Part shown: piece after piece, positions 1-64,000 of the stretch | How positions within the stretch are numbered: the first letter of the stretch is position 1 | Layout: the number at the start of each line of letters is the position of its first letter | Source: Lampropedia cohaerens | Lineage (GTDB): Bacteria > Pseudomonadota > Gammaproteobacteria > Burkholderiales > Burkholderiaceae_C | Assembly (NCBI RefSeq): GCF_001005215.1 | Contig: NZ_LBNQ01000033.1 | Coordinates: 124,001-188,000, forward strand | Reading direction: 5' to 3' | Length of the DNA stretch: 64,000 nt | The notes under the pieces: model-generated | Told to the model about the DNA's origin: nothing | Database searches by the model: none | Seen by the model: only the letters and a program-made list of their open reading frames with translations | Made by a program: the position numbers and the translations under genes

Positions 1-1
1 T

Positions 2-1594
2 CTCAAGCATCCGCCGGCGGTGCTGCGCAAGAAGGCCTTTGCTGCCTACCAGGGCGGCATGGCCGAGTTGCTCGACGATGTGCGCGCCTGTACGCCGGCT
101 CGGCCGGTGCCGCGGGTGATCGACGCATTTCCCATGGCGCGCAGCAACGCCGTTGTCGGCATTCACGGTTTTGGCGCCATTGGTGGCGGCTATCTGGCGC
201 AGGTCTTTTCCCACTGGGATGGCTATGTGCGCCCGGCGCGCATTGTCGGCGTGACCTCCAACGCGCTGTATCGGGGGCTGGTCAATCACTTCGGCAAGTA
301 CCGGGTGCGCTATCCCCATGCGGCCATCGATCAGACCATTGATGGGATCACGCTCATCGACGCGCAGGATCATGACGCTGTGGCGGACCTGTATGCGCAG
401 GCGGAGATCGTTGGCATCTGTCTGGCCGAATCGGCCCTGGCGACCCAGGCTGGCGTTATCGCGCAGGGACTGTACCGCCGTTTTGAGCAAGGTTGCGCGC
501 AGCCACTGGTGCTGCCGGTGCTGATGAACAAGGTGCAGGCGGCGGCTTGGGTGCGCGAGCTGGTGGCCGACGCACTGCAACGGCGCCATGGTACGGCCGT
601 TGCCGCGCAGGTGCTGCGGCAGGCGCGGTTCGTCGAGACGGTGGTCAATCGCATCGTCACCAAGGTGCCGCGGGAGACGGTGCTGAAAACCTTGCGCGTC
701 AGCGGCCGGGCGTTTGACGTGGCGTTGGGAAGCCGCGCCATCGATCCGGGCCCGACCTTCCAGCAGCTGCTGCACGGGCGAGCATTGCCGGCGCAGCAGA
801 TGCTGCCCATGCTGTTTGACAAGCTCGCGACCGTGGCGCAGCTGGGCGATGCCGCGCAGCAGATCAGCCTGACGCTGTTTCACAGCAGCCAGGACATGGC
901 CCTGTACGTGCAGGCAGGCGAGCCGCTGCTGGAGCGGTTGTGCCAGATGCAGACCGTGGAGGACATCCGCATGGTGCAGGCGCTCAAGAATCGCCTGCTC
1001 AACGGCACCCACGCCATCCTGGCCTGGTATGCGGCGCTGCTTGGCCACCGCACGGTCGCGCAGGGTATGGCCGACGAGCGTGTCAGCACGCTGGTGCGAC
1101 GGCTGGCCAATGAGGAGATCCTGCCGGCGCTGGCGCATGGCTCTTCCGAGTTCGCCAAGCTGGCCGACGCCTTCATGAGCATCTTCATCAAGCGCTGCCG
1201 CAATTCCTTTCGAGATACCTGTGCCCGTGTGGGGCGAGATCCGCTGCGCAAGCTGCAGCGTGACGAACGCGTCATCGGCACGATATTGCAGGCGCACAGT
1301 CTCGGTATTGCCACGCCGCTGCTGGAGTATGGCGTGGCGCTGGCACTGCTGTATGCGCTGCGCTGTGCGCCAGAGTCCGACAAGGAGGCGCAGCGCATCA
1401 GGGTGCTGTACGCGCGGCGCAACAGCGTGCGTGATGTGCTGTGTCAGGATGGCCTCTACCATGGCCAGCCCTACGCCTGCCTCGATGCCAGTGCGGATGC
1501 AGAGCTGCTGCAGCGCATCACCCGCCACTTCAACAAGCTCTCCGCAGAGGGCAGTTCCCATTGGGACTGGCCGCTGCGCAAAGCCAGGACCTGA
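2..1594 (+). CDS. Mannitol/polyol dehydrogenase family protein (5' partial)
   Basis: Probable NAD-dependent long-chain polyol dehydrogenase, of the family that oxidises mannitol, mannitol-1-phosphate or related sugar alcohols in the cytoplasm. The reading frame is open to the window edge and the first internal start (GTG at 20) is not at a domain boundary, so the true start probably lies upstream. A Rossmann nucleotide-binding segment (VGIHGFGAIGGGYLAQ) lies about 45-60 residues in. The C-terminal half carries ALKNRLLNGTHAILAW, resembling the Lys...Asn-Gly-x-His region of the polyol-specific long-chain dehydrogenase family, and VVNRIVTKVP recalls the MtlD-type V(D/N)RIVP motif. The family call is fairly secure; the substrate is not, and no transport or kinase gene in view helps to assign it. 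Confidence 0.7.
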   Translation, partial: LKHPPAVLRKKAFAAYQGGMAELLDDVRACTPARPVPRVIDAFPMARSNAVVGIHGFGAIGGGYLAQVFSHWDGYVRPARIVGVTSNALYRGLVNHFGKYRVRYPHAAIDQTIDGITLIDAQDHDAVADLYAQAEIVGICLAESALATQAGVIAQGLYRRFEQGCAQPLVLPVLMNKVQAAAWVRELVADALQRRHGTAVAAQVLRQARFVETVVNRIVTKVPRETVLKTLRVSGRAFDVALGSRAIDPGPTFQQLLHGRALPAQQMLPMLFDKLATVAQLGDAAQQISLTLFHSSQDMALYVQAGEPLLERLCQMQTVEDIRMVQALKNRLLNGTHAILAWYAALLGHRTVAQGMADERVSTLVRRLANEEILPALAHGSSEFAKLADAFMSIFIKRCRNSFRDTCARVGRDPLRKLQRDERVIGTILQAHSLGIATPLLEYGVALALLYALRCAPESDKEAQRIRVLYARRNSVRDVLCQDGLYHGQPYACLDASADAELLQRITRHFNKLSAEGSSHWDWPLRKART

Positions 1595-1640
1595 ACCCGT
1601 CAATCCGCTCTGGCAGGGGTGGTGGCGGCAGCGGTAGCTG

Positions 1641-3062
1641 TCAAGGCTGGGCGCTCCAGCCGCCTCCCAGAGCCTGGTACAGCGCGACGCGGTTGCTCAA
1701 TTGCGCCTGATACAGCTGGACAACGGCCAGCTCGGCCTGAAACAGGTTGCGCTGGGCATCCAGCTCTTCCAGGTAGGAAGCGTAGCCGGCCAGATAGCGC
1801 TCGTGCGCGTGGGCCAGCGAGCGCTGCAGCACGTCGCGGCGGCGCAGGGCATGGTCCATCTGCCGCGCCAGCTGCACCGAGCCCGTCAGTGCCGTCTCGA
1901 CATCGGCGAAGGCCGACAGCACGGCGTGGCGATAGGCCCAGGCGGCCTGGTCGCGTTGCGCAGTGGCAGCATCAAACTGGGCCTGGCGGCGCCCCGCGTC
2001 AAACAGCGGTGCCAGCAGGCTGCCGCCCAGGCTCCACAGGGTTGCCGGGTTGTAGTCCAGCGAATTGACCAGCAGGCTGCCTGCGCTGGCGCTGAGCTGT
2101 ACCTGGGGCAAGAATGCGGCGCGTTGCGCTTCAAGGCTGTGGTCTGCAGCCAGTAGCAAGTGCCGTGCACTGGCGATATCGGCACGGCGCTCCAGCAACT
2201 GAGAAGGCAGACTGTCAGGCACCGGCAGCAATTGCAGCGCCTGCAGGCCCTCGCCACCGCCGGCCGGTGGCAGCTGTAACCCGGGTTGCCCCAGCAGAAC
2301 GCCCAGTGCGCTGAGCTGCTGTTGGATCGCCCCGTCCAGCTGTGCGACCTGCTGCTGCACGCCTTCCAGTTCGGCCTCTGCCTGCGTGAGTTGCCATTGT
2401 GAGATGTAGCCCACACGGCGCTGCTCCTGCGCCAGTGCCAAGGACTGCCGGCGTGACTGCACGGTACGGACGGCGATTTCCCGCTGCGCCTGCAGTGCAC
2501 GCAGGTCAATGTAGCCTCGCACGGTGCTGGCAGTGACGGCCAGTGCGACGGCGTCGCGGTCCGCCTGGCTGGCCTGCAGACGCTGCGCGGCAGCCTGGCT
2601 CTGCTGCGTGATGCGCTGCCAAAGATCAGGCTCCCAGCTGGCCTGCAGACCAGCCTGGGTCGAGCGCGTCAGCGCCATGCCAGCGGCGCCGGCGTTGCGG
2701 CCCGCTTGCACGCCGGCACTGGCGTTCAGGCTGGGCCATGCTGCCGCCTCGGCGCTGGCGAAGTTGGCGCGGGCCTGCTCCACCCGCGCCATGGCAGCGC
2801 CTAGGTCGCTGTTGTGCGCCAGTGCCTGCGCAACCAGTGCGTCGAGCTCGGTATCCCCGAGTTGCCGCCACCAGCCAGTTTCGATGGCGGCACTGGGCGG
2901 CTGCGAGCGGCTGGCCTCCTGTGCGGTGCGTGTCCAGCGTGCCGGCAGGGATACTTCGGCGTCCTGCGGCAGCGGGCGAGGCAGCGGTGCGCAGGCGCTG
3001 AGCAGGCCGACCGCGATTGCTGCGGCGCAGGTGTGGCGAATGCGGGGCGATGGCATCTTCAT
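1641..3062 (-). CDS. NodT-family outer-membrane efflux lipoprotein
   Basis: Outer-membrane channel of a tripartite drug efflux pump (TolC/OprM-like, NodT subfamily), about 473 residues. The chosen ATG overlaps the TGA of the upstream adaptor gene by 4 bp. It gives a typical lipoprotein signal (basic MKMPSPRIRH, hydrophobic core, lipobox LLSAC), so the protein is probably acylated at that Cys. Two outer-membrane efflux repeats follow, with long Ala/Gln-rich helices and the family-typical stretches DIASARHLLLAAD and GYASYLEELDAQRNLFQAEL near the C-terminus. It is last in the minus-strand operon TetR-DHA2-HlyD-NodT, which supplies outer-membrane, periplasmic and inner-membrane parts of one pump. 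A longer open frame upstream of this start is a shadow of the adaptor gene. Confidence 0.9.
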   Translation of the reverse strand: MKMPSPRIRHTCAAAIAVGLLSACAPLPRPLPQDAEVSLPARWTRTAQEASRSQPPSAAIETGWWRQLGDTELDALVAQALAHNSDLGAAMARVEQARANFASAEAAAWPSLNASAGVQAGRNAGAAGMALTRSTQAGLQASWEPDLWQRITQQSQAAAQRLQASQADRDAVALAVTASTVRGYIDLRALQAQREIAVRTVQSRRQSLALAQEQRRVGYISQWQLTQAEAELEGVQQQVAQLDGAIQQQLSALGVLLGQPGLQLPPAGGGEGLQALQLLPVPDSLPSQLLERRADIASARHLLLAADHSLEAQRAAFLPQVQLSASAGSLLVNSLDYNPATLWSLGGSLLAPLFDAGRRQAQFDAATAQRDQAAWAYRHAVLSAFADVETALTGSVQLARQMDHALRRRDVLQRSLAHAHERYLAGYASYLEELDAQRNLFQAELAVVQLYQAQLSNRVALYQALGGGWSAQP

Positions 3063-4201
3063 AGCTGCTGCGCGTGTGGCTGGGCGGTATGCGGCGTGTC
3101 GGCGGTATCGACATGCGCCACTACCGACATGCCTGGCCGCAGGCGCGCGGCCAACGGTTGTCCGGGATCGATGGCGATCTTGACCGGCAGCCGCTGTACC
3201 ACCTTGGTGAAGTTGCCCGTGACGTTGTCGGCCTTGAGTACGCTGAATTCCGATCCGGTTGCGGGTGCGATCTCCACAACGTGGCCGTTCAGGCGTGCGC
3301 CCTCGAGCGCATCGACGGTGAAGTAGGCGCGCTGCCCTAGGGCGATGCGCGCGGTCTGCGTCTCCTTGAAGTTGGCAACCACCCACGTGTGCGGTGGCAC
3401 GACAAACAGCAGCTGGCTGCCTGCTGTGACATATTGACCCGTGCGCACGCCAACCTCGCTGACCTGGCCATCACTGGGCGCATAAACGGTGGTGTTGTCC
3501 AGGTCGATGCGGGCCTGCTGCAGCTGCGCCTGAGCCATCTGCACCGATGCCTCAAGTGCGCTGCGGTTGATCGTGGTGGCCTTGATCTTCTGTTCGCCGA
3601 TGGCGATTTCGGCGTGGGCCTTTTCCACGTTTGCCGTGGCCAGCCGCGCGGCGGCACGCACACGGTCCCGCTCGTTGAGCGAGACCGAGCCGCGCTCGGC
3701 CAATTGCTGCACGCGATGCAGTTCGGCCTGCGCGCGCTCGGCTTCGGCGGTCACGGCCGCCAGGCTGGCGCGGTTGGCCTGCAGGGCCGCGCGATCCTGT
3801 TCCATGGCCTGCGCCGAGTTGGCGAGTTGGGCTTGTGCGCTGGCCAGCTGCGCCTGGGCCTGGGCGAGCTTGGCGGCATAGCTGCGGGCATCAATGCGTA
3901 CCAGCGGCTGGCCCGCGTGCACGGGTGCGTAGTCCTGCACCAGAACCTCTGTCACATAGCCGCTGACCTGTGGCGCAAGGACCGTGATCTGCCCATGCAC
4001 ATAGGCATTGTCCGTCGCGACGACTGGATCGTGAAATGGCCCGATCTGCCAGGCACGCAGCACCAGCATCATCCCCAGCAACGCCACTCCGAGCATTGCT
4101 AGCACACTGGGCAAGGACGGGCGGATCTTCTTGGGCATGGGCGCGGTCGGGCCGTTAGAGGCGGCCGGGGCAGGTGCCGAAGGCGTGGAAGAAGTGGTCA
4201 T
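3059..4201 (-). CDS. HlyD/EmrA-family membrane fusion protein
   Basis: Periplasmic adaptor linking the inner-membrane transporter to the outer-membrane channel, about 380 residues. A Ser/Pro/Ala-rich cytoplasmic N-terminus precedes one membrane segment (SVLAMLGVALLGMMLVLRA). Next come the biotinyl-lipoyl-like half (DNAYVHGQITVLAPQVSGYV), a long alpha-helical hairpin rich in Ala/Gln, the second lipoyl half (TTVYAPSDGQVSEVGVRTGQ) and a beta-barrel domain. This order matches EmrA. The start ATG at 4201 was chosen over an upstream in-frame ATG because it begins the conserved N-terminus just before the membrane segment. The gene overlaps the NodT gene by 4 bp and follows the DHA2 transporter by about 40 bp. 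Confidence 0.92.
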   Translation of the reverse strand: MTTSSTPSAPAPAASNGPTAPMPKKIRPSLPSVLAMLGVALLGMMLVLRAWQIGPFHDPVVATDNAYVHGQITVLAPQVSGYVTEVLVQDYAPVHAGQPLVRIDARSYAAKLAQAQAQLASAQAQLANSAQAMEQDRAALQANRASLAAVTAEAERAQAELHRVQQLAERGSVSLNERDRVRAAARLATANVEKAHAEIAIGEQKIKATTINRSALEASVQMAQAQLQQARIDLDNTTVYAPSDGQVSEVGVRTGQYVTAGSQLLFVVPPHTWVVANFKETQTARIALGQRAYFTVDALEGARLNGHVVEIAPATGSEFSVLKADNVTGNFTKVVQRLPVKIAIDPGQPLAARLRPGMSVVAHVDTADTPHTAQPHAQQL

Positions 4202-4242
4202 GGTTCTTACAAGGAAAAATAAGCAATGCGGGCCAGACGGGC

Positions 4243-5925
4243 TCATGCAGAGGGCGCGCTGGCACGTGCCGACGGCCCTCCAGCCTCGGAGCCGGCCTGA
4301 ATCCTGGCGGCAAGACGTTCCAGGCTGGGCACCATCAGCAAGGACCAGATCAGGTAGCCGACAGCAATGGTGGCAAGCGCACGGAACACGTCGGCGTAGG
4401 CCCGCACGTTGGCCTCGCGCCTGGCCACCTGTGCCAGTTGTGCACGGGCCCGAGCGGCGCGCAGCACCGGGTCGGTCAACTGGCTGGTCATCGCCTGCTG
4501 CTGCAGTTGCAGGCGCGCGCTCACCTGCGGATCGGTCGGCACCATGTGCGCAGTGATCAGGCTGGAGTACACCTGCTCGCGGTGCGCCTGATAGGTGCCC
4601 AGCGCGGCCGCGCCTGCCAGCCCCCCCAGCGACTGCGTCAACGAAATGGTGACGATCACCGTCACCATGTGGTTTGGGCCATGCCGCAGGGCCATCAATA
4701 TGCCCTGAAGCAGCATGGGGCCCATGAATACGCCAGCGCCCAGCGCCGCAAGGAACTGGCTGAGAAACAGGTCGGCGGGGCGATCCAGGCTGCTGCGGCC
4801 CGCATCAAGAAAAGCGGCGATGCCCAGCAACGCTGCCGCTGCGACCAGTTGCAGGCGCATGTTGTCAAGCTTGAAGGTCAGCGCCGATACGGCGATGCCA
4901 AGCACCATTCCCGACAGAATCACGAGGAAGAGCGGTTGCATCTGCTCCACGCTCATGCCGAGCATGCGCATCATTCCCACCACGCCGTAATTCTGTTCCG
5001 AGGTCAGAAAGCGCAGGATGAGTGCCCCGACGATGAACCGCACGGTCCCTGCCTGGAGATACCAGCGCGTTTGCAGCAGGGGATTGCGGCGGTGATGCTC
5101 CAAGCAGAACCCGGCCCCCAGCAGCCCGATCGCGCCGGCAAGCATCCAGCCGAGCAACGGGTCGCTCAACCACCAGCGCGTCGTGCCCTGCAGCAGTACC
5201 GCCACCAGCAGCCCGACGCCGGGAATCAGCAGCGCCATGGTCAGAAAGTCCAGCGGCTCGAAACTCTGGATGTACAGGCCGGTGGGCAGCTTGAGCACCA
5301 CCACCGCCGCGAACGCCACCAACGCCAGCCCTGCCTCGAACAGGTAGAGGTTCTGCCAGTTGCCGTGCGCGAGCAGACTGGGTGAGAGCACCCATGCCAG
5401 TGGCGTGGCCAGCTGCGAGATGCCAACGCCGACGATCACCATCCTGGCCACGTGCTTTCTGGGCAATGCCTGCAGCATGTATAGCAGCGCCAGGGTGGTG
5501 CAGGTGGCCGCGACCATCCCGCTGGCTGCGCGCAGCCATAGCAAGCTGTGGGGGCTGCCCCAGACCAGATGCAGCACCGACAGCAGTGCATAGACACCCA
5601 GTCCGATCTCGGTGAACAGCCGCATGCCATATTGCTGGCGGAACTTGTAGACCAGCAGATTGGCCGTGGCGTTGAAGGTGACGTAGGCGCCCTGCAGCCA
5701 CAGGGCCTCGGTGGGCGCGAGGCTTAGCTGGCCCTGGATGGTAGGCATGTTGGCCGTGAACAGCGCGTTGCCCAGGCCGCCCGTGAGGCCGACGAGAATG
5801 GCCACCAGCGCGTAGCAGGCGCGCTCCCACGGGGCATGCCACGGCATGGCAGGCGAGCCGGGCAGGGCGGGCTTTTCGTGCTCCTCCCAATCGGGCGGGC
5901 GCCGCAGGTAGACCGGGGCATTCAT
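4243..5925 (-). CDS. DHA2-family (EmrB-like) MFS multidrug transporter
   Basis: Proton-driven inner-membrane drug exporter of the major facilitator superfamily, 560 residues with many hydrophobic helices, consistent with the 14-helix DHA2 type. The N-terminal cytoplasmic part is long (PPDWEEHEKPALPGSP) before the first membrane helix (ALVAILVGLTGGLGNALF). The segment NMPTIQGQLSLAPTEALWLQ corresponds to the EmrB region around helices 1-2, where canonical members read as a decision motif near W-V-x-T. The gene overlaps the TetR stop by 4 bp and is followed by the HlyD and NodT genes, so an EmrAB-OMF type tripartite pump is very likely. The substrate is unknown. Confidence 0.88.
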   Translation of the reverse strand: MNAPVYLRRPPDWEEHEKPALPGSPAMPWHAPWERACYALVAILVGLTGGLGNALFTANMPTIQGQLSLAPTEALWLQGAYVTFNATANLLVYKFRQQYGMRLFTEIGLGVYALLSVLHLVWGSPHSLLWLRAASGMVAATCTTLALLYMLQALPRKHVARMVIVGVGISQLATPLAWVLSPSLLAHGNWQNLYLFEAGLALVAFAAVVVLKLPTGLYIQSFEPLDFLTMALLIPGVGLLVAVLLQGTTRWWLSDPLLGWMLAGAIGLLGAGFCLEHHRRNPLLQTRWYLQAGTVRFIVGALILRFLTSEQNYGVVGMMRMLGMSVEQMQPLFLVILSGMVLGIAVSALTFKLDNMRLQLVAAAALLGIAAFLDAGRSSLDRPADLFLSQFLAALGAGVFMGPMLLQGILMALRHGPNHMVTVIVTISLTQSLGGLAGAAALGTYQAHREQVYSSLITAHMVPTDPQVSARLQLQQQAMTSQLTDPVLRAARARAQLAQVARREANVRAYADVFRALATIAVGYLIWSLLMVPSLERLAARIQAGSEAGGPSARASAPSA

Positions 5926-6503
5926 CCGTGCGCACCGTCCTTGTCGGCAGGCGGGCGCGGGCGCAGGCCATGCATCAGAAAGTCCAGTGCGCGCTGGGCG
6001 TACTGCCTGCGCTGCGCCTCATCGGCGCCGCGTAGCGCCGCCCCCAGCATGCCAGAGAGCAGGCTCAGGTCGCTTGGCTGCACATCATCACGCAGCAGGC
6101 CTGCGGCCTTGGCGCGTGTGAGTGCCGGCGCAAAGGCGTCCCAGGCGCGCTGACGTGCCGGCATGAAGCGGGGGTCCCGCAAACCCACGGTGCGCCAGTA
6201 ATCGGACAGTACGGGCGACTCCACGATCCGGTTGGCCAGATACTGCAGCAGCACAAAGAACGCGTCGTCGTGGTCCTGCACGCTGCGCGCTTTCTCGTGC
6301 AAGCGCTCGACCATGCGCTCCATCAGCGCCAGCAAGATGGCCTCGCGGTCCGGAAACTGCCGGTAAAGCGTGGCTCGCCCCACGCCTGCCTTTTCCACAA
6401 TCAATTCCAGCGGCGCATGCACGCCGTGCGCGCTGAATACGGCATCGGCCGCATCCAGCAACTGGCTGCGGCGCGTGGCGGCATCGGGGCGTTTGTTTCG
6501 CAT
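5922..6503 (-). CDS. TetR-family repressor of the efflux operon
   Basis: About 193 residues with an N-terminal TetR helix-turn-helix (about residues 10-55: RRSQLLDAADAVFSAHGV, then VEKAGVGRATLYRQFPDRE) and a helical ligand-binding C-terminal domain. The ATG at 6503 was chosen because the TetR fold begins right after it and because a perfect palindrome lies 10 bp upstream; an in-frame start further upstream would swallow that palindrome. First gene of the four-gene pump operon, overlapping the transporter gene by 4 bp. It presumably represses itself and the pump until a ligand binds. Confidence 0.9.
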   Translation of the reverse strand: MRNKRPDAATRRSQLLDAADAVFSAHGVHAPLELIVEKAGVGRATLYRQFPDREAILLALMERMVERLHEKARSVQDHDDAFFVLLQYLANRIVESPVLSDYWRTVGLRDPRFMPARQRAWDAFAPALTRAKAAGLLRDDVQPSDLSLLSGMLGAALRGADEAQRRQYAQRALDFLMHGLRPRPPADKDGAHG

Positions 6504-6513
6504 GGCCCGAATT

Positions 6514-6533
6514 ATCGGACATTTTTGTCCGAT
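6514..6533. promoter_or_regulatory. Perfect palindrome, probable TetR operator
   Basis: Inverted repeat ATCGGACA-TTTT-TGTCCGAT, two perfect 8-bp arms around a 4-bp centre, ending 10 bp upstream of the TetR gene start. Size, symmetry and position fit an autoregulatory TetR operator controlling the efflux operon. Binding is inferred. Confidence 0.7.
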
Positions 6534-6615
6534 ATGTGCGACGCGCCATTGCGCATCGGCTGCGGACCGCGCCGAGCCCTTCACAGCGCGTCCGGCGGCG
6601 CGGTTGCTCGTGCGT

Positions 6616-7494
6616 TCAGTTCAGGTGCGCGTCAAACCATGCCAGGCATTGCTTCCAGCCATCTTCGGCGGCCTGCTTGCGGTAACTGGACCGATAGTCG
6701 GCATGGAAGGCATGCGGCGCATCCTGGTAGACCACGAACCGGGATGCCTGGGCCGCCGGTGATCCGCTGGCCAGGGCCGTTTGCATGGCGGCGACGGATT
6801 CCAGTGGAATGCCGGTATCCTGGCCGCCGTACAGTCCCAGCACGGGCGCATGGAGTCGGTCCACGACATCGATGGGATGGTGGGGTTGCAATGCGCTGGA
6901 CTCGCCCTGTAGGCGTCCATACCAGGCCACCCCCGCTTTCACGCCCGGATTGTGCGCAGCGTAAAGCCAGGTGATTCGGCCGCCCCAGCAGAAGCCGGTG
7001 ATGCCCAGGCGACTCGTATTCCCGCCCTGCGAGGCTGCCCAGGCGACGGTGGCGTCCAGATCCTGCATGACCTGTGCGTCAGGCACCTGGCTGACCAGCT
7101 CGCGGATCAGCGACGGGATGTCCTGGTAGGCGGATGGATCGCCCTGGCGGGCGAACAGCTCGGGTGCGATCGCCAGATAGCTGGCCTTGGCCAGGCGCCG
7201 GCAGACATCCTTGATGTGCTCGTGCACGCCAAAGATCTCCTGGATCACCAGAACGACGGGAAGGTTATGCTGGCCCGCTGGCGCGGCCCGGTAGGCGGGC
7301 ATTTGCCCGCCGGCGGCGGGAATCTTCACTTCACCGGCAGTCAACCCTTCAGTGGATGTCTGGATGGCCGTCTGGGTGTTTGCGGCGCCAGCCGACGCGG
7401 CAAAACCGCTGACCAGGGAGGTGACGATAAAGCCGCGACGTGTCAGATCCAGAGGAGGCAGAACGCTGCCAACGTTGAGGTCGTGCGAGGACAT
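6616..7494 (-). CDS. Dienelactone hydrolase family protein, Tat-exported
   Basis: Alpha/beta-hydrolase of the dienelactone hydrolase family, about 292 residues. The start at 7494 places a twin-arginine signal near the N-terminus ([21 protein letters not shown]), so export to the periplasm in folded form is likely. A Cys-Asp-His triad is visible: nucleophile elbow GFCWGG, acid in [11 protein letters not shown], and His in [10 protein letters not shown]. Family members hydrolyse dienelactones in chloroaromatic breakdown, but many exported ones have unknown esterase roles. No catabolic cluster surrounds it, so the substrate is open. It sits alone between the efflux operon and the rimP region. 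Confidence 0.85.
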
Positions 7495-7641
7495 AGGAAA
7501 GCACTCCATGCAGAGAGGGTTGCTGCAGCGCGGGTTGGCTGCTGCGAACCATTCTGCCGCATGTCGCTTTGGTCGACTTGGGGGCGTCACCTATTGGCGC
7601 AGTAGACATCAGTGCGCCATTTACTGGCGCAATACAATGGC

Positions 7642-7670
7642 TTGGCAGCGGGCTGATTTGGGCGTAGAAT
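7642..7670 (+). promoter_or_regulatory. Strong sigma-70-like promoter upstream of rimP
   Basis: TTGGCA (7642-7647), a 17-bp spacer, then TAGAAT (7665-7670). Predicted start of transcription is near 7677. This is the best promoter match in the stretch between the hydrolase gene and rimP. Confidence 0.6.
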
Positions 7671-7676
7671 GCGCGC

Positions 7677-7753
7677 TGTTTTGCTTTCGACCAAAAGAAC
7701 AAGTAGGTAGACGATTGGGCGGCAAGGTGGCTTTCCGCCCATTTTTGTTTTTT
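7677..7753 (+). ncRNA. Candidate small RNA or rimP-operon leader/attenuator
   Basis: From the predicted start near 7677, transcription would meet an intrinsic terminator at 7716-7753: a 7-bp stem TGGGCGG/CCGCCCA followed by TTTTTGTTTTTT. This would give an RNA of about 77 nt with no evident open frame. It could be an independent small RNA or an attenuated leader of rimP-nusA-infB. A second hairpin (GCGCAGCA-GCT-TGCTGCGC, 7829-7847) lies further toward rimP. I do not recognise an Rfam family. Confidence 0.35.
7716..7753 (+). terminator. Intrinsic terminator upstream of rimP
   Basis: Stem TGGGCGG (7716-7722) pairs with CCGCCCA (7735-7741) across a 12-nt loop, followed by a nearly uninterrupted T tract to 7753. 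It is oriented for plus-strand transcription. Confidence 0.6.
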
Positions 7754-7972
7754 GGCCGCGCTGTCTGAGACCGAGTGGCGCAGGCAAAGGTTGGAAGCGA
7801 AGGGATTGGCCATGGGGCGTTCCGGTCTGCGCAGCAGCTTGCTGCGCTGGCAGGCGCGATTTCATGGAGTGCAAAAGAGCACTGACTGACCCGGGGTTTT
7901 GCCACCTTCGGGTTTTGTTTTATGGGACGCCGCTATTGGGCAACGGATGGTTTGGCGGTTCACAAAAAAAGG

Positions 7973-8569
7973 ATGAGCAGTTTGGCATTGCAGCAGGTGA
8001 TCGAGCAGACCGTTGTGGGTCTGGGATTTGATTTGGTGGAGGTTGAGCGCTCTGCCGGGGGGCTGCTGCGCGTGACCATTGATGTGCCCTGGCAGGAGCC
8101 TCAGGCCGGTGATGCGGCGTCGCCGCAGCTGCAGCCTGCAGCGTCGATCACGGTGGAGGACTGCGAGACCGTCACGCGCCAGCTGCAGTTTGCGCTGGAA
8201 GTGGAAGGGGTGGATTACACCCGCCTGGAGGTCTCGTCGCCCGGTATTGATCGCCTGTTGCGCGATGCGCGCGATCTGAGGCGTTTTACCGGGCATGTGG
8301 TTGACGTCGTGCTCAAGCAGCCCATAGGCGCTGCTGCGCAGGGCCAGGTCAGCGCCAGTCGCAAGCGGTTTCGCGGTGAGCTGCAGCCTGGCGAAGGCGA
8401 GGGCTGGCAGGTGGTCTGGGTGGATGCGCCCCAGCGCAAGCCTGGTCAGAAGGTCAGCAAGAATTACGTGCCCCCGCCGGCGCAGTCGCTGGGCTTTACG
8501 CTGGAAGAAGTCAAGGAAGTGCGGCTTGCGCCCATCGTGGACTTCAAGGGCCAGGCGCGCAGGCGCTGA
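7973..8569 (+). CDS. rimP: Ribosome maturation factor RimP
   Basis: Cytoplasmic factor for maturation of the 30S subunit, about 198 residues. The N-terminal domain runs from LQQVIEQTVVGLGFDLVEVE through the acidic VEDCETVTRQLQFALE helix, with YTRLEVSSPGIDRLLRDARD, the family hallmark (L-E-V-S-S-P-G). The C-terminal SH3-like domain is longer than in E. coli, with an insertion rich in Gly, Arg and Lys. The ATG at 7973 directly follows AAAAAAAGG and matches the start of homology; the longer open frame from 7922 has no homologous N-terminus. First gene of the conserved rimP-nusA-infB cluster. Confidence 0.93.
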   Translation: MSSLALQQVIEQTVVGLGFDLVEVERSAGGLLRVTIDVPWQEPQAGDAASPQLQPAASITVEDCETVTRQLQFALEVEGVDYTRLEVSSPGIDRLLRDARDLRRFTGHVVDVVLKQPIGAAAQGQVSASRKRFRGELQPGEGEGWQVVWVDAPQRKPGQKVSKNYVPPPAQSLGFTLEEVKEVRLAPIVDFKGQARRR

Positions 8570-8620
8570 TGTGGGTGAATAACAAATAGCTAGATGGGCC
8601 TTGGGCCGCAGGAGTGTTGC

Positions 8621-10126
8621 ATGAATCGCGAATTGTTGTTGTTGGTGGATGCCATCTCGCTGGAGAAGAACGTCGAGCGCGATGTGGTGTTTGGCGCCAT
8701 CGAATCTGCGCTGGCGCAGGCCACCAAGAAGCTCTACAAGGAAGATGTCGATTTGCGTGTGGTGATCGATCGCGACAGCGGCGACTACGAGACGTTTCGC
8801 CGCTGGCTGGTCGTGCCCGACGAGGCTGGCCTGCAGAATCCGGATGCCGAAGAGCTGCTGATGGATGCGCAGGAGCGTGACCCCTCGCTGCAGGTGGGTG
8901 ATTACATTGAAGAGCCGGTTGAATCGATTCCGATCGGCCGCATCGGCGCCATGGCCGCCAAGCAGGTCATCCTGCAGAAGATCCGGGAAGCCGAGCGCGA
9001 GATGCTGCTCAATGACTTCCTCTCGCATGGCGACAAGATCTTCACTGGCACCATCAAGCGCATCGACAAGAGCGGCGACGCGATTGTGGAAAGTGGGCGC
9101 ATCGAAGCGCGCCTGCGCCGCTCGCAGATGATCCCGAAGGAGAATCTGCGCACGGGCGATCGCGTGCGGGCGATGATCATGGAAGTCAATCCCGAGCTAC
9201 GGGGGCCGGCCATCTTGCTCTCGCGCACGGCCCCGGAGTTCATGGTTGAGTTGTTTCGCAACGAGGTGCCGGAAATCGGCCAGGGTGTGGTGGAGATCAA
9301 GTCCTGCGCACGCGATCCCGGATCGCGCGCCAAGATTGCCGTGGTCTCGCACGATCCCCGTGTTGATCCGATCGGCACCAGCGTGGGTATGCGCGCCTCG
9401 CGCGTGACGGCGGTCACCAATGAGCTGGCGGGCGAGAAGATCGATGTGGTGCTCTGGTCCGAGGATCCGGCCGAATTCGTCATCGGCGCGCTTTCGCCTG
9501 CGCAGGTCCAGTCCATCTACGTGGACGAGGAAACTCATGCGATGGACGTCGTCGTGGATGAGGAAAATCTGGCCAACGCCATCGGACGCGGCGGGCAGAA
9601 CGTGCGCCTGGCCTCCGATCTGACCGGCTGGAAGATCAACATCATGGATCCGAACGAGTCTGCCGAGAAGCAGGCCAGCGAGAACCAGCAAATTCGCGAG
9701 TTGTTCACCAGCAAGCTCGACGTGGACCAGGAGATTGCCGATACGTTGATTGCCGAAGGCTTTACGACGCTTGAGGAAATTGCCTACGTGCCGCTGCAGG
9801 AGATGCTGGAGATCGAGGAGTTCGACGAGGAAACCGTCAACGAGCTGCGTGCCCGCGCCAAGGATGCACTGCTGACGATGGAAATTGCGCGCGAGCAGCG
9901 CGTGTCGCAGGTGGCGCAGGATTTGCGTGAGCTGGAAGGCGTGGATGCCGACCTGCTGGCCAAGCTGGCCGACCACGAGGTTTTTACCCGCGACGACCTG
10001 GCCGATCTGGCTACCGATGAACTGGTGGAGATCAGTGGCCTGGACGCGGAGTCGGCCACCGCATTGATCATGAAGGCGCGTGAGCACTGGTTCACGGGCG
10101 ATGGGCAGTCCGAGCAGCAGGCCTGA
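8621..10126 (+). CDS. nusA: Transcription termination/antitermination factor NusA
   Basis: RNA polymerase-binding elongation factor, about 501 residues. Domains in order: N-terminal RNAP-binding domain ([20 protein letters not shown]), S1 domain ([20 protein letters not shown]), KH1 and KH2 ([20 protein letters not shown] and [19 protein letters not shown]), and two C-terminal acidic helix-hairpin-helix repeats ([34 protein letters not shown]). The duplicated acidic C-terminus is typical of proteobacterial NusA. CAGGAG precedes the ATG at a normal distance. It lies between rimP and infB in the usual order. Confidence 0.97.
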
Positions 10127-10151
10127 CGCACAGGGAGGGCAAAGCAGATTT

Positions 10152-12986
10152 ATGTCGACAAATACCGTTAAAGAGTGGGCCGTGGAGCTTGGCAAAAGTG
10201 CGGAGACCGTGCTGCAGCAGCTGCGCGAGGCTGGCGTGCCCAAGAATGCCGTGACCGATACCGTCACCGAGGCCGATAAGCAGCAGCTGTTGGCGCACCT
10301 GCAGGCGGTCACTGGCCACGCCGATGACCGCAAGAAGATTACGCTGACCAAGCGCTCGACCAGCGCCATCAAGCAGTCCGATGCCACCGGCAAGGCGCGC
10401 ACCATCAGCGTGGTGACCAAAAAGAAGCGCACGTTCATCAAGCGCGACGAGCCCGAGACGCCAGCGGTGGCTGCATCCCCGGCGGCCGAGACTGGCGCGC
10501 AACCGGCGCAGCAGCTCCAAGTCAGTCAGGAGGAGCTGCAGCGTCGTGAAGCCGAAGCCTTGCGCAATGCCGAGCTGATTCGCCGCCAGGAAGAGGATCT
10601 GGCGCGTCAGCGCAGCGAGCGCGAAGCGCGCGAGCAGAAAGAGCGTGAAGCGGAGGCGCGCGCTGCCGAATACCTGCGCCAGGAGGCAGAGAAAAAGGCA
10701 CGCGAAGCGGCCGAGAAGCAGCAGGTGCTGCAGGAACACAAGAGCGATGCCGAGCAGCGCCAGCGTCAGCAGGAGGAAGCACGTCGCGCCGCCGAGGAAG
10801 AGTCGCGCCGCCGCCAGGAAGAAGAGGCCAAGCGCGCCGCTGACTTGCAGGAGCGCCGCCGTAAGGCCGAGGCCGAAGCTGCAGCCATCCGCTCCATGGT
10901 GGCTTCGCCCCGCAAGGTGCTGGTGGCCAAGAAGCCGGAAGAGCCCGAGAGCAAGAAGGGCACGCTAAGCAAGCCCGAAACGGGCGACAAGAAAACCGCA
11001 GGCGCAGCCGCCGGACGCAGGGTCAAGGAGGTCAAGTCCACCGAACTGGCTTCCAGCTGGGCATCCGACGACGCCAAGCGCAAGGAAATCAAGACCCGAG
11101 GCGATACCGGCATCACCGGGCGCGGTGGTAACAACTGGCGTGCCGCTGGATCGAAGGGCCGTCGCGGTGATCGCAACGGCCGAGGCAACGATCACCGTCG
11201 CAGCGAGTCGCAGCAGCCGGTCGAAACGCGCGTGCTGGATGTGTACGTGCCCGAGACGATCACGGTTGCCGAGTTGGCGCACAAGATGGCGATCAAGGCC
11301 TCGGAAGTGATCAAGACGCTGATGAAGATGGGCCAGATGGTCACCATCAACCAGCCGCTCGATCAGGACACGGCCATGATCATCGTGGAGGAAATGGGCC
11401 ACCGCGCCATCCAGGCGCAGCTGGACGACCCCGAAGCCTTCACCGAGGACGAGGCCACGCAATACCAGGCCGAGCTGCTGCCGCGCGCACCCGTGGTGAC
11501 CGTGATGGGCCACGTCGACCATGGCAAGACCTCGCTGCTGGACTACATCCGCCGCTCCAAGGTTGCTTCAGGCGAAGCGGGCGGCATTACGCAGCACATT
11601 GGCGCCTACCACGTCAAGACGCCGCGCGGCATCGTCTCCTTCCTTGACACCCCGGGCCACGAAGCATTCACGGCCATGCGTGCGCGTGGGGCGCAGGCGA
11701 CCGATATCGTTATTCTGGTTGTTGCCGCCGATGACGGCGTGATGCCGCAAACGCGCGAGGCCATCAAGCATGCCAAGGCCGCCGGCGTGCCCATCGTGGT
11801 TGCCATCACCAAGGCCGACAAGCCCGAGGCCAATATCGAGAAGGTCAAGGGCGAGCTGGTCAATGAAGAAGTCGTACCGGAAGAGTATGGCGGTGACTCG
11901 CCCTTCATTGCGGTCTCCTCCAAGACCGGCATGGGCATTGACGAGCTGCTTGAGAACGTGCTGCTGCAGGCCGAAATCCTGGAGCTCAAAGCACCGGTCG
12001 ACGCCATGGCCAAGGGCCTGGTGATCGAGGCCCAGCTCGACAAGGGGCGTGGTCCGGTGGCCACGGTGCTGGTGCAGTCCGGCACGCTCAAGGTGGGTGA
12101 TATCGTGCTGGCCGGGCAGACCTATGGCCGTGTGCGTGCGATGACCGACGAGAACGGCCAGCGCACCGACTCGGCTGGTCCATCCATTCCGGTGGAAATC
12201 CAGGGTCTGACGGAAGTGCCGCAAGCCGGTGACGAGTTCATGGTCATGGCCGATGAGCGCCGTGCCCGCGAGGTGGCGACCTACCGCGCCGGCAAGTTCC
12301 GCAACACCAAGCTGGCCAAGCAGCAGGCGGCCAAGCTGGAGAACATGTTTGCCGACATGGCCGCCGGTGAGGTCAAGACGCTGCCGATTCTCATCAAGGC
12401 TGACGTGCAGGGCTCACAGGAGGCACTGTCGCAGTCGCTGCTCAAGCTCTCGACCGACGAGGTCAAGGTGCAGATCGTCTACTCCGGCGTGGGCGGCATC
12501 AGCGAATCGGACGTGAACCTGGCCATTGCCTCCGGCGGCATCATCATCGGTTTCAACGTGCGTGCCGATGCCGGCGCGCGCAAGCTGGCCGAGGCCAACG
12601 ATGTGGACATTCGCTACTACAGCATCATTTACGATGCGGTGGACGAGCTCAAGACGGCGATGTCCGGCATGTTGGCGCCCGAGCAGCGCGAGGAAGTCAC
12701 CGGCACGGCCGAGATCCGCACGGTGTTCGTGGCCTCCAAGATCGGCACAGTTGCAGGCTCTTACGTCACTTCCGGCTTCGTCACACGCAATTCACGCTTC
12801 CGTCTGTTGCGCGACAATGTCGTGGTGTATACCGGCGAGGTGGAGTCGCTGCGCCGCGTCAAGGAGGACGTCAAGGAAGTGCGCGAAGGTTTCGAGTGCG
12901 GTATCAAGCTGCGCAACTACAACGACATCAAGGAAGGCGACCAGCTCGAATTCTTTGACATCAAGGAAATCGCACGCACGCTGTAA
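10152..12986 (+). CDS. infB: Translation initiation factor IF-2
   Basis: GTPase that brings initiator tRNA to the 30S subunit, about 944 residues. It has a long charged N-terminal region (IF2_N subdomains, then an Ala/Arg/Glu-rich coiled segment), a second IF2_N domain ([20 protein letters not shown]), then the G domain with G1 [10 protein letters not shown]3 DTPGHEAF and domains II-IV. Start chosen at ATG 10152 ([20 protein letters not shown]), 25 bp after nusA. Oddity: the G4 motif, normally NKxD, reads TKAD ([12 protein letters not shown]), so the guanine-contacting Asn is Thr. The rest is intact and full length. Confidence 0.97.
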
Positions 12987-13003
12987 GCGATCTGGCAGAC
13001 ACC

Positions 13004-13384
13004 ATGGCAACAAGGCGCAAAAATCCCACCATCAACCGCGGCTACCGCGTGGCCGATCAGATCCAGCGGGATCTGAGCGCGCTGATCGCGCGCGAGCTCA
13101 AGGACCCGCGCGTGGGCATGGTGACCATCCAGAGCGTGGAGGTCACGCCTGACTACGCCCATGCCAAGGTCTTTGTCAGTGTGCTCGTGGGCAGCGCCGA
13201 GGAAACCGTGGAAGCGCTCAACCAGGCCGCAGGCTTTCTGCGCAACGGCCTGTTCAAGCGCCTGCACATCCATACAGTGCCGACCCTGCATTTCATTTTT
13301 GACCGCACGCCAGAGCGCGCCGCCGACATGAACGCCTTGATCGCCAAGGCGGTCGAGTCGCGTGGCAAGGACGAGACGGAGTAA
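13004..13384 (+). CDS. rbfA: 30S ribosome-binding factor RbfA
   Basis: Small KH-type protein (126 residues) needed for late 16S rRNA 5'-end maturation and cold adaptation. It shows the family N-terminus ([20 protein letters not shown]), the central [20 protein letters not shown] with the conserved D-P-R-V-G, and the C-terminal [20 protein letters not shown]. It starts 17 bp after infB and is followed within 2 bp by truB, so the genes are probably co-transcribed. Confidence 0.96.
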
Positions 13385-13386
13385 GC

Positions 13387-14391
13387 ATGACCGCGCCTGC
13401 CCGTGTCAGGGTGCAGCGGCGCCCTGTGCACGGGGTCCTGCTGCTCGACAAACCCCTGGGAATTTCCAGCAACCAGGCCCTGCAGAAGGCCAAATGGCTG
13501 CTGCGTGCCGAGAAAGCGGGCCATACCGGCACGTTGGATCCACTGGCCAGCGGCATCCTGCCGCTGTGCTTTGGTGCGGCGACCAAGTTCAGCCAGCTGC
13601 AGCTGGAGGCCGACAAAACTTATGAAACCATCGTCCGGCTTGGCGTGAACACCACGACTGCCGACGCCGAGGGCGAAGTGGTGCAGCAACGGCCCGTGCA
13701 GTGCTCGGTTGGCCAGGTGGTGCAGGTGCTGGATGATTTCATGGGCACCATCGCGCAGCTGCCGCCCATGCACAGTGCCCTGAAGAAGGACGGCAAGGCC
13801 TTGTACGAGTACGCCCGCGAGGGCGAAACCGTTGAGCGGGAGGTGCGCCGCGTGCAGATTCATGCGCTGGAACTGCTCTCCATGCAGTTGGAGGGGGACG
13901 CACCGCACCTGCATCTGCGGGTCGTGTGCTCCAAAGGCACCTATATCCGCACGCTGGGCGAGGACATTGGCAACGCGTTGGGTTGTGGGGGGCACCTCGC
14001 CATGCTGCGGCGCGTGGCCACCGGTGGCCTGAATGTTGCTGATGCCGTGAGTCTGGAGCAGCTTGAGGCCATGCCCGAGGAACAGCGCCTGCAATTGGTG
14101 CAGCCAGTGGAGACACTGCTGCAGGCATTTCCACAGCTCGTATTGCCGCCGGACGATGCGGGCCGTTTCCTGAGTGGCGTGCGCCGTCGCGGCGCCTGGG
14201 CCGATACCAAGGCCGTGGCCGTGTTTGGCGATCAGCCTCGTGCCCTGCTGGGCATGGGGCATGTGCAGGCAGGTGAACTCATCCCTGACCGGCTGCTCAG
14301 TGTGCCGGAAATCCAGCAAATCCTGCAGCAGCAGGCGATAGCACCCTACGCGGGTGCGGCAGTCGCCAGGCTGTCACGGGCTGCTGATTGA
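13387..14391 (+). CDS. truB: tRNA pseudouridine(55) synthase TruB
   Basis: Makes pseudouridine 55 in the T-loop of tRNAs; 334 residues. The catalytic Asp is in [19 protein letters not shown]. Downstream family motifs include [29 protein letters not shown] and [17 protein letters not shown], with a PUA-like C-terminal region ([19 protein letters not shown]). The gene starts 3 bp after the rbfA stop. Length is normal for the betaproteobacterial enzyme. Confidence 0.96.
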
Positions 14392-14418
14392 ATCCACTTT
14401 TTCCATTTTGACAACCGT

Positions 14419-16251
14419 ATGACCAAAGAAATTCGCAACATTGCCATCATCGCCCACGTCGACCATGGCAAGACCACCATGGTCGACCAACTGCTGCGCC
14501 AAAGCGGCACCTTTGCAGAGCACGAGAAAGTCGTTGACACCGTGATGGACAGCCATGCCATTGAGCGTGAGCGCGGCATCACCATCCTCGCCAAGAACTG
14601 CGCCGTGAGCTGGCAGGGCACGCACATCAACATCCTCGACACTCCTGGCCACGCGGACTTTGGCGGCGAGGTCGAACGCGCGCTGTCCATGGTCGATGGC
14701 GTGGTGCTGCTGATTGACGCGCAGGAAGGGCCGATGCCGCAGACGCGCTTCGTGACCAAGAAGGCGCTGGCACTGGGCCTCAAGCCCATCGTCGTCGTCA
14801 ACAAGGTCGACAAGCCCGGCGCCGACCCCGACAAGGTGATCAACGCCGCGTTCGATCTGTTCGACAAGCTCGGCGCGACCGACGAGCAGCTGGATTTTCC
14901 GGTCGTCTATGCCTCCGGCATCAACGGCTGGGCCTCGCTGGAAGAGGGCGAGCCTGGCCAGCCTTGGGGCGACAGCATGGCACCGCTGTTTGACACCATT
15001 CTCAAGCACGTGCCATCGGTGCGTGGCGATGCCGAGGCACCGCTGCAGCTGCAGATCTCCGCGCTGGATTATTCGACCTTTGTTGGCCGCATCGGCGTGG
15101 GGCGCATCACCCAGGGCACTATCCGCCCGGGGCAGGAAGTGCTGGTTGCCAAGGGTCTGGACGGCGAGACGTACAAGGGCAGAATCAATCAGGTGCTGAC
15201 CTTCCAGGGGCTTGATCGCGTGCAAGCCAGCGAAGCCGGCCCCAGCGAGATCGTGCTCATCAACGGCATCGAGAACATCGGCATTGGCGAGACGATCACC
15301 GATCCGGCCAAGCCGCAGCCGCTGCCGATGCTCAAGATCGACGAGCCCACGCTGACGATGAACTTTTGCGTCAACACCAGCCCGCTGGCGGGCCGCGAAG
15401 GCAAGTTTGTCACCAGCCGTCAGATCTGGGACCGGTTGCAGAAGGAGTTGCGCTCCAATGTCGCACTGCGCGTGAAGGAAACCGACGAAGACGGCGTCTT
15501 CGAAGTCTCCGGTCGCGGTGAACTGCACTTGACCATCCTGCTAGAGGAAATGCGCCGCGAAGGCTATGAGCTGGCGGTGTCCAAGCCGCGTGTGGTGTTC
15601 CGCGAAATCGATGGCCAGATCTACGAGCCCTATGAGCTGGTGACGGCCGACATCGAGGAAGGCCACCAGGGCGGCGTGATGCAGGCACTGGGCGAGCGCA
15701 AGGGCGAGCTGGTCAACATGGAATCCGACGGCCGCGGCCGGGTGCGCCTGGAATACCGCATTCCGGCTCGGGGGTTGATCGGTTTCACCAACGAGTTTCT
15801 GAACCTGACACGTGGCTCGGGCCTGATCTCCAACATCTTCGACAGCTACGAGCCGCATGCGGGTGAGATTGGCGGGCGCAAGAACGGCGTGCTGATCTCG
15901 ATGGACGATGGCGAAATCATCACCTATGCCCTGGGCAAGCTCGACGACCGCGGCCGCATGTTCGTCAAGCCGGGTGACCCGGTCTATGAGGGTATGATCG
16001 TGGGCATCCACAGCCGCGACAACGACCTCGTCGTCAATGCCACGCGGACCAAGCAGCTGACCAACTTCCGTGTCAGCGGCAAGGAAGATGCCATCAAGAT
16101 CACGCCTCCCATTGAGCTGACGCTCGAATACGCGGTGGAATTCATCGACGACGACGAGCTGGTGGAGATCACCCCGAAATCCATCCGCCTGCGCAAGAAG
16201 CATCTCAAGGAACACGAGCGCAAGCGCGCCAAGAACTCGGCGCTGGCGTAA
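14419..16251 (+). CDS. typA: Translational GTPase TypA/BipA
   Basis: Ribosome-associated elongation-factor-like GTPase, 610 residues, involved in ribosome assembly and stress or cold adaptation. G motifs: G1 [16 protein letters not shown]2 region [12 protein letters not shown]3 [13 protein letters not shown]4 NKVDKPGA. Then domain II, EF-G-like domains III and V ([20 protein letters not shown]) and the BipA-specific C-terminal domain (GRRKNG-like segment [19 protein letters not shown]). It closes the rimP-to-typA cluster and is followed by a strong terminator. Confidence 0.97.
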
Positions 16252-16301
16252 GGGAGCAGGCCTCCACGCCGCTTGGAAAGTGGGGCTGGAAAACAGCATG
16301 A

Positions 16302-16328
16302 AGGCAGAACGTGGTTCTGCCTTTTTTT
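16302..16328 (+). terminator. Intrinsic terminator of the typA cluster
   Basis: Perfect 9-bp stem AGGCAGAAC/GTTCTGCCT with a GTG loop followed by seven T residues. It separates the housekeeping cluster from the cas operon that starts at 16367. The AT-rich 40 bp after it probably contains the cas promoter. Confidence 0.88.
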
Positions 16329-16366
16329 ATGAAAATTCGCAGCAATATGTGTTAAAAAATGCATCC

Positions 16367-19042
16367 ATGCGTTACTCCAGCCTTCCGCCGCAGACACGTG
16401 TTTTATGGGCCAAAAGTGGTGAAGCGGGAGGGCGGCATGGTCTGTTGTCGCACTTGTTGGATGTGGCCGCCGTTGCGGAATGCATTCTGGAGCTGGAGTC
16501 TTCGGCTGGCATGCGTTGGGCGGCGTCACAAATGGGGTTGCCCGCCGATCTTGTCCCTCGCTGGGTAGCGACCATCGTTGGCCTGCATGATTTTGGCAAG
16601 GCCATCCCCGGATTCCAGGCGAAATGGGAAGCAGGAAAACTGGCGGACATCGCGCAGGGCCTGGCCTTCCCTCCTTCTGCCTGCACAGTCGATAACCACG
16701 CCTGTGCCACGGCGGCCATCCTGGGGCCGCTGCTTCGCAAAGCCAGCGGTGCTGAACGCGATTGGTGCACGAAGGTGGTGCAGGCGATCAGCGCGCATCA
16801 CGGTTACCACTTCCTTTCTTCCGAAGTGGATGGCGGCAGGCCTTTCAACGAGCCCAAACCGTGGGCACAGGCGCGCCAGGCGCTGTTTGATGCGTATTGG
16901 CGGACTCTGTCGCCACAAGGTGTGCCGCACAGTGAGACCTTGAATCTGACAACCGTGAATTGGCTGGCGGGATTGACCAGCGCTGCCGACTGGATTGCCT
17001 CGAATCCGGAATGGTTTCCGCTGGGCGAGCGCGGCCATGATGCGCTGTCGGACTACTTCCTGCATGCCAGGCAACTCGCGCGCGCAGCGCTTGCGCATAT
17101 CGGCTGGCGTGCCATGCAGGTTCTGCTCAGACAGGATGCTCCGACAAGTGACTTATTGGCCCGTGTTGCAGGGCAGGAGTCCTTGTCTGCACGCCCTTTG
17201 CAATCAGTCGGCGATGCGTTGCTGAAAGCAGCGCAAGGCCCAGCGCTGTTGTTAGTCGAAGCGCCCATGGGAGAAGGCAAGACCGAGCTGGCGTTTCTGG
17301 CCCATCTGCGACTGCAGGCGATCAACGCGCATCGCGGCCTGTATGTGGCGCTGCCTACCCAGGCAACGGGCAACGCGATGTTTCGGCGGGTGCAAAGGTT
17401 TCTCCAGCGCTTCGTCGAAAAGCCGACCGATATTCAGCTGGTGCATGGTGGCGCGGCAATGAACGAAGATGTGGTGCGCCTGAGAGGCATCGATCACTCC
17501 TGCGAAGCGGCGCTGTCGGCGTCGGCATGGTTTGCGCAGCGCAGGCGACCGCTGCTTTCGCCCTACGGCGTTGGGACGGTGGATCAGGCATTGCTTTGTA
17601 CGTTGAACGTCAAACACCATTTTGTGCGGCTGTGGGGCCTGTCCAATCGCGTGGTGGTGCTCGACGAAGTGCACGCCTATGACACCTACACCAGCGGGCT
17701 GATCGTTGTCTTGCTGCAGTGGCTCAAGGCAGCGGGCAGTTCGGTGGTGCTGATGAGCGCCACCTTGCCGCGTGCGCGCAGAGATGAGTTGTTGGCTGCA
17801 TGGAACGTGGCTGCCAATGATGTGCCAGAACTGCCGTATCCCCGCGTGCTGCTGGCCGATGATGTGGGTGTGCGTGGAGACACATTTTCCGCACGGACAT
17901 TGCCTCCAATCCACCTGCATGGATTGGGCACGCAGCTCGAAGACATGGCAGATACGGCCGTGGAGCAATTGGCTGGCGGCGGTTGCGGCGCCTTGATCGT
18001 CAACACCGTAGATCGGGCGCAGGCCTTGTACCGCATGCTGCGTGAGCGGTTGCAGGGTACGGCCACAGAATTGCTGCTGTTTCACGCGCGCTTTCCCGCC
18101 GATGATCGGCGCAGGCTTGAGCAGCGGGTGCTCGAAAAATTCGGCGCCACGGAAACCCGTCCTCAACGCGCATTGTTGGTTGCTACCCAGGTGGCCGAGC
18201 AGTCTCTGGATATCGATTTCGACTTCATGCTCAGCGATTTGGCGCCGGTGGATTTGTTGCTGCAGCGGGCCGGCAGGCTGCACCGCCACGCCGATCGAGT
18301 ACGTCCGCCATCCCATGCGCGCGCGCAGCTGTGGGTGGCGGGCTTGATGCCGGAATTTCCTGACCTTGAAGAAACGGCTTGGGGCTTTGTATACGACCCC
18401 TACATTCTTGGCCGCACCTGGGCCAAATTGCAGCACGAGACCCTTCTTCAACTTCCTGAGGATATCGACCGGCTTGTGCAATGGGTGTATGGAAGCGACC
18501 CGCTACCGGAAGGGTTGGCGCAGAGTGTGCAGGACAGCATCGAACTTGCAGCCTATGGCGAACATCTGGCCAACGAAAAAAGGCAACGACAACAAGCCCT
18601 GAACGCCACGCTGGACAGCTCGGTTGATTTGGGCGAGGCCTACAACGGGAAACCGCGTGGCAACGAGGAAGGCGACGATATTCGCAACAAGACCCGTCTG
18701 GGGCGTGATTCCGTCACGCTGATCCCTGTGGAGAAAACCGCTGAGGGGTGGAAGGTCGGCGACTGCATCTTCCAGCCCGATCAGATGCTGGATAACGCGA
18801 CCGCGCGGCAGCTGTACAACCGGCAGGTCAGTGTTTCCAAGCCCGCCATCGTCAGGCACTTCCAGACAGGTGGTTGCGGGGCGTTGCCCGCCTCGTTTGC
18901 CGAGAACGGCTTGCTGCGCTACTTCTACCCGCTGGTTTTGAATGATGGTTGTTACACGCTGGACAAGTTGTGCATCAAGTTGGATAAGGAACTGGGGCTT
19001 GTCTTGGAGCCAGTCAGTTTGACGGATGGAGGAAAGCAATGA
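16367..19042 (+). CDS. cas3: Type I-E CRISPR-associated helicase/nuclease Cas3
   Basis: Effector nuclease-helicase recruited by Cascade to degrade target DNA; about 891 residues. N-terminal HD nuclease domain with the metal-binding His-Asp at about residues 74-75 (GLHDFGKAIPGF) and an upstream HLLDVAAVAE. The SF2 helicase has Walker A at about 298-306 (EAPMGEGKTELAF), motif II DEVH at about 433 and motif III MSATLPRA. The second RecA lobe has VATQVAEQSLDIDFDFMLSD and QRAGRLHRH, then a C-terminal domain. The ATG at 16367 (MRYSSLPPQTRVLWAKS) was chosen over an upstream in-frame start lying inside the typA terminator. First gene of the cas operon; its stop overlaps cas8e by 4 bp. All catalytic motifs appear intact. 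Confidence 0.96.
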   Translation: MRYSSLPPQTRVLWAKSGEAGGRHGLLSHLLDVAAVAECILELESSAGMRWAASQMGLPADLVPRWVATIVGLHDFGKAIPGFQAKWEAGKLADIAQGLAFPPSACTVDNHACATAAILGPLLRKASGAERDWCTKVVQAISAHHGYHFLSSEVDGGRPFNEPKPWAQARQALFDAYWRTLSPQGVPHSETLNLTTVNWLAGLTSAADWIASNPEWFPLGERGHDALSDYFLHARQLARAALAHIGWRAMQVLLRQDAPTSDLLARVAGQESLSARPLQSVGDALLKAAQGPALLLVEAPMGEGKTELAFLAHLRLQAINAHRGLYVALPTQATGNAMFRRVQRFLQRFVEKPTDIQLVHGGAAMNEDVVRLRGIDHSCEAALSASAWFAQRRRPLLSPYGVGTVDQALLCTLNVKHHFVRLWGLSNRVVVLDEVHAYDTYTSGLIVVLLQWLKAAGSSVVLMSATLPRARRDELLAAWNVAANDVPELPYPRVLLADDVGVRGDTFSARTLPPIHLHGLGTQLEDMADTAVEQLAGGGCGALIVNTVDRAQALYRMLRERLQGTATELLLFHARFPADDRRRLEQRVLEKFGATETRPQRALLVATQVAEQSLDIDFDFMLSDLAPVDLLLQRAGRLHRHADRVRPPSHARAQLWVAGLMPEFPDLEETAWGFVYDPYILGRTWAKLQHETLLQLPEDIDRLVQWVYGSDPLPEGLAQSVQDSIELAAYGEHLANEKRQRQQALNATLDSSVDLGEAYNGKPRGNEEGDDIRNKTRLGRDSVTLIPVEKTAEGWKVGDCIFQPDQMLDNATARQLYNRQVSVSKPAIVRHFQTGGCGALPASFAENGLLRYFYPLVLNDGCYTLDKLCIKLDKELGLVLEPVSLTDGGKQ

Positions 19043-20598
19043 GCAAAGCGTTCAATGTGCTGGACAAGCCATGGTTGCCCGCAAGGTTGACCGATGGCAG
19101 TGTGGTGGACCTTGGGCTGCTTGAGGTATTCCGACGCAGCGGGGAAATATCGGCGCTGGCAGAAACCTCACCCCCCAGTCTGGTTGCACAGTACCGCTTG
19201 CTGCTGGCCATCGTGCATCGCGCCATGACCCGCGCGTTCGGGCACTGGAACAACAAGCAGCGGGCCCAGTGGTATCTGGAAGGGTTGCCAGTGCCTGCCA
19301 TACAGGACTACCTGGAGCACTGGCGGGAACGTTTCTGGCTCTTCCACCCAGAGCACCCTTTTCTGCAAGTGGCGGCATTGGCCACGGCGGAGGAAACGCG
19401 CGAAAAGCGCAAGCCATGGACGCAAATAGCACTGGCCAGTGCCAGCGGCAACACCCCGGTGGTGTTCGACCATGCGCTGGACAATGCGCCGGAGGCGATT
19501 GATCCGGCAGCTGCCATACGTACTCTGCTGGGTTTTTTGCAGTTCACGCCTGGTGGCTTGGTCAAAACCTTGCGGGATGCCGACAAGGCCGGCGCGTTGG
19601 TCAATACCGCCGCAGTTATCCCGGTTGGGCAAACGCTGGCGCAGACATTGGCATTGGCATTGCATCCTTCGCCGAGGCAGGGTGCGGAGGAGGATTTGCC
19701 TGCCTGGGAGCGAGAACCGTTGACGATTGCGCAGCTTCGCGGAGCACCAGTGCTGGCCACCGGTGCCAATGACCGGTACACACGGCAAAGCAGGGCAGTG
19801 CTGCTGTTGCCTGACGACGAGGATGGCCGCATTCGCTGGTTGCGGTTTGCTGCAGGTTGGGCGTTGGGGGAGGATCCGAATGCGCCCGATCCCATGGCCG
19901 CTTTCCGAGCGGGAAGCAATGGATTGGTGCGGCTGACCTTTGTGGACGGGCGCGCGCTTTGGCGTGATTTGCCTGCGCTTTTGCCCAATCCCGACAAGCA
20001 AAGCCAACCTCCGGCCGTTCTGGGATATGCAATGGACGGGCATCGGCAAATTAGCGATGAACACCCCTACCAGCCACTGTTGGTTGCCGGCTTGGCCAGC
20101 GATCAGGCCAAGTTGTTGCGTTGGCGCGCCGAGCAGGTCAGTTTGCCAGTGGCGTTGCTGGAGGATACCGATCGAGCTGGGTATTTGCGCGTTCTGCTCG
20201 ATCGTGCCGAAGGCCTCTTCAAGGATGTGAGCGGCTTGGCCGCACGCATGCTGGCCGAGACGCTGCCCGATCCCGACAGCAAAGATACGCGCAGCCGAGC
20301 CCGTGATTTGCTGGCACGTGGGCCCTTGGCATCCGTCTATTTTTCAACGGCTGAGCGGGCTTTGTCGCCTGTACTGAATAGGCTGGGGCAAGGCATGTTT
20401 GATGACGCCGACCTAGCCTGGAATGTGGCACTGCGCCAAAGCGCCTTGCAGGCCTGGGACCGAGTTGTAGTCGGATTGGGCCGATCGCCACGCGCCTTGC
20501 GGGCGGACGCCAAATTCCTGCCACGTTTTCATGGCCTGCTGAACAAGCAGGTGCCCAAGGTTGAGCGCGCTGTCAGCGCAGAGGAGAGCATTGCGTGA
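19039..20598 (+). CDS. casA: Cascade large subunit Cas8e (Cse1/CasA)
   Basis: Large subunit of the type I-E interference complex (519 residues), which recognises the PAM and recruits Cas3. The N-terminus FNVLDKPWLPARLTDGSVVD is characteristic of the Cse1 family, as are the PEHPFLQVAAL segment and the region around FLQFTPGGLVK. The C-terminal helical bundle includes the YFSTAERALSPVLNRLG stretch. It overlaps cas3 by 4 bp and cse2 by 4 bp, so translation is probably coupled across the operon. Confidence 0.95.
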   Translation: MSKAFNVLDKPWLPARLTDGSVVDLGLLEVFRRSGEISALAETSPPSLVAQYRLLLAIVHRAMTRAFGHWNNKQRAQWYLEGLPVPAIQDYLEHWRERFWLFHPEHPFLQVAALATAEETREKRKPWTQIALASASGNTPVVFDHALDNAPEAIDPAAAIRTLLGFLQFTPGGLVKTLRDADKAGALVNTAAVIPVGQTLAQTLALALHPSPRQGAEEDLPAWEREPLTIAQLRGAPVLATGANDRYTRQSRAVLLLPDDEDGRIRWLRFAAGWALGEDPNAPDPMAAFRAGSNGLVRLTFVDGRALWRDLPALLPNPDKQSQPPAVLGYAMDGHRQISDEHPYQPLLVAGLASDQAKLLRWRAEQVSLPVALLEDTDRAGYLRVLLDRAEGLFKDVSGLAARMLAETLPDPDSKDTRSRARDLLARGPLASVYFSTAERALSPVLNRLGQGMFDDADLAWNVALRQSALQAWDRVVVGLGRSPRALRADAKFLPRFHGLLNKQVPKVERAVSAEESIA

Positions 20599-21143
20599 CT
20601 GATCCTGCGGAACGATTCATCCAGTATTTGACGACGCTTGCCGAGCGTGACCGGGGTGCGCTGGCAACCTTGCGCCACAGCCTCGCGTTTGCGCCGGGGG
20701 CGTATCCCAGGGCTTTCCCCTATGTGGAACGTTTTGCTGGCGCAGCCGCGCACGAGCGCGACGCACGGCGGTTGGCACTGTATGCGGTGGCCGCGTTGTT
20801 TGCGCGGCACCCCAAGCAGCAGGCGCAAAGTTTCGCCAGTGCGTTCGGGCAGCTCTTTCGCAAGCGCGGGAGCGCCAGTATCGAAAACCGCTTCGTGGCG
20901 CTGCTGGAGGCCGATGCTGAAAACATTTTCGACTACCTGCGCCAGGCCATCAGCTTGCTGGCCGTGGACGATATGGGGTTGAATTACGCCACTTTGTTGA
21001 AGGACCTGTCGGTATGGATGAACCCCAATCGCAATCCAGACCCGTTACGCCAGCGCTGGGCGCGTGACTTCTATCGCGCCGCGCAGGATGAAGAAGCCTC
21101 CCCGGATCCCGACGCAGCCACTGACCACGCCAATGCGGCATAA
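20595..21143 (+). CDS. casB: Cascade small subunit Cse2 (CasB)
   Basis: Small all-helical subunit (182 residues), present in two copies in Cascade and bracing crRNA and target DNA. Supporting features are the position between cas8e and cas7e, the length, and family-like segments (FIQYLTTLAERDRGALATLRHSLAF, read across several helices, and FRKRGSASIENRFVALLEAD). Arg/Lys-rich patches fit nucleic-acid contact. Overlaps cas8e by 4 bp. Confidence 0.92.
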   Translation: MTDPAERFIQYLTTLAERDRGALATLRHSLAFAPGAYPRAFPYVERFAGAAAHERDARRLALYAVAALFARHPKQQAQSFASAFGQLFRKRGSASIENRFVALLEADAENIFDYLRQAISLLAVDDMGLNYATLLKDLSVWMNPNRNPDPLRQRWARDFYRAAQDEEASPDPDAATDHANAA

Positions 21144-21154
21144 AGGAAAACACC

Positions 21155-22288
21155 ATGAGCCTTTTTCTAGAATTCCATCTGATCCAGAACTTTGCGCCCT
21201 CCAACCTCAACCGCGATGACACCGGCGCGCCCAAGGACGCCATCTTCGGTGGCCAACGCCGCGCGCGCGTCAGTAGCCAGTGTTTCAAGCGCGCCATCCG
21301 CCTTGCGGCGGCAGAGCTTGATTTGTTGCCACACGAAAACCGGGGCATTCGTACCAAGAAGCTGCAAACCCTCCTGCTGGAAAAACTCGCCGAGCGCGAT
21401 CAGCAGGAAGCCAGGGCAAAAGTTGAAGCAGCATTGTCTGCCGCAGGCCTGAAACTCAAGGACGATGGCAAGACCGAATACCTGCTGTTCCTCGGCGAAA
21501 ACGAGGTAACAGCCTTTGCCGAGCTGATTCAGCAGCATTGGGATGCCCTGCCCGTAGGCGGCGACAAGAAGAGCAAGAAAGACAGCAAAGCGGCCATTCC
21601 GCCGGAGATCGTCAAGCAGGCCAAAGCGCTGCTCAATGGCGGCAAGGCAGTGGATGTGGCGCTGTTTGGGCGCATGCTGGCCGACCTGCCCGCAGTCAAC
21701 CAGGATGCCGCTTGCCAGGTGGCCCACGCCATCAGCACCCACCGCGTGGAGCGCGAATTTGATTACTTCACAGCAGTGGATGACAAAGGCGATGAAGACG
21801 AAACCGGCGCCGGCATGATTGGCCAGGTTGAATTCAACTCCGCCACTTTTTACCGCTATGCCGTGCTGGACGTGAACAAGCTGCGCAGCAATCTGCAAGG
21901 TGACCGCGAGCTGGCACTCTCCGCCGTGGCTGCGTTTACCCAGGCCATGGCACGGGCGATTCCAACGGGTAAACAAAACAGCTTCGCCGCACACAATCCG
22001 CCTGCGTTCATTGGCGTCAGTGTGCGACATGCCACGCCGTTGAATCTGGCCAATGCGTTCGAAAAGCCTGTTTTCGCAAGGCAGGACCAGGCACTGACCG
22101 AGCAATCAGTGGCCGCGCTTGCCGCCTACGAAACCAAGCTGGCCAGCGTCTATGCCGACGCTGCCGACCAATGGCTGTATCTGGATCTCACCGGACAGTG
22201 GCCGAATGACAAGGGCGACAAGGCCGCGAGCTTGGCGGAGTTGACACAAAAGGTGCGTCAACGGATCGACCAGCAGCTGGGGGAATAA
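21155..22288 (+). CDS. casC: Cascade backbone Cas7e (Cse4/CasC)
   Basis: Backbone subunit (377 residues) that polymerises along the crRNA, six copies in the E. coli complex. Typical N-terminus FLEFHLIQNFAPSNLNRDD and the RNA-contacting FGGQRRARVSSQCFKRAIR. The RAMP-like fold continues through EFDYFTAVDD, MIGQVEFNSATFYRYAVLD and PTGKQNSFAAHNPPAF. It begins 11 bp after cse2, preceded by AAAGGAAA. Confidence 0.96.
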   Translation: MSLFLEFHLIQNFAPSNLNRDDTGAPKDAIFGGQRRARVSSQCFKRAIRLAAAELDLLPHENRGIRTKKLQTLLLEKLAERDQQEARAKVEAALSAAGLKLKDDGKTEYLLFLGENEVTAFAELIQQHWDALPVGGDKKSKKDSKAAIPPEIVKQAKALLNGGKAVDVALFGRMLADLPAVNQDAACQVAHAISTHRVEREFDYFTAVDDKGDEDETGAGMIGQVEFNSATFYRYAVLDVNKLRSNLQGDRELALSAVAAFTQAMARAIPTGKQNSFAAHNPPAFIGVSVRHATPLNLANAFEKPVFARQDQALTEQSVAALAAYETKLASVYADAADQWLYLDLTGQWPNDKGDKAASLAELTQKVRQRIDQQLGE

Positions 22289-22291
22289 GGC

Positions 22292-22993
22292 ATGGCCACA
22301 TTGCTGCTGCGCCTGCAAGGGCCCATGCAGGCCTGGGGCACGACCAGTCGCTTCGATGAGCGCGACACCCAGCTGGAGCCTTCCAAATCCGGTGTACTTG
22401 GCCTTGTCTGCGCGGCCTTGGGGCGTGATCGCGCCGAGCCCGTAGATGATCTGGCCGCATTGCGTATGGGCGTGCGCGTGGACCGGGAAGGCGTGCCGAT
22501 GCGGGATTATCAGACCATTGGCGGAGATCGAGATCTAAAGAGGCAGAGACAAGCCGTTCGCACGGCGAGTGGAGACTTCCGTAAGGACCCGATAGTCAGC
22601 CCGCGCTTTTACCTGTCTGACGCGGTTTTTCTTGTCGGCTTAGAGGGTGAGCAAGCCTTGCTCGAACGCATTCACACCGCATTGAGGCAACCGTGCTGGC
22701 CCCTGGCGCTGGGCCGCAAAAGTTTTGTTCCGTCGCTGCCCGTGCATTTGCCCGATGCCGTCGTGCAAGCACCACTGGAGCAAGCTCTGGCGCAGTGGCC
22801 CTTGCTGGTTGACCCAAAGGCAAATGCGCTCACCGTGACTCTGCGTGTAGTGCTTGAGCACCCGACCGAAGGGGCCGTGCGGCTGGATCAGCCAGTTGCA
22901 CCGTTTGCGCAACGCCGCTTTGGCCCCCGCTTTGTGAAATCCGTGACTTTGACTGTGGAGGTCAAGCATGTACCTGACCCGGCTGACGCTTGA
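22292..22993 (+). CDS. casD: Cascade subunit Cas5e (CasD)
   Basis: RAMP protein (233 residues) that caps the crRNA 5' handle in Cascade. The N-terminus LLLRLQGPMQAWGTTSRFDE is diagnostic of Cas5e, with PSKSGVLGLVCAALGRDR following. The Gly-rich LGRKSFVPSLPV loop is also typical. It starts 3 bp after cas7e and its end overlaps cas6e by 26 bp. Confidence 0.95.
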   Translation: MATLLLRLQGPMQAWGTTSRFDERDTQLEPSKSGVLGLVCAALGRDRAEPVDDLAALRMGVRVDREGVPMRDYQTIGGDRDLKRQRQAVRTASGDFRKDPIVSPRFYLSDAVFLVGLEGEQALLERIHTALRQPCWPLALGRKSFVPSLPVHLPDAVVQAPLEQALAQWPLLVDPKANALTVTLRVVLEHPTEGAVRLDQPVAPFAQRRFGPRFVKSVTLTVEVKHVPDPADA

Positions 22994-23588
22994 TCCCCGC
23001 AATGCGCAGGTTCGGCGTGATCTTGCGAATCCCTATGACATGCATCGCAGCCTGGTGCGCGCCTTTGTGCAAAACGAGGAGCAAACACCTCCACGCTTCC
23101 TGTGGCGCCTTGAACCCCAGATCAACTGGCAGGCACTGCCGGTGCTGTTGGTGCAATCCAGCGAGGCGGCGGACTGGAGCCATTTGAAGGCCGTGCCCAA
23201 CTATCTGAAAAGAGAGCCGGAGGAAAAGGCATTCACCTTGCACGCTTGGCTGCTGCCGCAGCAGCGTTACCGGTTCCGGTTGTTGGCCAATCCAACCGTC
23301 GCGCGTGAAAGAAAGCGCTATGGCATCGCTTCCCAAGAGGCGCAACTGGAATGGCTGAGTAAACAGGGTCAGCGACAGGGCTTCTCGATCGAGTCTGCCG
23401 TGGTGATCGCCAGTGATGTTCTCAAGGCGCGCAAGCAAACACACGTGATCAGCCTGCAACGCGCTTGTTATGAAGGCAACCTCGTCGCGACCGATGTCGC
23501 ATCGTTTGCCAATGCCATCCAGAACGGGATTGGTCCCGGAAAGGCATTTGGCTGCGGCTTGTTGAGCTTGGCTCGGTTGGGAAGATAG
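22968..23588 (+). CDS. casE: crRNA endoribonuclease Cas6e (CasE)
   Basis: Processes the pre-crRNA within each repeat and stays bound to the 3' hairpin; 206 residues. The start MYLTRLTLDPRN is family-typical. His26 in NPYDMHRSLVRAF is at the position expected for the catalytic His of Cas6e. The C-terminal Gly-rich loop IGPGKAFGCGLLSLARLG is the RAMP G-loop. The array repeat has a matching GC-rich hairpin (CCCCGC...GCGGGG), its predicted substrate. The gene overlaps cas5e in a different frame. Confidence 0.95.
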   Translation: MYLTRLTLDPRNAQVRRDLANPYDMHRSLVRAFVQNEEQTPPRFLWRLEPQINWQALPVLLVQSSEAADWSHLKAVPNYLKREPEEKAFTLHAWLLPQQRYRFRLLANPTVARERKRYGIASQEAQLEWLSKQGQRQGFSIESAVVIASDVLKARKQTHVISLQRACYEGNLVATDVASFANAIQNGIGPGKAFGCGLLSLARLGR

Positions 23589-23601
23589 GGGCGCCTACAC
23601 C

Positions 23602-24835
<1,234 letters not shown>

Positions 24836-24903
24836 CAACCTATCCATTCGGTAGAATCACGGACTCTCTGTTTTCATTGGTAAATCAATGACATACAGGA
24901 AGT
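24836..24903 (+). promoter_or_regulatory. CRISPR leader with IHF-like site
   Basis: AT-richer 68-bp stretch between the cas2 stop and the first repeat. It holds a TAGAAT -10-like box (24852-24857) and an IHF-like element AATCAA-TGAC-ATA (24883-24895), one mismatch from WATCAANNNNTTR and 8 bp before the first repeat. Type I-E adaptation in E. coli needs IHF bending in the leader, so the site is well placed. Repeat polarity (GCGTTCCCC at the 5' end) also implies transcription away from cas2 on the plus strand. Confidence 0.7.
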
Positions 24904-27900
24904 GCGTTCCCCGCAGGCGCGGGGATGAACCGCGAAACAGTTTTGGGAGCAACACCAGCAAATGCGCGTTCCCCGCAGGCGCGGGGATGAACCGGTTTTG
25001 GGCGTAGCACTGTGGGCTGTTCGCGAGCGTTCCCCGCAGGCGCGGGGATGAACCGTCCCCAGCACCAACCTCCGGCGAAACATGCGGGCGTTCCCCGCAG
25101 GCGCGGGGATGAACCGCAGCAATGTCATACTGCAGTCGCTGCGCAACGGCGTTCCCCGCAGGCGCGGGGATGAACCGCCCATCCGAATGTTGTGCTTTGT
25201 ACAACACTAGCGTTCCCCGCAGGCGCGGGGATGAACCGCTCATCGGCTGCCGGTTGCGAGACCCCTCGATGCGTTCCCCGCAGGCGCGGGGATGAACCGT
25301 CGCCGCGCATGGCAGCAGTGGGAGCGGGGCGGCGTTCCCCGCAGGCGCGGGGATGAACCGTTTCGAGACGCCGTCTTCATACTTCTCAGGATGCGTTCCC
25401 CGCAGGCGCGGGGATGAACCGTGCCAATCGCGCGGGAGCTGATCCGCGAGGCCGCGTTCCCCGCAGGCGCGGGGATGAACCGGGATTCAATCTCGACACT
25501 TGGAAACGCGTGCGGCGTTCCCCGCAGGCGCGGGGATGAACCGCGCCTGGACAACGTGCCGGACGTGACCGCACTGCGTTCCCCGCAGGCGCGGGGATGA
25601 ACCGCGCGCCGACCGTGGGCCGGCGGAATATCAGTTGCGTTCCCCGCAGGCGCGGGGATGAACCGTTTCATCCCCTCGGCCTGCGCGGCGCGCACGCGCG
25701 TTCCCCGCAGGCGCGGGGATGAACCGGCGCAATTGCAGCAGCTGCAGCAGCAGGCGCAGCGTTCCCCGCAGGCGCGGGGATGAACCGGTCTGCCATGGCT
25801 GCCTTGTCGGCGCCTGCCTGCGTTCCCCGCAGGCGCGGGGATGAACCGGATGTTGGCATCATTGCGGGCCACGCCATAAAGCGTTCCCCGCAGGCGCGGG
25901 GATGAACCGGCCACCGGCATCGAGCGCGACCCCGACACATTGCGTTCCCCGCAGGCGCGGGGATGAACCGGAGTGGGCCTTTCTGGTGCAGAAAACCAAG
26001 GCGCGTTCCCCGCAGGCGCGGGGATGAACCGTTGCGGTGGCAGTTGACGGCCACCGCCAGGGCGCGTTCCCCGCAGGCGCGGGGATGAACCGGTTCCCGG
26101 CGCGTCGTGGACGGCCTCGGCGTAGGCGTTCCCCGCAGGCGCGGGGATGAACCGGCGTGGTGGACCTTGCGAAGGTGATCTCAATCGCGTTCCCCGCAGG
26201 CGCGGGGATGAACCGCACTTCATCGATACCGGCTAGGGCTGGAGCAGGCGTTCCCCGCAGGCGCGGGGATGAACCGACGACGCCGATGCGCTGCGACTGG
26301 CGGTCAAGGCGTTCCCCGCAGGCGCGGGGATGAACCGCTGCTCTTGCAGGATCGCAACGTCTGCCTGCGGCGTTCCCCGCAGGCGCGGGGATGAACCGGA
26401 CCTCGATTGCATGTGTGCGTGGGCTTTTCTGCGTTCCCCGCAGGCGCGGGGATGAACCGCGCGCTAACGACACCGAAGCCACTTTCAAGCAGCGTTCCCC
26501 GCAGGCGCGGGGATGAACCGGAGGCGTACTGAATCGCCTAGGTGCAGTGCTGCGCGTTCCCCGCAGGCGCGGGGATGAACCGTTGCGGTGGCAGTTGACG
26601 GCCACCGCCAGGGCGCGTTCCCCGCAGGCGCGGGGATGAACCGACTGGCGGGATGGTTGAGACATGGGAGACCGTGCGTTCCCCGCAGGCGCGGGGATGA
26701 ACCGGCATTTACCTCACGTTTGAAGGCGGCCAGGGCGCGTTCCCCGCAGGCGCGGGGATGAACCGGTCACGTTCCCCGTCAAAGGGGAGCTGGCCGAGCG
26801 TTCCCCGCAGGCGCGGGGATGAACCGGCGGGCTTCTGGATGGTCGCGCCGGGTGCTGCGCGTTCCCCGCAGGCGCGGGGATGAACCGTTGCGCAAACACG
26901 CGCGCGGCCTGCGCAGGCGGCGTTCCCCGCAGGCGCGGGGATGAACCGCCACCAGCGTCTGAACGCATCCAGCGCATCCCGCGTTCCCCGCAGGCGCGGG
27001 GATGAACCGCACCCCCGCAGCACCGCCCCGGCCTATAGCCTGCGTTCCCCGCAGGCGCGGGGATGAACCGGCATTTACCTCACTTTTGATGGCGGCCAGG
27101 GCGCGTTCCCCGCAGGCGCGGGGATGAACCGCCATGCTAAACGCTCCCACTGTTAGCATCGCTGCGTTCCCCGCAGGCGCGGGGATGAACCGTGTTCGGC
27201 GCAGGCTGGAGCGACAACATGACCGCGTTCCCCGCAGGCGCGGGGATGAACCGCCTACGCCGAGGCGACTGACAAACTCACAGAGGCGTTCCCCGCAGGC
27301 GCGGGGATGAACCGCCACCAGCGTCTGAACGCATCCAGCGCATCCCGCGTTCCCCGCAGGCGCGGGGATGAACCGTGTTCGGCGCAGGCTGGAGCGACAA
27401 CATGACCGCGTTCCCCGCAGGCGCGGGGATGAACCGCCCAGGCGCTGCAGCAGCTGGAGACCAACGTCGCGTTCCCCGCAGGCGCGGGGATGAACCGTTT
27501 GCGGCTGCTGTCCGGCACCTGCCTGATGAGCGTTCCCCGCAGGCGCGGGGATGAACCGCACCATGCCAGTTTCCTGATGACGGCCAATGCGCGTTCCCCG
27601 CAGGCGCGGGGATGAACCGTCGCACTCGCCGGTTATCAGGTCATTGCTCTTGCGTTCCCCGCAGGCGCGGGGATGAACCGAACTCTTCGTCCATGCGCAC
27701 GCCCCCGACCTCGCGTTCCCCGCAGGCGCGGGGATGAACCGCGGATTCCACGCGGTGTGGACCAATGCCCCTTCGCGTTCCCCGCAGGCGCGGGGATGAA
27801 CCGGCACCGATAAATTCTCCTTCGTTTACCGGGACGCGTTCCCCGCAGGCGCGGGGATGAACCGCCATCGCATCCCGCAGTGTCATGCCGCCGTAAGCGT

Positions 27901-29024
27901 TCCCCGCAGGCGCGGGGATGAACCGTCAATGTTGGCAATGCGACCTGCCAGCTTCACGCGTTCCCCGCAGGCGCGGGGATGAACCGTCCGCGTATTCGTC
28001 ATCCGGTGGCTCAGCATCGCGTTCCCCGCAGGCGCGGGGATGAACCGTCGGCACTGCCAACATACGGAGAACAGGTGGCGCGTTCCCCGCAGGCGCGGGG
28101 ATGAACCGAAGGCGAGATCTACCGCGAGCCGCAGGCAGCCGCGTTCCCCGCAGGCGCGGGGATGAACCGAGCCAGAGCCCGAGCGCCCGGTCATGCCCAC
28201 TGCGTTCCCCGCAGGCGCGGGGATGAACCCTGCGCCTCCAGGTTGCTGATGGCCTCGTCGATGCGTTCCCCGCAGGCGCGGGGATGAACCGTCCGATCTT
28301 GGTGTTCCGCTGTTGTCATTGCCGCGTTCCCCGCAGGCGCGGGGATGAACCGTAAGAATCTGCCACATGCCATGTACGGGTCTAGCGTTCCCCGCAGGCG
28401 CGGGGATGAACCGCAACATTTCGTCGGGTTGCTCAATCCGGTACTGCGTTCCCCGCAGGCGCGGGGATGAACCGTCCGCGTATTCGTCATCCGGTGGCTC
28501 AGCATCGCGTTCCCCGCAGGCGCGGGGATGAACCGCGGTTCCTGCTTGGGCTGAACATCGGTAGGCAGCGTTCCCCGCAGGCGCGGGGATGAACCGCCGA
28601 CCGGATCATTGAATCTCAGACCGTGGAAGCGTTCCCCGCAGGCGCGGGGATGAACCGCCATTGATTCCACTAGAGATTTCACTGTCGACGCGTTCCCCGC
28701 AGGCGCGGGGATGAACCGCCTGCCCGCAGTAGCTGTGCAGCTCAATGGCACGCGTTCCCCGCAGGCGCGGGGATGAACCGACAGTAATCACAGCAGCACC
28801 TCCTGCGCGGCAGCGTTCCCCGCAGGCGCGGGGATGAACCGTTGACAACTGTTATCGTGTGAGCCTCTCTATCGCGTTCCCCGCAGGCGCGGGGATGAAC
28901 CGAATGCACCGCCGATCAATGCGGCGCCCAGCACGCGTTCCCCGCAGGCGCGGGGATGAACCGGCCACTTCGATGGCGGCCGCTTCGTTGGGGTCGCGTT
29001 CCCCGCAGGCGCGGGGATGAACCG
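24904..29024 (+). CRISPR. Type I-E CRISPR array, leader-proximal part (about 68 repeats)
   Basis: Direct repeats of 29 nt, beginning GCGTTCCCCGC and ending GGGGATGAACCG, with a 61-bp period and mostly 32-nt spacers (a few of 33). From the distance of first to last repeat I estimate about 68 repeats. The repeat is nearly invariant; the unit at 28202-28230 ends in C instead of G. Duplicated spacers: 26032/26583, 26949/27315, 27193/27376 and 27987/28475. The spacers at 26705 and 27071 differ at only two positions. The last repeat (28996-29024) is followed by a spacer-sized stretch that continues into a phage tail gene. Open frames across the array are artefacts of the repeat. Confidence 0.98.
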
Positions 29025-29642
29025 GAATTCACCCTGGAATGGGAAACCACCGACGCCACTGCAGATGATTCCATCGGCGCATTGCGCGAGAACCTGGCCA
29101 CATTCCAGACTCTGAGCGTATCAGGGGACGGCACGCTCAAGGCAAGCGGCGCTGGAGCGGCAAACCTGATTGAGCTGACCAAGCACGTCGCCAATCCAAT
29201 CGCAACGGGCGGACAGCCGGTCGTGTGGGTGCGCATGACGTTCCCAGACCTGACGTTCACGTTCTTTGCCATCCTCTCCAACCTGAGCCGCAGCGCGCCA
29301 TTCGACGACGTAGTGACCTACTCGTTCGAGGCATCTGCCACCGCTTCGGACTACGGCTTGATCGTCGAGGACACCCCGTCCGTTGTCACACCAACGTCTG
29401 TGACCGTCACGCCCGCAACGGTGAGCATCACCGAAGGTGCCACGCAAGCCCTCACGGCGACCGTTGGCCCTGCTGGCGCACCGCAGGCGGTAACCTACAC
29501 CAGCGCGAGTAATGCTGTTGCGACAGTCAGCGCGGCAGGGGTTGTGACGGGCGTTGCTGCAGGAACCACGACGATCACCGTGCGCAGTGCTACGGCGCCA
29601 AATGTGACCGCAACTGTGAGCGTAACTGTCACTGAGCCATGA
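29025..29642 (+). pseudogene. Phage tail tube protein with Ig-like domain, 5' truncated by the CRISPR junction
   Basis: The frame enters from the CRISPR repeat; the phage-derived part starts EFTLEWETTDATADD. The first ~115 residues look like the C-terminal half of a siphophage major tail (tube) protein. The last ~85 form a bacterial Ig-like (Big_2 type) domain, with VTVTPATVSITEGATQALTA and the terminal AAGTTTITVRS motif, a common decoration on tail tubes. The stop overlaps the next gene start by 4 bp, as in intact tail operons. The N-terminal half and the start codon are missing. The first 32 nt correspond in position to a spacer. Confidence 0.7.
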
Positions 29643-30223
29643 TCCTGACGGAGATCGGCGAGATCGGCGTGCACATAGATGGGCAGACGCACATCCTGCG
29701 TCCATCCCTCTATGCCATGACGCAGCTGGGCAGCCCGAAGGAAATCGTGGCGCTGTACGCCGCTGTCATGGATGCAGGCCCGCGGCTGATCGACTGCATT
29801 GGCGTCATCAATGCCTGCACTGTTGCGGATGTGAGCCGGGCTTTTGGCTGCGTGGTGGACAAGGATGGCAAGCTGGAATACCAGCCAGGACTGGCTCCGG
29901 CTGAGGATGTTGTGGCCATCGCCAGATGCCTGCTCAAGCACGGCGTCACTGGCGCACTCAAACAATTGCCAAAGGCCGCCGACGCCGAATACTCCGACGA
30001 ATTTGACGCCAGAGCGATGGTAGCGGCGGCAATGGCGCACCTTGGGCTGTCCAGCCAAGAGGCGTGGCAGTCGACCATGACCGAGCTAGTGGGTGCGTTC
30101 CGGTCGAAATTCCCGCCAGATGCCAAGACCAATCCTGGCTCCCGGGCGCCTACGCTGGAGGAACACGAGCAGACCATGGCGTGGTTTGAGCAGGTGGAGG
30201 CTATGCGAGGCGGCAATGTGTGA
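29639..30223 (+). CDS. Phage tail assembly protein (DUF6246-like)
   Basis: 194 residues, starting MILTEIGEIGVHIDGQTHIL and overlapping the tail tube stop by 4 bp. Its place between tail tube and tape measure is that of a tail assembly chaperone, and the sequence resembles the DUF6246 family of siphophage tail proteins. The C-terminal part (LEEHEQTMAWFEQVEAMRGG) is helical. The segment coding IVALYAAVMDAG (29744-29776) is matched by a spacer at 39306-39338 with three mismatches. No frameshift product was identified. Confidence 0.6.
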   Translation: MILTEIGEIGVHIDGQTHILRPSLYAMTQLGSPKEIVALYAAVMDAGPRLIDCIGVINACTVADVSRAFGCVVDKDGKLEYQPGLAPAEDVVAIARCLLKHGVTGALKQLPKAADAEYSDEFDARAMVAAAMAHLGLSSQEAWQSTMTELVGAFRSKFPPDAKTNPGSRAPTLEEHEQTMAWFEQVEAMRGGNV

Positions 30224-30256
30224 CAATTAGCCTGCAGGTTGTACTTGGAGGCGGGC

Positions 30257-30577
30257 ATGACTGATGATCTCGACATTCGTCGCCATCACTCGCGTATGTC
30301 TAAACTGAGGGCCGAAGGTTTAAGGGTAAAGTACATGCACCTATCGGCACTGTCGCCAACCACTCGAAAGTCACACGCAGATAGGCACGGGCAGCTGTTC
30401 ACAGCAGCCGAGGTTCGTGAGTTCTGGTCAGACCCGGAGAACATCAAAGGCTGCAAGTGCAGTATCACGGAAGTGATGGTCGATGAGCTTGGGAAACCCA
30501 TCGTCCCAAGCATACAAAAGAGGGCATTGAAAGCCTACGAAACTATGAAGAAGCGAGGGTATGAATGGTCAAAGTGA
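30257..30577 (+). CDS. Small phage protein with minor-head-like Cys motif
   Basis: 106 residues, MTDDLDIRRHHSRMSKLRAE onward, with a GGAGG-like site before the ATG. The segment HADRHGQLFTAAEVREFWSD followed by IKGCKCSITEVMVDELGKP resembles the C-terminal Cys-containing domain of phage head-morphogenesis (SPP1 gp7/Mu gpF-like) proteins, here as a stand-alone gene in the tail operon. Function is not established. The end overlaps the next gene by 13 bp. Confidence 0.5.
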   Translation: MTDDLDIRRHHSRMSKLRAEGLRVKYMHLSALSPTTRKSHADRHGQLFTAAEVREFWSDPENIKGCKCSITEVMVDELGKPIVPSIQKRALKAYETMKKRGYEWSK

Positions 30578-30906
30578 ATCGCGTGTATAAGCTCCTGTCA
30601 ATTTCATCTCTCGCCTTTCTGCTGGTTTGCCAGATCAATCATGCAAATGCTTCTGTTTCTGATGAGAACAGAGAGAAGTGCGCGGCAGTTTCGGACATTG
30701 CCGCCAGCGTGATGGAGCTTCGGCAAATGGGGGCTTTGATGAATGAAGTGCTTGGCGACGGAGGCTCTCCCGTTGAGGAAATACACAACTTGCTCGTTGA
30801 AAGAGCGTACAAGATGCCAAGATTCCCTGAATCAATGGTGGACGAGGTTGTACGAGACTTTCAGAATGAAATATTCATGGAGTGCTACTCAGCCAATAGA
30901 AAATAA
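30565..30906 (+). CDS. Small exported protein of unknown function in the phage tail operon
   Basis: 113 residues with a clear N-terminal signal peptide (MVKVNRVYKLLSISSLAFLL, then VCQINHANA with an AxA-like cleavage site). The mature part is helical, contains two Cys (REKCAAVSD and MECYSANRK) that could form a disulfide, and has no domain I recognise. It overlaps the preceding gene and is followed by an intrinsic terminator. It appears AT-richer than its neighbours. Confidence 0.5.
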   Translation: MVKVNRVYKLLSISSLAFLLVCQINHANASVSDENREKCAAVSDIAASVMELRQMGALMNEVLGDGGSPVEEIHNLLVERAYKMPRFPESMVDEVVRDFQNEIFMECYSANRK

Positions 30907-30920
30907 ATAGCTCTTTCAAT

Positions 30921-30942
30921 CCGCCATTTGGCGGTTTTTTTT
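30921..30942 (+). terminator. Intrinsic terminator before the tape measure gene
   Basis: Short stem CCGCC/GGCGG with an ATTT loop followed by eight T residues (30935-30942). Oriented with the phage genes; it probably modulates transcription between early tail genes and the tape measure gene. Confidence 0.65.
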
Positions 30943-30980
30943 GCCCGCTTATGTGGGTATTGTTGTTTCTGGAGGCTGTA

Positions 30981-33587
30981 ATGTCGGAGCAAGTCGGCGC
31001 GATCTACTACACGGTGGAGGCAGACACCGAAAAACTGTTGTCTGGATCTAAGAAAGTCGATGCGTCTTTGGATGACTTGAACAAGACACTTGGCAAGACA
31101 GATAAGGCGTCCTCGAAGGCGTCAATGCGCATGCGCGAAACCGCCAAAGCTGCGCGTGAGGTTGCAATTGGCGCGGATCAGGCATCAAAGGCGTGGTCTA
31201 CCTTTTCCAAAGTGGTTGCGGCATACTTGTCGATGCGTACTCTGTCTTACCTTGCAGAGCTTGCCGATGTGTACGGGCAGAACGCAGATCGGATCCGCAA
31301 CGCAACGAAAAACACCGAAGATTACGAAAAAGTCCAAGCGAGGCTGCTGCAGACCGCGAACGGAACATATCGGTCACTGGCAGAAGCTCAAGAAGTATTC
31401 CTGTCCACAAGCCGAGTGCTGCAAGACCTTGGGTACTCGCTGGACGAGGTCCTAGATATTTCCGACTCTCTGAGTTATGCGTTTGTGCGAGATGCAGCTA
31501 GAGCAGATCAGGCCACGAGCGCCATGGATGCCTATTCAAAGGCATTGGCGAAGGGGAAAATCGACGCGGATGCATGGGCATCAATCATTGCTGCGTCAGA
31601 TTCGATCATCCAAAGCGTTGCAAATGCTACCGGAAGGACGACGCTTGAAATCCAGCGGCTAGGCGCAGAAGGCAAGCTGTCGATTGAGGCTCTGAACGAA
31701 GGGCTTCGCCAATCACTGGCGGAAAACAAGGCCGCAGCGGATGCCATGAGCGTGTCCACGCGCGATGCAACAGTGCAGATGCGCAATGCGTTGACGGTCT
31801 TTGCAGGCAAGGTGAACGAGGCCAGTGGCGCATCAAACATCTTCACGGAGACAGTTGGTGAGATGGCGCGCACTCTGCAAGACCCGGCGACGATCAATGC
31901 TGCAGTGGACATGGCGAATGGCATCGTCACCGCGCTGAATACCATCATCAAGGGGATGCGGAATACCGTCAGGATTGCTAAATGGTTTGGTGAGGAGCTG
32001 GCAGCACGTTTGCACGGCGCTGCAATTGGCGATATCGTGCGTCTCGAAGAGGAAGAGCGTGTACTACGCAAACGCCTTAATTCCTGGTACTCATTTGCTT
32101 TGGATCGAGAGGAGCTGCAACGCAGGCTGGACAAAAACCTCAGCAATCAAAGAGCGACACGTGAAATAGCTGCTGCCTATGCTCCCAGGAGCTCTGCTGC
32201 TCCGTCGACAGTACCCAGTAATCCCACGGCCCCGCGAATCGTATCGGCAGAGGCGCCAGGAAAGCCCAGAAATCCGAAAAATAGCCCGGCAAACAAAGAG
32301 CTGCGCGAGACAATCCGATTGCAAGAGCAGCTTGCAAAAGCAGGAGCCAGCTATCTTCTGAATTTGCAAGAGCGTGTCGGAGAAGTTGACAAACTCTCGC
32401 ACAGTGAGCGCCTGTACTACGACATTGCCGCAGGCACTATGACATTGACAGCCAAAGAGCTTGAACAAGCAAGAGAATTGGCGAGGGTTTTGGATGAGCG
32501 GGAGAAATCACGCAAAGCGGAAGCTGATGTTCTCAACATACTGAACGCAGAGCTATCGGCCCAACGCCAACTCATGTCCGAAATAGCAGGCTACGACGCC
32601 GATATTGCCGGAATGAGCATGGGCGACCAAGCTAGAGCGGACATGGAAGCGCGCCTGCAACTGCAGCAGCAGTTTGCCCAGCGAATGCAGCAGATCGAGG
32701 ATCAGCGCAGGCAGGCACTGGCCCAGGCCGACGAATCCGAGCATGAGCGCATCCGCAAGATGTACGACGATGTGCTCAAGATCGAGCAGGACTATCAAGG
32801 GAAGTCGCTGGCTGCGTATGACGAATACATCCAGCGCAAGCGTGAGGCAGACACTGACTGGTCAACCGGCGCAAAGAGGGCGTGGGAAAACTACGTCGAG
32901 CAATCCCAGAATGCAGCATCACAAGCTGACAACGCAATGTCCAACTGGCTGCAGGGCACGGAAGACGCACTGGTGAATTTTGTGCAGACCGGCAAGCTCA
33001 GCTTCAGGGATTTGGCGAACAGCATCATTGCAGATCTAGCGCGTATCGCGGCCAAGCAAATGATTACCGGGCTGATCGGAAACATCTTTGGCAGCTTTGC
33101 AGGCGGATGGCAGGCTGCAGGCGTCCAAACATCTGGTGCAGTCACAACGGGAATTGCAGGGGGGAGTATCACCACTACCAACCTCCCTCCGGCTCCAGGT
33201 AGAGCAAACGGTGGGCCTGTGGGGGCCAACAAGTTGTACCGCGTCAATGAGAGGGGTCAGCCGGAGGTGTTGAACGTATCAGGGAGGCAGTACCTGCTGA
33301 TGGGTAATCAGTCTGGCAATGTGACTGCGATGGGCCGTGGGTCGTCTGGCGGTGGTGGTGGATGGTCTGGCGCTAGCGATGTGCGGGTAGTCATCGAGAA
33401 CATGGGCCAGCCGCTGCAAGCCACCAGCGCCAGGTTGGAAACAGACGGGATGGGGCAGGTGCTGCGCGTGGTGGTCGAGCAGGCCACGCAACGCGCAGTC
33501 GCTGCCGTGACCAACTCCATTGCGTCGGGCCAGGGCGGACCGCACCAGGCGCTCAACAGCCGCTATGCGATGCAGCCGCGCAGATAG
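30981..33587 (+). CDS. Phage tail tape measure protein
   Basis: Sets the length of the siphophage tail; about 868 residues. ATG at 30981 follows GGAGG. The N-terminal part (VGAIYYTVEADTEKLLSGSK) and the region LSMRTLSYLAELADVYGQNA match the tape measure N-terminal domain. The middle is a long helical, Ala/Gln/Glu-rich rod (LQLQQQFAQRMQQIEDQRRQ). The C-terminal part (LVNFVQTGKLSFRDLANSII through IARIAAKQMITGLIGNIFGS-like sequence and Gly-rich linkers) matches the lambda gpH C-terminal domain. The stop is directly abutted by the convergent hicB stop. Confidence 0.9.
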   Translation: MSEQVGAIYYTVEADTEKLLSGSKKVDASLDDLNKTLGKTDKASSKASMRMRETAKAAREVAIGADQASKAWSTFSKVVAAYLSMRTLSYLAELADVYGQNADRIRNATKNTEDYEKVQARLLQTANGTYRSLAEAQEVFLSTSRVLQDLGYSLDEVLDISDSLSYAFVRDAARADQATSAMDAYSKALAKGKIDADAWASIIAASDSIIQSVANATGRTTLEIQRLGAEGKLSIEALNEGLRQSLAENKAAADAMSVSTRDATVQMRNALTVFAGKVNEASGASNIFTETVGEMARTLQDPATINAAVDMANGIVTALNTIIKGMRNTVRIAKWFGEELAARLHGAAIGDIVRLEEEERVLRKRLNSWYSFALDREELQRRLDKNLSNQRATREIAAAYAPRSSAAPSTVPSNPTAPRIVSAEAPGKPRNPKNSPANKELRETIRLQEQLAKAGASYLLNLQERVGEVDKLSHSERLYYDIAAGTMTLTAKELEQARELARVLDEREKSRKAEADVLNILNAELSAQRQLMSEIAGYDADIAGMSMGDQARADMEARLQLQQQFAQRMQQIEDQRRQALAQADESEHERIRKMYDDVLKIEQDYQGKSLAAYDEYIQRKREADTDWSTGAKRAWENYVEQSQNAASQADNAMSNWLQGTEDALVNFVQTGKLSFRDLANSIIADLARIAAKQMITGLIGNIFGSFAGGWQAAGVQTSGAVTTGIAGGSITTTNLPPAPGRANGGPVGANKLYRVNERGQPEVLNVSGRQYLLMGNQSGNVTAMGRGSSGGGGGWSGASDVRVVIENMGQPLQATSARLETDGMGQVLRVVVEQATQRAVAAVTNSIASGQGGPHQALNSRYAMQPRR

Positions 33588-33980
33588 TCAAATACGTTGC
33601 TGGATCGCCTTTTCAGCCGCCTGCGCGAGAAACGCAGAGCGGGACTGGCCCAACTCGCGCGCAGTTGCATCAATGCGAGCCACGAGATTCTCGGGCAGGC
33701 TGATGTTGAGACGCACCGCACGAGAACGGATCTTGCTGGGGTCGAGATCAACGAGTAGCCAAAACCCGCCCTGGTAGTCGGGGGCATTGCGCCAACGCTC
33801 GGGTGACGACGGCGCGGGAATAGGGTCGTCATCTGCTCCGAAGTGCGCCTCGAATGCCTCTTGGGCGGCACGGGGTAGATCATCGAGCGTATCCGCTGCA
33901 GCAAAGCAGCCGGGGATGTCGGGGAAGATCGCGCCGTAGGCGCTCTCCTGATCTTTATGAACGTAAACGGGGTAGAGCAT
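33588..33980 (-). CDS. hicB: HicB-family antitoxin
   Basis: 130 residues. The N-terminal degraded RNase H-like HicB domain (MLYPVYVHKDQESAYGAIFP, with DIPGCFAAADTLDD) is followed by a C-terminal ribbon-helix-helix DNA-binding domain (VRLNISLPENLVARIDATAR). Start ATG 33980 is preceded by GGAGGCGAT, a strong ribosome-binding site. It neutralises HicA and probably represses the pair at the palindrome upstream of hicA. The pair is inverted within the phage tail operon, like a moron cassette. Its stop abuts the tape measure stop. Confidence 0.9.
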   Translation of the reverse strand: MLYPVYVHKDQESAYGAIFPDIPGCFAAADTLDDLPRAAQEAFEAHFGADDDPIPAPSSPERWRNAPDYQGGFWLLVDLDPSKIRSRAVRLNISLPENLVARIDATARELGQSRSAFLAQAAEKAIQQRI

Positions 33981-34006
33981 ATCGCCTCCTTTAAAAAGGC
34001 CCCGCC

Positions 34007-34189
34007 TTAGCGGAGGCCTGCTTGTTTGAGAATGCTGCGGACTGTTTGCAATGGCAAATCCTTTTTGGGATGGGGCACTGTGACCTTGCCGGGCTTGGTT
34101 GGGTGCTTGAACTGATGGTGTGAGCCAACAGTGTGGACGAGATACCAACCGTCCGCCTTGATTTGTTTGATGAGTGCCTTGCTGTCCAT
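34007..34189 (-). CDS. hicA: HicA-family mRNA interferase toxin
   Basis: 60 residues, MDSKALIKQIKADGWYLVHT, with the double-stranded-RNA-binding-like fold and the catalytic His in GSHHQFKHP. The C-terminus VPHPKKDLPLQTVRSILKQA is family-typical. It cleaves mRNA when free of HicB. It precedes hicB in the order toxin-antitoxin. The start at 34189 was chosen over a longer in-frame start because homology begins there and the promoter's -10 box lies immediately upstream. Confidence 0.9.
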   Translation of the reverse strand: MDSKALIKQIKADGWYLVHTVGSHHQFKHPTKPGKVTVPHPKKDLPLQTVRSILKQAGLR

Positions 34190-34224
34190 GTGTGTAATTA
34201 TACACACTACACAAGAATACACAA
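34190..34224 (-). promoter_or_regulatory. hicAB promoter with overlapping operator palindrome
   Basis: On the minus strand: TTGTGT (34224-34219), a 16-bp spacer, then TATAAT (34202-34197). The perfect inverted repeat TGTGTA-ATTA-TACACA (34191-34206) covers the -10 box, as expected for autorepression by the HicAB complex. The predicted transcription start is at or within a base or two of the hicA ATG, suggesting a leaderless toxin message. Confidence 0.6.
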
Positions 34225-34266
34225 TAGATTATTTGTTCGCTGACTGAAAAAGTTTCGGTTTTCACC

Positions 34267-34292
34267 AAGCCTCGGCCTTTCGCCGGGGCTTC
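34267..34292. terminator. Hairpin between hicA and the next tail gene, possible terminator
   Basis: AAGCCTCGGC pairs with GCCGGGGCTT across CTTTC, with one T-G wobble, followed by a short CTTTG. The T tract is weak, so termination is uncertain. Confidence 0.35.
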
Positions 34293-34306
34293 TTTGTTTG
34301 TGAGCT

Positions 34307-34663
34307 ATGGCAACCCTCCCTGATTACGTGACTGTGCTGCTCGCCGGGTTTGGCGACCGCATTGACCCGTCTGTGCAGCGCACGGAAATGGCGCGCGGCC
34401 CGGCCAAGCAAACGCTGCTCAACAGCCAAGTGCGCCACGAACTTCAGGCCACGCTTTTCTTCCGCACGCGCGATGACGCCAATGCGTTTGAGGACTGGTA
34501 TCTCAACGATATCAAGCGCATCGGCTATTTCGGCTGGGTGTACCCGCGCACGGGGCAGACCGTTCAAGCGCGATTTGTCGGCGGTGACATTGGCACGCTG
34601 GTGCCGCACGTGGGGCGGTTTTTCATGAGCCAGCGCGACGTGACGATGGAGTTCTACGCATGA
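34307..34663 (+). CDS. Small phage tail protein of unknown function
   Basis: 118 residues, MATLPDYVTVLLAGFGDRID onward. It lies between the tape measure and the DUF1833-like gene, a place usually held by lambda gpM-like minor tail proteins. The sequence has alternating beta-strand character (ELQATLFFRTRDDANAFEDW) and ends in RDVTMEFYA. I do not recognise the family with certainty. Its stop overlaps the next start by 4 bp. Confidence 0.6.
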   Translation: MATLPDYVTVLLAGFGDRIDPSVQRTEMARGPAKQTLLNSQVRHELQATLFFRTRDDANAFEDWYLNDIKRIGYFGWVYPRTGQTVQARFVGGDIGTLVPHVGRFFMSQRDVTMEFYA

Positions 34664-35133
34664 CGCTATCGACGACATTCCGCGCCAACCGCCAGCGCGT
34701 TACCGACACGTCCGGCGTGCTTGTGCTCGTCGAGATCACGCACCCGCAGTTTTCGGAGCCGCTGCGGCTGGCCAATGACACGCAAAACTGGGTCAGCCGC
34801 GGCATTACGTACGTCGGCTACCCGTTCGAGGTCCAGTTGCCCAACGATGCGCAGGGCGAGACGCCACAGGCCCGCATCGTCATCGACAACCTTGGCGGCG
34901 ACATGCTCGCCGAGTTGGAGTCGTGGCAGCCCGGTGAGCCCATCATGTGCAAGCTCATCGTGACCGACCGCTCATCCCCAGACGTGCACGAGATCACGAT
35001 CACGGAGCCGCTCAACGTCGTCAGTGCAGACGCAGCAACCGTGACCTGCTCGATCGGCCTCGACTACCTGCTGCGCCGCTCTGCCGTGCTGCTGCGGCAT
35101 GACCCAGCCACCTCGCCGGGGATATTCGCATGA
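34660..35133 (+). CDS. DUF1833-like phage minor tail protein
   Basis: 157 residues. The N-terminus (FRANRQRVTDTSGVLVLVEI) and the segments NDTQNWVSRGITYVGYPFEV and QARIVIDNLGGDMLAELESW match the DUF1833 family found in siphophage tail-tip modules, in the position of the lambda gpL-like protein. It overlaps both neighbours by 4 bp, so it is translationally coupled. Confidence 0.7.
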   Translation: MTLSTTFRANRQRVTDTSGVLVLVEITHPQFSEPLRLANDTQNWVSRGITYVGYPFEVQLPNDAQGETPQARIVIDNLGGDMLAELESWQPGEPIMCKLIVTDRSSPDVHEITITEPLNVVSADAATVTCSIGLDYLLRRSAVLLRHDPATSPGIFA

Positions 35134-35537
35134 GTGTGGACATCCGCAAACTCGATGCGCTGGTGGGCCGCGCCCATGGCCCGCAGTACGACTGCGCCGA
35201 CCTTGCCATGGATGCCGCACGCGAGCTGTTTGGCCGCGAGATTGTGCTGCCATCGGCCCGCCCGCGCCCGCAGGGCACGCGCAGCCAGGCCACGGCGCTG
35301 CTGCGCGCCATGGGCGAGCTGGCCCGGCCTGTAGCCGAGCCGCAGGACGGCGACCTGGTGCTGATGGCCCTCAAGGGCTGCGAGATCGCTGGGCATGTGG
35401 GCACATGGCTGCACGTCAATTACTCGCCGCATGTGCTGCACACATCGCTGGCCATGGGATATGCCGGGCTGACCCGGCTTGATGAATTGCCGCGCTACGG
35501 CATCCGTGTTGAGGGGTTTTACCGATGGATCGACTGA
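35130..35537 (+). CDS. NlpC/P60-like phage tail assembly peptidase
   Basis: 135 residues. The catalytic Cys is in YDCADLAMDAARELFG and the His in GCEIAGHVGTWLHVNY, the usual NlpC/P60 arrangement. Tail-tip peptidases of this kind (lambda gpK-like) cleave cell-wall peptides during DNA entry or serve in tail assembly. It overlaps the DUF1833-like gene by 4 bp and the tail-tip gene by 13 bp. Confidence 0.75.
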   Translation: MSVDIRKLDALVGRAHGPQYDCADLAMDAARELFGREIVLPSARPRPQGTRSQATALLRAMGELARPVAEPQDGDLVLMALKGCEIAGHVGTWLHVNYSPHVLHTSLAMGYAGLTRLDELPRYGIRVEGFYRWID

Positions 35538-36039
35538 CAGCAACCGTGGGCGGGCAACCGGCTGACGTGCTCGATGCTGCCGGGCGCCTGGTCATCACGC
35601 CGCACGCGCTGACGCTGGAGGGGCAGACCAACGTCCCCGCTGATCTGCTGCCGGGCGAGAGCCTGCACGCCTTCCTGCGCCGTCACGTTGACAGCATCGA
35701 CTCTGGCGCATGGTCCGTCTACATCGGCGGCGTGCAGATTCCGCGCGAGATGTGGGTGCGGGTGTATCCCAAGCACGGCACGCTGATCGCCGTACGCGCC
35801 GTGGTGCAGCGGCAAGTGCTGCAGCTCGTTGCTATCGCGGCGTTGAGCTATTTCACGTTCGGAGCCGGGTCTATCGGATCATCGCTGATCGGGATCAATG
35901 GCGCGGCGGCGTTGGGCGCAACCGGCACTGCGCTGGCAGTTGGCGCGATCAACGGTGCGCTGTTCCTCGGCGGCGCCATGCTCATCAACAAGGTCCTTGG
36001 ACCGAAGTTGCCAGGCCCTGCCGGTGCCGCTGAGCAAGA
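35525..36039 (+). pseudogene. Phage tail tip/host-specificity (J/TipJ-like) protein, 3' truncated by the CRISPR junction
   Basis: Only the first ~171 residues are present. The N-terminal beta-rich part (LTATVGGQPADVLDAAGRLV; GVQIPREMWVRVYPKHGTLI) and the following Gly/Ala-rich hydrophobic helices (LVAIAALSYFTFGAGSIGSS and GAINGALFLGGAMLINKVLG) are typical of tail assembly I/TipJ-like proteins, which usually run to more than 1000 residues. The frame runs into the repeat at 36040 and stops there (RSPQARG-stop). The last 32 nt (36008-36039) follow an AAG and occupy the place of a spacer. Confidence 0.7.
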
Positions 36040-37810
36040 GCGTTCCCCGCAGGCGCGGGGATGAACCGAAGGGCGCGACGGTCGAGGGCGTGCTGGAGGA
36101 GCGTTCCCCGCAGGCGCGGGGATGAACCGCCTTCGCTCATCCTCACCACTCCCGCATAGCTGCGTTCCCCGCAGGCGCGGGGATGAACCGACGTGCGCTG
36201 CGGCCAGCGAGAGCCGGCGGGCGCGTTCCCCGCAGGCGCGGGGATGAACCGTGCAGGGGAGCGGAGCGACACGATTGCAGCCCGCGTTCCCCGCAGGCGC
36301 GGGGATGAACCGCCGGTATTGGTTGTTGAGCACCTTCAACCAGGGCGTTCCCCGCAGGCGCGGGGATGAACCGCGCTGGGCTGACGCGCAGGAGGCAGCG
36401 TAATGGCGTTCCCCGCAGGCGCGGGGATGAACCGGTAGCAACCCATGCTGACCTACACCGGCATCAGCGTTCCCCGCAGGCGCGGGGATGAACCGACTAC
36501 CTGCGCCACAAGTTCGCGCGGTTCGATGCGTTCCCCGCAGGCGCGGGGATGAACCGGACGTGCTGGTCGAGCGCGCTGAAAACCTGCAGCGTTCCCCGCA
36601 GGCGCGGGGATGAACCGGAGATGTCGATCAGCCAGCGCGAGCAGGTGCGGCGTTCCCCGCAGGCGCGGGGATGAACCGGGCCGCAGCTGGCAGGCCCCGC
36701 GCCAGGCGTGGCGTTCCCCGCAGGCGCGGGGATGAACCGCATCCAGCACCGCAATTGCAGCGGATGCGCTCGCGTTCCCCGCAGGCGCGGGGATGAACCG
36801 AACCCAGCACATGAAAGGAACGCACCCATGTCCGCGTTCCCCGCAGGCGCGGGGATGAACCGCCTATGGCGGCCGCCGCAAGGACAAGCGCATGGCGTTC
36901 CCCGCAGGCGCGGGGATGAACCGCCTCCGTGCAGGTGCCAGAGCCAGATGCAGAGGCGTTCCCCGCAGGCGCGGGGATGAACCGCCATATCGCAATGGCC
37001 TGATGTACTGCCGCCTGCGTTCCCCGCAGGCGCGGGGATGAACCGCCCAGGCGCTGCAGCAGCTGGAGACCAACGTCGCGTTCCCCGCAGGCGCGGGGAT
37101 GAACCGCCTCCGTGCAGGTGCCAGAGCCAGATGCAGAGGCGTTCCCCGCAGGCGCGGGGATGAACCGCTGGTGCGCCAATAGCGGGCACCGTGCCATCAG
37201 CGTTCCCCGCAGGCGCGGGGATGAACCGTGATTGGCGCGAGCGCGTCCCAAACGGCTGCCGCGTTCCCCGCAGGCGCGGGGATGAACCGCGTTCACGGTG
37301 ATGCTTAGCCGCAATCCGCAGGCGTTCCCCGCAGGCGCGGGGATGAACCGCGCCTCGATGTTGTTGTAGCTGGGAGCTGCGCGCGTTCCCCGCAGGCGCG
37401 GGGATGAACCGTCATTGATTTTAAATGCATGTGCAGGGCGTGCGCGTTCCCCGCAGGCGCGGGGATGAACCGCCTATGGCGGCCGCCGCAAGGACAAGCG
37501 CATGGCGTTCCCCGCAGGCGCGGGGATGAACCGACCAGACGCGAAGGCCAGCTGGAGAAGGAGTTCGCGTTCCCCGCAGGCGCGGGGATGAACCGCGATG
37601 AATACCTGTTGCGGGACTACTACCCCGGCGTTCCCCGCAGGCGCGGGGATGAACCGTTCAACCAACCGCGTGCCGGTGCGCGGCACTTGCGTTCCCCGCA
37701 GGCGCGGGGATGAACCGACCTTCTGCATTGATGCTCAACGGTGCCAGTAGCGTTCCCCGCAGGCGCGGGGATGAACCGCCGGATCACGCCGCTTTCTGCC
37801 AGCGTTTCGA

Positions 37811-38176
37811 GCGTTCCCCGCAGGCGCGGGGATGAACCGGCAACGCATGAATCCAGCGCGTCGTAGAGGTCGCGTTCCCCGCAGGCGCGGGGATGAACCG
37901 AGCGCGTACACATCGGCTTCCACGGTGCGCGCGCGTTCCCCGCAGGCGCGGGGATGAACCGTTTGCCGCTTCTTCCTCTCTGGACCATTGGTGGCGTTCC
38001 CCGCAGGCGCGGGGATGAACCGGCAACGCATGAATCCAGCGCGTCGTAGAGGTCGCGTTCCCCGCAGGCGCGGGGATGAACCGAGCGCGTACACATCGGC
38101 TTCCACGGTGCGCGCGCGTTCCCCGCAGGCGCGGGGATGAACCGTTTGCCGCTTCTTCCTCTCTGGACCATTGGTG
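37811..38176 (+). repeat. Tandem duplication of three CRISPR repeat-spacer units
   Basis: The 183-bp block 37811-37993 (three repeats with spacers at 37840, 37901 and 37962) is repeated exactly at 37994-38176. This points to unequal recombination between repeats after acquisition, not to three independent acquisitions in the same order. Confidence 0.9.
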
Positions 38177-39182
38177 GCGTTCCCCGCAGGCGCGGGGATG
38201 AACCGACATCGGCGGCGGTCAGTTTTTTCCGGCGTTGGCGTTCCCCGCAGGCGCGGGGATGAACCGATCGACTTTGCACCGACGAACCGCCAAGAGGGGC
38301 GTTCCCCGCAGGCGCGGGGATGAACCGGCCGGATGGTATCGGCTGTGGTACATCCCGCCGCGTTCCCCGCAGGCGCGGGGATGAACCGGTAGTTCTCAGG
38401 CGCGCCGGTCACGACCTGATGCGTTCCCCGCAGGCGCGGGGATGAACCGCCACCGCTTGGGTGGCTGTGTTGCTGGCGCGCGCGTTCCCCGCAGGCGCGG
38501 GGATGAACCGTACAGCGGCGAGACGCGCTACAGCGAGGGCGAGCGTTCCCCGCAGGCGCGGGGATGAACCGCGCTCATTGCCAGGATCAAATCGGCTCAC
38601 CGGGGCGTTCCCCGCAGGCGCGGGGATGAACCGTACCGGACTCTCACCGTTTGCAGGTGGGCAAATGCGTTCCCCGCAGGCGCGGGGATGAACCGTCCGT
38701 GCTTCTGCGCGAGCTTGCGATGACCGCGCGTTCCCCGCAGGCGCGGGGATGAACCGCGCTCGCCGGTAACCTCAATGCGGTCAACGCCGCGTTCCCCGCA
38801 GGCGCGGGGATGAACCGTTTGCGCTGCATTTCGAGGGCCGGTATCAGCGGCGTTCCCCGCAGGCGCGGGGATGAACCGGTCACGGCTGGATGGTTTAGGG
38901 CTTTGCCACAGCGTTCCCCGCAGGCGCGGGGATGAACCGAGAGCGCGGCATAACTATCGATGAGTTGATGAGCGTTCCCCGCAGGCGCGGGGATGAACCG
39001 AAACACCGCCCATCGAGACGCATCATCGTCACGCGTTCCCCGCAGGCGCGGGGATGAACCGGCCTTGATTACACCCTCCCGTCATACCGCGTAGCGTTCC
39101 CCGCAGGCGCGGGGATGAACCGAGCTTTACCGACTCAAGGGATGGCCGTGGAACGCGTTCCCCGCAGGCGCGGGGATGAACC

Positions 39183-39212
39183 GGGGTTAGCGCTCATGTG
39201 CTAACCCCTTTT
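39183..39212 (+). terminator. CRISPR spacer forming an intrinsic terminator (first)
   Basis: Spacer 39184-39215 together with the last G of its repeat forms a 9-bp stem GGGGTTAGC/GCTAACCCC with an 8-nt loop, followed by TTTT. It is oriented to stop plus-strand (pre-crRNA) transcription. Confidence 0.65.
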
Positions 39213-41147
39213 GTCGCGTTCCCCGCAGGCGCGGGGATGAACCGGCATGCTTGTAGCTTTAGGCCGTGCTGCCAAAGCGTTCCCCGCAGGCGCGGGGATG
39301 AACCAGTCGTGGCGCTGTTCGCCGCTGTCATGGACGCAGCGTTCCCCGCAGGCGCGGGGATGAACCGCCGACCGCGATATTCCCAAGCTGCTGGCGCTGG
39401 CGTTCCCCGCAGGCGCGGGGATGAACCGATCGCAATATCTGCATCCCGGCCCCGCAGCTCGCGTTCCCCGCAGGCGCGGGGATGAACCGAACCGAGTAAG
39501 CGCCTGGCCGGTGTCCATGACGCGTTCCCCGCAGGCGCGGGGATGAACCGTTCGCTCTGTAGTGGTAGGGCGCAAAAAAGCCGCGTTCCCCGCAGGCGCG
39601 GGGATGAACCGCTGACACCACGCGAGGCCGAGGAAATGGACGCGCGTTCCCCGCAGGCGCGGGGATGAACCAGAGGCAGTGGGAGCGTGAGAACCCTATT
39701 GCCAGCGTTCCCCGCAGGCGCGGGGATGAACCGCGTATCAAGATGTCCATCTTCCCGGCAGACACCGCGTTCCCCGCAGGCGCGGGGATGAACCGCACAG
39801 ATCCAATGGCGCAAACTGACGCCCAAAAGCGTTCCCCGCAGGCGCGGGGATGAACCGCCGCTTGGCAGAGCGGCTTGACGTTCATCCAGGCGTTCCCCGC
39901 AGGCGCGGGGATGAACCGGACTGGCCTGCAGCGTTCGCAAATTCGGTCAAGCGTTCCCCGCAGGCGCGGGGATGAACCGCCCCAGTCGATACCGAAGTAC
40001 GGGCCATTCCAGCGTTCCCCGCAGGCGCGGGGATGAACCGTAGACGTTTCCAGCTCTCGATATCCCACTTCCGCGTTCCCCGCAGGCGCGGGGATGAACC
40101 GTCATCCTCCACAACCGCCAGCAGGCGAAGCAGGCGTTCCCCGCAGGCGCGGGGATGAACCGCCAGGAGGCGCAGGACGAAGGCCGACGAGGACGCGTTC
40201 CCCGCAGGCGCGGGGATGAACCGATGGAGGAGCAGACGTGGCACCCGTTTTACGAGCGTTCCCCGCAGGCGCGGGGATGAACCGGCTGCTTCACCACGAA
40301 CACCCTTGGAGGATGCGCGTTCCCCGCAGGCGCGGGGATGAACCGCGCGTTGTGCAGGGCGTTGAGGTCTTCTCCAAGCGTTCCCCGCAGGCGCGGGGAT
40401 GAACCGGCGCGTGTCACGAGGGCGTGGAGCTCCTCGTGGCGTTCCCCGCAGGCGCGGGGATGAACCGCGCACGCAGGAAATCGTTGATGCTCTGCCCACG
40501 CGTTCCCCGCAGGCGCGGGGATGAACCGCAGATGCAAAGCCTGCTGTCTGACCGGCTGGACGCGTTCCCCGCAGGCGCGGGGATGAACCGACCGGAGCAC
40601 GTATTGCATTGCCGCTGGCACTGCGTTCCCCGCAGGCGCGGGGATGAACCGATGGGGCACAGCCCCATCACAACCGGACCGGCGCGTTCCCCGCAGGCGC
40701 GGGGATGAACCGCTCACCCGCCATGGCGTGGACGTGGCCGAATAGCGTTCCCCGCAGGCGCGGGGATGAACCGCCGTAAAACCCGATCACAACCATGACA
40801 CAGCTGCGTTCCCCGCAGGCGCGGGGATGAACCGCATTGACGGGCATTGTGCAGGCTGAGCTGTTCGCGTTCCCCGCAGGCGCGGGGATGAACCGTCGTG
40901 GTTTTTTGCACCTTGCGAAAATCCGCGGCGTTCCCCGCAGGCGCGGGGATGAACCGGCCACAGGATTTTTTCCTGCGCGCTCTTGCGCGCGTTCCCCGCA
41001 GGCGCGGGGATGAACGCCGAGCGCCGCACCGCCCGCCCGCGCACCGGCGGAGCGTTCCCCGCAGGCGCGGGGATGAACCGCACGCCCAGGTGCGGTCGGC
41101 GTGGCCGCTGCTGCGTTCCCCGCAGGCGCGGGGATGAACCGGCAGCC

Positions 41148-41170
41148 AAACCCGCTTCGGCGGGTTTTTT
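41148..41170 (+). terminator. CRISPR spacer forming an intrinsic terminator (second)
   Basis: Spacer 41142-41173 contains an 8-bp stem AAACCCGC/GCGGGTTT closed by a TTCG tetraloop, with a run of six T from 41165. It is a textbook rho-independent terminator in the orientation of pre-crRNA transcription, close to the leader-distal end. Confidence 0.75.
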
Positions 41171-41385
41171 CATGCGTTCCCCGCAGGCGCGGGGATGAAC
41201 CGCCCGGGCGTGAGCCGGTAATCAGCTGCGCGAAGCGTTCCCCGCAGGCGCGGGGATGAACCGCGCGGGGACAGGTATGGGCCTGATGCCGTGTGGCGTT
41301 CCCCGCAGGCGCGGGGATGAACCGCGCGCCAACAATCTGCCGCAGTGGATCGAGCAGCGTTCCCCGCAGGCGCGGGGATGAACCG

Positions 41386-41673
41386 GTACGCAAGCGTGGC
41401 CGTGAGCGTTACCTGCCATTGCTGGCAGAGGCCCTGCAAGACCCTGACGAAATCTGGGTACGCATTGAATGGATTGAATCCGCCGCGCGTGCAGAAGTGC
41501 GCAGGCGCTATGTGGCGCGTTACATCATTGATGGGGAAGATGCGCCGGTGTTGCTGGTGTTTGAGCGTGGCCCCAGCGGCTGGGTGGGTGTGACCGCCTT
41601 CAGGGCAGCTGATCAGTCGCCGGATAGCTGGCGCGTGGGCGTGCGCCTGTACCGCAGAGCAAGCGAAGAGTAG
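41386..41673 (+). pseudogene. C-terminal fragment of Mu gpF-like head protein (PBECR2-type domain)
   Basis: 95 phage-derived residues, VRKRGRERYLPLLAEALQDP through EDAPVLLVFERGPSGW to VGVRLYRRASEE-stop. This matches the PBECR2-like nuclease-fold domain often fused to the C-terminus of Mu-like head-morphogenesis (gpF) proteins: an R-Y-L-x-L N-terminal helix, the D-P-D-E-I-W strand and the terminal G-V-R-L-Y-R-R. The frame is entered from a repeat, so the head domain and start codon are missing. The downstream gpG-like gene supports the call. Confidence 0.6.
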
Positions 41674-41796
41674 ACAAACGAAGACCCCGCACGGCGCCAC
41701 ATGCGGGGTCATTCCGGGTGTAGGGTCGGTGGACCTGGCGCGGCCTTCTCACCCGATGAACTGTGGCAATTTTGACATCGCAAAGGGCAAACCGCA

Positions 41797-41966
41797 ATGG
41801 CAGGCAGCAACATCCAGCTCAAGGCCGGCATCGTCATCGACGACCGCGAGGCGCGCGAGGCCCTGCAGCGCCTGGCCATTGAAGGCCAGACCGCACCGCT
41901 GATGCGCCAGCTGGGCGAGGCATTCCAGGAAAGTACGGAACGGCGATTCAGAAGCCAGACCGGCCC
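41797..41966 (+). pseudogene. N-terminal fragment of phage virion morphogenesis (Mu gpG-like) protein
   Basis: 57 residues, MAGSNIQLKAGIVIDDREAR through LMRQLGEAFQESTERRF and SQTGP, the typical start of the phage virion morphogenesis family (Phage_tail_S, Mu gpG), normally about 150 residues. The frame is cut by the CRISPR repeat at 41967. Following a gpF-like gene is the normal Mu-like order. Its last 33 nt follow an AAG and occupy the position of a spacer. Confidence 0.6.
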
Positions 41967-42056
41967 GCGTTCCCCGCAGGCGCGGGGATGAACCGCACCT
42001 CGGGTTGTTGTGTGTCTGTCATGCTGGGCGTTCCCCGCAGGCGCGGAGATGAATCG
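41967..42056 (+). CRISPR. Type I-E CRISPR array, leader-distal end with degenerate last repeat
   Basis: One canonical repeat (41967-41995), one 32-nt spacer, and a final repeat (42028-42056) with changes in its 3' half (GGAGATGAATCG instead of GGGGATGAACCG). Degenerate terminal repeats mark the oldest, trailer end of arrays, so the array ends here. Confidence 0.9.
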
Positions 42057-42572
42057 TTCAGCGGCGACCCGGTCAGTTACGACAGTGTGTGGCTGCAAAG
42101 GTTGTCTGTGCCCGTCACGCTGTCGGTCTCGCTGCCATTGCGCGGCGCGGCGGCAGGCTTTAGGTCGGTTTAACTGGGGCGCGAGTCACAGGCCTCCCCA
42201 GGGGGTATATCGTCTGTCCCGTTGATAGCAAGCCGTCATGGATGCGATGTTGGGCGCATACGCGTGTGCCTCGGACGCCGCTTGTTTGCGCCGGCGTTTC
42301 CCTTGATAGCTTGTGCGGCGGCAGGTCTGAACTTGAACGCGCGTGGCAGTCGGAGGGCGCGCGGCGGCGATTCGCCCCGCGGGAAGCCCTGGCGGCAGTT
42401 ACGCTACAAGGCGCGCACCCAAAAAGGGATAGAATGCGCGTTGATTTTTCAATGGTCAATCTGGGCTGCGCGCGTCGATGGCGCTGCTGCGGTATCGCGC
42501 CGGATTTGGCGTCATGAAAAGGCGGAGCAACCGTAGTGCGCGGCGCTTCGGGTTCAATTCATTGAGGTGTGC
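42057..42572. other. Trailer and cyo upstream region, no gene seen
   Basis: 516 bp between the last repeat and cyoA. Open frames here lack homology or coding character. A TAGAAT box at 42430-42435 could be the -10 of the cyo promoter, about 140 bp upstream of cyoA, but no convincing -35 is visible. The first ~35 bp after the degenerate repeat could be a remnant spacer. Confidence 0.5.
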
Positions 42573-43826
42573 ATGAGAAAAGCGACCCCCTTTGCCCTGA
42601 CGGTGATGGCATCCTTGCTGCTGACAGGGTGTGACTGGACAGTGATCAATCCGTCCGGCTACGTGGCCAGTCAGCAGAGTCGTCTGGTGATTTTTTCGGT
42701 GGCAATCATGCTGCTGATCATCGTGCCGGTGATTTGTGCCACCTTCTACTACGCATGGAAGTATCGGGAAAGTGCGAATGCCGAGTATGACCCTGACTTC
42801 CATCACTCCAACAAGCTGGAGTTGCTGATTTGGGGCGCGCCCGTGGCCATCATCATCGTGCTGGCCACGGTGACATGGGGGTCCTCGCATTTGCTGGATC
42901 CTTATCGTCCTTTGACGCGCATCGACAGCGATACGCGCATTGCTGGCGTCGAAGAGAATCTGGGCGCGGTCAAGCGCTTGACCGCTGTTGTGCTCGATCC
43001 TGATCGTGCCGATGACGCGCAGGCAGTGGATGTCAAGCCGCTGCGTGTGGAAGTGGCGGCGCTGGACTGGAAGTGGCTGTTCATCTATCCCGATTACGGC
43101 ATCGCGACGATCAATGAGCTGGCTGCGCCGGTGAATGTGCCAATCGAGTTTCGCCTGACGTCGGTGTCGACGATGAACTCCTTCTCCGTGCCAGCGCTTG
43201 CTGGGCAGATTTATGCGATGCCGGGCATGCAGACGCAGCTGCATGCGGTTATCAATGAGCCCGGCACGTATCGTGGCTTCTCTGCCAACTACACAGGCTG
43301 GGGGTTTAGCCAGATGCACTTCGAGTTCAAGGCGTTGACCGACGCCGGGTTCGAAGAGTGGATCAACGGCGTGCGCAGTGCGTCCCAGACGCTTGATCGC
43401 GCCACGTTTGTGGAGCTCGATCAGCCCGATCAGCCGAATGAGCGCGGCTTCATGGAGTACTTCGGCACGCGCTACTACGCCAGTGTTGAGCCTGACCTCT
43501 TTCATGCCATTCTCAATCGTTGCACTCGTCCCGGCATGATGTGCATGGATGAGATGATGCATATCGACGTGGCCGGAGGTGGTGGCATCGACAGCCTCGA
43601 TAACTACAAACGCCTGCGTTACGACAGCCGTCGTTCCATGCAGACGCAGCTGGATCTGGTGAAGTACTCCGGCATCATTCCAGGAGATCTCTGCACGACC
43701 GAGACGGTCGCGCGCGATTTGACTACGCCGGCGCGCGTCACGCTACGAGATGATGTGCAGCGCCTGCAAGAGGTTGCCCCGCAACGTGTCAGCAGTGCGG
43801 ATACGGCTGCGCCTCTCGCACTGTAA
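42573..43826 (+). CDS. cyoA: Cytochrome bo3 ubiquinol oxidase subunit II
   Basis: Lipoprotein subunit of the quinol oxidase, about 417 residues. Signal with lipobox LLLTGCDW, two membrane helices (RLVIFSVAIMLLIIVPVICA; LLIWGAPVAIIIVLATVTWG), then a periplasmic cupredoxin-like domain (VAALDWKWLFIYPDYGIATI; PALAGQIYAMPGMQTQLHAV). The Cys ligands of a CuA centre are absent, which indicates a quinol and not a cytochrome c oxidase. The C-terminus is extended relative to E. coli, with Met/Cys-rich RCTRPGMMCMDEMM. ATG 42573 follows GAGG. First of cyoABCD. Confidence 0.95.
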   Translation: MRKATPFALTVMASLLLTGCDWTVINPSGYVASQQSRLVIFSVAIMLLIIVPVICATFYYAWKYRESANAEYDPDFHHSNKLELLIWGAPVAIIIVLATVTWGSSHLLDPYRPLTRIDSDTRIAGVEENLGAVKRLTAVVLDPDRADDAQAVDVKPLRVEVAALDWKWLFIYPDYGIATINELAAPVNVPIEFRLTSVSTMNSFSVPALAGQIYAMPGMQTQLHAVINEPGTYRGFSANYTGWGFSQMHFEFKALTDAGFEEWINGVRSASQTLDRATFVELDQPDQPNERGFMEYFGTRYYASVEPDLFHAILNRCTRPGMMCMDEMMHIDVAGGGGIDSLDNYKRLRYDSRRSMQTQLDLVKYSGIIPGDLCTTETVARDLTTPARVTLRDDVQRLQEVAPQRVSSADTAAPLAL

Positions 43827-43844
43827 TTTCAGGAATACAACAAG

Positions 43845-45878
43845 ATGTCTGCAGCATTTTTCAACGACGCCGTGCACCCAGTGCTCGGGCGCTTCACGTT
43901 TGATCATGTCACCTTCCCGATGCTCAAGGAGCCGGTGATCATGGTGACTTTCATTGCCGTCATGCTCGGTGCCTTGGTGTTTGTTGGTCTGCTGACCAAG
44001 TACAAGCTCTGGGGTTACCTGTGGAGAGAATGGTTCACAACCATTGACCATAAGAAGATCGGCATCATGTACGGCGTCCTGGGGCTGGTCATGCTGCTGC
44101 GTGGCTTTGCCGACGCGCTGATGATGCGCCTGCAGCAGGCGATGGCTTCCGGCGGCAGTGAGGGCTATCTGAACGCCCACCACTACGATCAGGTGTTTAC
44201 CGTGCACGCGGTCATCATGATCTTCTTCGTAGCGATGCCGTTCGTGACGGCCTTCTTCAACTATCTGGTGCCGCTGCAGATCGGTGCGCGAGATGTGGCA
44301 TTCCCGTTCCTGAACAACTTCAGCTTCTGGATGACTACGGCTGGCGCGGTGCTGGTGATGATCTCCCTCTTTGTCGGGGAGTTTGCGCAGACCGGTTGGC
44401 TGGCGTATCCGCCGCTTTCGGGGATTGACTATAGCCCGGGCACAGGGGTTGACTATTACCTCTGGGCGCTCAACATCGCCGGCGTGGGCACGACGTTGTC
44501 GGGCATCAACATGTTGGTGACCATCATCCGCATGCGCGCGCCCGGCATGACCTGGATGCGCCTGCCGGTGTTCACATGGACGGCCTTTGGCGCCAACATG
44601 CTGATTGTCGCGACGTTCCCGATCCTGACGGCTACGCTGATTCTGCTGACCCTTGATCGCTATCTGGGTACGAACTTCTTCACGAACCAGCTCGGGGGCA
44701 ACCCGATGATGTACGTGAACCTGATCTGGATCTGGGGTCACCCCGAGGTCTACATCCTGGTTCTGCCTGCCTTCGGAATCTTTTCGGAAATCGTGCCCGT
44801 CTTTACGAAGAAGCGCCTGTTTGGCTACAAGTCGATGGTGTTCGCGACGATGGCGATCACGGTGCTGTCATATCTGGTTTGGCTGCACCACTTCTTCACC
44901 ATGGGTGCGGGGGCGAATGTCAATGCCTTCTTTGGCATTGCGACCATGATCATCTCGATTCCTACGGGCGCCAAGGTGTTCAACTGGTTGTTCACCATGT
45001 ACCGCGGCCGCATCAAGTTCGAAGTGCCGATGTACTGGACGCTGGGCTTCATGTTTACCTTCGTCATCGGTGGCATGACGGGCGTCATGTTGGCCATTCC
45101 TGCGGCTGACTTCGTGTTGCACAACACGCTGTTCCTGGTTGCGCACTTCCACAACACCATCATTGGCGGTGTGGTGTTCGGCATCTTCGCCGGTATCGTG
45201 TTCTGGTTCCCGAAGATGTTTGGTTTCAAACTCAACGACTTCTGGGGCAAGGTGTCCTTCTGGTGCTGGCTGATCGGTTTCTGGGTCGCCTTCACGCCGT
45301 TGTATATCATGGGCCTGATGGGGGTGACGCGCCGCGTCAGCCAGTTCCCCGATGCTTCACTGCAGCCTTACTTCATCGTGGCGCTGCTCGGAGGCTTGTT
45401 GATCGGGGCAGGGATTCTGGCGTTCGTGCTATCTATCGTCGTAGGCTGGATGCAGCGCGAGAAGACCCGTGACCTTACAGGTGATGCCTGGGGAGATGGT
45501 CGTTCGCTGGAGTGGGCAACCTCTTCCCCGCCGCCGGCCTACAACTTCGCGTTCTCGCCGATCGTGCATGACAACGATGCGTGGTGGGACATGAAGAAAC
45601 ACGGTGCCAAGTCACCACAAGACGGCTTTGTTCCGATCCACATGCCCAAGTACACCGGCATGGGGGTGGTGCTCAGTGCCATTAGCGTGGTCTTTGGGTT
45701 TGCCATGATCTTCTACATCTGGTGGCTGGCCATTGTGAGTTTTGCGGCCATCATTGGCCTGGCGATCTACCACACCTTCAATTACGACCGGGATTACTAC
45801 ATTCCCGCCGAAGAGGTCCGCAAGACGGAAGAGGCGCGCGCGCGGCAGCTGCAACTGGCTGCGCAGACGAGCCATTGA
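43845..45878 (+). CDS. cyoB: Cytochrome bo3 ubiquinol oxidase subunit I
   Basis: Catalytic heme-copper subunit (677 residues, about 15 helices) that reduces O2 to water and pumps protons. Heme and copper ligands are visible: His in [33 protein letters not shown] (CuB His and cross-linked Tyr), WLHHFFTMG, and [13 protein letters not shown] with the two heme-ligand His. The length and N-terminal extra helix fit the quinol oxidase branch. It starts 18 bp after cyoA with AGGA upstream. Confidence 0.97.
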
Positions 45879-45899
45879 TTTGACGGAGTTAGCAAAGAT

Positions 45900-46544
45900 A
45901 TGACAGCCCCTACCGTTGGCGCTGCTGCAGGGCAGCGCGAGTACTTCGTCAAGGAAGACCCCCACGCCCATGACGGGCATGGTCATACCAACAACACCAC
46001 AGGCATCGGCTTCTGGATCTATTTGATGAGCGACTGCCTCATCTTCGCGATCCTGTTTGCAGTGTTCGCCGTGCTCGGGCGTAGTTATGCGGCCGGACCG
46101 GCGCCGGCCGATCTGTTCGATCTGCGGTTGATTCTGGTCAACACGTTCATGCTGCTGTTCTCGTCGATCACCTTCGGCTTTGCGATGCTGCAGTCGTACA
46201 AAAACAATGTGCGCGGCACGATTCTGTGGCTGTTGGTGACGGCTTTGTTCGGCCTGGCGTTCCTGGCTATCGAGATCTACGAGTTCCGCCACCTGATTCA
46301 CCTAGGGGCGACACCCCAGCGCAGTGCCTTCCTGTCGTCATTCTTCACGCTGGTGGGCACCCATGGCCTGCACGTGACGTTTGGCCTGATCTGGCTGATC
46401 GTGCTGGTGTTCCAGATCCGCAAGCACAAGCTGATCGAGGCCAACCATCGCCGCCTGATGTGCCTGTCGATGTTCTGGCACTTTCTGGACGTTATCTGGA
46501 TCGTGGTGTTTTCTTACGTTTATCTGATTGGAGTGGTGGGATGA
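45900..46544 (+). CDS. cyoC: Cytochrome bo3 ubiquinol oxidase subunit III
   Basis: Membrane subunit (214 residues, five helices) with a His-rich N-terminus (DPHAHDGHGHTNN) and the family segments GFWIYLMSDCLIFAILFAVF, SSFFTLVGTHGLHVTFGLIW and WHFLDVIWIVVFSYVYLIG. Its stop overlaps cyoD by 4 bp. Confidence 0.96.
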   Translation: MTAPTVGAAAGQREYFVKEDPHAHDGHGHTNNTTGIGFWIYLMSDCLIFAILFAVFAVLGRSYAAGPAPADLFDLRLILVNTFMLLFSSITFGFAMLQSYKNNVRGTILWLLVTALFGLAFLAIEIYEFRHLIHLGATPQRSAFLSSFFTLVGTHGLHVTFGLIWLIVLVFQIRKHKLIEANHRRLMCLSMFWHFLDVIWIVVFSYVYLIGVVG

Positions 46545-46945
46545 GCCAGACAAACCATGAACATGGCCATGACGCGCACGGCGCTTCACATGGGACCCTC
46601 AAGGATTATGTGATTGGCTTCGTTCTGTCCGTGATCCTGACGGTCATCCCGTTCTGGGTGGTGATGGCCGGTACGTTCGAGAGCCGCGCCACGACAGTGG
46701 CGGTGGTGCTGATATTCGCTGTGGCACAGGTGCTGGTGCACATGGTGTATTTCCTGCACATGAGCCCCAAGTCGGATGGCGGCTGGAACTTCATGGCGAT
46801 GATTTTTACAATCATTACTTTGGTCATCGCTGTGGTCGGTTCCATCTGGGTGATGCGCAACCTAGAGTCGCATATGATGCCGCATGCCATGCCGGGTGAG
46901 CAGCCCTTTGTGCCGCCAAGCGCGCGCGATGTCTCGCGCGAATAA
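46541..46945 (+). CDS. cyoD: Cytochrome bo3 ubiquinol oxidase subunit IV
   Basis: Small membrane subunit (about 134 residues) with a His-rich start (HEHGHDAHGASHG) and three helices (YVIGFVLSVILTVIPFWVVM; VAVVLIFAVAQVLVHMVYFL with the conserved HMVYFLHM; MIFTIITLVIAVVGSIWVM). It overlaps cyoC. No cyoE (heme O synthase) follows; the operon ends here. Confidence 0.95.
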   Translation: MSQTNHEHGHDAHGASHGTLKDYVIGFVLSVILTVIPFWVVMAGTFESRATTVAVVLIFAVAQVLVHMVYFLHMSPKSDGGWNFMAMIFTIITLVIAVVGSIWVMRNLESHMMPHAMPGEQPFVPPSARDVSRE

Positions 46946-47095
46946 ACGGCTCGACAGGTTTACCATCTCGCGCAGGCCTCGCCTGACCTGAAGCAGGTCA
47001 AGTGAGGCCTTTCGCTTCTGGCCTGTTGGTGCGCCGCATGGACGCTGCGCGCGCATGTCCCTTGTGCATGATTGAGAACTCGAGGAGCGTAAGAC

Positions 47096-47539
47096 ATGCC
47101 TGATCGTTATGCAGACAGCGCAGCGCCAGACAAACCGTTTGTGCTGCCACTGCGGGTTTATTGGGAAGACACGGATGCTGGGGGCATCGTCTACCACGCC
47201 AACTACCTCAAGTTCATGGAGCGCGCGCGCTCGGAATGGTTGCGCAGCAAGGGGATTGGCCAGGCACAGGCGCGGGAACAACTGGGCGGAATGTTTGTCG
47301 TAACCGAGCTGCAGCTGCGCTACCTTCTGCCTGCCCGGTTGGATGACGCCTTGCTCGCTACCGCCCGTGTGGCGCAGATGGGTAGGGCATCCATGCAGAT
47401 GCACCAGCAAGTTCTGCGCGCGGAAGCAGGCGGTGGCTCTACACTTCTGGTTGATGCGCAAGTGCGCATTGGCTGGGTGCAGGCCGACAGCCTCAGGCCT
47501 GCGCGCATTCCTCAACACGTTCAGCAATTGTTTTCATGA
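47096..47539 (+). CDS. ybgC: Acyl-CoA thioesterase YbgC (tol-pal associated)
   Basis: Hotdog-fold thioesterase, 147 residues. The catalytic Asp lies in YWEDTDAGGIVYHANYLKFM, the hallmark of the YbgC family, followed by ERARSEWLRSKGI. GAGGAGCGTAAGAC precedes the ATG. The stop overlaps tolQ by 4 bp, the standard ybgC-tolQ arrangement. Confidence 0.95.
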   Translation: MPDRYADSAAPDKPFVLPLRVYWEDTDAGGIVYHANYLKFMERARSEWLRSKGIGQAQAREQLGGMFVVTELQLRYLLPARLDDALLATARVAQMGRASMQMHQQVLRAEAGGGSTLLVDAQVRIGWVQADSLRPARIPQHVQQLFS

Positions 47540-48243
47540 CTCCCCAAACCGACATGTCGATTGTTCAGCTGATCCTGCACGCCACGTGGGTGGTGCAGGC
47601 AGTCATGCTGATTCTGATCGCCGGCTCGATCGCCAGCTGGGCGGTCATTTTCAAAAAGCGCAAAATGCTCAAGGACGTGCGCAGACTCAATGGTGAGTTC
47701 GAGGAGGACTTCTGGTCCGGCGCCAGTCTCAACGACCTCTACACCGCCGCGGTGCAGAATGCCCGCTCGGCGGGGCCTCTGGAGCGGGTGTTTGCCAACG
47801 GCATGCGGGAATATCACAAGCTGCGCGAGCGTCAGGTGCAAGATGCTGCGACGTTGATTGACGGTTCGCGTCGGGCCATGCTGGCCAGCTTCAATCGGGA
47901 GATGGATGCACTTGAAGACGGTTTGTCCTTTCTCGGCACCGTCGGTTCGATCGCACCCTATGTGGGTCTGTTCGGTACGGTCTGGGGCATCATGCATGCT
48001 TTTACGGGCTTTGCCAGCATGGAGCAGATTTCCCTGGCAACCGTAGCGCCAGGCATTGCCGAGGCGCTGGTTGCCACCGCCATGGGGCTGTTTGCGGCCA
48101 TTCCCGCAGTGGTCGCCTTCAACCGGTTCAGCCGGGAGATTGACCGCACGGCCATCAGGCTGGAGACGTTCACCGACGAGTTCACCAACATTCTGCAGCG
48201 CAATCTCAGTGCCAGCCACGCCAGCAGTGGTGCAGGTCATTGA
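47536..48243 (+). CDS. tolQ: Tol-Pal proton channel subunit TolQ
   Basis: Inner-membrane motor protein, 235 residues, three helices: ILHATWVVQAVMLILIAGSI, GTVGSIAPYVGLFGTVWGIM and LVATAMGLFAAIPAVVAFN. The conserved GLFGTVWGIM and ATAMGLFAAIPA motifs identify TolQ/ExbB. With TolR it uses the proton gradient to drive outer-membrane constriction at division. It overlaps ybgC by 4 bp. Confidence 0.95.
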   Translation: MTPQTDMSIVQLILHATWVVQAVMLILIAGSIASWAVIFKKRKMLKDVRRLNGEFEEDFWSGASLNDLYTAAVQNARSAGPLERVFANGMREYHKLRERQVQDAATLIDGSRRAMLASFNREMDALEDGLSFLGTVGSIAPYVGLFGTVWGIMHAFTGFASMEQISLATVAPGIAEALVATAMGLFAAIPAVVAFNRFSREIDRTAIRLETFTDEFTNILQRNLSASHASSGAGH

Positions 48244-48273
48244 CGATACGCCGCGTATTCGAGGACCACGAGT

Positions 48274-48711
<438 letters not shown>

Positions 48712-48782
48712 GCGCAGCCAATTTCTGAGGTGGACGCGGCAGCGTGCCCCGACCACTCACCAACGCTTTGGAATCCAGGCCC

Positions 48783-49796
48783 ATGCCACCGATAAGCTCT
48801 CCTTCACAAGTCCCATTGACGCCGCCACCGCAGCGCATGCCGTTGCGCGCCGTGGCATGGGCGGTGCTGGTGCATGTGGGGCTGATTGCTGCCTTCATGA
48901 TCGGTGCCAGCTTCAAGCGGCCCACTGAAACGCTGGTCGCAGCGGAGCTGTGGTCTGCTCTGCCGCAGCAGGCGGCGCCTGCCGCTGCCTCTGCGCAGTC
49001 AGATGGCCCGACGACTGAACCTGCCGAGTCCTTCGAATCACCGCAGCCACAACCAACCTCCGCGCCGCAACCCGTGGAGGAGCCGGCACCCGAGCCAGAT
49101 CCGGAACTCGTTTTGCAGGAAGAGCGCCGCAAGCGGGAATTGGCCAAACAGGCCGAGCTCAGGCGCAAGGCGCAGGAGGCGCAAGCGGCCAGGCAGAAAG
49201 CCCAGCAGCAGGAGGCCGAGCGCAAGAAGGCGCAGGAGGCTGCCGCCGCCAAGAAAAAGGCGGAAGAAGAAGCCGCGGCTCAAAAGAAACGTGCCGAGGA
49301 GGAGGCGACCAAGCAAAAGAAAGCAGCGGAGGCTGCCGCCGCGAAAAAGAAGGCTGAGCAAGAGGCCGCTGCGAAGAAGAAGAAGGCAGAACAAGAGGCT
49401 GCCGCGAAGAAAAAGCGCGAGGCCGCCGAAGCCGAGGCACGGCGTGAGGCGGAGCTGCAACGCATCCAGAGCCTTGCCGGCGCGACTGGAGCCACTGGTT
49501 CCACCGGTACTGCGGCGCAGACCTCAGGGCCATCTGCAGGCTATGCCGGTCAGGTCATTGCGCGCGTGCGGCCCCACATCCAGTTCCCTGGCGTGCTGGT
49601 GGGCAATCCAACCGCTGTCGTGGAAGTCCGCGTCGACAGCGCAGGCCGTATAACCAGCAGACGCGTCATGCGCTCCAGCGGCAACGTTGCCTGGGATGAC
49701 GCTGTGCTGCGTGCGCTGGATGCGGCAGAGACTCTGCCCAAGGATAATGGGCGGGTGCATCCGGTGTTGACGCTGGAATTCTCGCCCAACGGATAA
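48783..49796 (+). CDS. tolA: Tol-Pal protein TolA
   Basis: Periplasm-spanning protein of about 337 residues. N-terminal helix AVAWAVLVHVGLIAAFMIGA, Pro/Glu-rich linker, long Ala/Lys/Glu coiled coil (repeats of EAAAKKKAEEEAA type), then a TolA/TonB C-terminal domain (VIARVRPHIQFPGVLVGNPT; VVEVRVDSAGRITSRRVMRS). ATG 48783 was preferred to an in-frame GTG at 48744, but the ribosome-binding site is weak for both. No tolB or pal follows; dnaX does. Confidence 0.93.
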   Translation: MPPISSPSQVPLTPPPQRMPLRAVAWAVLVHVGLIAAFMIGASFKRPTETLVAAELWSALPQQAAPAAASAQSDGPTTEPAESFESPQPQPTSAPQPVEEPAPEPDPELVLQEERRKRELAKQAELRRKAQEAQAARQKAQQQEAERKKAQEAAAAKKKAEEEAAAQKKRAEEEATKQKKAAEAAAAKKKAEQEAAAKKKKAEQEAAAKKKREAAEAEARREAELQRIQSLAGATGATGSTGTAAQTSGPSAGYAGQVIARVRPHIQFPGVLVGNPTAVVEVRVDSAGRITSRRVMRSSGNVAWDDAVLRALDAAETLPKDNGRVHPVLTLEFSPNG

Positions 49797-49866
49797 GCCA
49801 TTGGCGCGTCTGGCTGGAGAGTGGGCTAAAGCCCCCGTGCCAAGCCTTGCCTTAGAATCGAGTGCT

Positions 49867-51882
49867 ATGTCTTATCTCGTGCTCGCCCGCAAATACCGTC
49901 CTCAGAACTTCGAGGAGATGGTGGGGCAGGAACACGTGGTGCAGGCCCTCTCCAATGCACTGGCCAAGCAGCGCCTGCACCATGCCTATCTGTTCACGGG
50001 CACGCGCGGCGTGGGCAAGACCACCGTTTCACGCATATTGGCCAAGTCGCTCAACTGCCAGGGCCCGGACGGGCAGGGTGGCATCACAGCGCATCCCTGT
50101 GGCGTCTGTCAGGCGTGTCGCGATATCGATGCAGGCCGGTTCGTCGATTACACCGAGCTTGATGCGGCATCCAACCGTGGCGTTGAAGAAGTACAGAGCC
50201 TGATGGAACAGGCCGTTTACAAGCCGGTGCAGGGGCGCTTCAAGGTCTTCATGATCGACGAAGTGCACATGCTCTCCAACACCGCGTTCAACGCGATGCT
50301 GAAAACGCTGGAGGAGCCGCCGGAGTACCTCAAGTTCGTGCTCGCCACGACCGATCCGCAGAAGGTTCCGGTAACGGTGCTCTCGCGCTGTCTGCAGTTC
50401 AATCTGCGGCCCATGGCGCCACAGACCGTGGCCGAGCACCTGCAGCAGGTACTCGGCAAGGAAGGCGTGCCCTACGATCGGCCCAGCCTGCAGTTGCTGG
50501 CTCGCGCCGCGCGGGGTTCGATGCGCGATGCACTGTCGCTGACAGACCAGGCGATTGCCTTCGGCGATGGGGCGCTGGTGGAGGCAACGGTTCGGCGCAT
50601 GCTCGGTGTAGTTGACAAGCGCTATGTGCTGGATGCCATCGGGGCGCTTGCGCAGTCGAATGGCGCGGCCGTGGTTGCGCTGGTCGATGCATTGCGCCAG
50701 GAAGGCATCGCAGCCGCGTCCCTGCTGGAGGATATGGCACTGGCACTGCAGAAGATGGCTTTGCTGCAGAGTTTGCCGAACTTGGCAGAAGAAACGCTGG
50801 ACGAGCCTGATGCCGCGCGCCTGAAGGACTTGGCCGCCCAGCTGCCACCCGATGAGACGCAGCTGCTCTACACGTTGTGTCTCAAGGGCAGGGAAGAACT
50901 AGGGCTGGCCCCGGACGAGTATTCCGGGCTGGTCATGGTGCTGCTGCGGCTTCTTGCCTTCAAGCTGCCGCCGGGGGAAATCCGGGTGCAGACGCAGCCT
51001 GCCGGCGGTTTCGCGCCAGCCAACGTCGAAGCACCAGCGCCATCGGCGCAGCCGGCACCATCCGCTGCGACTTCCGTAGATCAGGCCCCAGCCGCGCTGG
51101 CGCCGCGGGAGCACACCCACGCATTGGATCATCAGGCGCACTCTGCTGTGATCGAAGCCGAGAAGAAGCCGGAGACCGCCATACCGGCGCCGGACGCACG
51201 CACGCTGCCGCCGTGGGAGGTACAGCCGCCGCAAATGTCTCAGCCTCCGGCCGTGGTGCAACAGCCGGATGCAGCGCAATCCGTTGCCTCCGCGGCGTCG
51301 GCGCCGCAATCCGTTGAAACCGTCGTGCCGCAATCCGTTGAGGCCGTCGTGCCACAACCTTCGTCCGCTGTTGACACGCCAACGGACGTAGCTGTACCGG
51401 CGCGCCCTGACGAGAACAGTCAGCCCTGCGCGGCGGCGCCGCAAGAAAGTGCGGTGCGCTTGCCGGATGCCGCACTGCCACTCGATGCATGGTGGCATGC
51501 GTTGGTAAGCGACCTGGTGGAGCGTGGCCAGCTGACTGCACTGGTGCGTGAACTGGCAATGCAGTCGCAGCTGGTGGGCCGTGATGGCGCGCAACTCAGC
51601 TTGCGCATCGCCAACACCAGCCTGTTGGGCGATGCCCTGCGCAAGAAACTGGAGACGGTGCTGGCGCAAACCGGTGTTGCGTTCCGGATCGTTGTCGAGC
51701 AGGGCCAGGCCGAGCACAGCCCCGCCCAGCAGCAGCAGGCATTGAAGGAAGCCGCGCAGCGCCGCGCCGAAGCCATTGTCGAGGAAGATCCGCGCGTGCA
51801 GTGGTTGCGCGAGAATCTGGGCGGGCAGATCGTGCCCGGCAGCATCCATCCTGTGGTGACGCAGGCTGCGTCACACCAATAA
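49867..51882 (+). CDS. dnaX: DNA polymerase III tau/gamma subunit
   Basis: Clamp-loader ATPase, about 671 residues. Walker A GTRGVGKTTVSRILA, four-Cys zinc site (LNCQ...CGVCQACRDID), Walker B region FKVFMIDEVHMLS, sensor region LATTDPQKVPVTVLSRC, then domain III, a long low-complexity Pro/Ala/Val region with the repeated QSVE motif, and the tau C-terminal domain (LVERGQLTALVRELAMQSQL). The ATG at 49867 (MSYLVLARKYRPQNFEEMVG) begins the homology. A TAGAAT box at 49853-49858 is only 8 bp before it, so the message may be leaderless. No obvious A6G frameshift site was noticed. Confidence 0.96.
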   Translation: MSYLVLARKYRPQNFEEMVGQEHVVQALSNALAKQRLHHAYLFTGTRGVGKTTVSRILAKSLNCQGPDGQGGITAHPCGVCQACRDIDAGRFVDYTELDAASNRGVEEVQSLMEQAVYKPVQGRFKVFMIDEVHMLSNTAFNAMLKTLEEPPEYLKFVLATTDPQKVPVTVLSRCLQFNLRPMAPQTVAEHLQQVLGKEGVPYDRPSLQLLARAARGSMRDALSLTDQAIAFGDGALVEATVRRMLGVVDKRYVLDAIGALAQSNGAAVVALVDALRQEGIAAASLLEDMALALQKMALLQSLPNLAEETLDEPDAARLKDLAAQLPPDETQLLYTLCLKGREELGLAPDEYSGLVMVLLRLLAFKLPPGEIRVQTQPAGGFAPANVEAPAPSAQPAPSAATSVDQAPAALAPREHTHALDHQAHSAVIEAEKKPETAIPAPDARTLPPWEVQPPQMSQPPAVVQQPDAAQSVASAASAPQSVETVVPQSVEAVVPQPSSAVDTPTDVAVPARPDENSQPCAAAPQESAVRLPDAALPLDAWWHALVSDLVERGQLTALVRELAMQSQLVGRDGAQLSLRIANTSLLGDALRKKLETVLAQTGVAFRIVVEQGQAEHSPAQQQQALKEAAQRRAEAIVEEDPRVQWLRENLGGQIVPGSIHPVVTQAASHQ

Positions 51883-51951
51883 ATAGTTTGGCGGTTGCGC
51901 CTGGCGTGACTTGCTGGCTCTCATCATCATTCAATCAACCAAGGAAACTCC

Positions 51952-52290
51952 ATGTTCAACAAGGGACAGATGGCCGGATTGCTCAAGCAAGCCCAGGCCA
52001 TGCAGGAAAACCTCAAGAAAGCGCAGGAAGAACTCGCCAACATCGAGGTCGAGGGCGAGTCTGGTGCCGGACTGGTCAAGGTCGTGATGACCGCCAAGCA
52101 CGAGGTGCGCCGTGTCACCATCGATCCCAGCTTGCTGGCCGAGGACAAGGACATGCTGGAGGATCTCGTCGCGGCCGCATTCAATGCGGGCCTGCGCAAG
52201 GCCAGCGAAGTCGAGCAGGAAAAGATGGGCAAGCTCACCGGTGGAATGGGCGGCCTGGGAGGCCTGGGCGGTCTGAAACTGCCGTTCTGA
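51952..52290 (+). CDS. ybaB: Nucleoid-associated protein YbaB/EbfC
   Basis: Small DNA-binding protein (112 residues) in the conserved dnaX-ybaB-recR order. Family features: [20 protein letters not shown], the central [20 protein letters not shown] and a Gly/Met-rich C-terminus ([14 protein letters not shown]). AAGGAAAC precedes the ATG. Confidence 0.95.
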
Positions 52291-52348
52291 TGCGGATGCC
52301 GGTAGCGTCGTCGATGCACGTGCGGCGTGCCATTGCAACCTGTCACTC

Positions 52349-52942
52349 GTGAGCACCATTCCTGACAGCCTGGAGGCGTTGATCGAGGCGCTGCGCCAAC
52401 TGCCGGGCGTGGGCGCGAAATCGGCTGCACGCATGGCCTACCATCTGCTGCAGCACGATCGCGACGGCGCGCAGCGGCTGGCCGATGCGCTGATGGCGGC
52501 GGTGCGCAACATCCGGCATTGCGAGCGCTGTCACACGTTTTCCGAGCAGCCGATCTGCAGCACCTGCGCCGATCCGGCGCGTGACCAGACCCGTCTGTGC
52601 GTGGTCGAGACGCCCTCCGATCAGGCGGTGCTGGAGCGCACGGGCGCCTACGACGGCCTGTACTTTGTGCTGCAGGGGCGCATCAGCCCGCTTGACGGTG
52701 TCGGCATTGCCGAGCTGGGATTGGCCGAACTGATGGTCCGCGCCAGCGACGGCGTGATTGAGGAAGTCATCGTGGCCACCAGCTTTACCGCCGAGGGCGA
52801 GGCAACGGCGCACATCATCAGTCAGGCGCTGGCCAAGCGCGGCATCCGTGCCACGCGGCTGGCACGTGGCGTACCTATCGGCGGTGAGCTGGAATACGTT
52901 GATCTGGGCACCATTGCACATGCGCTGGCAGATCGCCATTGA
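52349..52942 (+). CDS. recR: Recombination mediator RecR
   Basis: Gap-repair protein, 197 residues: helix-hairpin-helix ([20 protein letters not shown]), four-Cys zinc finger ([20 protein letters not shown]) and Toprim domain ([35 protein letters not shown]). It starts with GTG at 52349. With RecF/RecO it loads RecA at gaps. Last gene of the dnaX cluster. Confidence 0.96.
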
Positions 52943-52972
52943 TTAGGTGCCTCTGCTGGTTTGGGGAGCGCC

Positions 52973-53338
52973 ATGACCCGTATCAACTGCGTGCCCGTTG
53001 AAGAGTTGAGTGGTCCGCACCTGGTCGCCGAATACCGGGAGCTACCCCGCGTATTCGCGCTGGCCGAAAAAGCGGCAGCGCGCGGCACGTTCGTGCAGCC
53101 CGCCGCCTACACGCTTGGCAAGGGACACGTGCTGTTTTTCTATACGCGCCTGCAGTTTCTTGCCAAGCGCCATCAGGCATTGGTGGCGGAGATGCGCCGG
53201 CGTGGCTACAAACCTACCTATCCTGGCATCACGCGCGCGGATTTTCCAGCCATCCCTGATGCGTTCTGGGGCGACTGGGAGCCTACTGAGCAAGCGCTGG
53301 CGATCAATCGCCAGCGTATTCGCGAGCGTAGTGGGTAA
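52973..53338 (+). CDS. Pyrimidine dimer DNA glycosylase (T4 endonuclease V-like)
   Basis: 121 residues, closely resembling phage T4 DenV: MTRINCVPVEELSGPHLVAE with YRELPRVF directly after. The catalytic N-terminal Thr2 and Glu23 are both present. GKGHVLFFYTRLQFLAKRHQ and DFPAIPDAFWGDWEPTEQAL also match. It would cleave the glycosidic bond at UV-induced cyclobutane dimers and nick by beta-elimination. The C-terminal aromatic tail of T4 DenV (WYKYYG) is missing. GGGGAGCG precedes the ATG; it may be co-transcribed with recR, 30 bp upstream. Confidence 0.9.
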   Translation: MTRINCVPVEELSGPHLVAEYRELPRVFALAEKAAARGTFVQPAAYTLGKGHVLFFYTRLQFLAKRHQALVAEMRRRGYKPTYPGITRADFPAIPDAFWGDWEPTEQALAINRQRIRERSG

Positions 53339-53389
53339 CCCGCGTTCGGCACGCGTCTCGCGCTGCCGGGTTCTGCGGGCCATGCATGC

Positions 53390-53749
53390 TCAGGCTGCTT
53401 GCTGCACCGTCTGCTGCAGATGCGTATCGCCCCAGTTCTTTAGTGCCTCAATGACAGGTGCCAGCGTCAGCCCGTAATCGGTCAGGCGGTATTCCACCTT
53501 TGGGGGAACTTCCGCATAGATCTTTCGCGCGACCAGACCGTCGCGCTCAAGCTCGCGCAGCTGGTTGGTCAGCATGCGCTGCGTGATGTTGGGCAATATG
53601 CGCCGCAGCTCATTGAAACGAAGCACCTGCGCTTCCAGCAGCCGATAGAGGATCACGCCTTTCCATTTGCCGCCAATGAGGCTCAGCGTAGCTTCGACCG
53701 AACAGCCGACTGCGCAATCAAATGATGCATGGGTGGTACGGCCCATCAT
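53390..53749 (-). CDS. HxlR-family transcriptional regulator
   Basis: 119 residues with the winged-helix HxlR signature: Cys-containing N-terminus (CAVGCSVEATLSLIGGKWKG), FNELRRILPNITQRMLTNQL and LVARKIYAEVPPKVEYRLTD. The paired N-terminal Cys could be redox-sensing, as in YodB-like members. It is divergent from the oxidoreductase gene at 53847 with a shared control region, so it probably regulates that gene and itself. Confidence 0.9.
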   Translation of the reverse strand: MMGRTTHASFDCAVGCSVEATLSLIGGKWKGVILYRLLEAQVLRFNELRRILPNITQRMLTNQLRELERDGLVARKIYAEVPPKVEYRLTDYGLTLAPVIEALKNWGDTHLQQTVQQAA

Positions 53750-53773
53750 GGTTCCTTTTTCGACACTATATGC

Positions 53774-53790
53774 AAGGTATGTGCGTACTT
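53774..53790. promoter_or_regulatory. Imperfect palindrome, candidate HxlR operator
   Basis: AAGGTA-TGTGC-GTACTT-like inverted repeat in the divergent region between the HxlR gene and the zinc-type oxidoreductase gene. The surrounding sequence is AT-rich (TTTAAAAATATAAG), as expected for overlapping divergent promoters. Only spacing and symmetry support it. Confidence 0.45.
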
Positions 53791-53846
53791 TAAAAATATA
53801 AGAATACTATCAACAATGACGCCTCCAATTGTTCTAGGAGTCCATC

Positions 53847-54863
53847 ATGAAAGCCGTGGGTTTCAACCGCCCCTTGCCCATCGACCATCCAGAAGCCCTG
53901 GTCGATCTTGAACTGCCTGATCCGGAATACGGTCAGCACGACCTGCTGGTCGACGTTCAGGCCATTGCCGTCAATCCGGTGGATACGAAAGTGCGCGCGT
54001 CTGCGACGCCCGCTGAGGGAAACTGGCGCATTCCCGGCTGGGATGCCGCCGGCAAGGTTGTGGCGGTAGGCGCTGCAGTGCGGGGTTTTCAACCGGGTGA
54101 CCGGGTGTTCTATGCCGGTGCGCTGGATCGCCCCGGCAGCTATGCACAGCGGCAGGCCGTGGATGCGCGCATTGCCGCGCATGCGCCCGCCTCGTTGGGT
54201 GACGAGGACGCGGCTGCGCTACCGCTGACGGCATTGACAGCCTGGGAAACGCTGTTTGATCGCCTGAAAGTCGCGGAGTTGGTGGCTGGCGGCACCCGCG
54301 CGATCGTCATTCTTGGCGCAGCGGGGGGCGTGGGATCGATGGCGATTCAGTTGGTGCGTGCGCTCACCGATCTCACAGTCATCGCCACAGCCTCACGTCC
54401 CGAATCGGTTGCATGGGTGCGGCAGATGGGCGCGCACCATGTCATCGACCATCGCAAGCCGCTGGCTCCGCAGGTCGAGGCACTGGGATTGGGTGCGCCC
54501 GCGTTCGTGTTTTCCACCAATCAGACGCAGGACTGCCTGGCCGACATCGCCCGGTTCATCGCACCACAAGGGCGGATGGCGCTGATCGATGATCCGCAGG
54601 GGCTGGACATCATGCCCCTCAAATCAAAGAGCGTGTCGGTGCACTGGGAGTTCATGTTCACCCGGCCGCTGTTTTGTACGGCCGATATCGCCCGGCAACA
54701 GGAGATCCTGCAGCAGGTCGCGCAGCTTGCCAAGCAGGGGAAAATCGTGTCGACGCGGCGGCAGTCGCTGGGCGCCATCAATGCGGCCAACCTGCGCAAG
54801 GCCCATGCGCTGCTGGAGAGCGGACAAAGCATTGGCAAGGTCACGCTGGCGGGCTTTGCGTAG
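53847..54863 (+). CDS. Zinc-type alcohol dehydrogenase/quinone oxidoreductase family protein
   Basis: Medium-chain dehydrogenase (338 residues) of the ZADH/quinone reductase subgroup. GroES-like N-terminus (VDVQAIAVNPVDTKVRASAT; WDAAGKVVAVGAAVRGFQPG), then the Rossmann segment IVILGAAGGVGSMAIQLVRA. The catalytic Cys/His zinc ligands of true alcohol dehydrogenases are not evident, so NADPH-dependent enone or quinone reduction is more likely. It is divergently paired with the HxlR regulator, a common arrangement for electrophile-induced reductases. Confidence 0.87.
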   Translation: MKAVGFNRPLPIDHPEALVDLELPDPEYGQHDLLVDVQAIAVNPVDTKVRASATPAEGNWRIPGWDAAGKVVAVGAAVRGFQPGDRVFYAGALDRPGSYAQRQAVDARIAAHAPASLGDEDAAALPLTALTAWETLFDRLKVAELVAGGTRAIVILGAAGGVGSMAIQLVRALTDLTVIATASRPESVAWVRQMGAHHVIDHRKPLAPQVEALGLGAPAFVFSTNQTQDCLADIARFIAPQGRMALIDDPQGLDIMPLKSKSVSVHWEFMFTRPLFCTADIARQQEILQQVAQLAKQGKIVSTRRQSLGAINAANLRKAHALLESGQSIGKVTLAGFA

Positions 54864-54886
54864 CGCGGGCGCAAGCGCGTCGTTGG

Positions 54887-57749
<2,863 letters not shown>

Positions 57750-57854
57750 TTTTTTTACGCGGTGACTGCGACTGCCTTCGTAGAATCGGGCTGTTTCAGC
57801 CGATCTCAACGCGCAGCCACCGACGGCGGCTGCCGCGCATTTTCCTTTCTCAGC

Positions 57855-58496
57855 ATGACACAGAATCCCCAAACCCTGCACGTGGTTGATCATCCACTGG
57901 TGCAGCACAAGCTCACCCTGATGCGGTCCAAGACGGCCAGTACCAACAGCTTCCGGCGCCTGCTGACGGAAGTCAGCACGTTGATGGCCTATGAAGTCAC
58001 GCGTGACGTGCCGACGCAGCTGGTGGAGATCGAAACGCCGCTGGAGTCCATGCGTGCGCCGATGATCGATGGCAAGAAGCTGGTGCTCGTGTCCATCCTG
58101 CGTGCAGGTGGCGGCATTCTCGACGGCGTGCTCAATGTCATCCCCGGCGCGCGCGTGGGTCACATCGGGCTGTATCGGGATCCGGATACGCTGGAGGCGG
58201 TCGAGTACTACTTCAAGATGCCCTCGGAGGTGGCCGAGCGCGATGTCATCCTGGTTGATCCGATGCTGGCCACCGGCAACTCCATCATTGCGGCGGTGAA
58301 CCGCATGAAGGAGCTCAAGCCGCGTTCCATCAAGTTCCTGTGTATTCTGGCCGCGCCGGAGGGAGTGGCAGCGCTGCAGAAGGCGCATCCGGATGTGCAT
58401 ATTTACACGGCGGCGGTCGATCGCGGGCTGGATGATCATGGCTACATTCGCCCTGGTCTTGGCGATGCTGGTGACCGCATCTTTGGTACCAAATGA
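57855..58496 (+). CDS. upp: Uracil phosphoribosyltransferase
   Basis: Pyrimidine salvage enzyme, about 213 residues: uracil plus PRPP to UMP. PRPP-binding loop [14 protein letters not shown]-like ([20 protein letters not shown]), family N-terminus [20 protein letters not shown] and C-terminal [20 protein letters not shown] 57855 was chosen at the start of homology. A TAGAAT box at 57781-57786 is a possible -10. The stop overlaps the HIT gene by 4 bp. Confidence 0.96.
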
Positions 58497-58981
58497 CCGC
58501 GCCGTGCACTCCGAAGGACGCGCAATGCCTGACTGACTGTCCGCTGTGTCAGGAGCCGGGCGGGCGGGTGATCTATCACGACGCCCACCTGCGCGTCGTA
58601 CATGCCGACGAGCCAGGACTGCCTGCCTTTTACCGGGTCATATGGCGCGCCCATGTGCGGGAGTGGACGGACCTGCCCGAGCCGGCGCAGTTGCGCTGCT
58701 TGCGCGCTGTGGCCGCCGTCGAACAGGCCATGCGAGACATCATTGCGCCTGACAAGGTCAATCTGGCGACGCTGGGCAACATGGTGGCCCATCTGCATTG
58801 GCATGTGATCGCCCGCTACCGGTGGGATGCGTGGTTCCCGGCGCCGGTGTGGGCCGCGCCGCAGCGCGCGCTCGATGCGCCTGAGCAGCGCGATGCGGCA
58901 GCCCGTCTGGCAGCCCTGCGCGAGCCGCTGGAGCAGGCCATGTGCCAGGCACTGACCCGACTGCCTGCGCCGCCTGCGTAG
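58493..58981 (+). CDS. HIT-family hydrolase
   Basis: 162 residues with the histidine triad region [20 protein letters not shown] (H-x-H-x-H). An N-terminal Cys pair (CPLCQE) resembles the zinc site of some HIT proteins. Family members hydrolyse nucleotide-phosphate conjugates. Translationally coupled to upp by a 4-bp overlap, which hints at a nucleotide-related role. Confidence 0.88.
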
Positions 58982-59202
58982 TCGATGCGGCACGCAACAG
59001 GGTTTGCACTGCCAGCGCCATGTCTTCGCATGGCTAGAATCGGTGCAGATGCACGGCTTGCCTAGCCTCCCACCGGCAGCATGCAACGCCGCAGCCGGCG
59101 GCAGTACTGGCCTGCGGAGCCACATAAGCCAAGCTTTTTGGCCATTCCGTCTGGCAGCCCCGATGCTGCAGTTCATCCCTTCAACGAGGAATCGCGACCA
59201 CC

Positions 59203-59769
59203 ATGGCGACCCCATCCAAAGCGACGTCAGACCAGCAGCAATCGTCATTGCAGGGTCGGATCATCAAGAAGTATCCCAACCGGCGGCTGTACGACCTGGC
59301 CCACTCGTGCTACATCACATTGGCCGACGTCAAACAGCTGATCATGGAGCACGAGCCGGTTGTCGTGGTCGATGCCAAGACGGGCGAGAACATCACGCGC
59401 AGCATTCTGCTGCAGATCATTCTTGAGGAGGAGGTAGCTGGCACGCCGATCTTCAGCGAGGCGGTGCTGGCCAATCTGATCCGTTTCTACGGGCACACCA
59501 TGCAAGGCTTCATGGGCGCCTACATCGAAAAGAACATTCAGGCGATGGCCGAGCTGCAGTCGCAATGGGCCGAGCAGGCGCGGCAGATGCCGCCGGAGCT
59601 CTGGAACCAGTTCCAGGCGCTGGGGCAGCCGGTGATGCCCAACCTGATGGGCGACTACACCGAGCAGTCGCGTCAGGCCTTTGCCAGGGCACAGGAGCAG
59701 ATGCAGGAGCAGGTGCGCCGCCAGACCGAGCAGTTCATGCAGTTGTTTGGCTTCAAGGCGGGCAGGTGA
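59203..59769 (+). CDS. phaR: Polyhydroxyalkanoate synthesis repressor PhaR
   Basis: 188 residues. N-terminal PHB/PHA accumulation regulator DNA-binding domain (RIIKKYPNRRLYDLAHSCYI; TGENITRSILLQIILEEE), then a PHB_acc domain and a Gln-rich helical C-terminus. It represses phasin and PHA genes when no polymer is present. No pha genes are near. GAGGA precedes the ATG, and a TAGAAT box lies at 59035-59040. The 220-bp stretch upstream has no other gene. Confidence 0.93.
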   Translation: MATPSKATSDQQQSSLQGRIIKKYPNRRLYDLAHSCYITLADVKQLIMEHEPVVVVDAKTGENITRSILLQIILEEEVAGTPIFSEAVLANLIRFYGHTMQGFMGAYIEKNIQAMAELQSQWAEQARQMPPELWNQFQALGQPVMPNLMGDYTEQSRQAFARAQEQMQEQVRRQTEQFMQLFGFKAGR

Positions 59770-59784
59770 GGGCGGCGCGTGCCG

Positions 59785-60465
59785 TCACACGGACGCTGCG
59801 GCCACCGTCTGCGCCAGCTCCGGCGTGATCACACGGCGTGCGCCGTTGAAGCGGCTGCGCCAGTAGCGTACATTCATGTTCTCCACCCGGATGCTGGCGC
59901 CGGCGCGCGGTGAGTGGATGAAGCGGCCGTCACCAATATAGACGCCGACATGGCTGAATTTGCGACGCAGGGTGTTGAAAAACACGAGGTCGCCAGGCTT
60001 GAGCTCGCTGCGGTCGATGGCTTCGGTGGCGCGTGCCTGTTCGGCCGCGGTGCGCGGCAGCGTGTACCCAAGGGTGCGCTGGTACAGCGAAAGCACGAAG
60101 CCGCTGCAGTCAAAGCCGCCCTGCATGGTGCTGCTGCCGTACGCATAGGGGCGCCCGAGATAGCCCATGGCCGTGAGCACCACGTCCGACATCACAAGTG
60201 TTTGCGAGGGGAAGTGGGGACTGTCGTCCGAGCCAAGATGGCCAAACAGGTTCACGCGTGGCTGAGGGCCGGCATATCCGAGTGCGGCGGTTTTGTGGCG
60301 ATTGCCGACGGCCTCGCCGGATGCGCCAAGCTCACGGCTGTGCAGAAAGCTGGCGATCACATCCTCGCTCTGTTCATCGGCGTGCGCAGGAATTTGCAGG
60401 CACACTGTCATGGCAAGGGCGGCGAACGCGAGAATAGGGCGAGGCATGGTCGGCGAAGATACCAT
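59785..60465 (-). CDS. Exported NlpC/P60 cell-wall hydrolase
   Basis: About 226 residues. Signal peptide (MPRPILAFAALAMTVCLQIP, cleavage near AHA-DE) and a C-terminal NlpC/P60 domain with catalytic Cys in GGFDCSGFVLSLYQRTLG and His in FSHVGVYIGDGRFIHSP. It would cleave peptidoglycan stem peptides. Starts at 60465 or 60447 are possible; the former has a slightly better upstream AGAAAAG. Convergent with phaR. The 210 bp to the next gene is AT-richer and probably holds divergent promoters. Confidence 0.9.
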   Translation of the reverse strand: MVSSPTMPRPILAFAALAMTVCLQIPAHADEQSEDVIASFLHSRELGASGEAVGNRHKTAALGYAGPQPRVNLFGHLGSDDSPHFPSQTLVMSDVVLTAMGYLGRPYAYGSSTMQGGFDCSGFVLSLYQRTLGYTLPRTAAEQARATEAIDRSELKPGDLVFFNTLRRKFSHVGVYIGDGRFIHSPRAGASIRVENMNVRYWRSRFNGARRVITPELAQTVAAASV

Positions 60466-60675
60466 CTTTTCTACAGAAAGAATACATAAAGTTGCTTCAA
60501 CTCTATGATCCGTTTGGTAAAAATACTTGTATGCGTCGCCTTGTTGCAAGACGAAGGCTGCATTTGAACATACTCTTTTGCACGCAAGCAAGTTGCTTGC
60601 CAACCCTGTCTGGATTTCTTGTTCATCGCAGCGGATTACCCGTTGCTGGTGAATCCAATCGTTTGGGAGAACGCA

Positions 60676-61287
60676 ATGTTGTTGGATGTGGAGCGCGCAC
60701 AGCTGGTGCTGGTGGATTATCAGGCGAAGCTGATGCCGGCGATTTTCGAGGCGCAGCAGGTGCTGCAACGCGCCGCAATACTGGGGCAGCTGGCCACCCT
60801 GTTCGATGTGCCTTGCTGGGGCACCGAGCAGAACCCCGCCAAGCTCGGCGCCAATGATGCGCGGGTGCGTGCGGCCTGCCGTGAGACGTTCGCGAAGATG
60901 TATTTCGGTGCCTGTGCGGAGCCAGACCTGGTGCAGGCGCTGCGCCCGCCCGTCAAGCCTGCCGGGGGCAACGCACGCAGCCTGCCTCGACATCTGCAGA
61001 AGAGCCGGGAGCAACCACAGCAGCCATCGCGCGATCAGATTCTGGTGGCCGGTTGCGAAGCGCACGTCTGCCTCTTGCAGACGGCGCTGGGGCTGCTGGA
61101 GGAGGAGTTCGAGGTGTGGGTCGTCACCGATGCCTGCAGCTCACGCAGCGAACGCGACCGCGATGCCGCGTTCGACCGCCTCGCTGGAGCGGGGGTAGAG
61201 CTAGTCACTACCGAGATGGTGGCATTCGAATGGTGCCAGACTGCGGAGGACCCACGCTTCAAGCAAGTGCTGGCGCTGATCAAGTAA
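60676..61287 (+). CDS. Isochorismatase-family hydrolase
   Basis: About 203 residues. Catalytic Asp in LVLVDYQAKLMPAIFEA, Lys in ETFAKMYFGAC and Cys in VAGCEAHVCLLQTALGLL, the Cys-Asp-Lys arrangement of the family. A Pro/Gln/Arg-rich stretch of about 30 residues (after LVQALRPPVKPAGGNARS) between Lys and Cys is unusual for the compact YcaC-like type. GGGAG precedes ATG 60676. Substrate unknown. Confidence 0.85.
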   Translation: MLLDVERAQLVLVDYQAKLMPAIFEAQQVLQRAAILGQLATLFDVPCWGTEQNPAKLGANDARVRAACRETFAKMYFGACAEPDLVQALRPPVKPAGGNARSLPRHLQKSREQPQQPSRDQILVAGCEAHVCLLQTALGLLEEEFEVWVVTDACSSRSERDRDAAFDRLAGAGVELVTTEMVAFEWCQTAEDPRFKQVLALIK

Positions 61288-61340
61288 CCAGCAACGCGCG
61301 CCACCGCGCGACCAATCATTGAGTAACAGGGGGAAAGCCG

Positions 61341-62144
61341 ATGGACTTGGGCATTCAGGGACGTTGGGCGCTGGTATGTGCGTCCAGCGCCGGGCTGGGA
61401 CTAGGCTGCGCGCGCGCACTGGTGCGCGAAGGGGTGCACGTGGTCATCAATGGACGCAACGCGGCGCGCCTGCAGGAAGCGGTGCAGCAGCTGCAGCCGT
61501 TGGCGGCAGTCAGTGGTGCGAAGGTGCTGGCGGTGGTGGCAGATGTCACCACTGATGCGGGCAGAACGGCATTGTTCGAGGTCGCCGGCGGGCCGGGCCA
61601 TGCCTTCGACATTCTCGTCAACAACGCTGGCGGGCCGCCGCCGGGGGATTTCCGCGAGTGGGATGACGCCATCTGGCAGCAGGCCCTGCAGGCCAACATG
61701 CTCACGCCGATCGCCTTGATCAAGGCGGTCATCGACGGCATGGCCGAGCGCGGCTTCGGGCGCATCGTCAACATCACCTCCGGCGCGGTCAAGGCACCGA
61801 TCGATGTGCTGGGGCTGTCCAATGGTGCGCGCAGCGGCCTGACGGGGTTTGTCGCCGGGCTGGCTCGCTCCGGCGTGGCCGCGCGGGGCGTGACGATCAA
61901 TAACCTGCTGCCCGGCAAGTTCGACACCGATCGATTGCGGCAGACCCAGCGGGCACAGGCAGCCAAGAGTGGCCAGTCCCTGGAGGCCTTCGCTGCGGCG
62001 CAGGCCAGGGCCATCCCGGCGGGGCGTTTTGGTAACGCCGACGAATTCGGCGCCGCGTGCGCATTTCTGTGCAGCCAGCACGCTGGCTACATCACCGGGC
62101 AGAACTGGTTGCTCGACGGCGGCCAGTACCCTGGAACTTTTTGA
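61341..62144 (+). CDS. SDR-family oxidoreductase lacking the canonical YxxxK
   Basis: 267 residues with the short-chain dehydrogenase fold: modified glycine motif CASSAGLGLGCARALV, NNAGG at the NNAG site (ILVNNAGGPPPGDF), catalytic-region Ser in NITSGAVKAPIDVLGLSNGA. The usual Tyr-x3-Lys is replaced by Ser-Asn-Gly-Ala-Arg. It ends with the family C-terminus ITGQNWLLDGGQY. Such members exist but their activity is unclear. It sits 12 bp upstream of a quinone reductase gene and probably shares its transcript. Confidence 0.85.
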   Translation: MDLGIQGRWALVCASSAGLGLGCARALVREGVHVVINGRNAARLQEAVQQLQPLAAVSGAKVLAVVADVTTDAGRTALFEVAGGPGHAFDILVNNAGGPPPGDFREWDDAIWQQALQANMLTPIALIKAVIDGMAERGFGRIVNITSGAVKAPIDVLGLSNGARSGLTGFVAGLARSGVAARGVTINNLLPGKFDTDRLRQTQRAQAAKSGQSLEAFAAAQARAIPAGRFGNADEFGAACAFLCSQHAGYITGQNWLLDGGQYPGTF

Positions 62145-62156
62145 AGGACTGAAAGC

Positions 62157-63140
62157 ATGGCAAGAACCATACGTATTGAAGCATTCGGCGGCCCCGAAGT
62201 CCTGCAGCTGGCGGACCTGCCGGTACCGGATCCCGCAGCCGGGCAGGTGCGGTTGCGCCAGCACGCCATCGGCGTGAACTTCATCGATGTCTACCACCGC
62301 ACGGGTTTGTACCCCAACACGCTGCCTCTGAATCTGGGGATGGAAGCCGCAGGCGAGGTCATTGCCGTTGGCGAAGGCGTCACGCATCTCAAAGAGGGTG
62401 ATCGCGTCGCCTACGCGAGTGGCCCGCTGGGCAGCTATACCGAGGAACGCACCATGCCGGCGCAGAACGTCTGCCGGTTGCCCGACGGTATCAGCTACGA
62501 GACCGGCGCGGCCATGATGCTCAAAGGCCTGACGGTGCAGTACCTGCTCAAGAAATGCAAGCCTGTCGAAGGCCTCCATGCCGGCGACTACGTGCTGTTT
62601 CATGCTGGCGCCGGGGGCGTGGGGCTGATCGCCTGCCAATGGGCGCGTCATTTGGGCCTGCGGCTGATTGCCACTGCTGGCTCCGAGGAAAAATGCCGCC
62701 TGGCGCTGGAAAATGGTGCCGCGTATGCGATCAACTACAGAACGGAAGACTTTGTCGCGCGCGTCAAGGACATCACTGGCGGACAGGGGGTGAAGGTGGT
62801 GTACGACTCCATCGGCAAGGACACCTGGGAAGGCTCGCTTGACTGTCTGCAGCCATTTGGCTTGATGGTGACCTTTGGCAATGCGTCCGGGCCAGTGCCG
62901 CCGTTTGCGCCGGCAGTGCTGGCTGCCAAGGGTTCGCTGTACGTGACGCGCCAGACGCTGTTTGCGCACACCACGTCGCGCGAGCGCACGCAGGCCATGG
63001 CCGATGATCTGTTCGAGGTGGTGACATCCGGTGCGGTCAAGATCCACATCGACCAGCGCTTTGCCCTGGCCGATGCAGCTGATGCGCACCGGGCGCTGGA
63101 AGCACGCAAGACAACCGGTTCGACCATCTTGCTGCCTTGA
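62157..63140 (+). CDS. qor: NADPH:quinone oxidoreductase
   Basis: 327 residues of the zeta-crystallin/Qor type: IGVNFIDVYHRTGLYPNTLP, GMEAAGEVIAVGEGVTHLKE, the NADPH-binding loop HAGAGGVGLIACQWARHLGL and KVVYDSIGKDTWEGSLDCL. One-electron quinone reduction in the cytosol is typical. Probably co-transcribed with the preceding SDR gene; followed by a bidirectional terminator. Confidence 0.93.
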   Translation: MARTIRIEAFGGPEVLQLADLPVPDPAAGQVRLRQHAIGVNFIDVYHRTGLYPNTLPLNLGMEAAGEVIAVGEGVTHLKEGDRVAYASGPLGSYTEERTMPAQNVCRLPDGISYETGAAMMLKGLTVQYLLKKCKPVEGLHAGDYVLFHAGAGGVGLIACQWARHLGLRLIATAGSEEKCRLALENGAAYAINYRTEDFVARVKDITGGQGVKVVYDSIGKDTWEGSLDCLQPFGLMVTFGNASGPVPPFAPAVLAAKGSLYVTRQTLFAHTTSRERTQAMADDLFEVVTSGAVKIHIDQRFALADAADAHRALEARKTTGSTILLP

Positions 63141-63167
63141 GCGCCGCAGCGGGCGACCCGCCTATGA

Positions 63168-63193
63168 AAAAACGCCTCATGGGAGGCGTTTTT
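63168..63193. terminator. Bidirectional intrinsic terminator
   Basis: AAAAACGCCTC/GAGGCGTTTTT, a perfect 11-bp inverted repeat around ATGG, with T runs on both strands. It lies between the convergent qor and SWIB genes and can serve both. Confidence 0.88.
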
Positions 63194-63248
63194 CCTTTGC
63201 ATGCCGCGATCGCGGTCGCGGCAGTGCCGGACATCACTGATGTGCCGT

Positions 63249-63518
63249 TTATTTTTCGACGTTCTTGCCGATCAGGCCTGCCAGCTCAAACATGGTGATC
63301 TGGTCCTTGCCGAACAGCGGGCGCAGCTTGGCATCGGCGTTGATGTTGCGCTTGTTCTTGGCATCTTGCAGGTTGTTGGCCTTGATGTAGTCCCACAGCT
63401 TCTTGACGATTTCCGTGCGCGGCACGGGGGTGTCGCCGATGACCGCGGCCAGTTGTGCATTGGGCTTGAGCGGCTTCATGAAGGCGGCGTTGGGAGTACG
63501 TTTCTTGGCTGTAGCCAT
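63249..63518 (-). CDS. SWIB/MDM2 domain protein
   Basis: 89 residues, a basic start (MATAKKRTPNAAFMKPLKPN) followed by one SWIB domain (LAAVIGDTPVPRTEIVKKLW; NINADAKLRPLFGKDQITMF). Stand-alone SWIB proteins are found in betaproteobacteria and chlamydiae and are thought to be chromatin- or DNA-associated. Start ATG 63518 was chosen for the basic N-terminus after AAAGGATTGTCC. Confidence 0.92.
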   Translation of the reverse strand: MATAKKRTPNAAFMKPLKPNAQLAAVIGDTPVPRTEIVKKLWDYIKANNLQDAKNKRNINADAKLRPLFGKDQITMFELAGLIGKNVEK

Positions 63519-64000
63519 GGACAATCCTTTGAGACTTGATGATGGAACTTCGAATCGATCAGCGGGTAGGCCGGCTGGCCGGACGCAGCCCGCATCTGAC
63601 GCTCGTCGCGCGAGCAGGGATGCGTCCCGGCTCGCACAAGGCAATCAGTATCCGACATTTCACGCGGTCCTCGGAAAAAGGCCGCGGTGACTTCGTTAAC
63701 ATCTGTTGCCCTGCGAGAAGGGCGCCAGAGTCTAACACTCTCGCCTGCTGCCGGCGGGGATTCTCGCCCCGCCGGTGTTTCGGGGCGGCGCAAGGCGCTT
63801 GTGGATCACTGCCGCTATGGCGTGCGCGCAACACCGCGTCACCGCGCCGAGTCCCGCCGGGCTATCCCGTCATCACGAAGCTGTCATTGGCTGGTAACCC
63901 GGGCAGAGTCGGTGCGCAGCGGCGCGCGCAATGCACTGTGCGATGTGCGATACGCCCCTACAATTGGTTCTGAAACTGATTCTCAATTCAAGAGTCAGAC
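63519..64000. other. No gene seen; Fur-box-like element at the window end
   Basis: About 480 bp without convincing coding sequence; open frames here have no homology. A GC-rich hairpin CCGGCGGGG/CCCCGCCGG lies at 63750-63774 without a T tract. At 63972-63990, GAAACTGATTCTCAATTCA resembles a Fur box (about 11 of 19 positions of GATAATGATAATCATTATC), so an iron-regulated gene may start just beyond the window. Confidence 0.4.

What the first reader, a model, noticed from the sequence alone, without database searches (positions are those of the whole stretch)
29025..36039. 7-kb phage tail module joined to a CRISPR array exactly at spacer boundaries, with an AAG PAM at the right joint
The left joint is the first base after a repeat (28996-29024). 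At the right joint, phage sequence runs to 36039, and the 32 nt 36008-36039 directly before the next repeat are preceded in the phage gene by AAG (36005-36007), the canonical type I-E PAM. So the last 32 nt are both a spacer and its protospacer. The two joints use different spacers, and the array continues in the same orientation. This fits a double exchange between an array carrying two anti-phage spacers and the phage genome, replacing the intervening units. It also fits an assembly that crossed through two spacer-length overlaps. If real, it would be a route by which CRISPR arrays capture long phage DNA and place it under the array promoter. Both phage genes at the edges are truncated.
Basis: partly seen in the sequence, partly recalled or inferred. 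Interest (0 to 1): 0.85.

Follow-up and report, generated by a model that had tools for sequence, protein, structure and literature searches.

The report
Phage DNA captured inside CRISPR array
In this bacterium's CRISPR memory, two stretches of virus DNA far too long to be normal memories begin and end exactly where virus-matching memory units would sit, as if the memory and the virus genome had swapped DNA there, although a sequencing assembly error is not fully ruled out.

Summary
Insert 1 (29025-36039, 7,015 nt; phage tail genes plus hicAB) lies between two intact repeats of a 158-repeat type I-E array. The right joint is AAG + 32 nt + repeat. At the left joint, 83 of 89 fetched homologs have AAG (6 AAA) directly before the base aligned with 29025. 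A rough chance for all four joints is 1.6e-7, if independent. Best explanation: homologous recombination over about 33 bp between spacers and their protospacers, replacing array units with phage DNA. Main rival: misassembly through the same identities. Against that rival, the array holds exact repeats up to 212 nt, and the J gene occurs only once, truncated, in this assembly. No reads were available. A genome-collection scan found five other internal joints of this kind, but the excess over control arrays is not significant (Fisher p = 0.064, or 0.17 with matched repeats). Spacer-target recombination is known in staphylococci, so this is a new variant.

The parts
16280..24832 (+). complete type I-E cas operon: cas3, cse1, cse2, cas7, cas5, cas6e, cas1e, cas2e, directly upstream of the array
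   Evidence: NCBIfam: cas3_core, TIGR02547, TIGR02548, TIGR01869, TIGR01868, TIGR01907, TIGR03638, TIGR01873
24904..42055 (+). type I-E CRISPR array, 158 repeats, 155 ordinary spacers, two inserts; last repeat degenerate
   Evidence: repeat scan
28996..29024 (+). intact repeat at the left joint of insert 1
29025..36039 (+). insert 1: 7,015 nt of phage tail module between two repeats
29025..29056 (+). inferred spacer A / protospacer A; AAG precedes it in phage homologs
   Evidence: 83 of 89 fetched homologs AAG, 6 AAA
29025..29642 (+). major tail tube protein with Big_2 domain, N-terminus missing (reads from the repeat)
   Evidence: phrog_853 E 5.8e-46, Big_2 E 2e-14
29639..30223 (+). DUF6246 protein of the tail region
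   Evidence: PF19759 E 1.5e-35
30239..30577 (+). small gene like the C-terminal part of Mu F head-morphogenesis proteins
   Evidence: phrog_22052, phrog_758
30565..30906 (+). small phage gene of unknown function
   Evidence: phrog_2315
30921..30934 (+). terminator-like stem followed by eight T
30951..33587 (+). tape measure protein
   Evidence: PF20155, PF09718, phrog_339
33588..33980 (-). HicB-like antitoxin
   Evidence: PF15919 E 2.3e-40
34007..34189 (-). HicA toxin of the hicAB pair
   Evidence: PF07927 E 5.4e-23
34267..34291 (+). second terminator-like stem on the + strand
34307..34663 (+). virion structural protein of the tail module (phrog_384)
34660..35133 (+). minor tail protein, DUF1833
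   Evidence: PF08875, phrog_396
35130..35537 (+). minor tail protein; cell-wall hydrolase position of the tail module
   Evidence: phrog_329 E 8.5e-6; position next to J as in Haboob
35525..36039 (+). J-like tail tip protein, N-terminal 171 codons only, cut by the repeat
   Evidence: phrog_31 positions 105-229 of 1565
36005..36007 (+). AAG PAM of the right joint, insert 1
36008..36039 (+). spacer B / protospacer B
   Evidence: 32 nt between AAG and the next repeat
41386..41966 (+). insert 2: 581 nt of a Mu-like phage head region between two repeats
41386..41673 (+). C-terminal part of a Mu F-like protein with a PBECR2 nuclease domain; left part missing
   Evidence: PF18810 E 2.1e-23; no PHROG match
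41386..41417 (+). inferred spacer C / protospacer C; AAG or AAA precedes it in most homologs
   Evidence: 13 homologs: AAG 7, AAA 3, other 3
41797..41966 (+). phage virion morphogenesis (Mu G-like) gene, 5' part only
   Evidence: PF05069 E 1.1e-4, slightly below the curated cut-off
41931..41933 (+). AAG PAM of the right joint, insert 2
41934..41966 (+). spacer D / protospacer D (33 nt)
   Evidence: 13 ordinary intervals of this array have the same length

Best explanation
Two pieces of phage DNA were recombined into the array through spacer-protospacer identity. For insert 1, the array once held a spacer A and, further from the leader, a spacer B. Both were copied in the same orientation from AAG-flanked sites 7 kb apart in one siphophage. 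The phage genome recombined with the array at A (33 identical bp: the repeat's last G plus 32) and at B (33 bp), replacing whatever units lay between them by the phage segment. This may have been a double exchange, or integration at A followed by a crossover at B that removed the rest. Insert 2 arose the same way from a Mu-like phage at spacers C and D. The product is self-safe: A loses its PAM, and B keeps its PAM but loses the upstream repeat that would give its crRNA a handle. The likely effect is to separate the 88 distal ordinary spacers from the leader promoter by terminators, while the piece carries an intact hicAB pair that could favour its retention. Shown: the anatomy, the AAG at two joints directly and at two by homology, and gene content. 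Inferred: the former spacers, the order of events, the recombinase, the effect on transcription.
For: All four joints abut perfect repeats. AAG lies at exactly spacer length inside both right joints, 32 and 33 nt, the two lengths seen in 154 of 155 ordinary intervals. AAG precedes both left joints in homologs: 83 of 89 (AAA in the other 6), and 7 of 13 (AAA 3, other 3). The slide control gives 3 of 268 and 2 of 178 positions as AAG-rich. The combined chance is about 1.6e-7 if the joints are independent. The edge genes are cut at the joints. Searching the assembly with insert 1 found itself and matches of 33 and 24 nt only; the insert 2 protein matched once, itself; J occurs only as the truncated piece (the same search rings in 4 of 14 control genomes). 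Spacer 122 resembles insert 1 (3 mismatches), as if copied from a relative of its phage. Five other genomes show internal AAG-32/33-repeat joints; the insert in L097 is one open frame whose residues 61-517 match phage proteins, and that in L104 begins a phage tail-fibre gene.
Against: No reads, no second assembly and no ancestral array could be examined. The phage itself was not found: exact searches of viral contigs for 23 nt of B and for the repeat gave 0, and the best-covering phage records match 12% of insert 1 at about 71% DNA identity. The left PAMs are inferred from a conserved lysine codon, and AAA also occurs. Apart from the joints, this array's own spacers give little support for AAG: of its matches with 7 or fewer mismatches in the phage loci searched, only spacer 123 is preceded by AAG. 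In the survey, the excess of internal joints over control arrays is not significant (5 of 14 against 2 interruptions in 20 arrays, Fisher p = 0.064; against 1 in the 9 arrays whose repeats fit the survey pattern, p = 0.17). 4 of the 5 are metagenome-assembled, and for L104 the left joint is AAG in 0 of 6 homologs as aligned (AAG sits 3 nt away in 4 of 6).
Confidence: 0.68

Rival explanations
1. Assembly chimera: reads of a co-sequenced phage and of the array were joined through the 33-34-bp identity of spacers A, B, C and D with their protospacers.
For: It predicts exactly the same joints, including the AAG at all four. The genome is a 41-contig draft. Four of the five survey examples are metagenome assemblies.
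Against: An assembler that joins at 33-34 bp should not be able to order this array: it holds 757 distinct repeated 33-mers and exact repeats up to 212 nt present in both copies, yet contig C33 (245,966 bp) runs through all 158 repeats. Searches for the rest of the phage in the assembly found J only once and truncated, and no match to a relative's major capsid protein (a weak test without a positive control). It must have happened at four joints with two phages.
Confidence: 0.22
2. Cas1-Cas2 integrated unusually long phage fragments as oversized spacers.
For: The left end of each insert looks like the PAM end of an ordinary spacer: directly after the repeat, AAG in most homologs.
Against: Nothing in spacer integration would place an AAG 32 or 33 nt before the far end; that happens in both inserts (chance about 0.0012 for the two together). 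The known I-E integrase measures about 33 bp (general knowledge).
Confidence: 0.04
3. Ordinary mobile-element insertion: a prophage, transposon or integron moved into a spacer by its own enzyme and decayed.
For: Arrays are interrupted by transposons elsewhere: L161 and L166 among 20 control arrays carry DDE-transposase insertions. [quoted passage not shown]
Against: No insert gene scanned matched an integrase or transposase family. Inserts start and stop inside structural genes, and both edges coincide with repeat boundaries. The two control insertions lack AAG at the right joint (0 of 2).
Confidence: 0.04

Closest known systems
[quoted passage not shown] 2019, doi 10.1038/s41564-019-0400-2; not held; known here from passages in PMC8616872 and PMC10434264)
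   Same: Recombination between spacers in the bacterial array and their targets in an infecting phage.
   Different: According to those passages it is an exchange that moves CRISPR-cas loci through transducing particles, or might add spacers. Here the product sits in a chromosome: phage DNA inside a type I-E array, bounded by two different spacers, AAG at each end, twice in one array.
Proviruses inserted in CRISPR arrays (stated for several bacterial genomes in a passage of PMC7099407; Varble et al. 2021 on Streptococcus pyogenes, title seen in reference lists only)
   Same: Phage DNA resides within a CRISPR locus.
   Different: By recollection, whole prophages integrate there, in S. pyogenes by site-specific recombination; exchange between phage-borne and host repeats has also been envisaged (passage in PMC8616872). 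Here only internal structural-gene segments are present, no integrase was found, and the joints lie at spacers.
IS insertions into I-E arrays (seen here in L161 and L166)
   Same: Array interrupted by foreign DNA.
   Different: IS carry transposase genes and show no AAG at spacer length before the right repeat (0 of 2).

Membership tests
type I-E CRISPR-Cas system | cas3, cse1, cse2, cas7, cas5, cas6e, cas1e, cas2e beside a 29-nt-repeat, 32-nt-spacer array | tested here: met
type I-E CRISPR-Cas system | AAG PAM in protospacers of this array's own spacers | tested here: inconclusive
   ordinary spacers with 7 or fewer mismatches in the held phage loci: spacer 123 preceded by AAG (7 mismatches); spacer 122 in insert 1 preceded by GAA (3 mismatches, slipped); spacers 20, 113, 147 and 152 (6-7 mismatches, several likely chance) not preceded by AAG
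spacer-protospacer recombination product | joints lie at spacer boundaries, with a PAM on the phage side at each joint | tested here: met
   direct at two right joints; by homology at two left joints
spacer-protospacer recombination product | the junction exists in cells (reads or PCR) | not testable with these tools
   no raw reads or strain
spacer-protospacer recombination product | source phage known, or ancestral array with spacers A and B | tested here: not met
   no near-identical phage (23 nt of B: 0 hits); A, B, C, D and the 155 ordinary spacers have no match with 5 or fewer mismatches in 45 loci from other I-E arrays
Cas1-Cas2 spacer acquisition | inserted unit of about 33 bp with arbitrary far end | tested here: not met
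   7,015 and 581 nt; far ends have AAG at 32/33 nt
prophage or IS insertion | integrase or transposase in the insert | tested here: not met
   no such family in the insert genes scanned

The most novel reading that the evidence does not exclude
CRISPR arrays of type I-E recurrently capture kilobase pieces of their targets by two-spacer recombination, a route by which a defence locus turns viral segments, here including an intact hicAB toxin-antitoxin pair, into inherited host DNA while silencing the older half of its own memory.
Probability: 0.27. Interest if true: 0.78.

Novelty: new variant of a known kind. Interest (0 to 1): 0.6.

Why it matters
If real, spacers are not only guides but also homology arms: an immune memory creates a recombination hot spot with its target. 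This would add a way for arrays to be broken, for phage genes to enter chromosomes and for old spacers to be silenced. It would make a simple prediction testable in any genome collection: foreign DNA in arrays with a PAM at spacer length inside the right joint and before the left joint. It also warns that such joints mimic assembly errors and are easily discarded.

Tried and rejected
A search for the phage's remainder in the same genome found none (one search is weak, as its answer itself says). Exact scans of viral contigs for the repeat and for 23 nt of B gave nothing. Nucleotide search with insert 2 and with the J fragment against phages gave nothing; protein searches did.

Rows dropped or not examined: for the left joint of insert 1, one search kept the best 80 of 104 relatives; with 9 earlier loci that makes 89, many of them near-identical (37 distinct 45-mers). 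For insert 2, one locus (L259) was dropped because its alignment began at residue 13, L090 gave no alignment, and of 25 phage records only one was fetched. Among the 13, L255/L256 and L257/L258 show the same letters, so 11 contexts are distinct: AAG 6, AAA 2, other 3. The three 'other' come from alignments that begin at residue 7 to 11 and were extended without gaps.

Survey for the same right joint in genome contigs (84,980 species genomes): 14 loci, of which 5 are internal to arrays and 9 are first or lone repeats (two of the nine are from one Parasutterella genome). L101: no relatives in plasmids or viral contigs. L097: relatives do not reach the left edge. L104: left joint not AAG as aligned. 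L094 and L100: left joints not tested. The survey is therefore suggestive only. A binomial p of 0.006 takes the control rate as exact; Fisher, which does not, gives 0.064.

Control arrays: 20 regions beside the 20 best cas1e hits outside the own genome among 300 genomes of the order (50 of 300 had any match, the own genome included) plus 4 same-genus regions. Several regions were cut short by contig ends. 20 arrays had at least 3 repeats, with 931 repeats in all 24 loci. Two had transposon insertions, one (L159) a variant repeat missed by the pattern, and one (L163) two runs of N that were not counted. Only 9 of the 20 have repeats that mostly fit the survey pattern, and 1 of these 9 (L166) is interrupted; with them Fisher gives p = 0.17. 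In one search the printed Fisher value of 0.30 paired 2 interruptions with 9 arrays by mistake; one search is the right table.

Papers: Varble 2019 is not held; its content is taken from passages of other papers. PMC8047081, PMC4223832 and PMC10651486 were seen by term passages only. Watson 2018 (PMC5821089), also seen by passages, concerns transduction of CRISPR loci, not array-phage junctions. Searches listed no title or abstract opening that reports phage segments bounded by two spacers in an array; this is a statement about those listings only.
Full report
What is there. The window holds a complete type I-E cas operon (16280-24832) followed by an array of 158 repeats in one orientation (24904-42055). 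Of 157 intervals, 155 are ordinary spacers (33, 34 or 35 nt counting the PAM-derived last base of the repeat). Two are not: 29025-36039 (7,015 nt) and 41386-41966 (581 nt).

Insert 1 is a siphophage tail module in array orientation: major tail tube protein without its start, DUF6246, two small genes, tape measure, a hicAB pair on the opposite strand, three small tail-module proteins and the first 171 codons of a J-like tail-tip gene. The best-covering phage records are Pseudomonas phages at about 71% DNA identity over 12% of the piece; the order of the tail genes agrees with phage Haboob. Insert 2 holds the end of a Mu F-like protein with a PBECR2 domain and the beginning of a Mu G-like gene, the latter a match slightly below its curated cut-off.

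Joints. On the right of insert 1 the sequence reads AAG, 32 nt, repeat; on the right of insert 2 it reads AAG, 33 nt, repeat. 32 and 33 nt are the two usual spacer lengths of this array (141 and 13 of 155 ordinary intervals). On the left the phage-side bases are gone, so I asked what precedes the same position in relatives. For insert 1, 83 of 89 loci have AAG and 6 AAA; among 37 distinct 45-mers, 32 have AAG and 5 AAA (one search had kept the best 80 of 104 relatives). For insert 2, of 13 loci 7 have AAG, 3 AAA and 3 something else; those 3 are extrapolated from alignments that begin at residue 7 to 11. One further locus was dropped because its alignment began at residue 13. AAG in at least half of the homologs occurs at only 3 of 268 and 2 of 178 positions, the joint being one of them each time. 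Multiplying the four rough chances, taken as independent, gives about 1.6e-7. The caution is that both left signals rest on a conserved lysine codon; the source phages themselves were not found.

Meaning. A joint of the form repeat + A-phage-AAG-B + repeat is what results if the array and the phage exchange strands inside spacer A and inside spacer B. The identity available is 33 bp at three joints and 34 bp at the fourth, counting the shared G (from the sequence, taking A and C as 32 nt). That is about the minimal length for RecA- or phage-recombinase-driven exchange (general knowledge). Cutting at protospacer A by Cascade-Cas3 would free a recombinogenic end there, although for B the usual direction of Cas3 runs into the insert (general knowledge; inference). 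The product carries no matching crRNA-protospacer pair from A or B: A has no PAM on the chromosome, B no upstream repeat (inference). The only ordinary array spacer that matches an insert with 7 or fewer mismatches, spacer 122 in insert 1, has 3 mismatches and GAA in place of AAG, so the captured piece is probably tolerated.

Is it an assembly error? The same joints would arise if an assembler crossed from array to phage inside a spacer. Against this: contig C33 (245,966 bp) runs through an array with 757 distinct repeated 33-mers, ten duplicated spacer pairs and one exact 212-nt repeat in both copies, which 33-bp overlaps should not be able to order. The J family occurs once in the genome, as the truncated piece. 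A search with insert 1 found, besides itself, matches of 33 and 24 nt, and the insert 2 protein matched only itself. These are arguments, not proof: the genome is a 41-contig draft and no reads were available.

Is it general? One scan of a collection of 84,980 species genomes for AAG + 32/33 nt + an I-E repeat gave 14 loci. Nine are first or lone repeats and 5 lie inside arrays: Zoogloea ramigera (355 nt), a Rhodocyclaceae MAG (1,551 nt, one open frame whose residues 61-517 match phage proteins), a Methylococcaceae MAG (478 nt), a Lysobacteraceae MAG (3,736 nt, with a resolvase gene) and an Azoarcus MAG (1,224 nt, with a phage tail-fibre start). In 20 control arrays there were two readable interruptions, both transposons, neither with AAG. 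The contrast is not significant (Fisher p = 0.064; p = 0.17 against the 9 control arrays whose repeats fit the survey pattern, 1 of them interrupted), and the one testable left joint (Azoarcus) failed as aligned (0 of 6).

Consequences. Insert 1 puts + strand terminator-like stems between the leader and 88 of the 155 ordinary spacers, so those are probably expressed less. This is a prediction only; the scan found 9 terminator-like sites on both strands against 6.4 expected in shuffles, so the individual stems, not their number, carry the argument. The hicAB pair could make loss of the insert costly (inference).

Known or new. Recombination between spacers and phage targets is known from staphylococci (review passage in PMC8616872; original not held), and proviruses have been seen in CRISPR arrays (passage in PMC7099407). 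What I did not find in the listings searched is a natural scar in a type I-E array bounded by two different PAM-bearing spacers, here twice in one array. I file it as a new variant of a known kind, with a real chance (0.22) that it is an assembly product.

Noticed in passing
37839-38176: Three consecutive spacers (98-100) are repeated in tandem as 101-103, giving an exact 212-nt repeat; seven other spacers also occur twice, one pair (42, 85) on either side of insert 1.
   Followed up: partly
39305-39338: Spacer 122 follows a repeat ending in A instead of G and matches insert 1 (DUF6246 gene) with 3 mismatches, as if copied from a relative of the same phage with a PAM slipped by one base.
   Followed up: partly
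41141-41173: Spacer 152 is itself a terminator-like hairpin with a T run, similar (7 mismatches) to sites in four of the related phage loci (L026, L027, L038, L049).
   Followed up: no
33588-34189: hicAB toxin-antitoxin pair on the opposite strand within the captured tail module, between the tape measure and minor tail genes.
   Followed up: partly
L161 and L166: Type I-E arrays of two other members of the order are interrupted by DDE transposase insertions (445 and 1,157 nt).
   Followed up: partly
L104:4736-5959: A 1.2-kb array insert in an Azoarcus MAG carries a phage tail-fibre start on one strand and a TPS-domain (haemagglutinin-type) gene start on the other; in 4 of 6 relatives an AAG lies 3 nt from the left joint.
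   Followed up: partly
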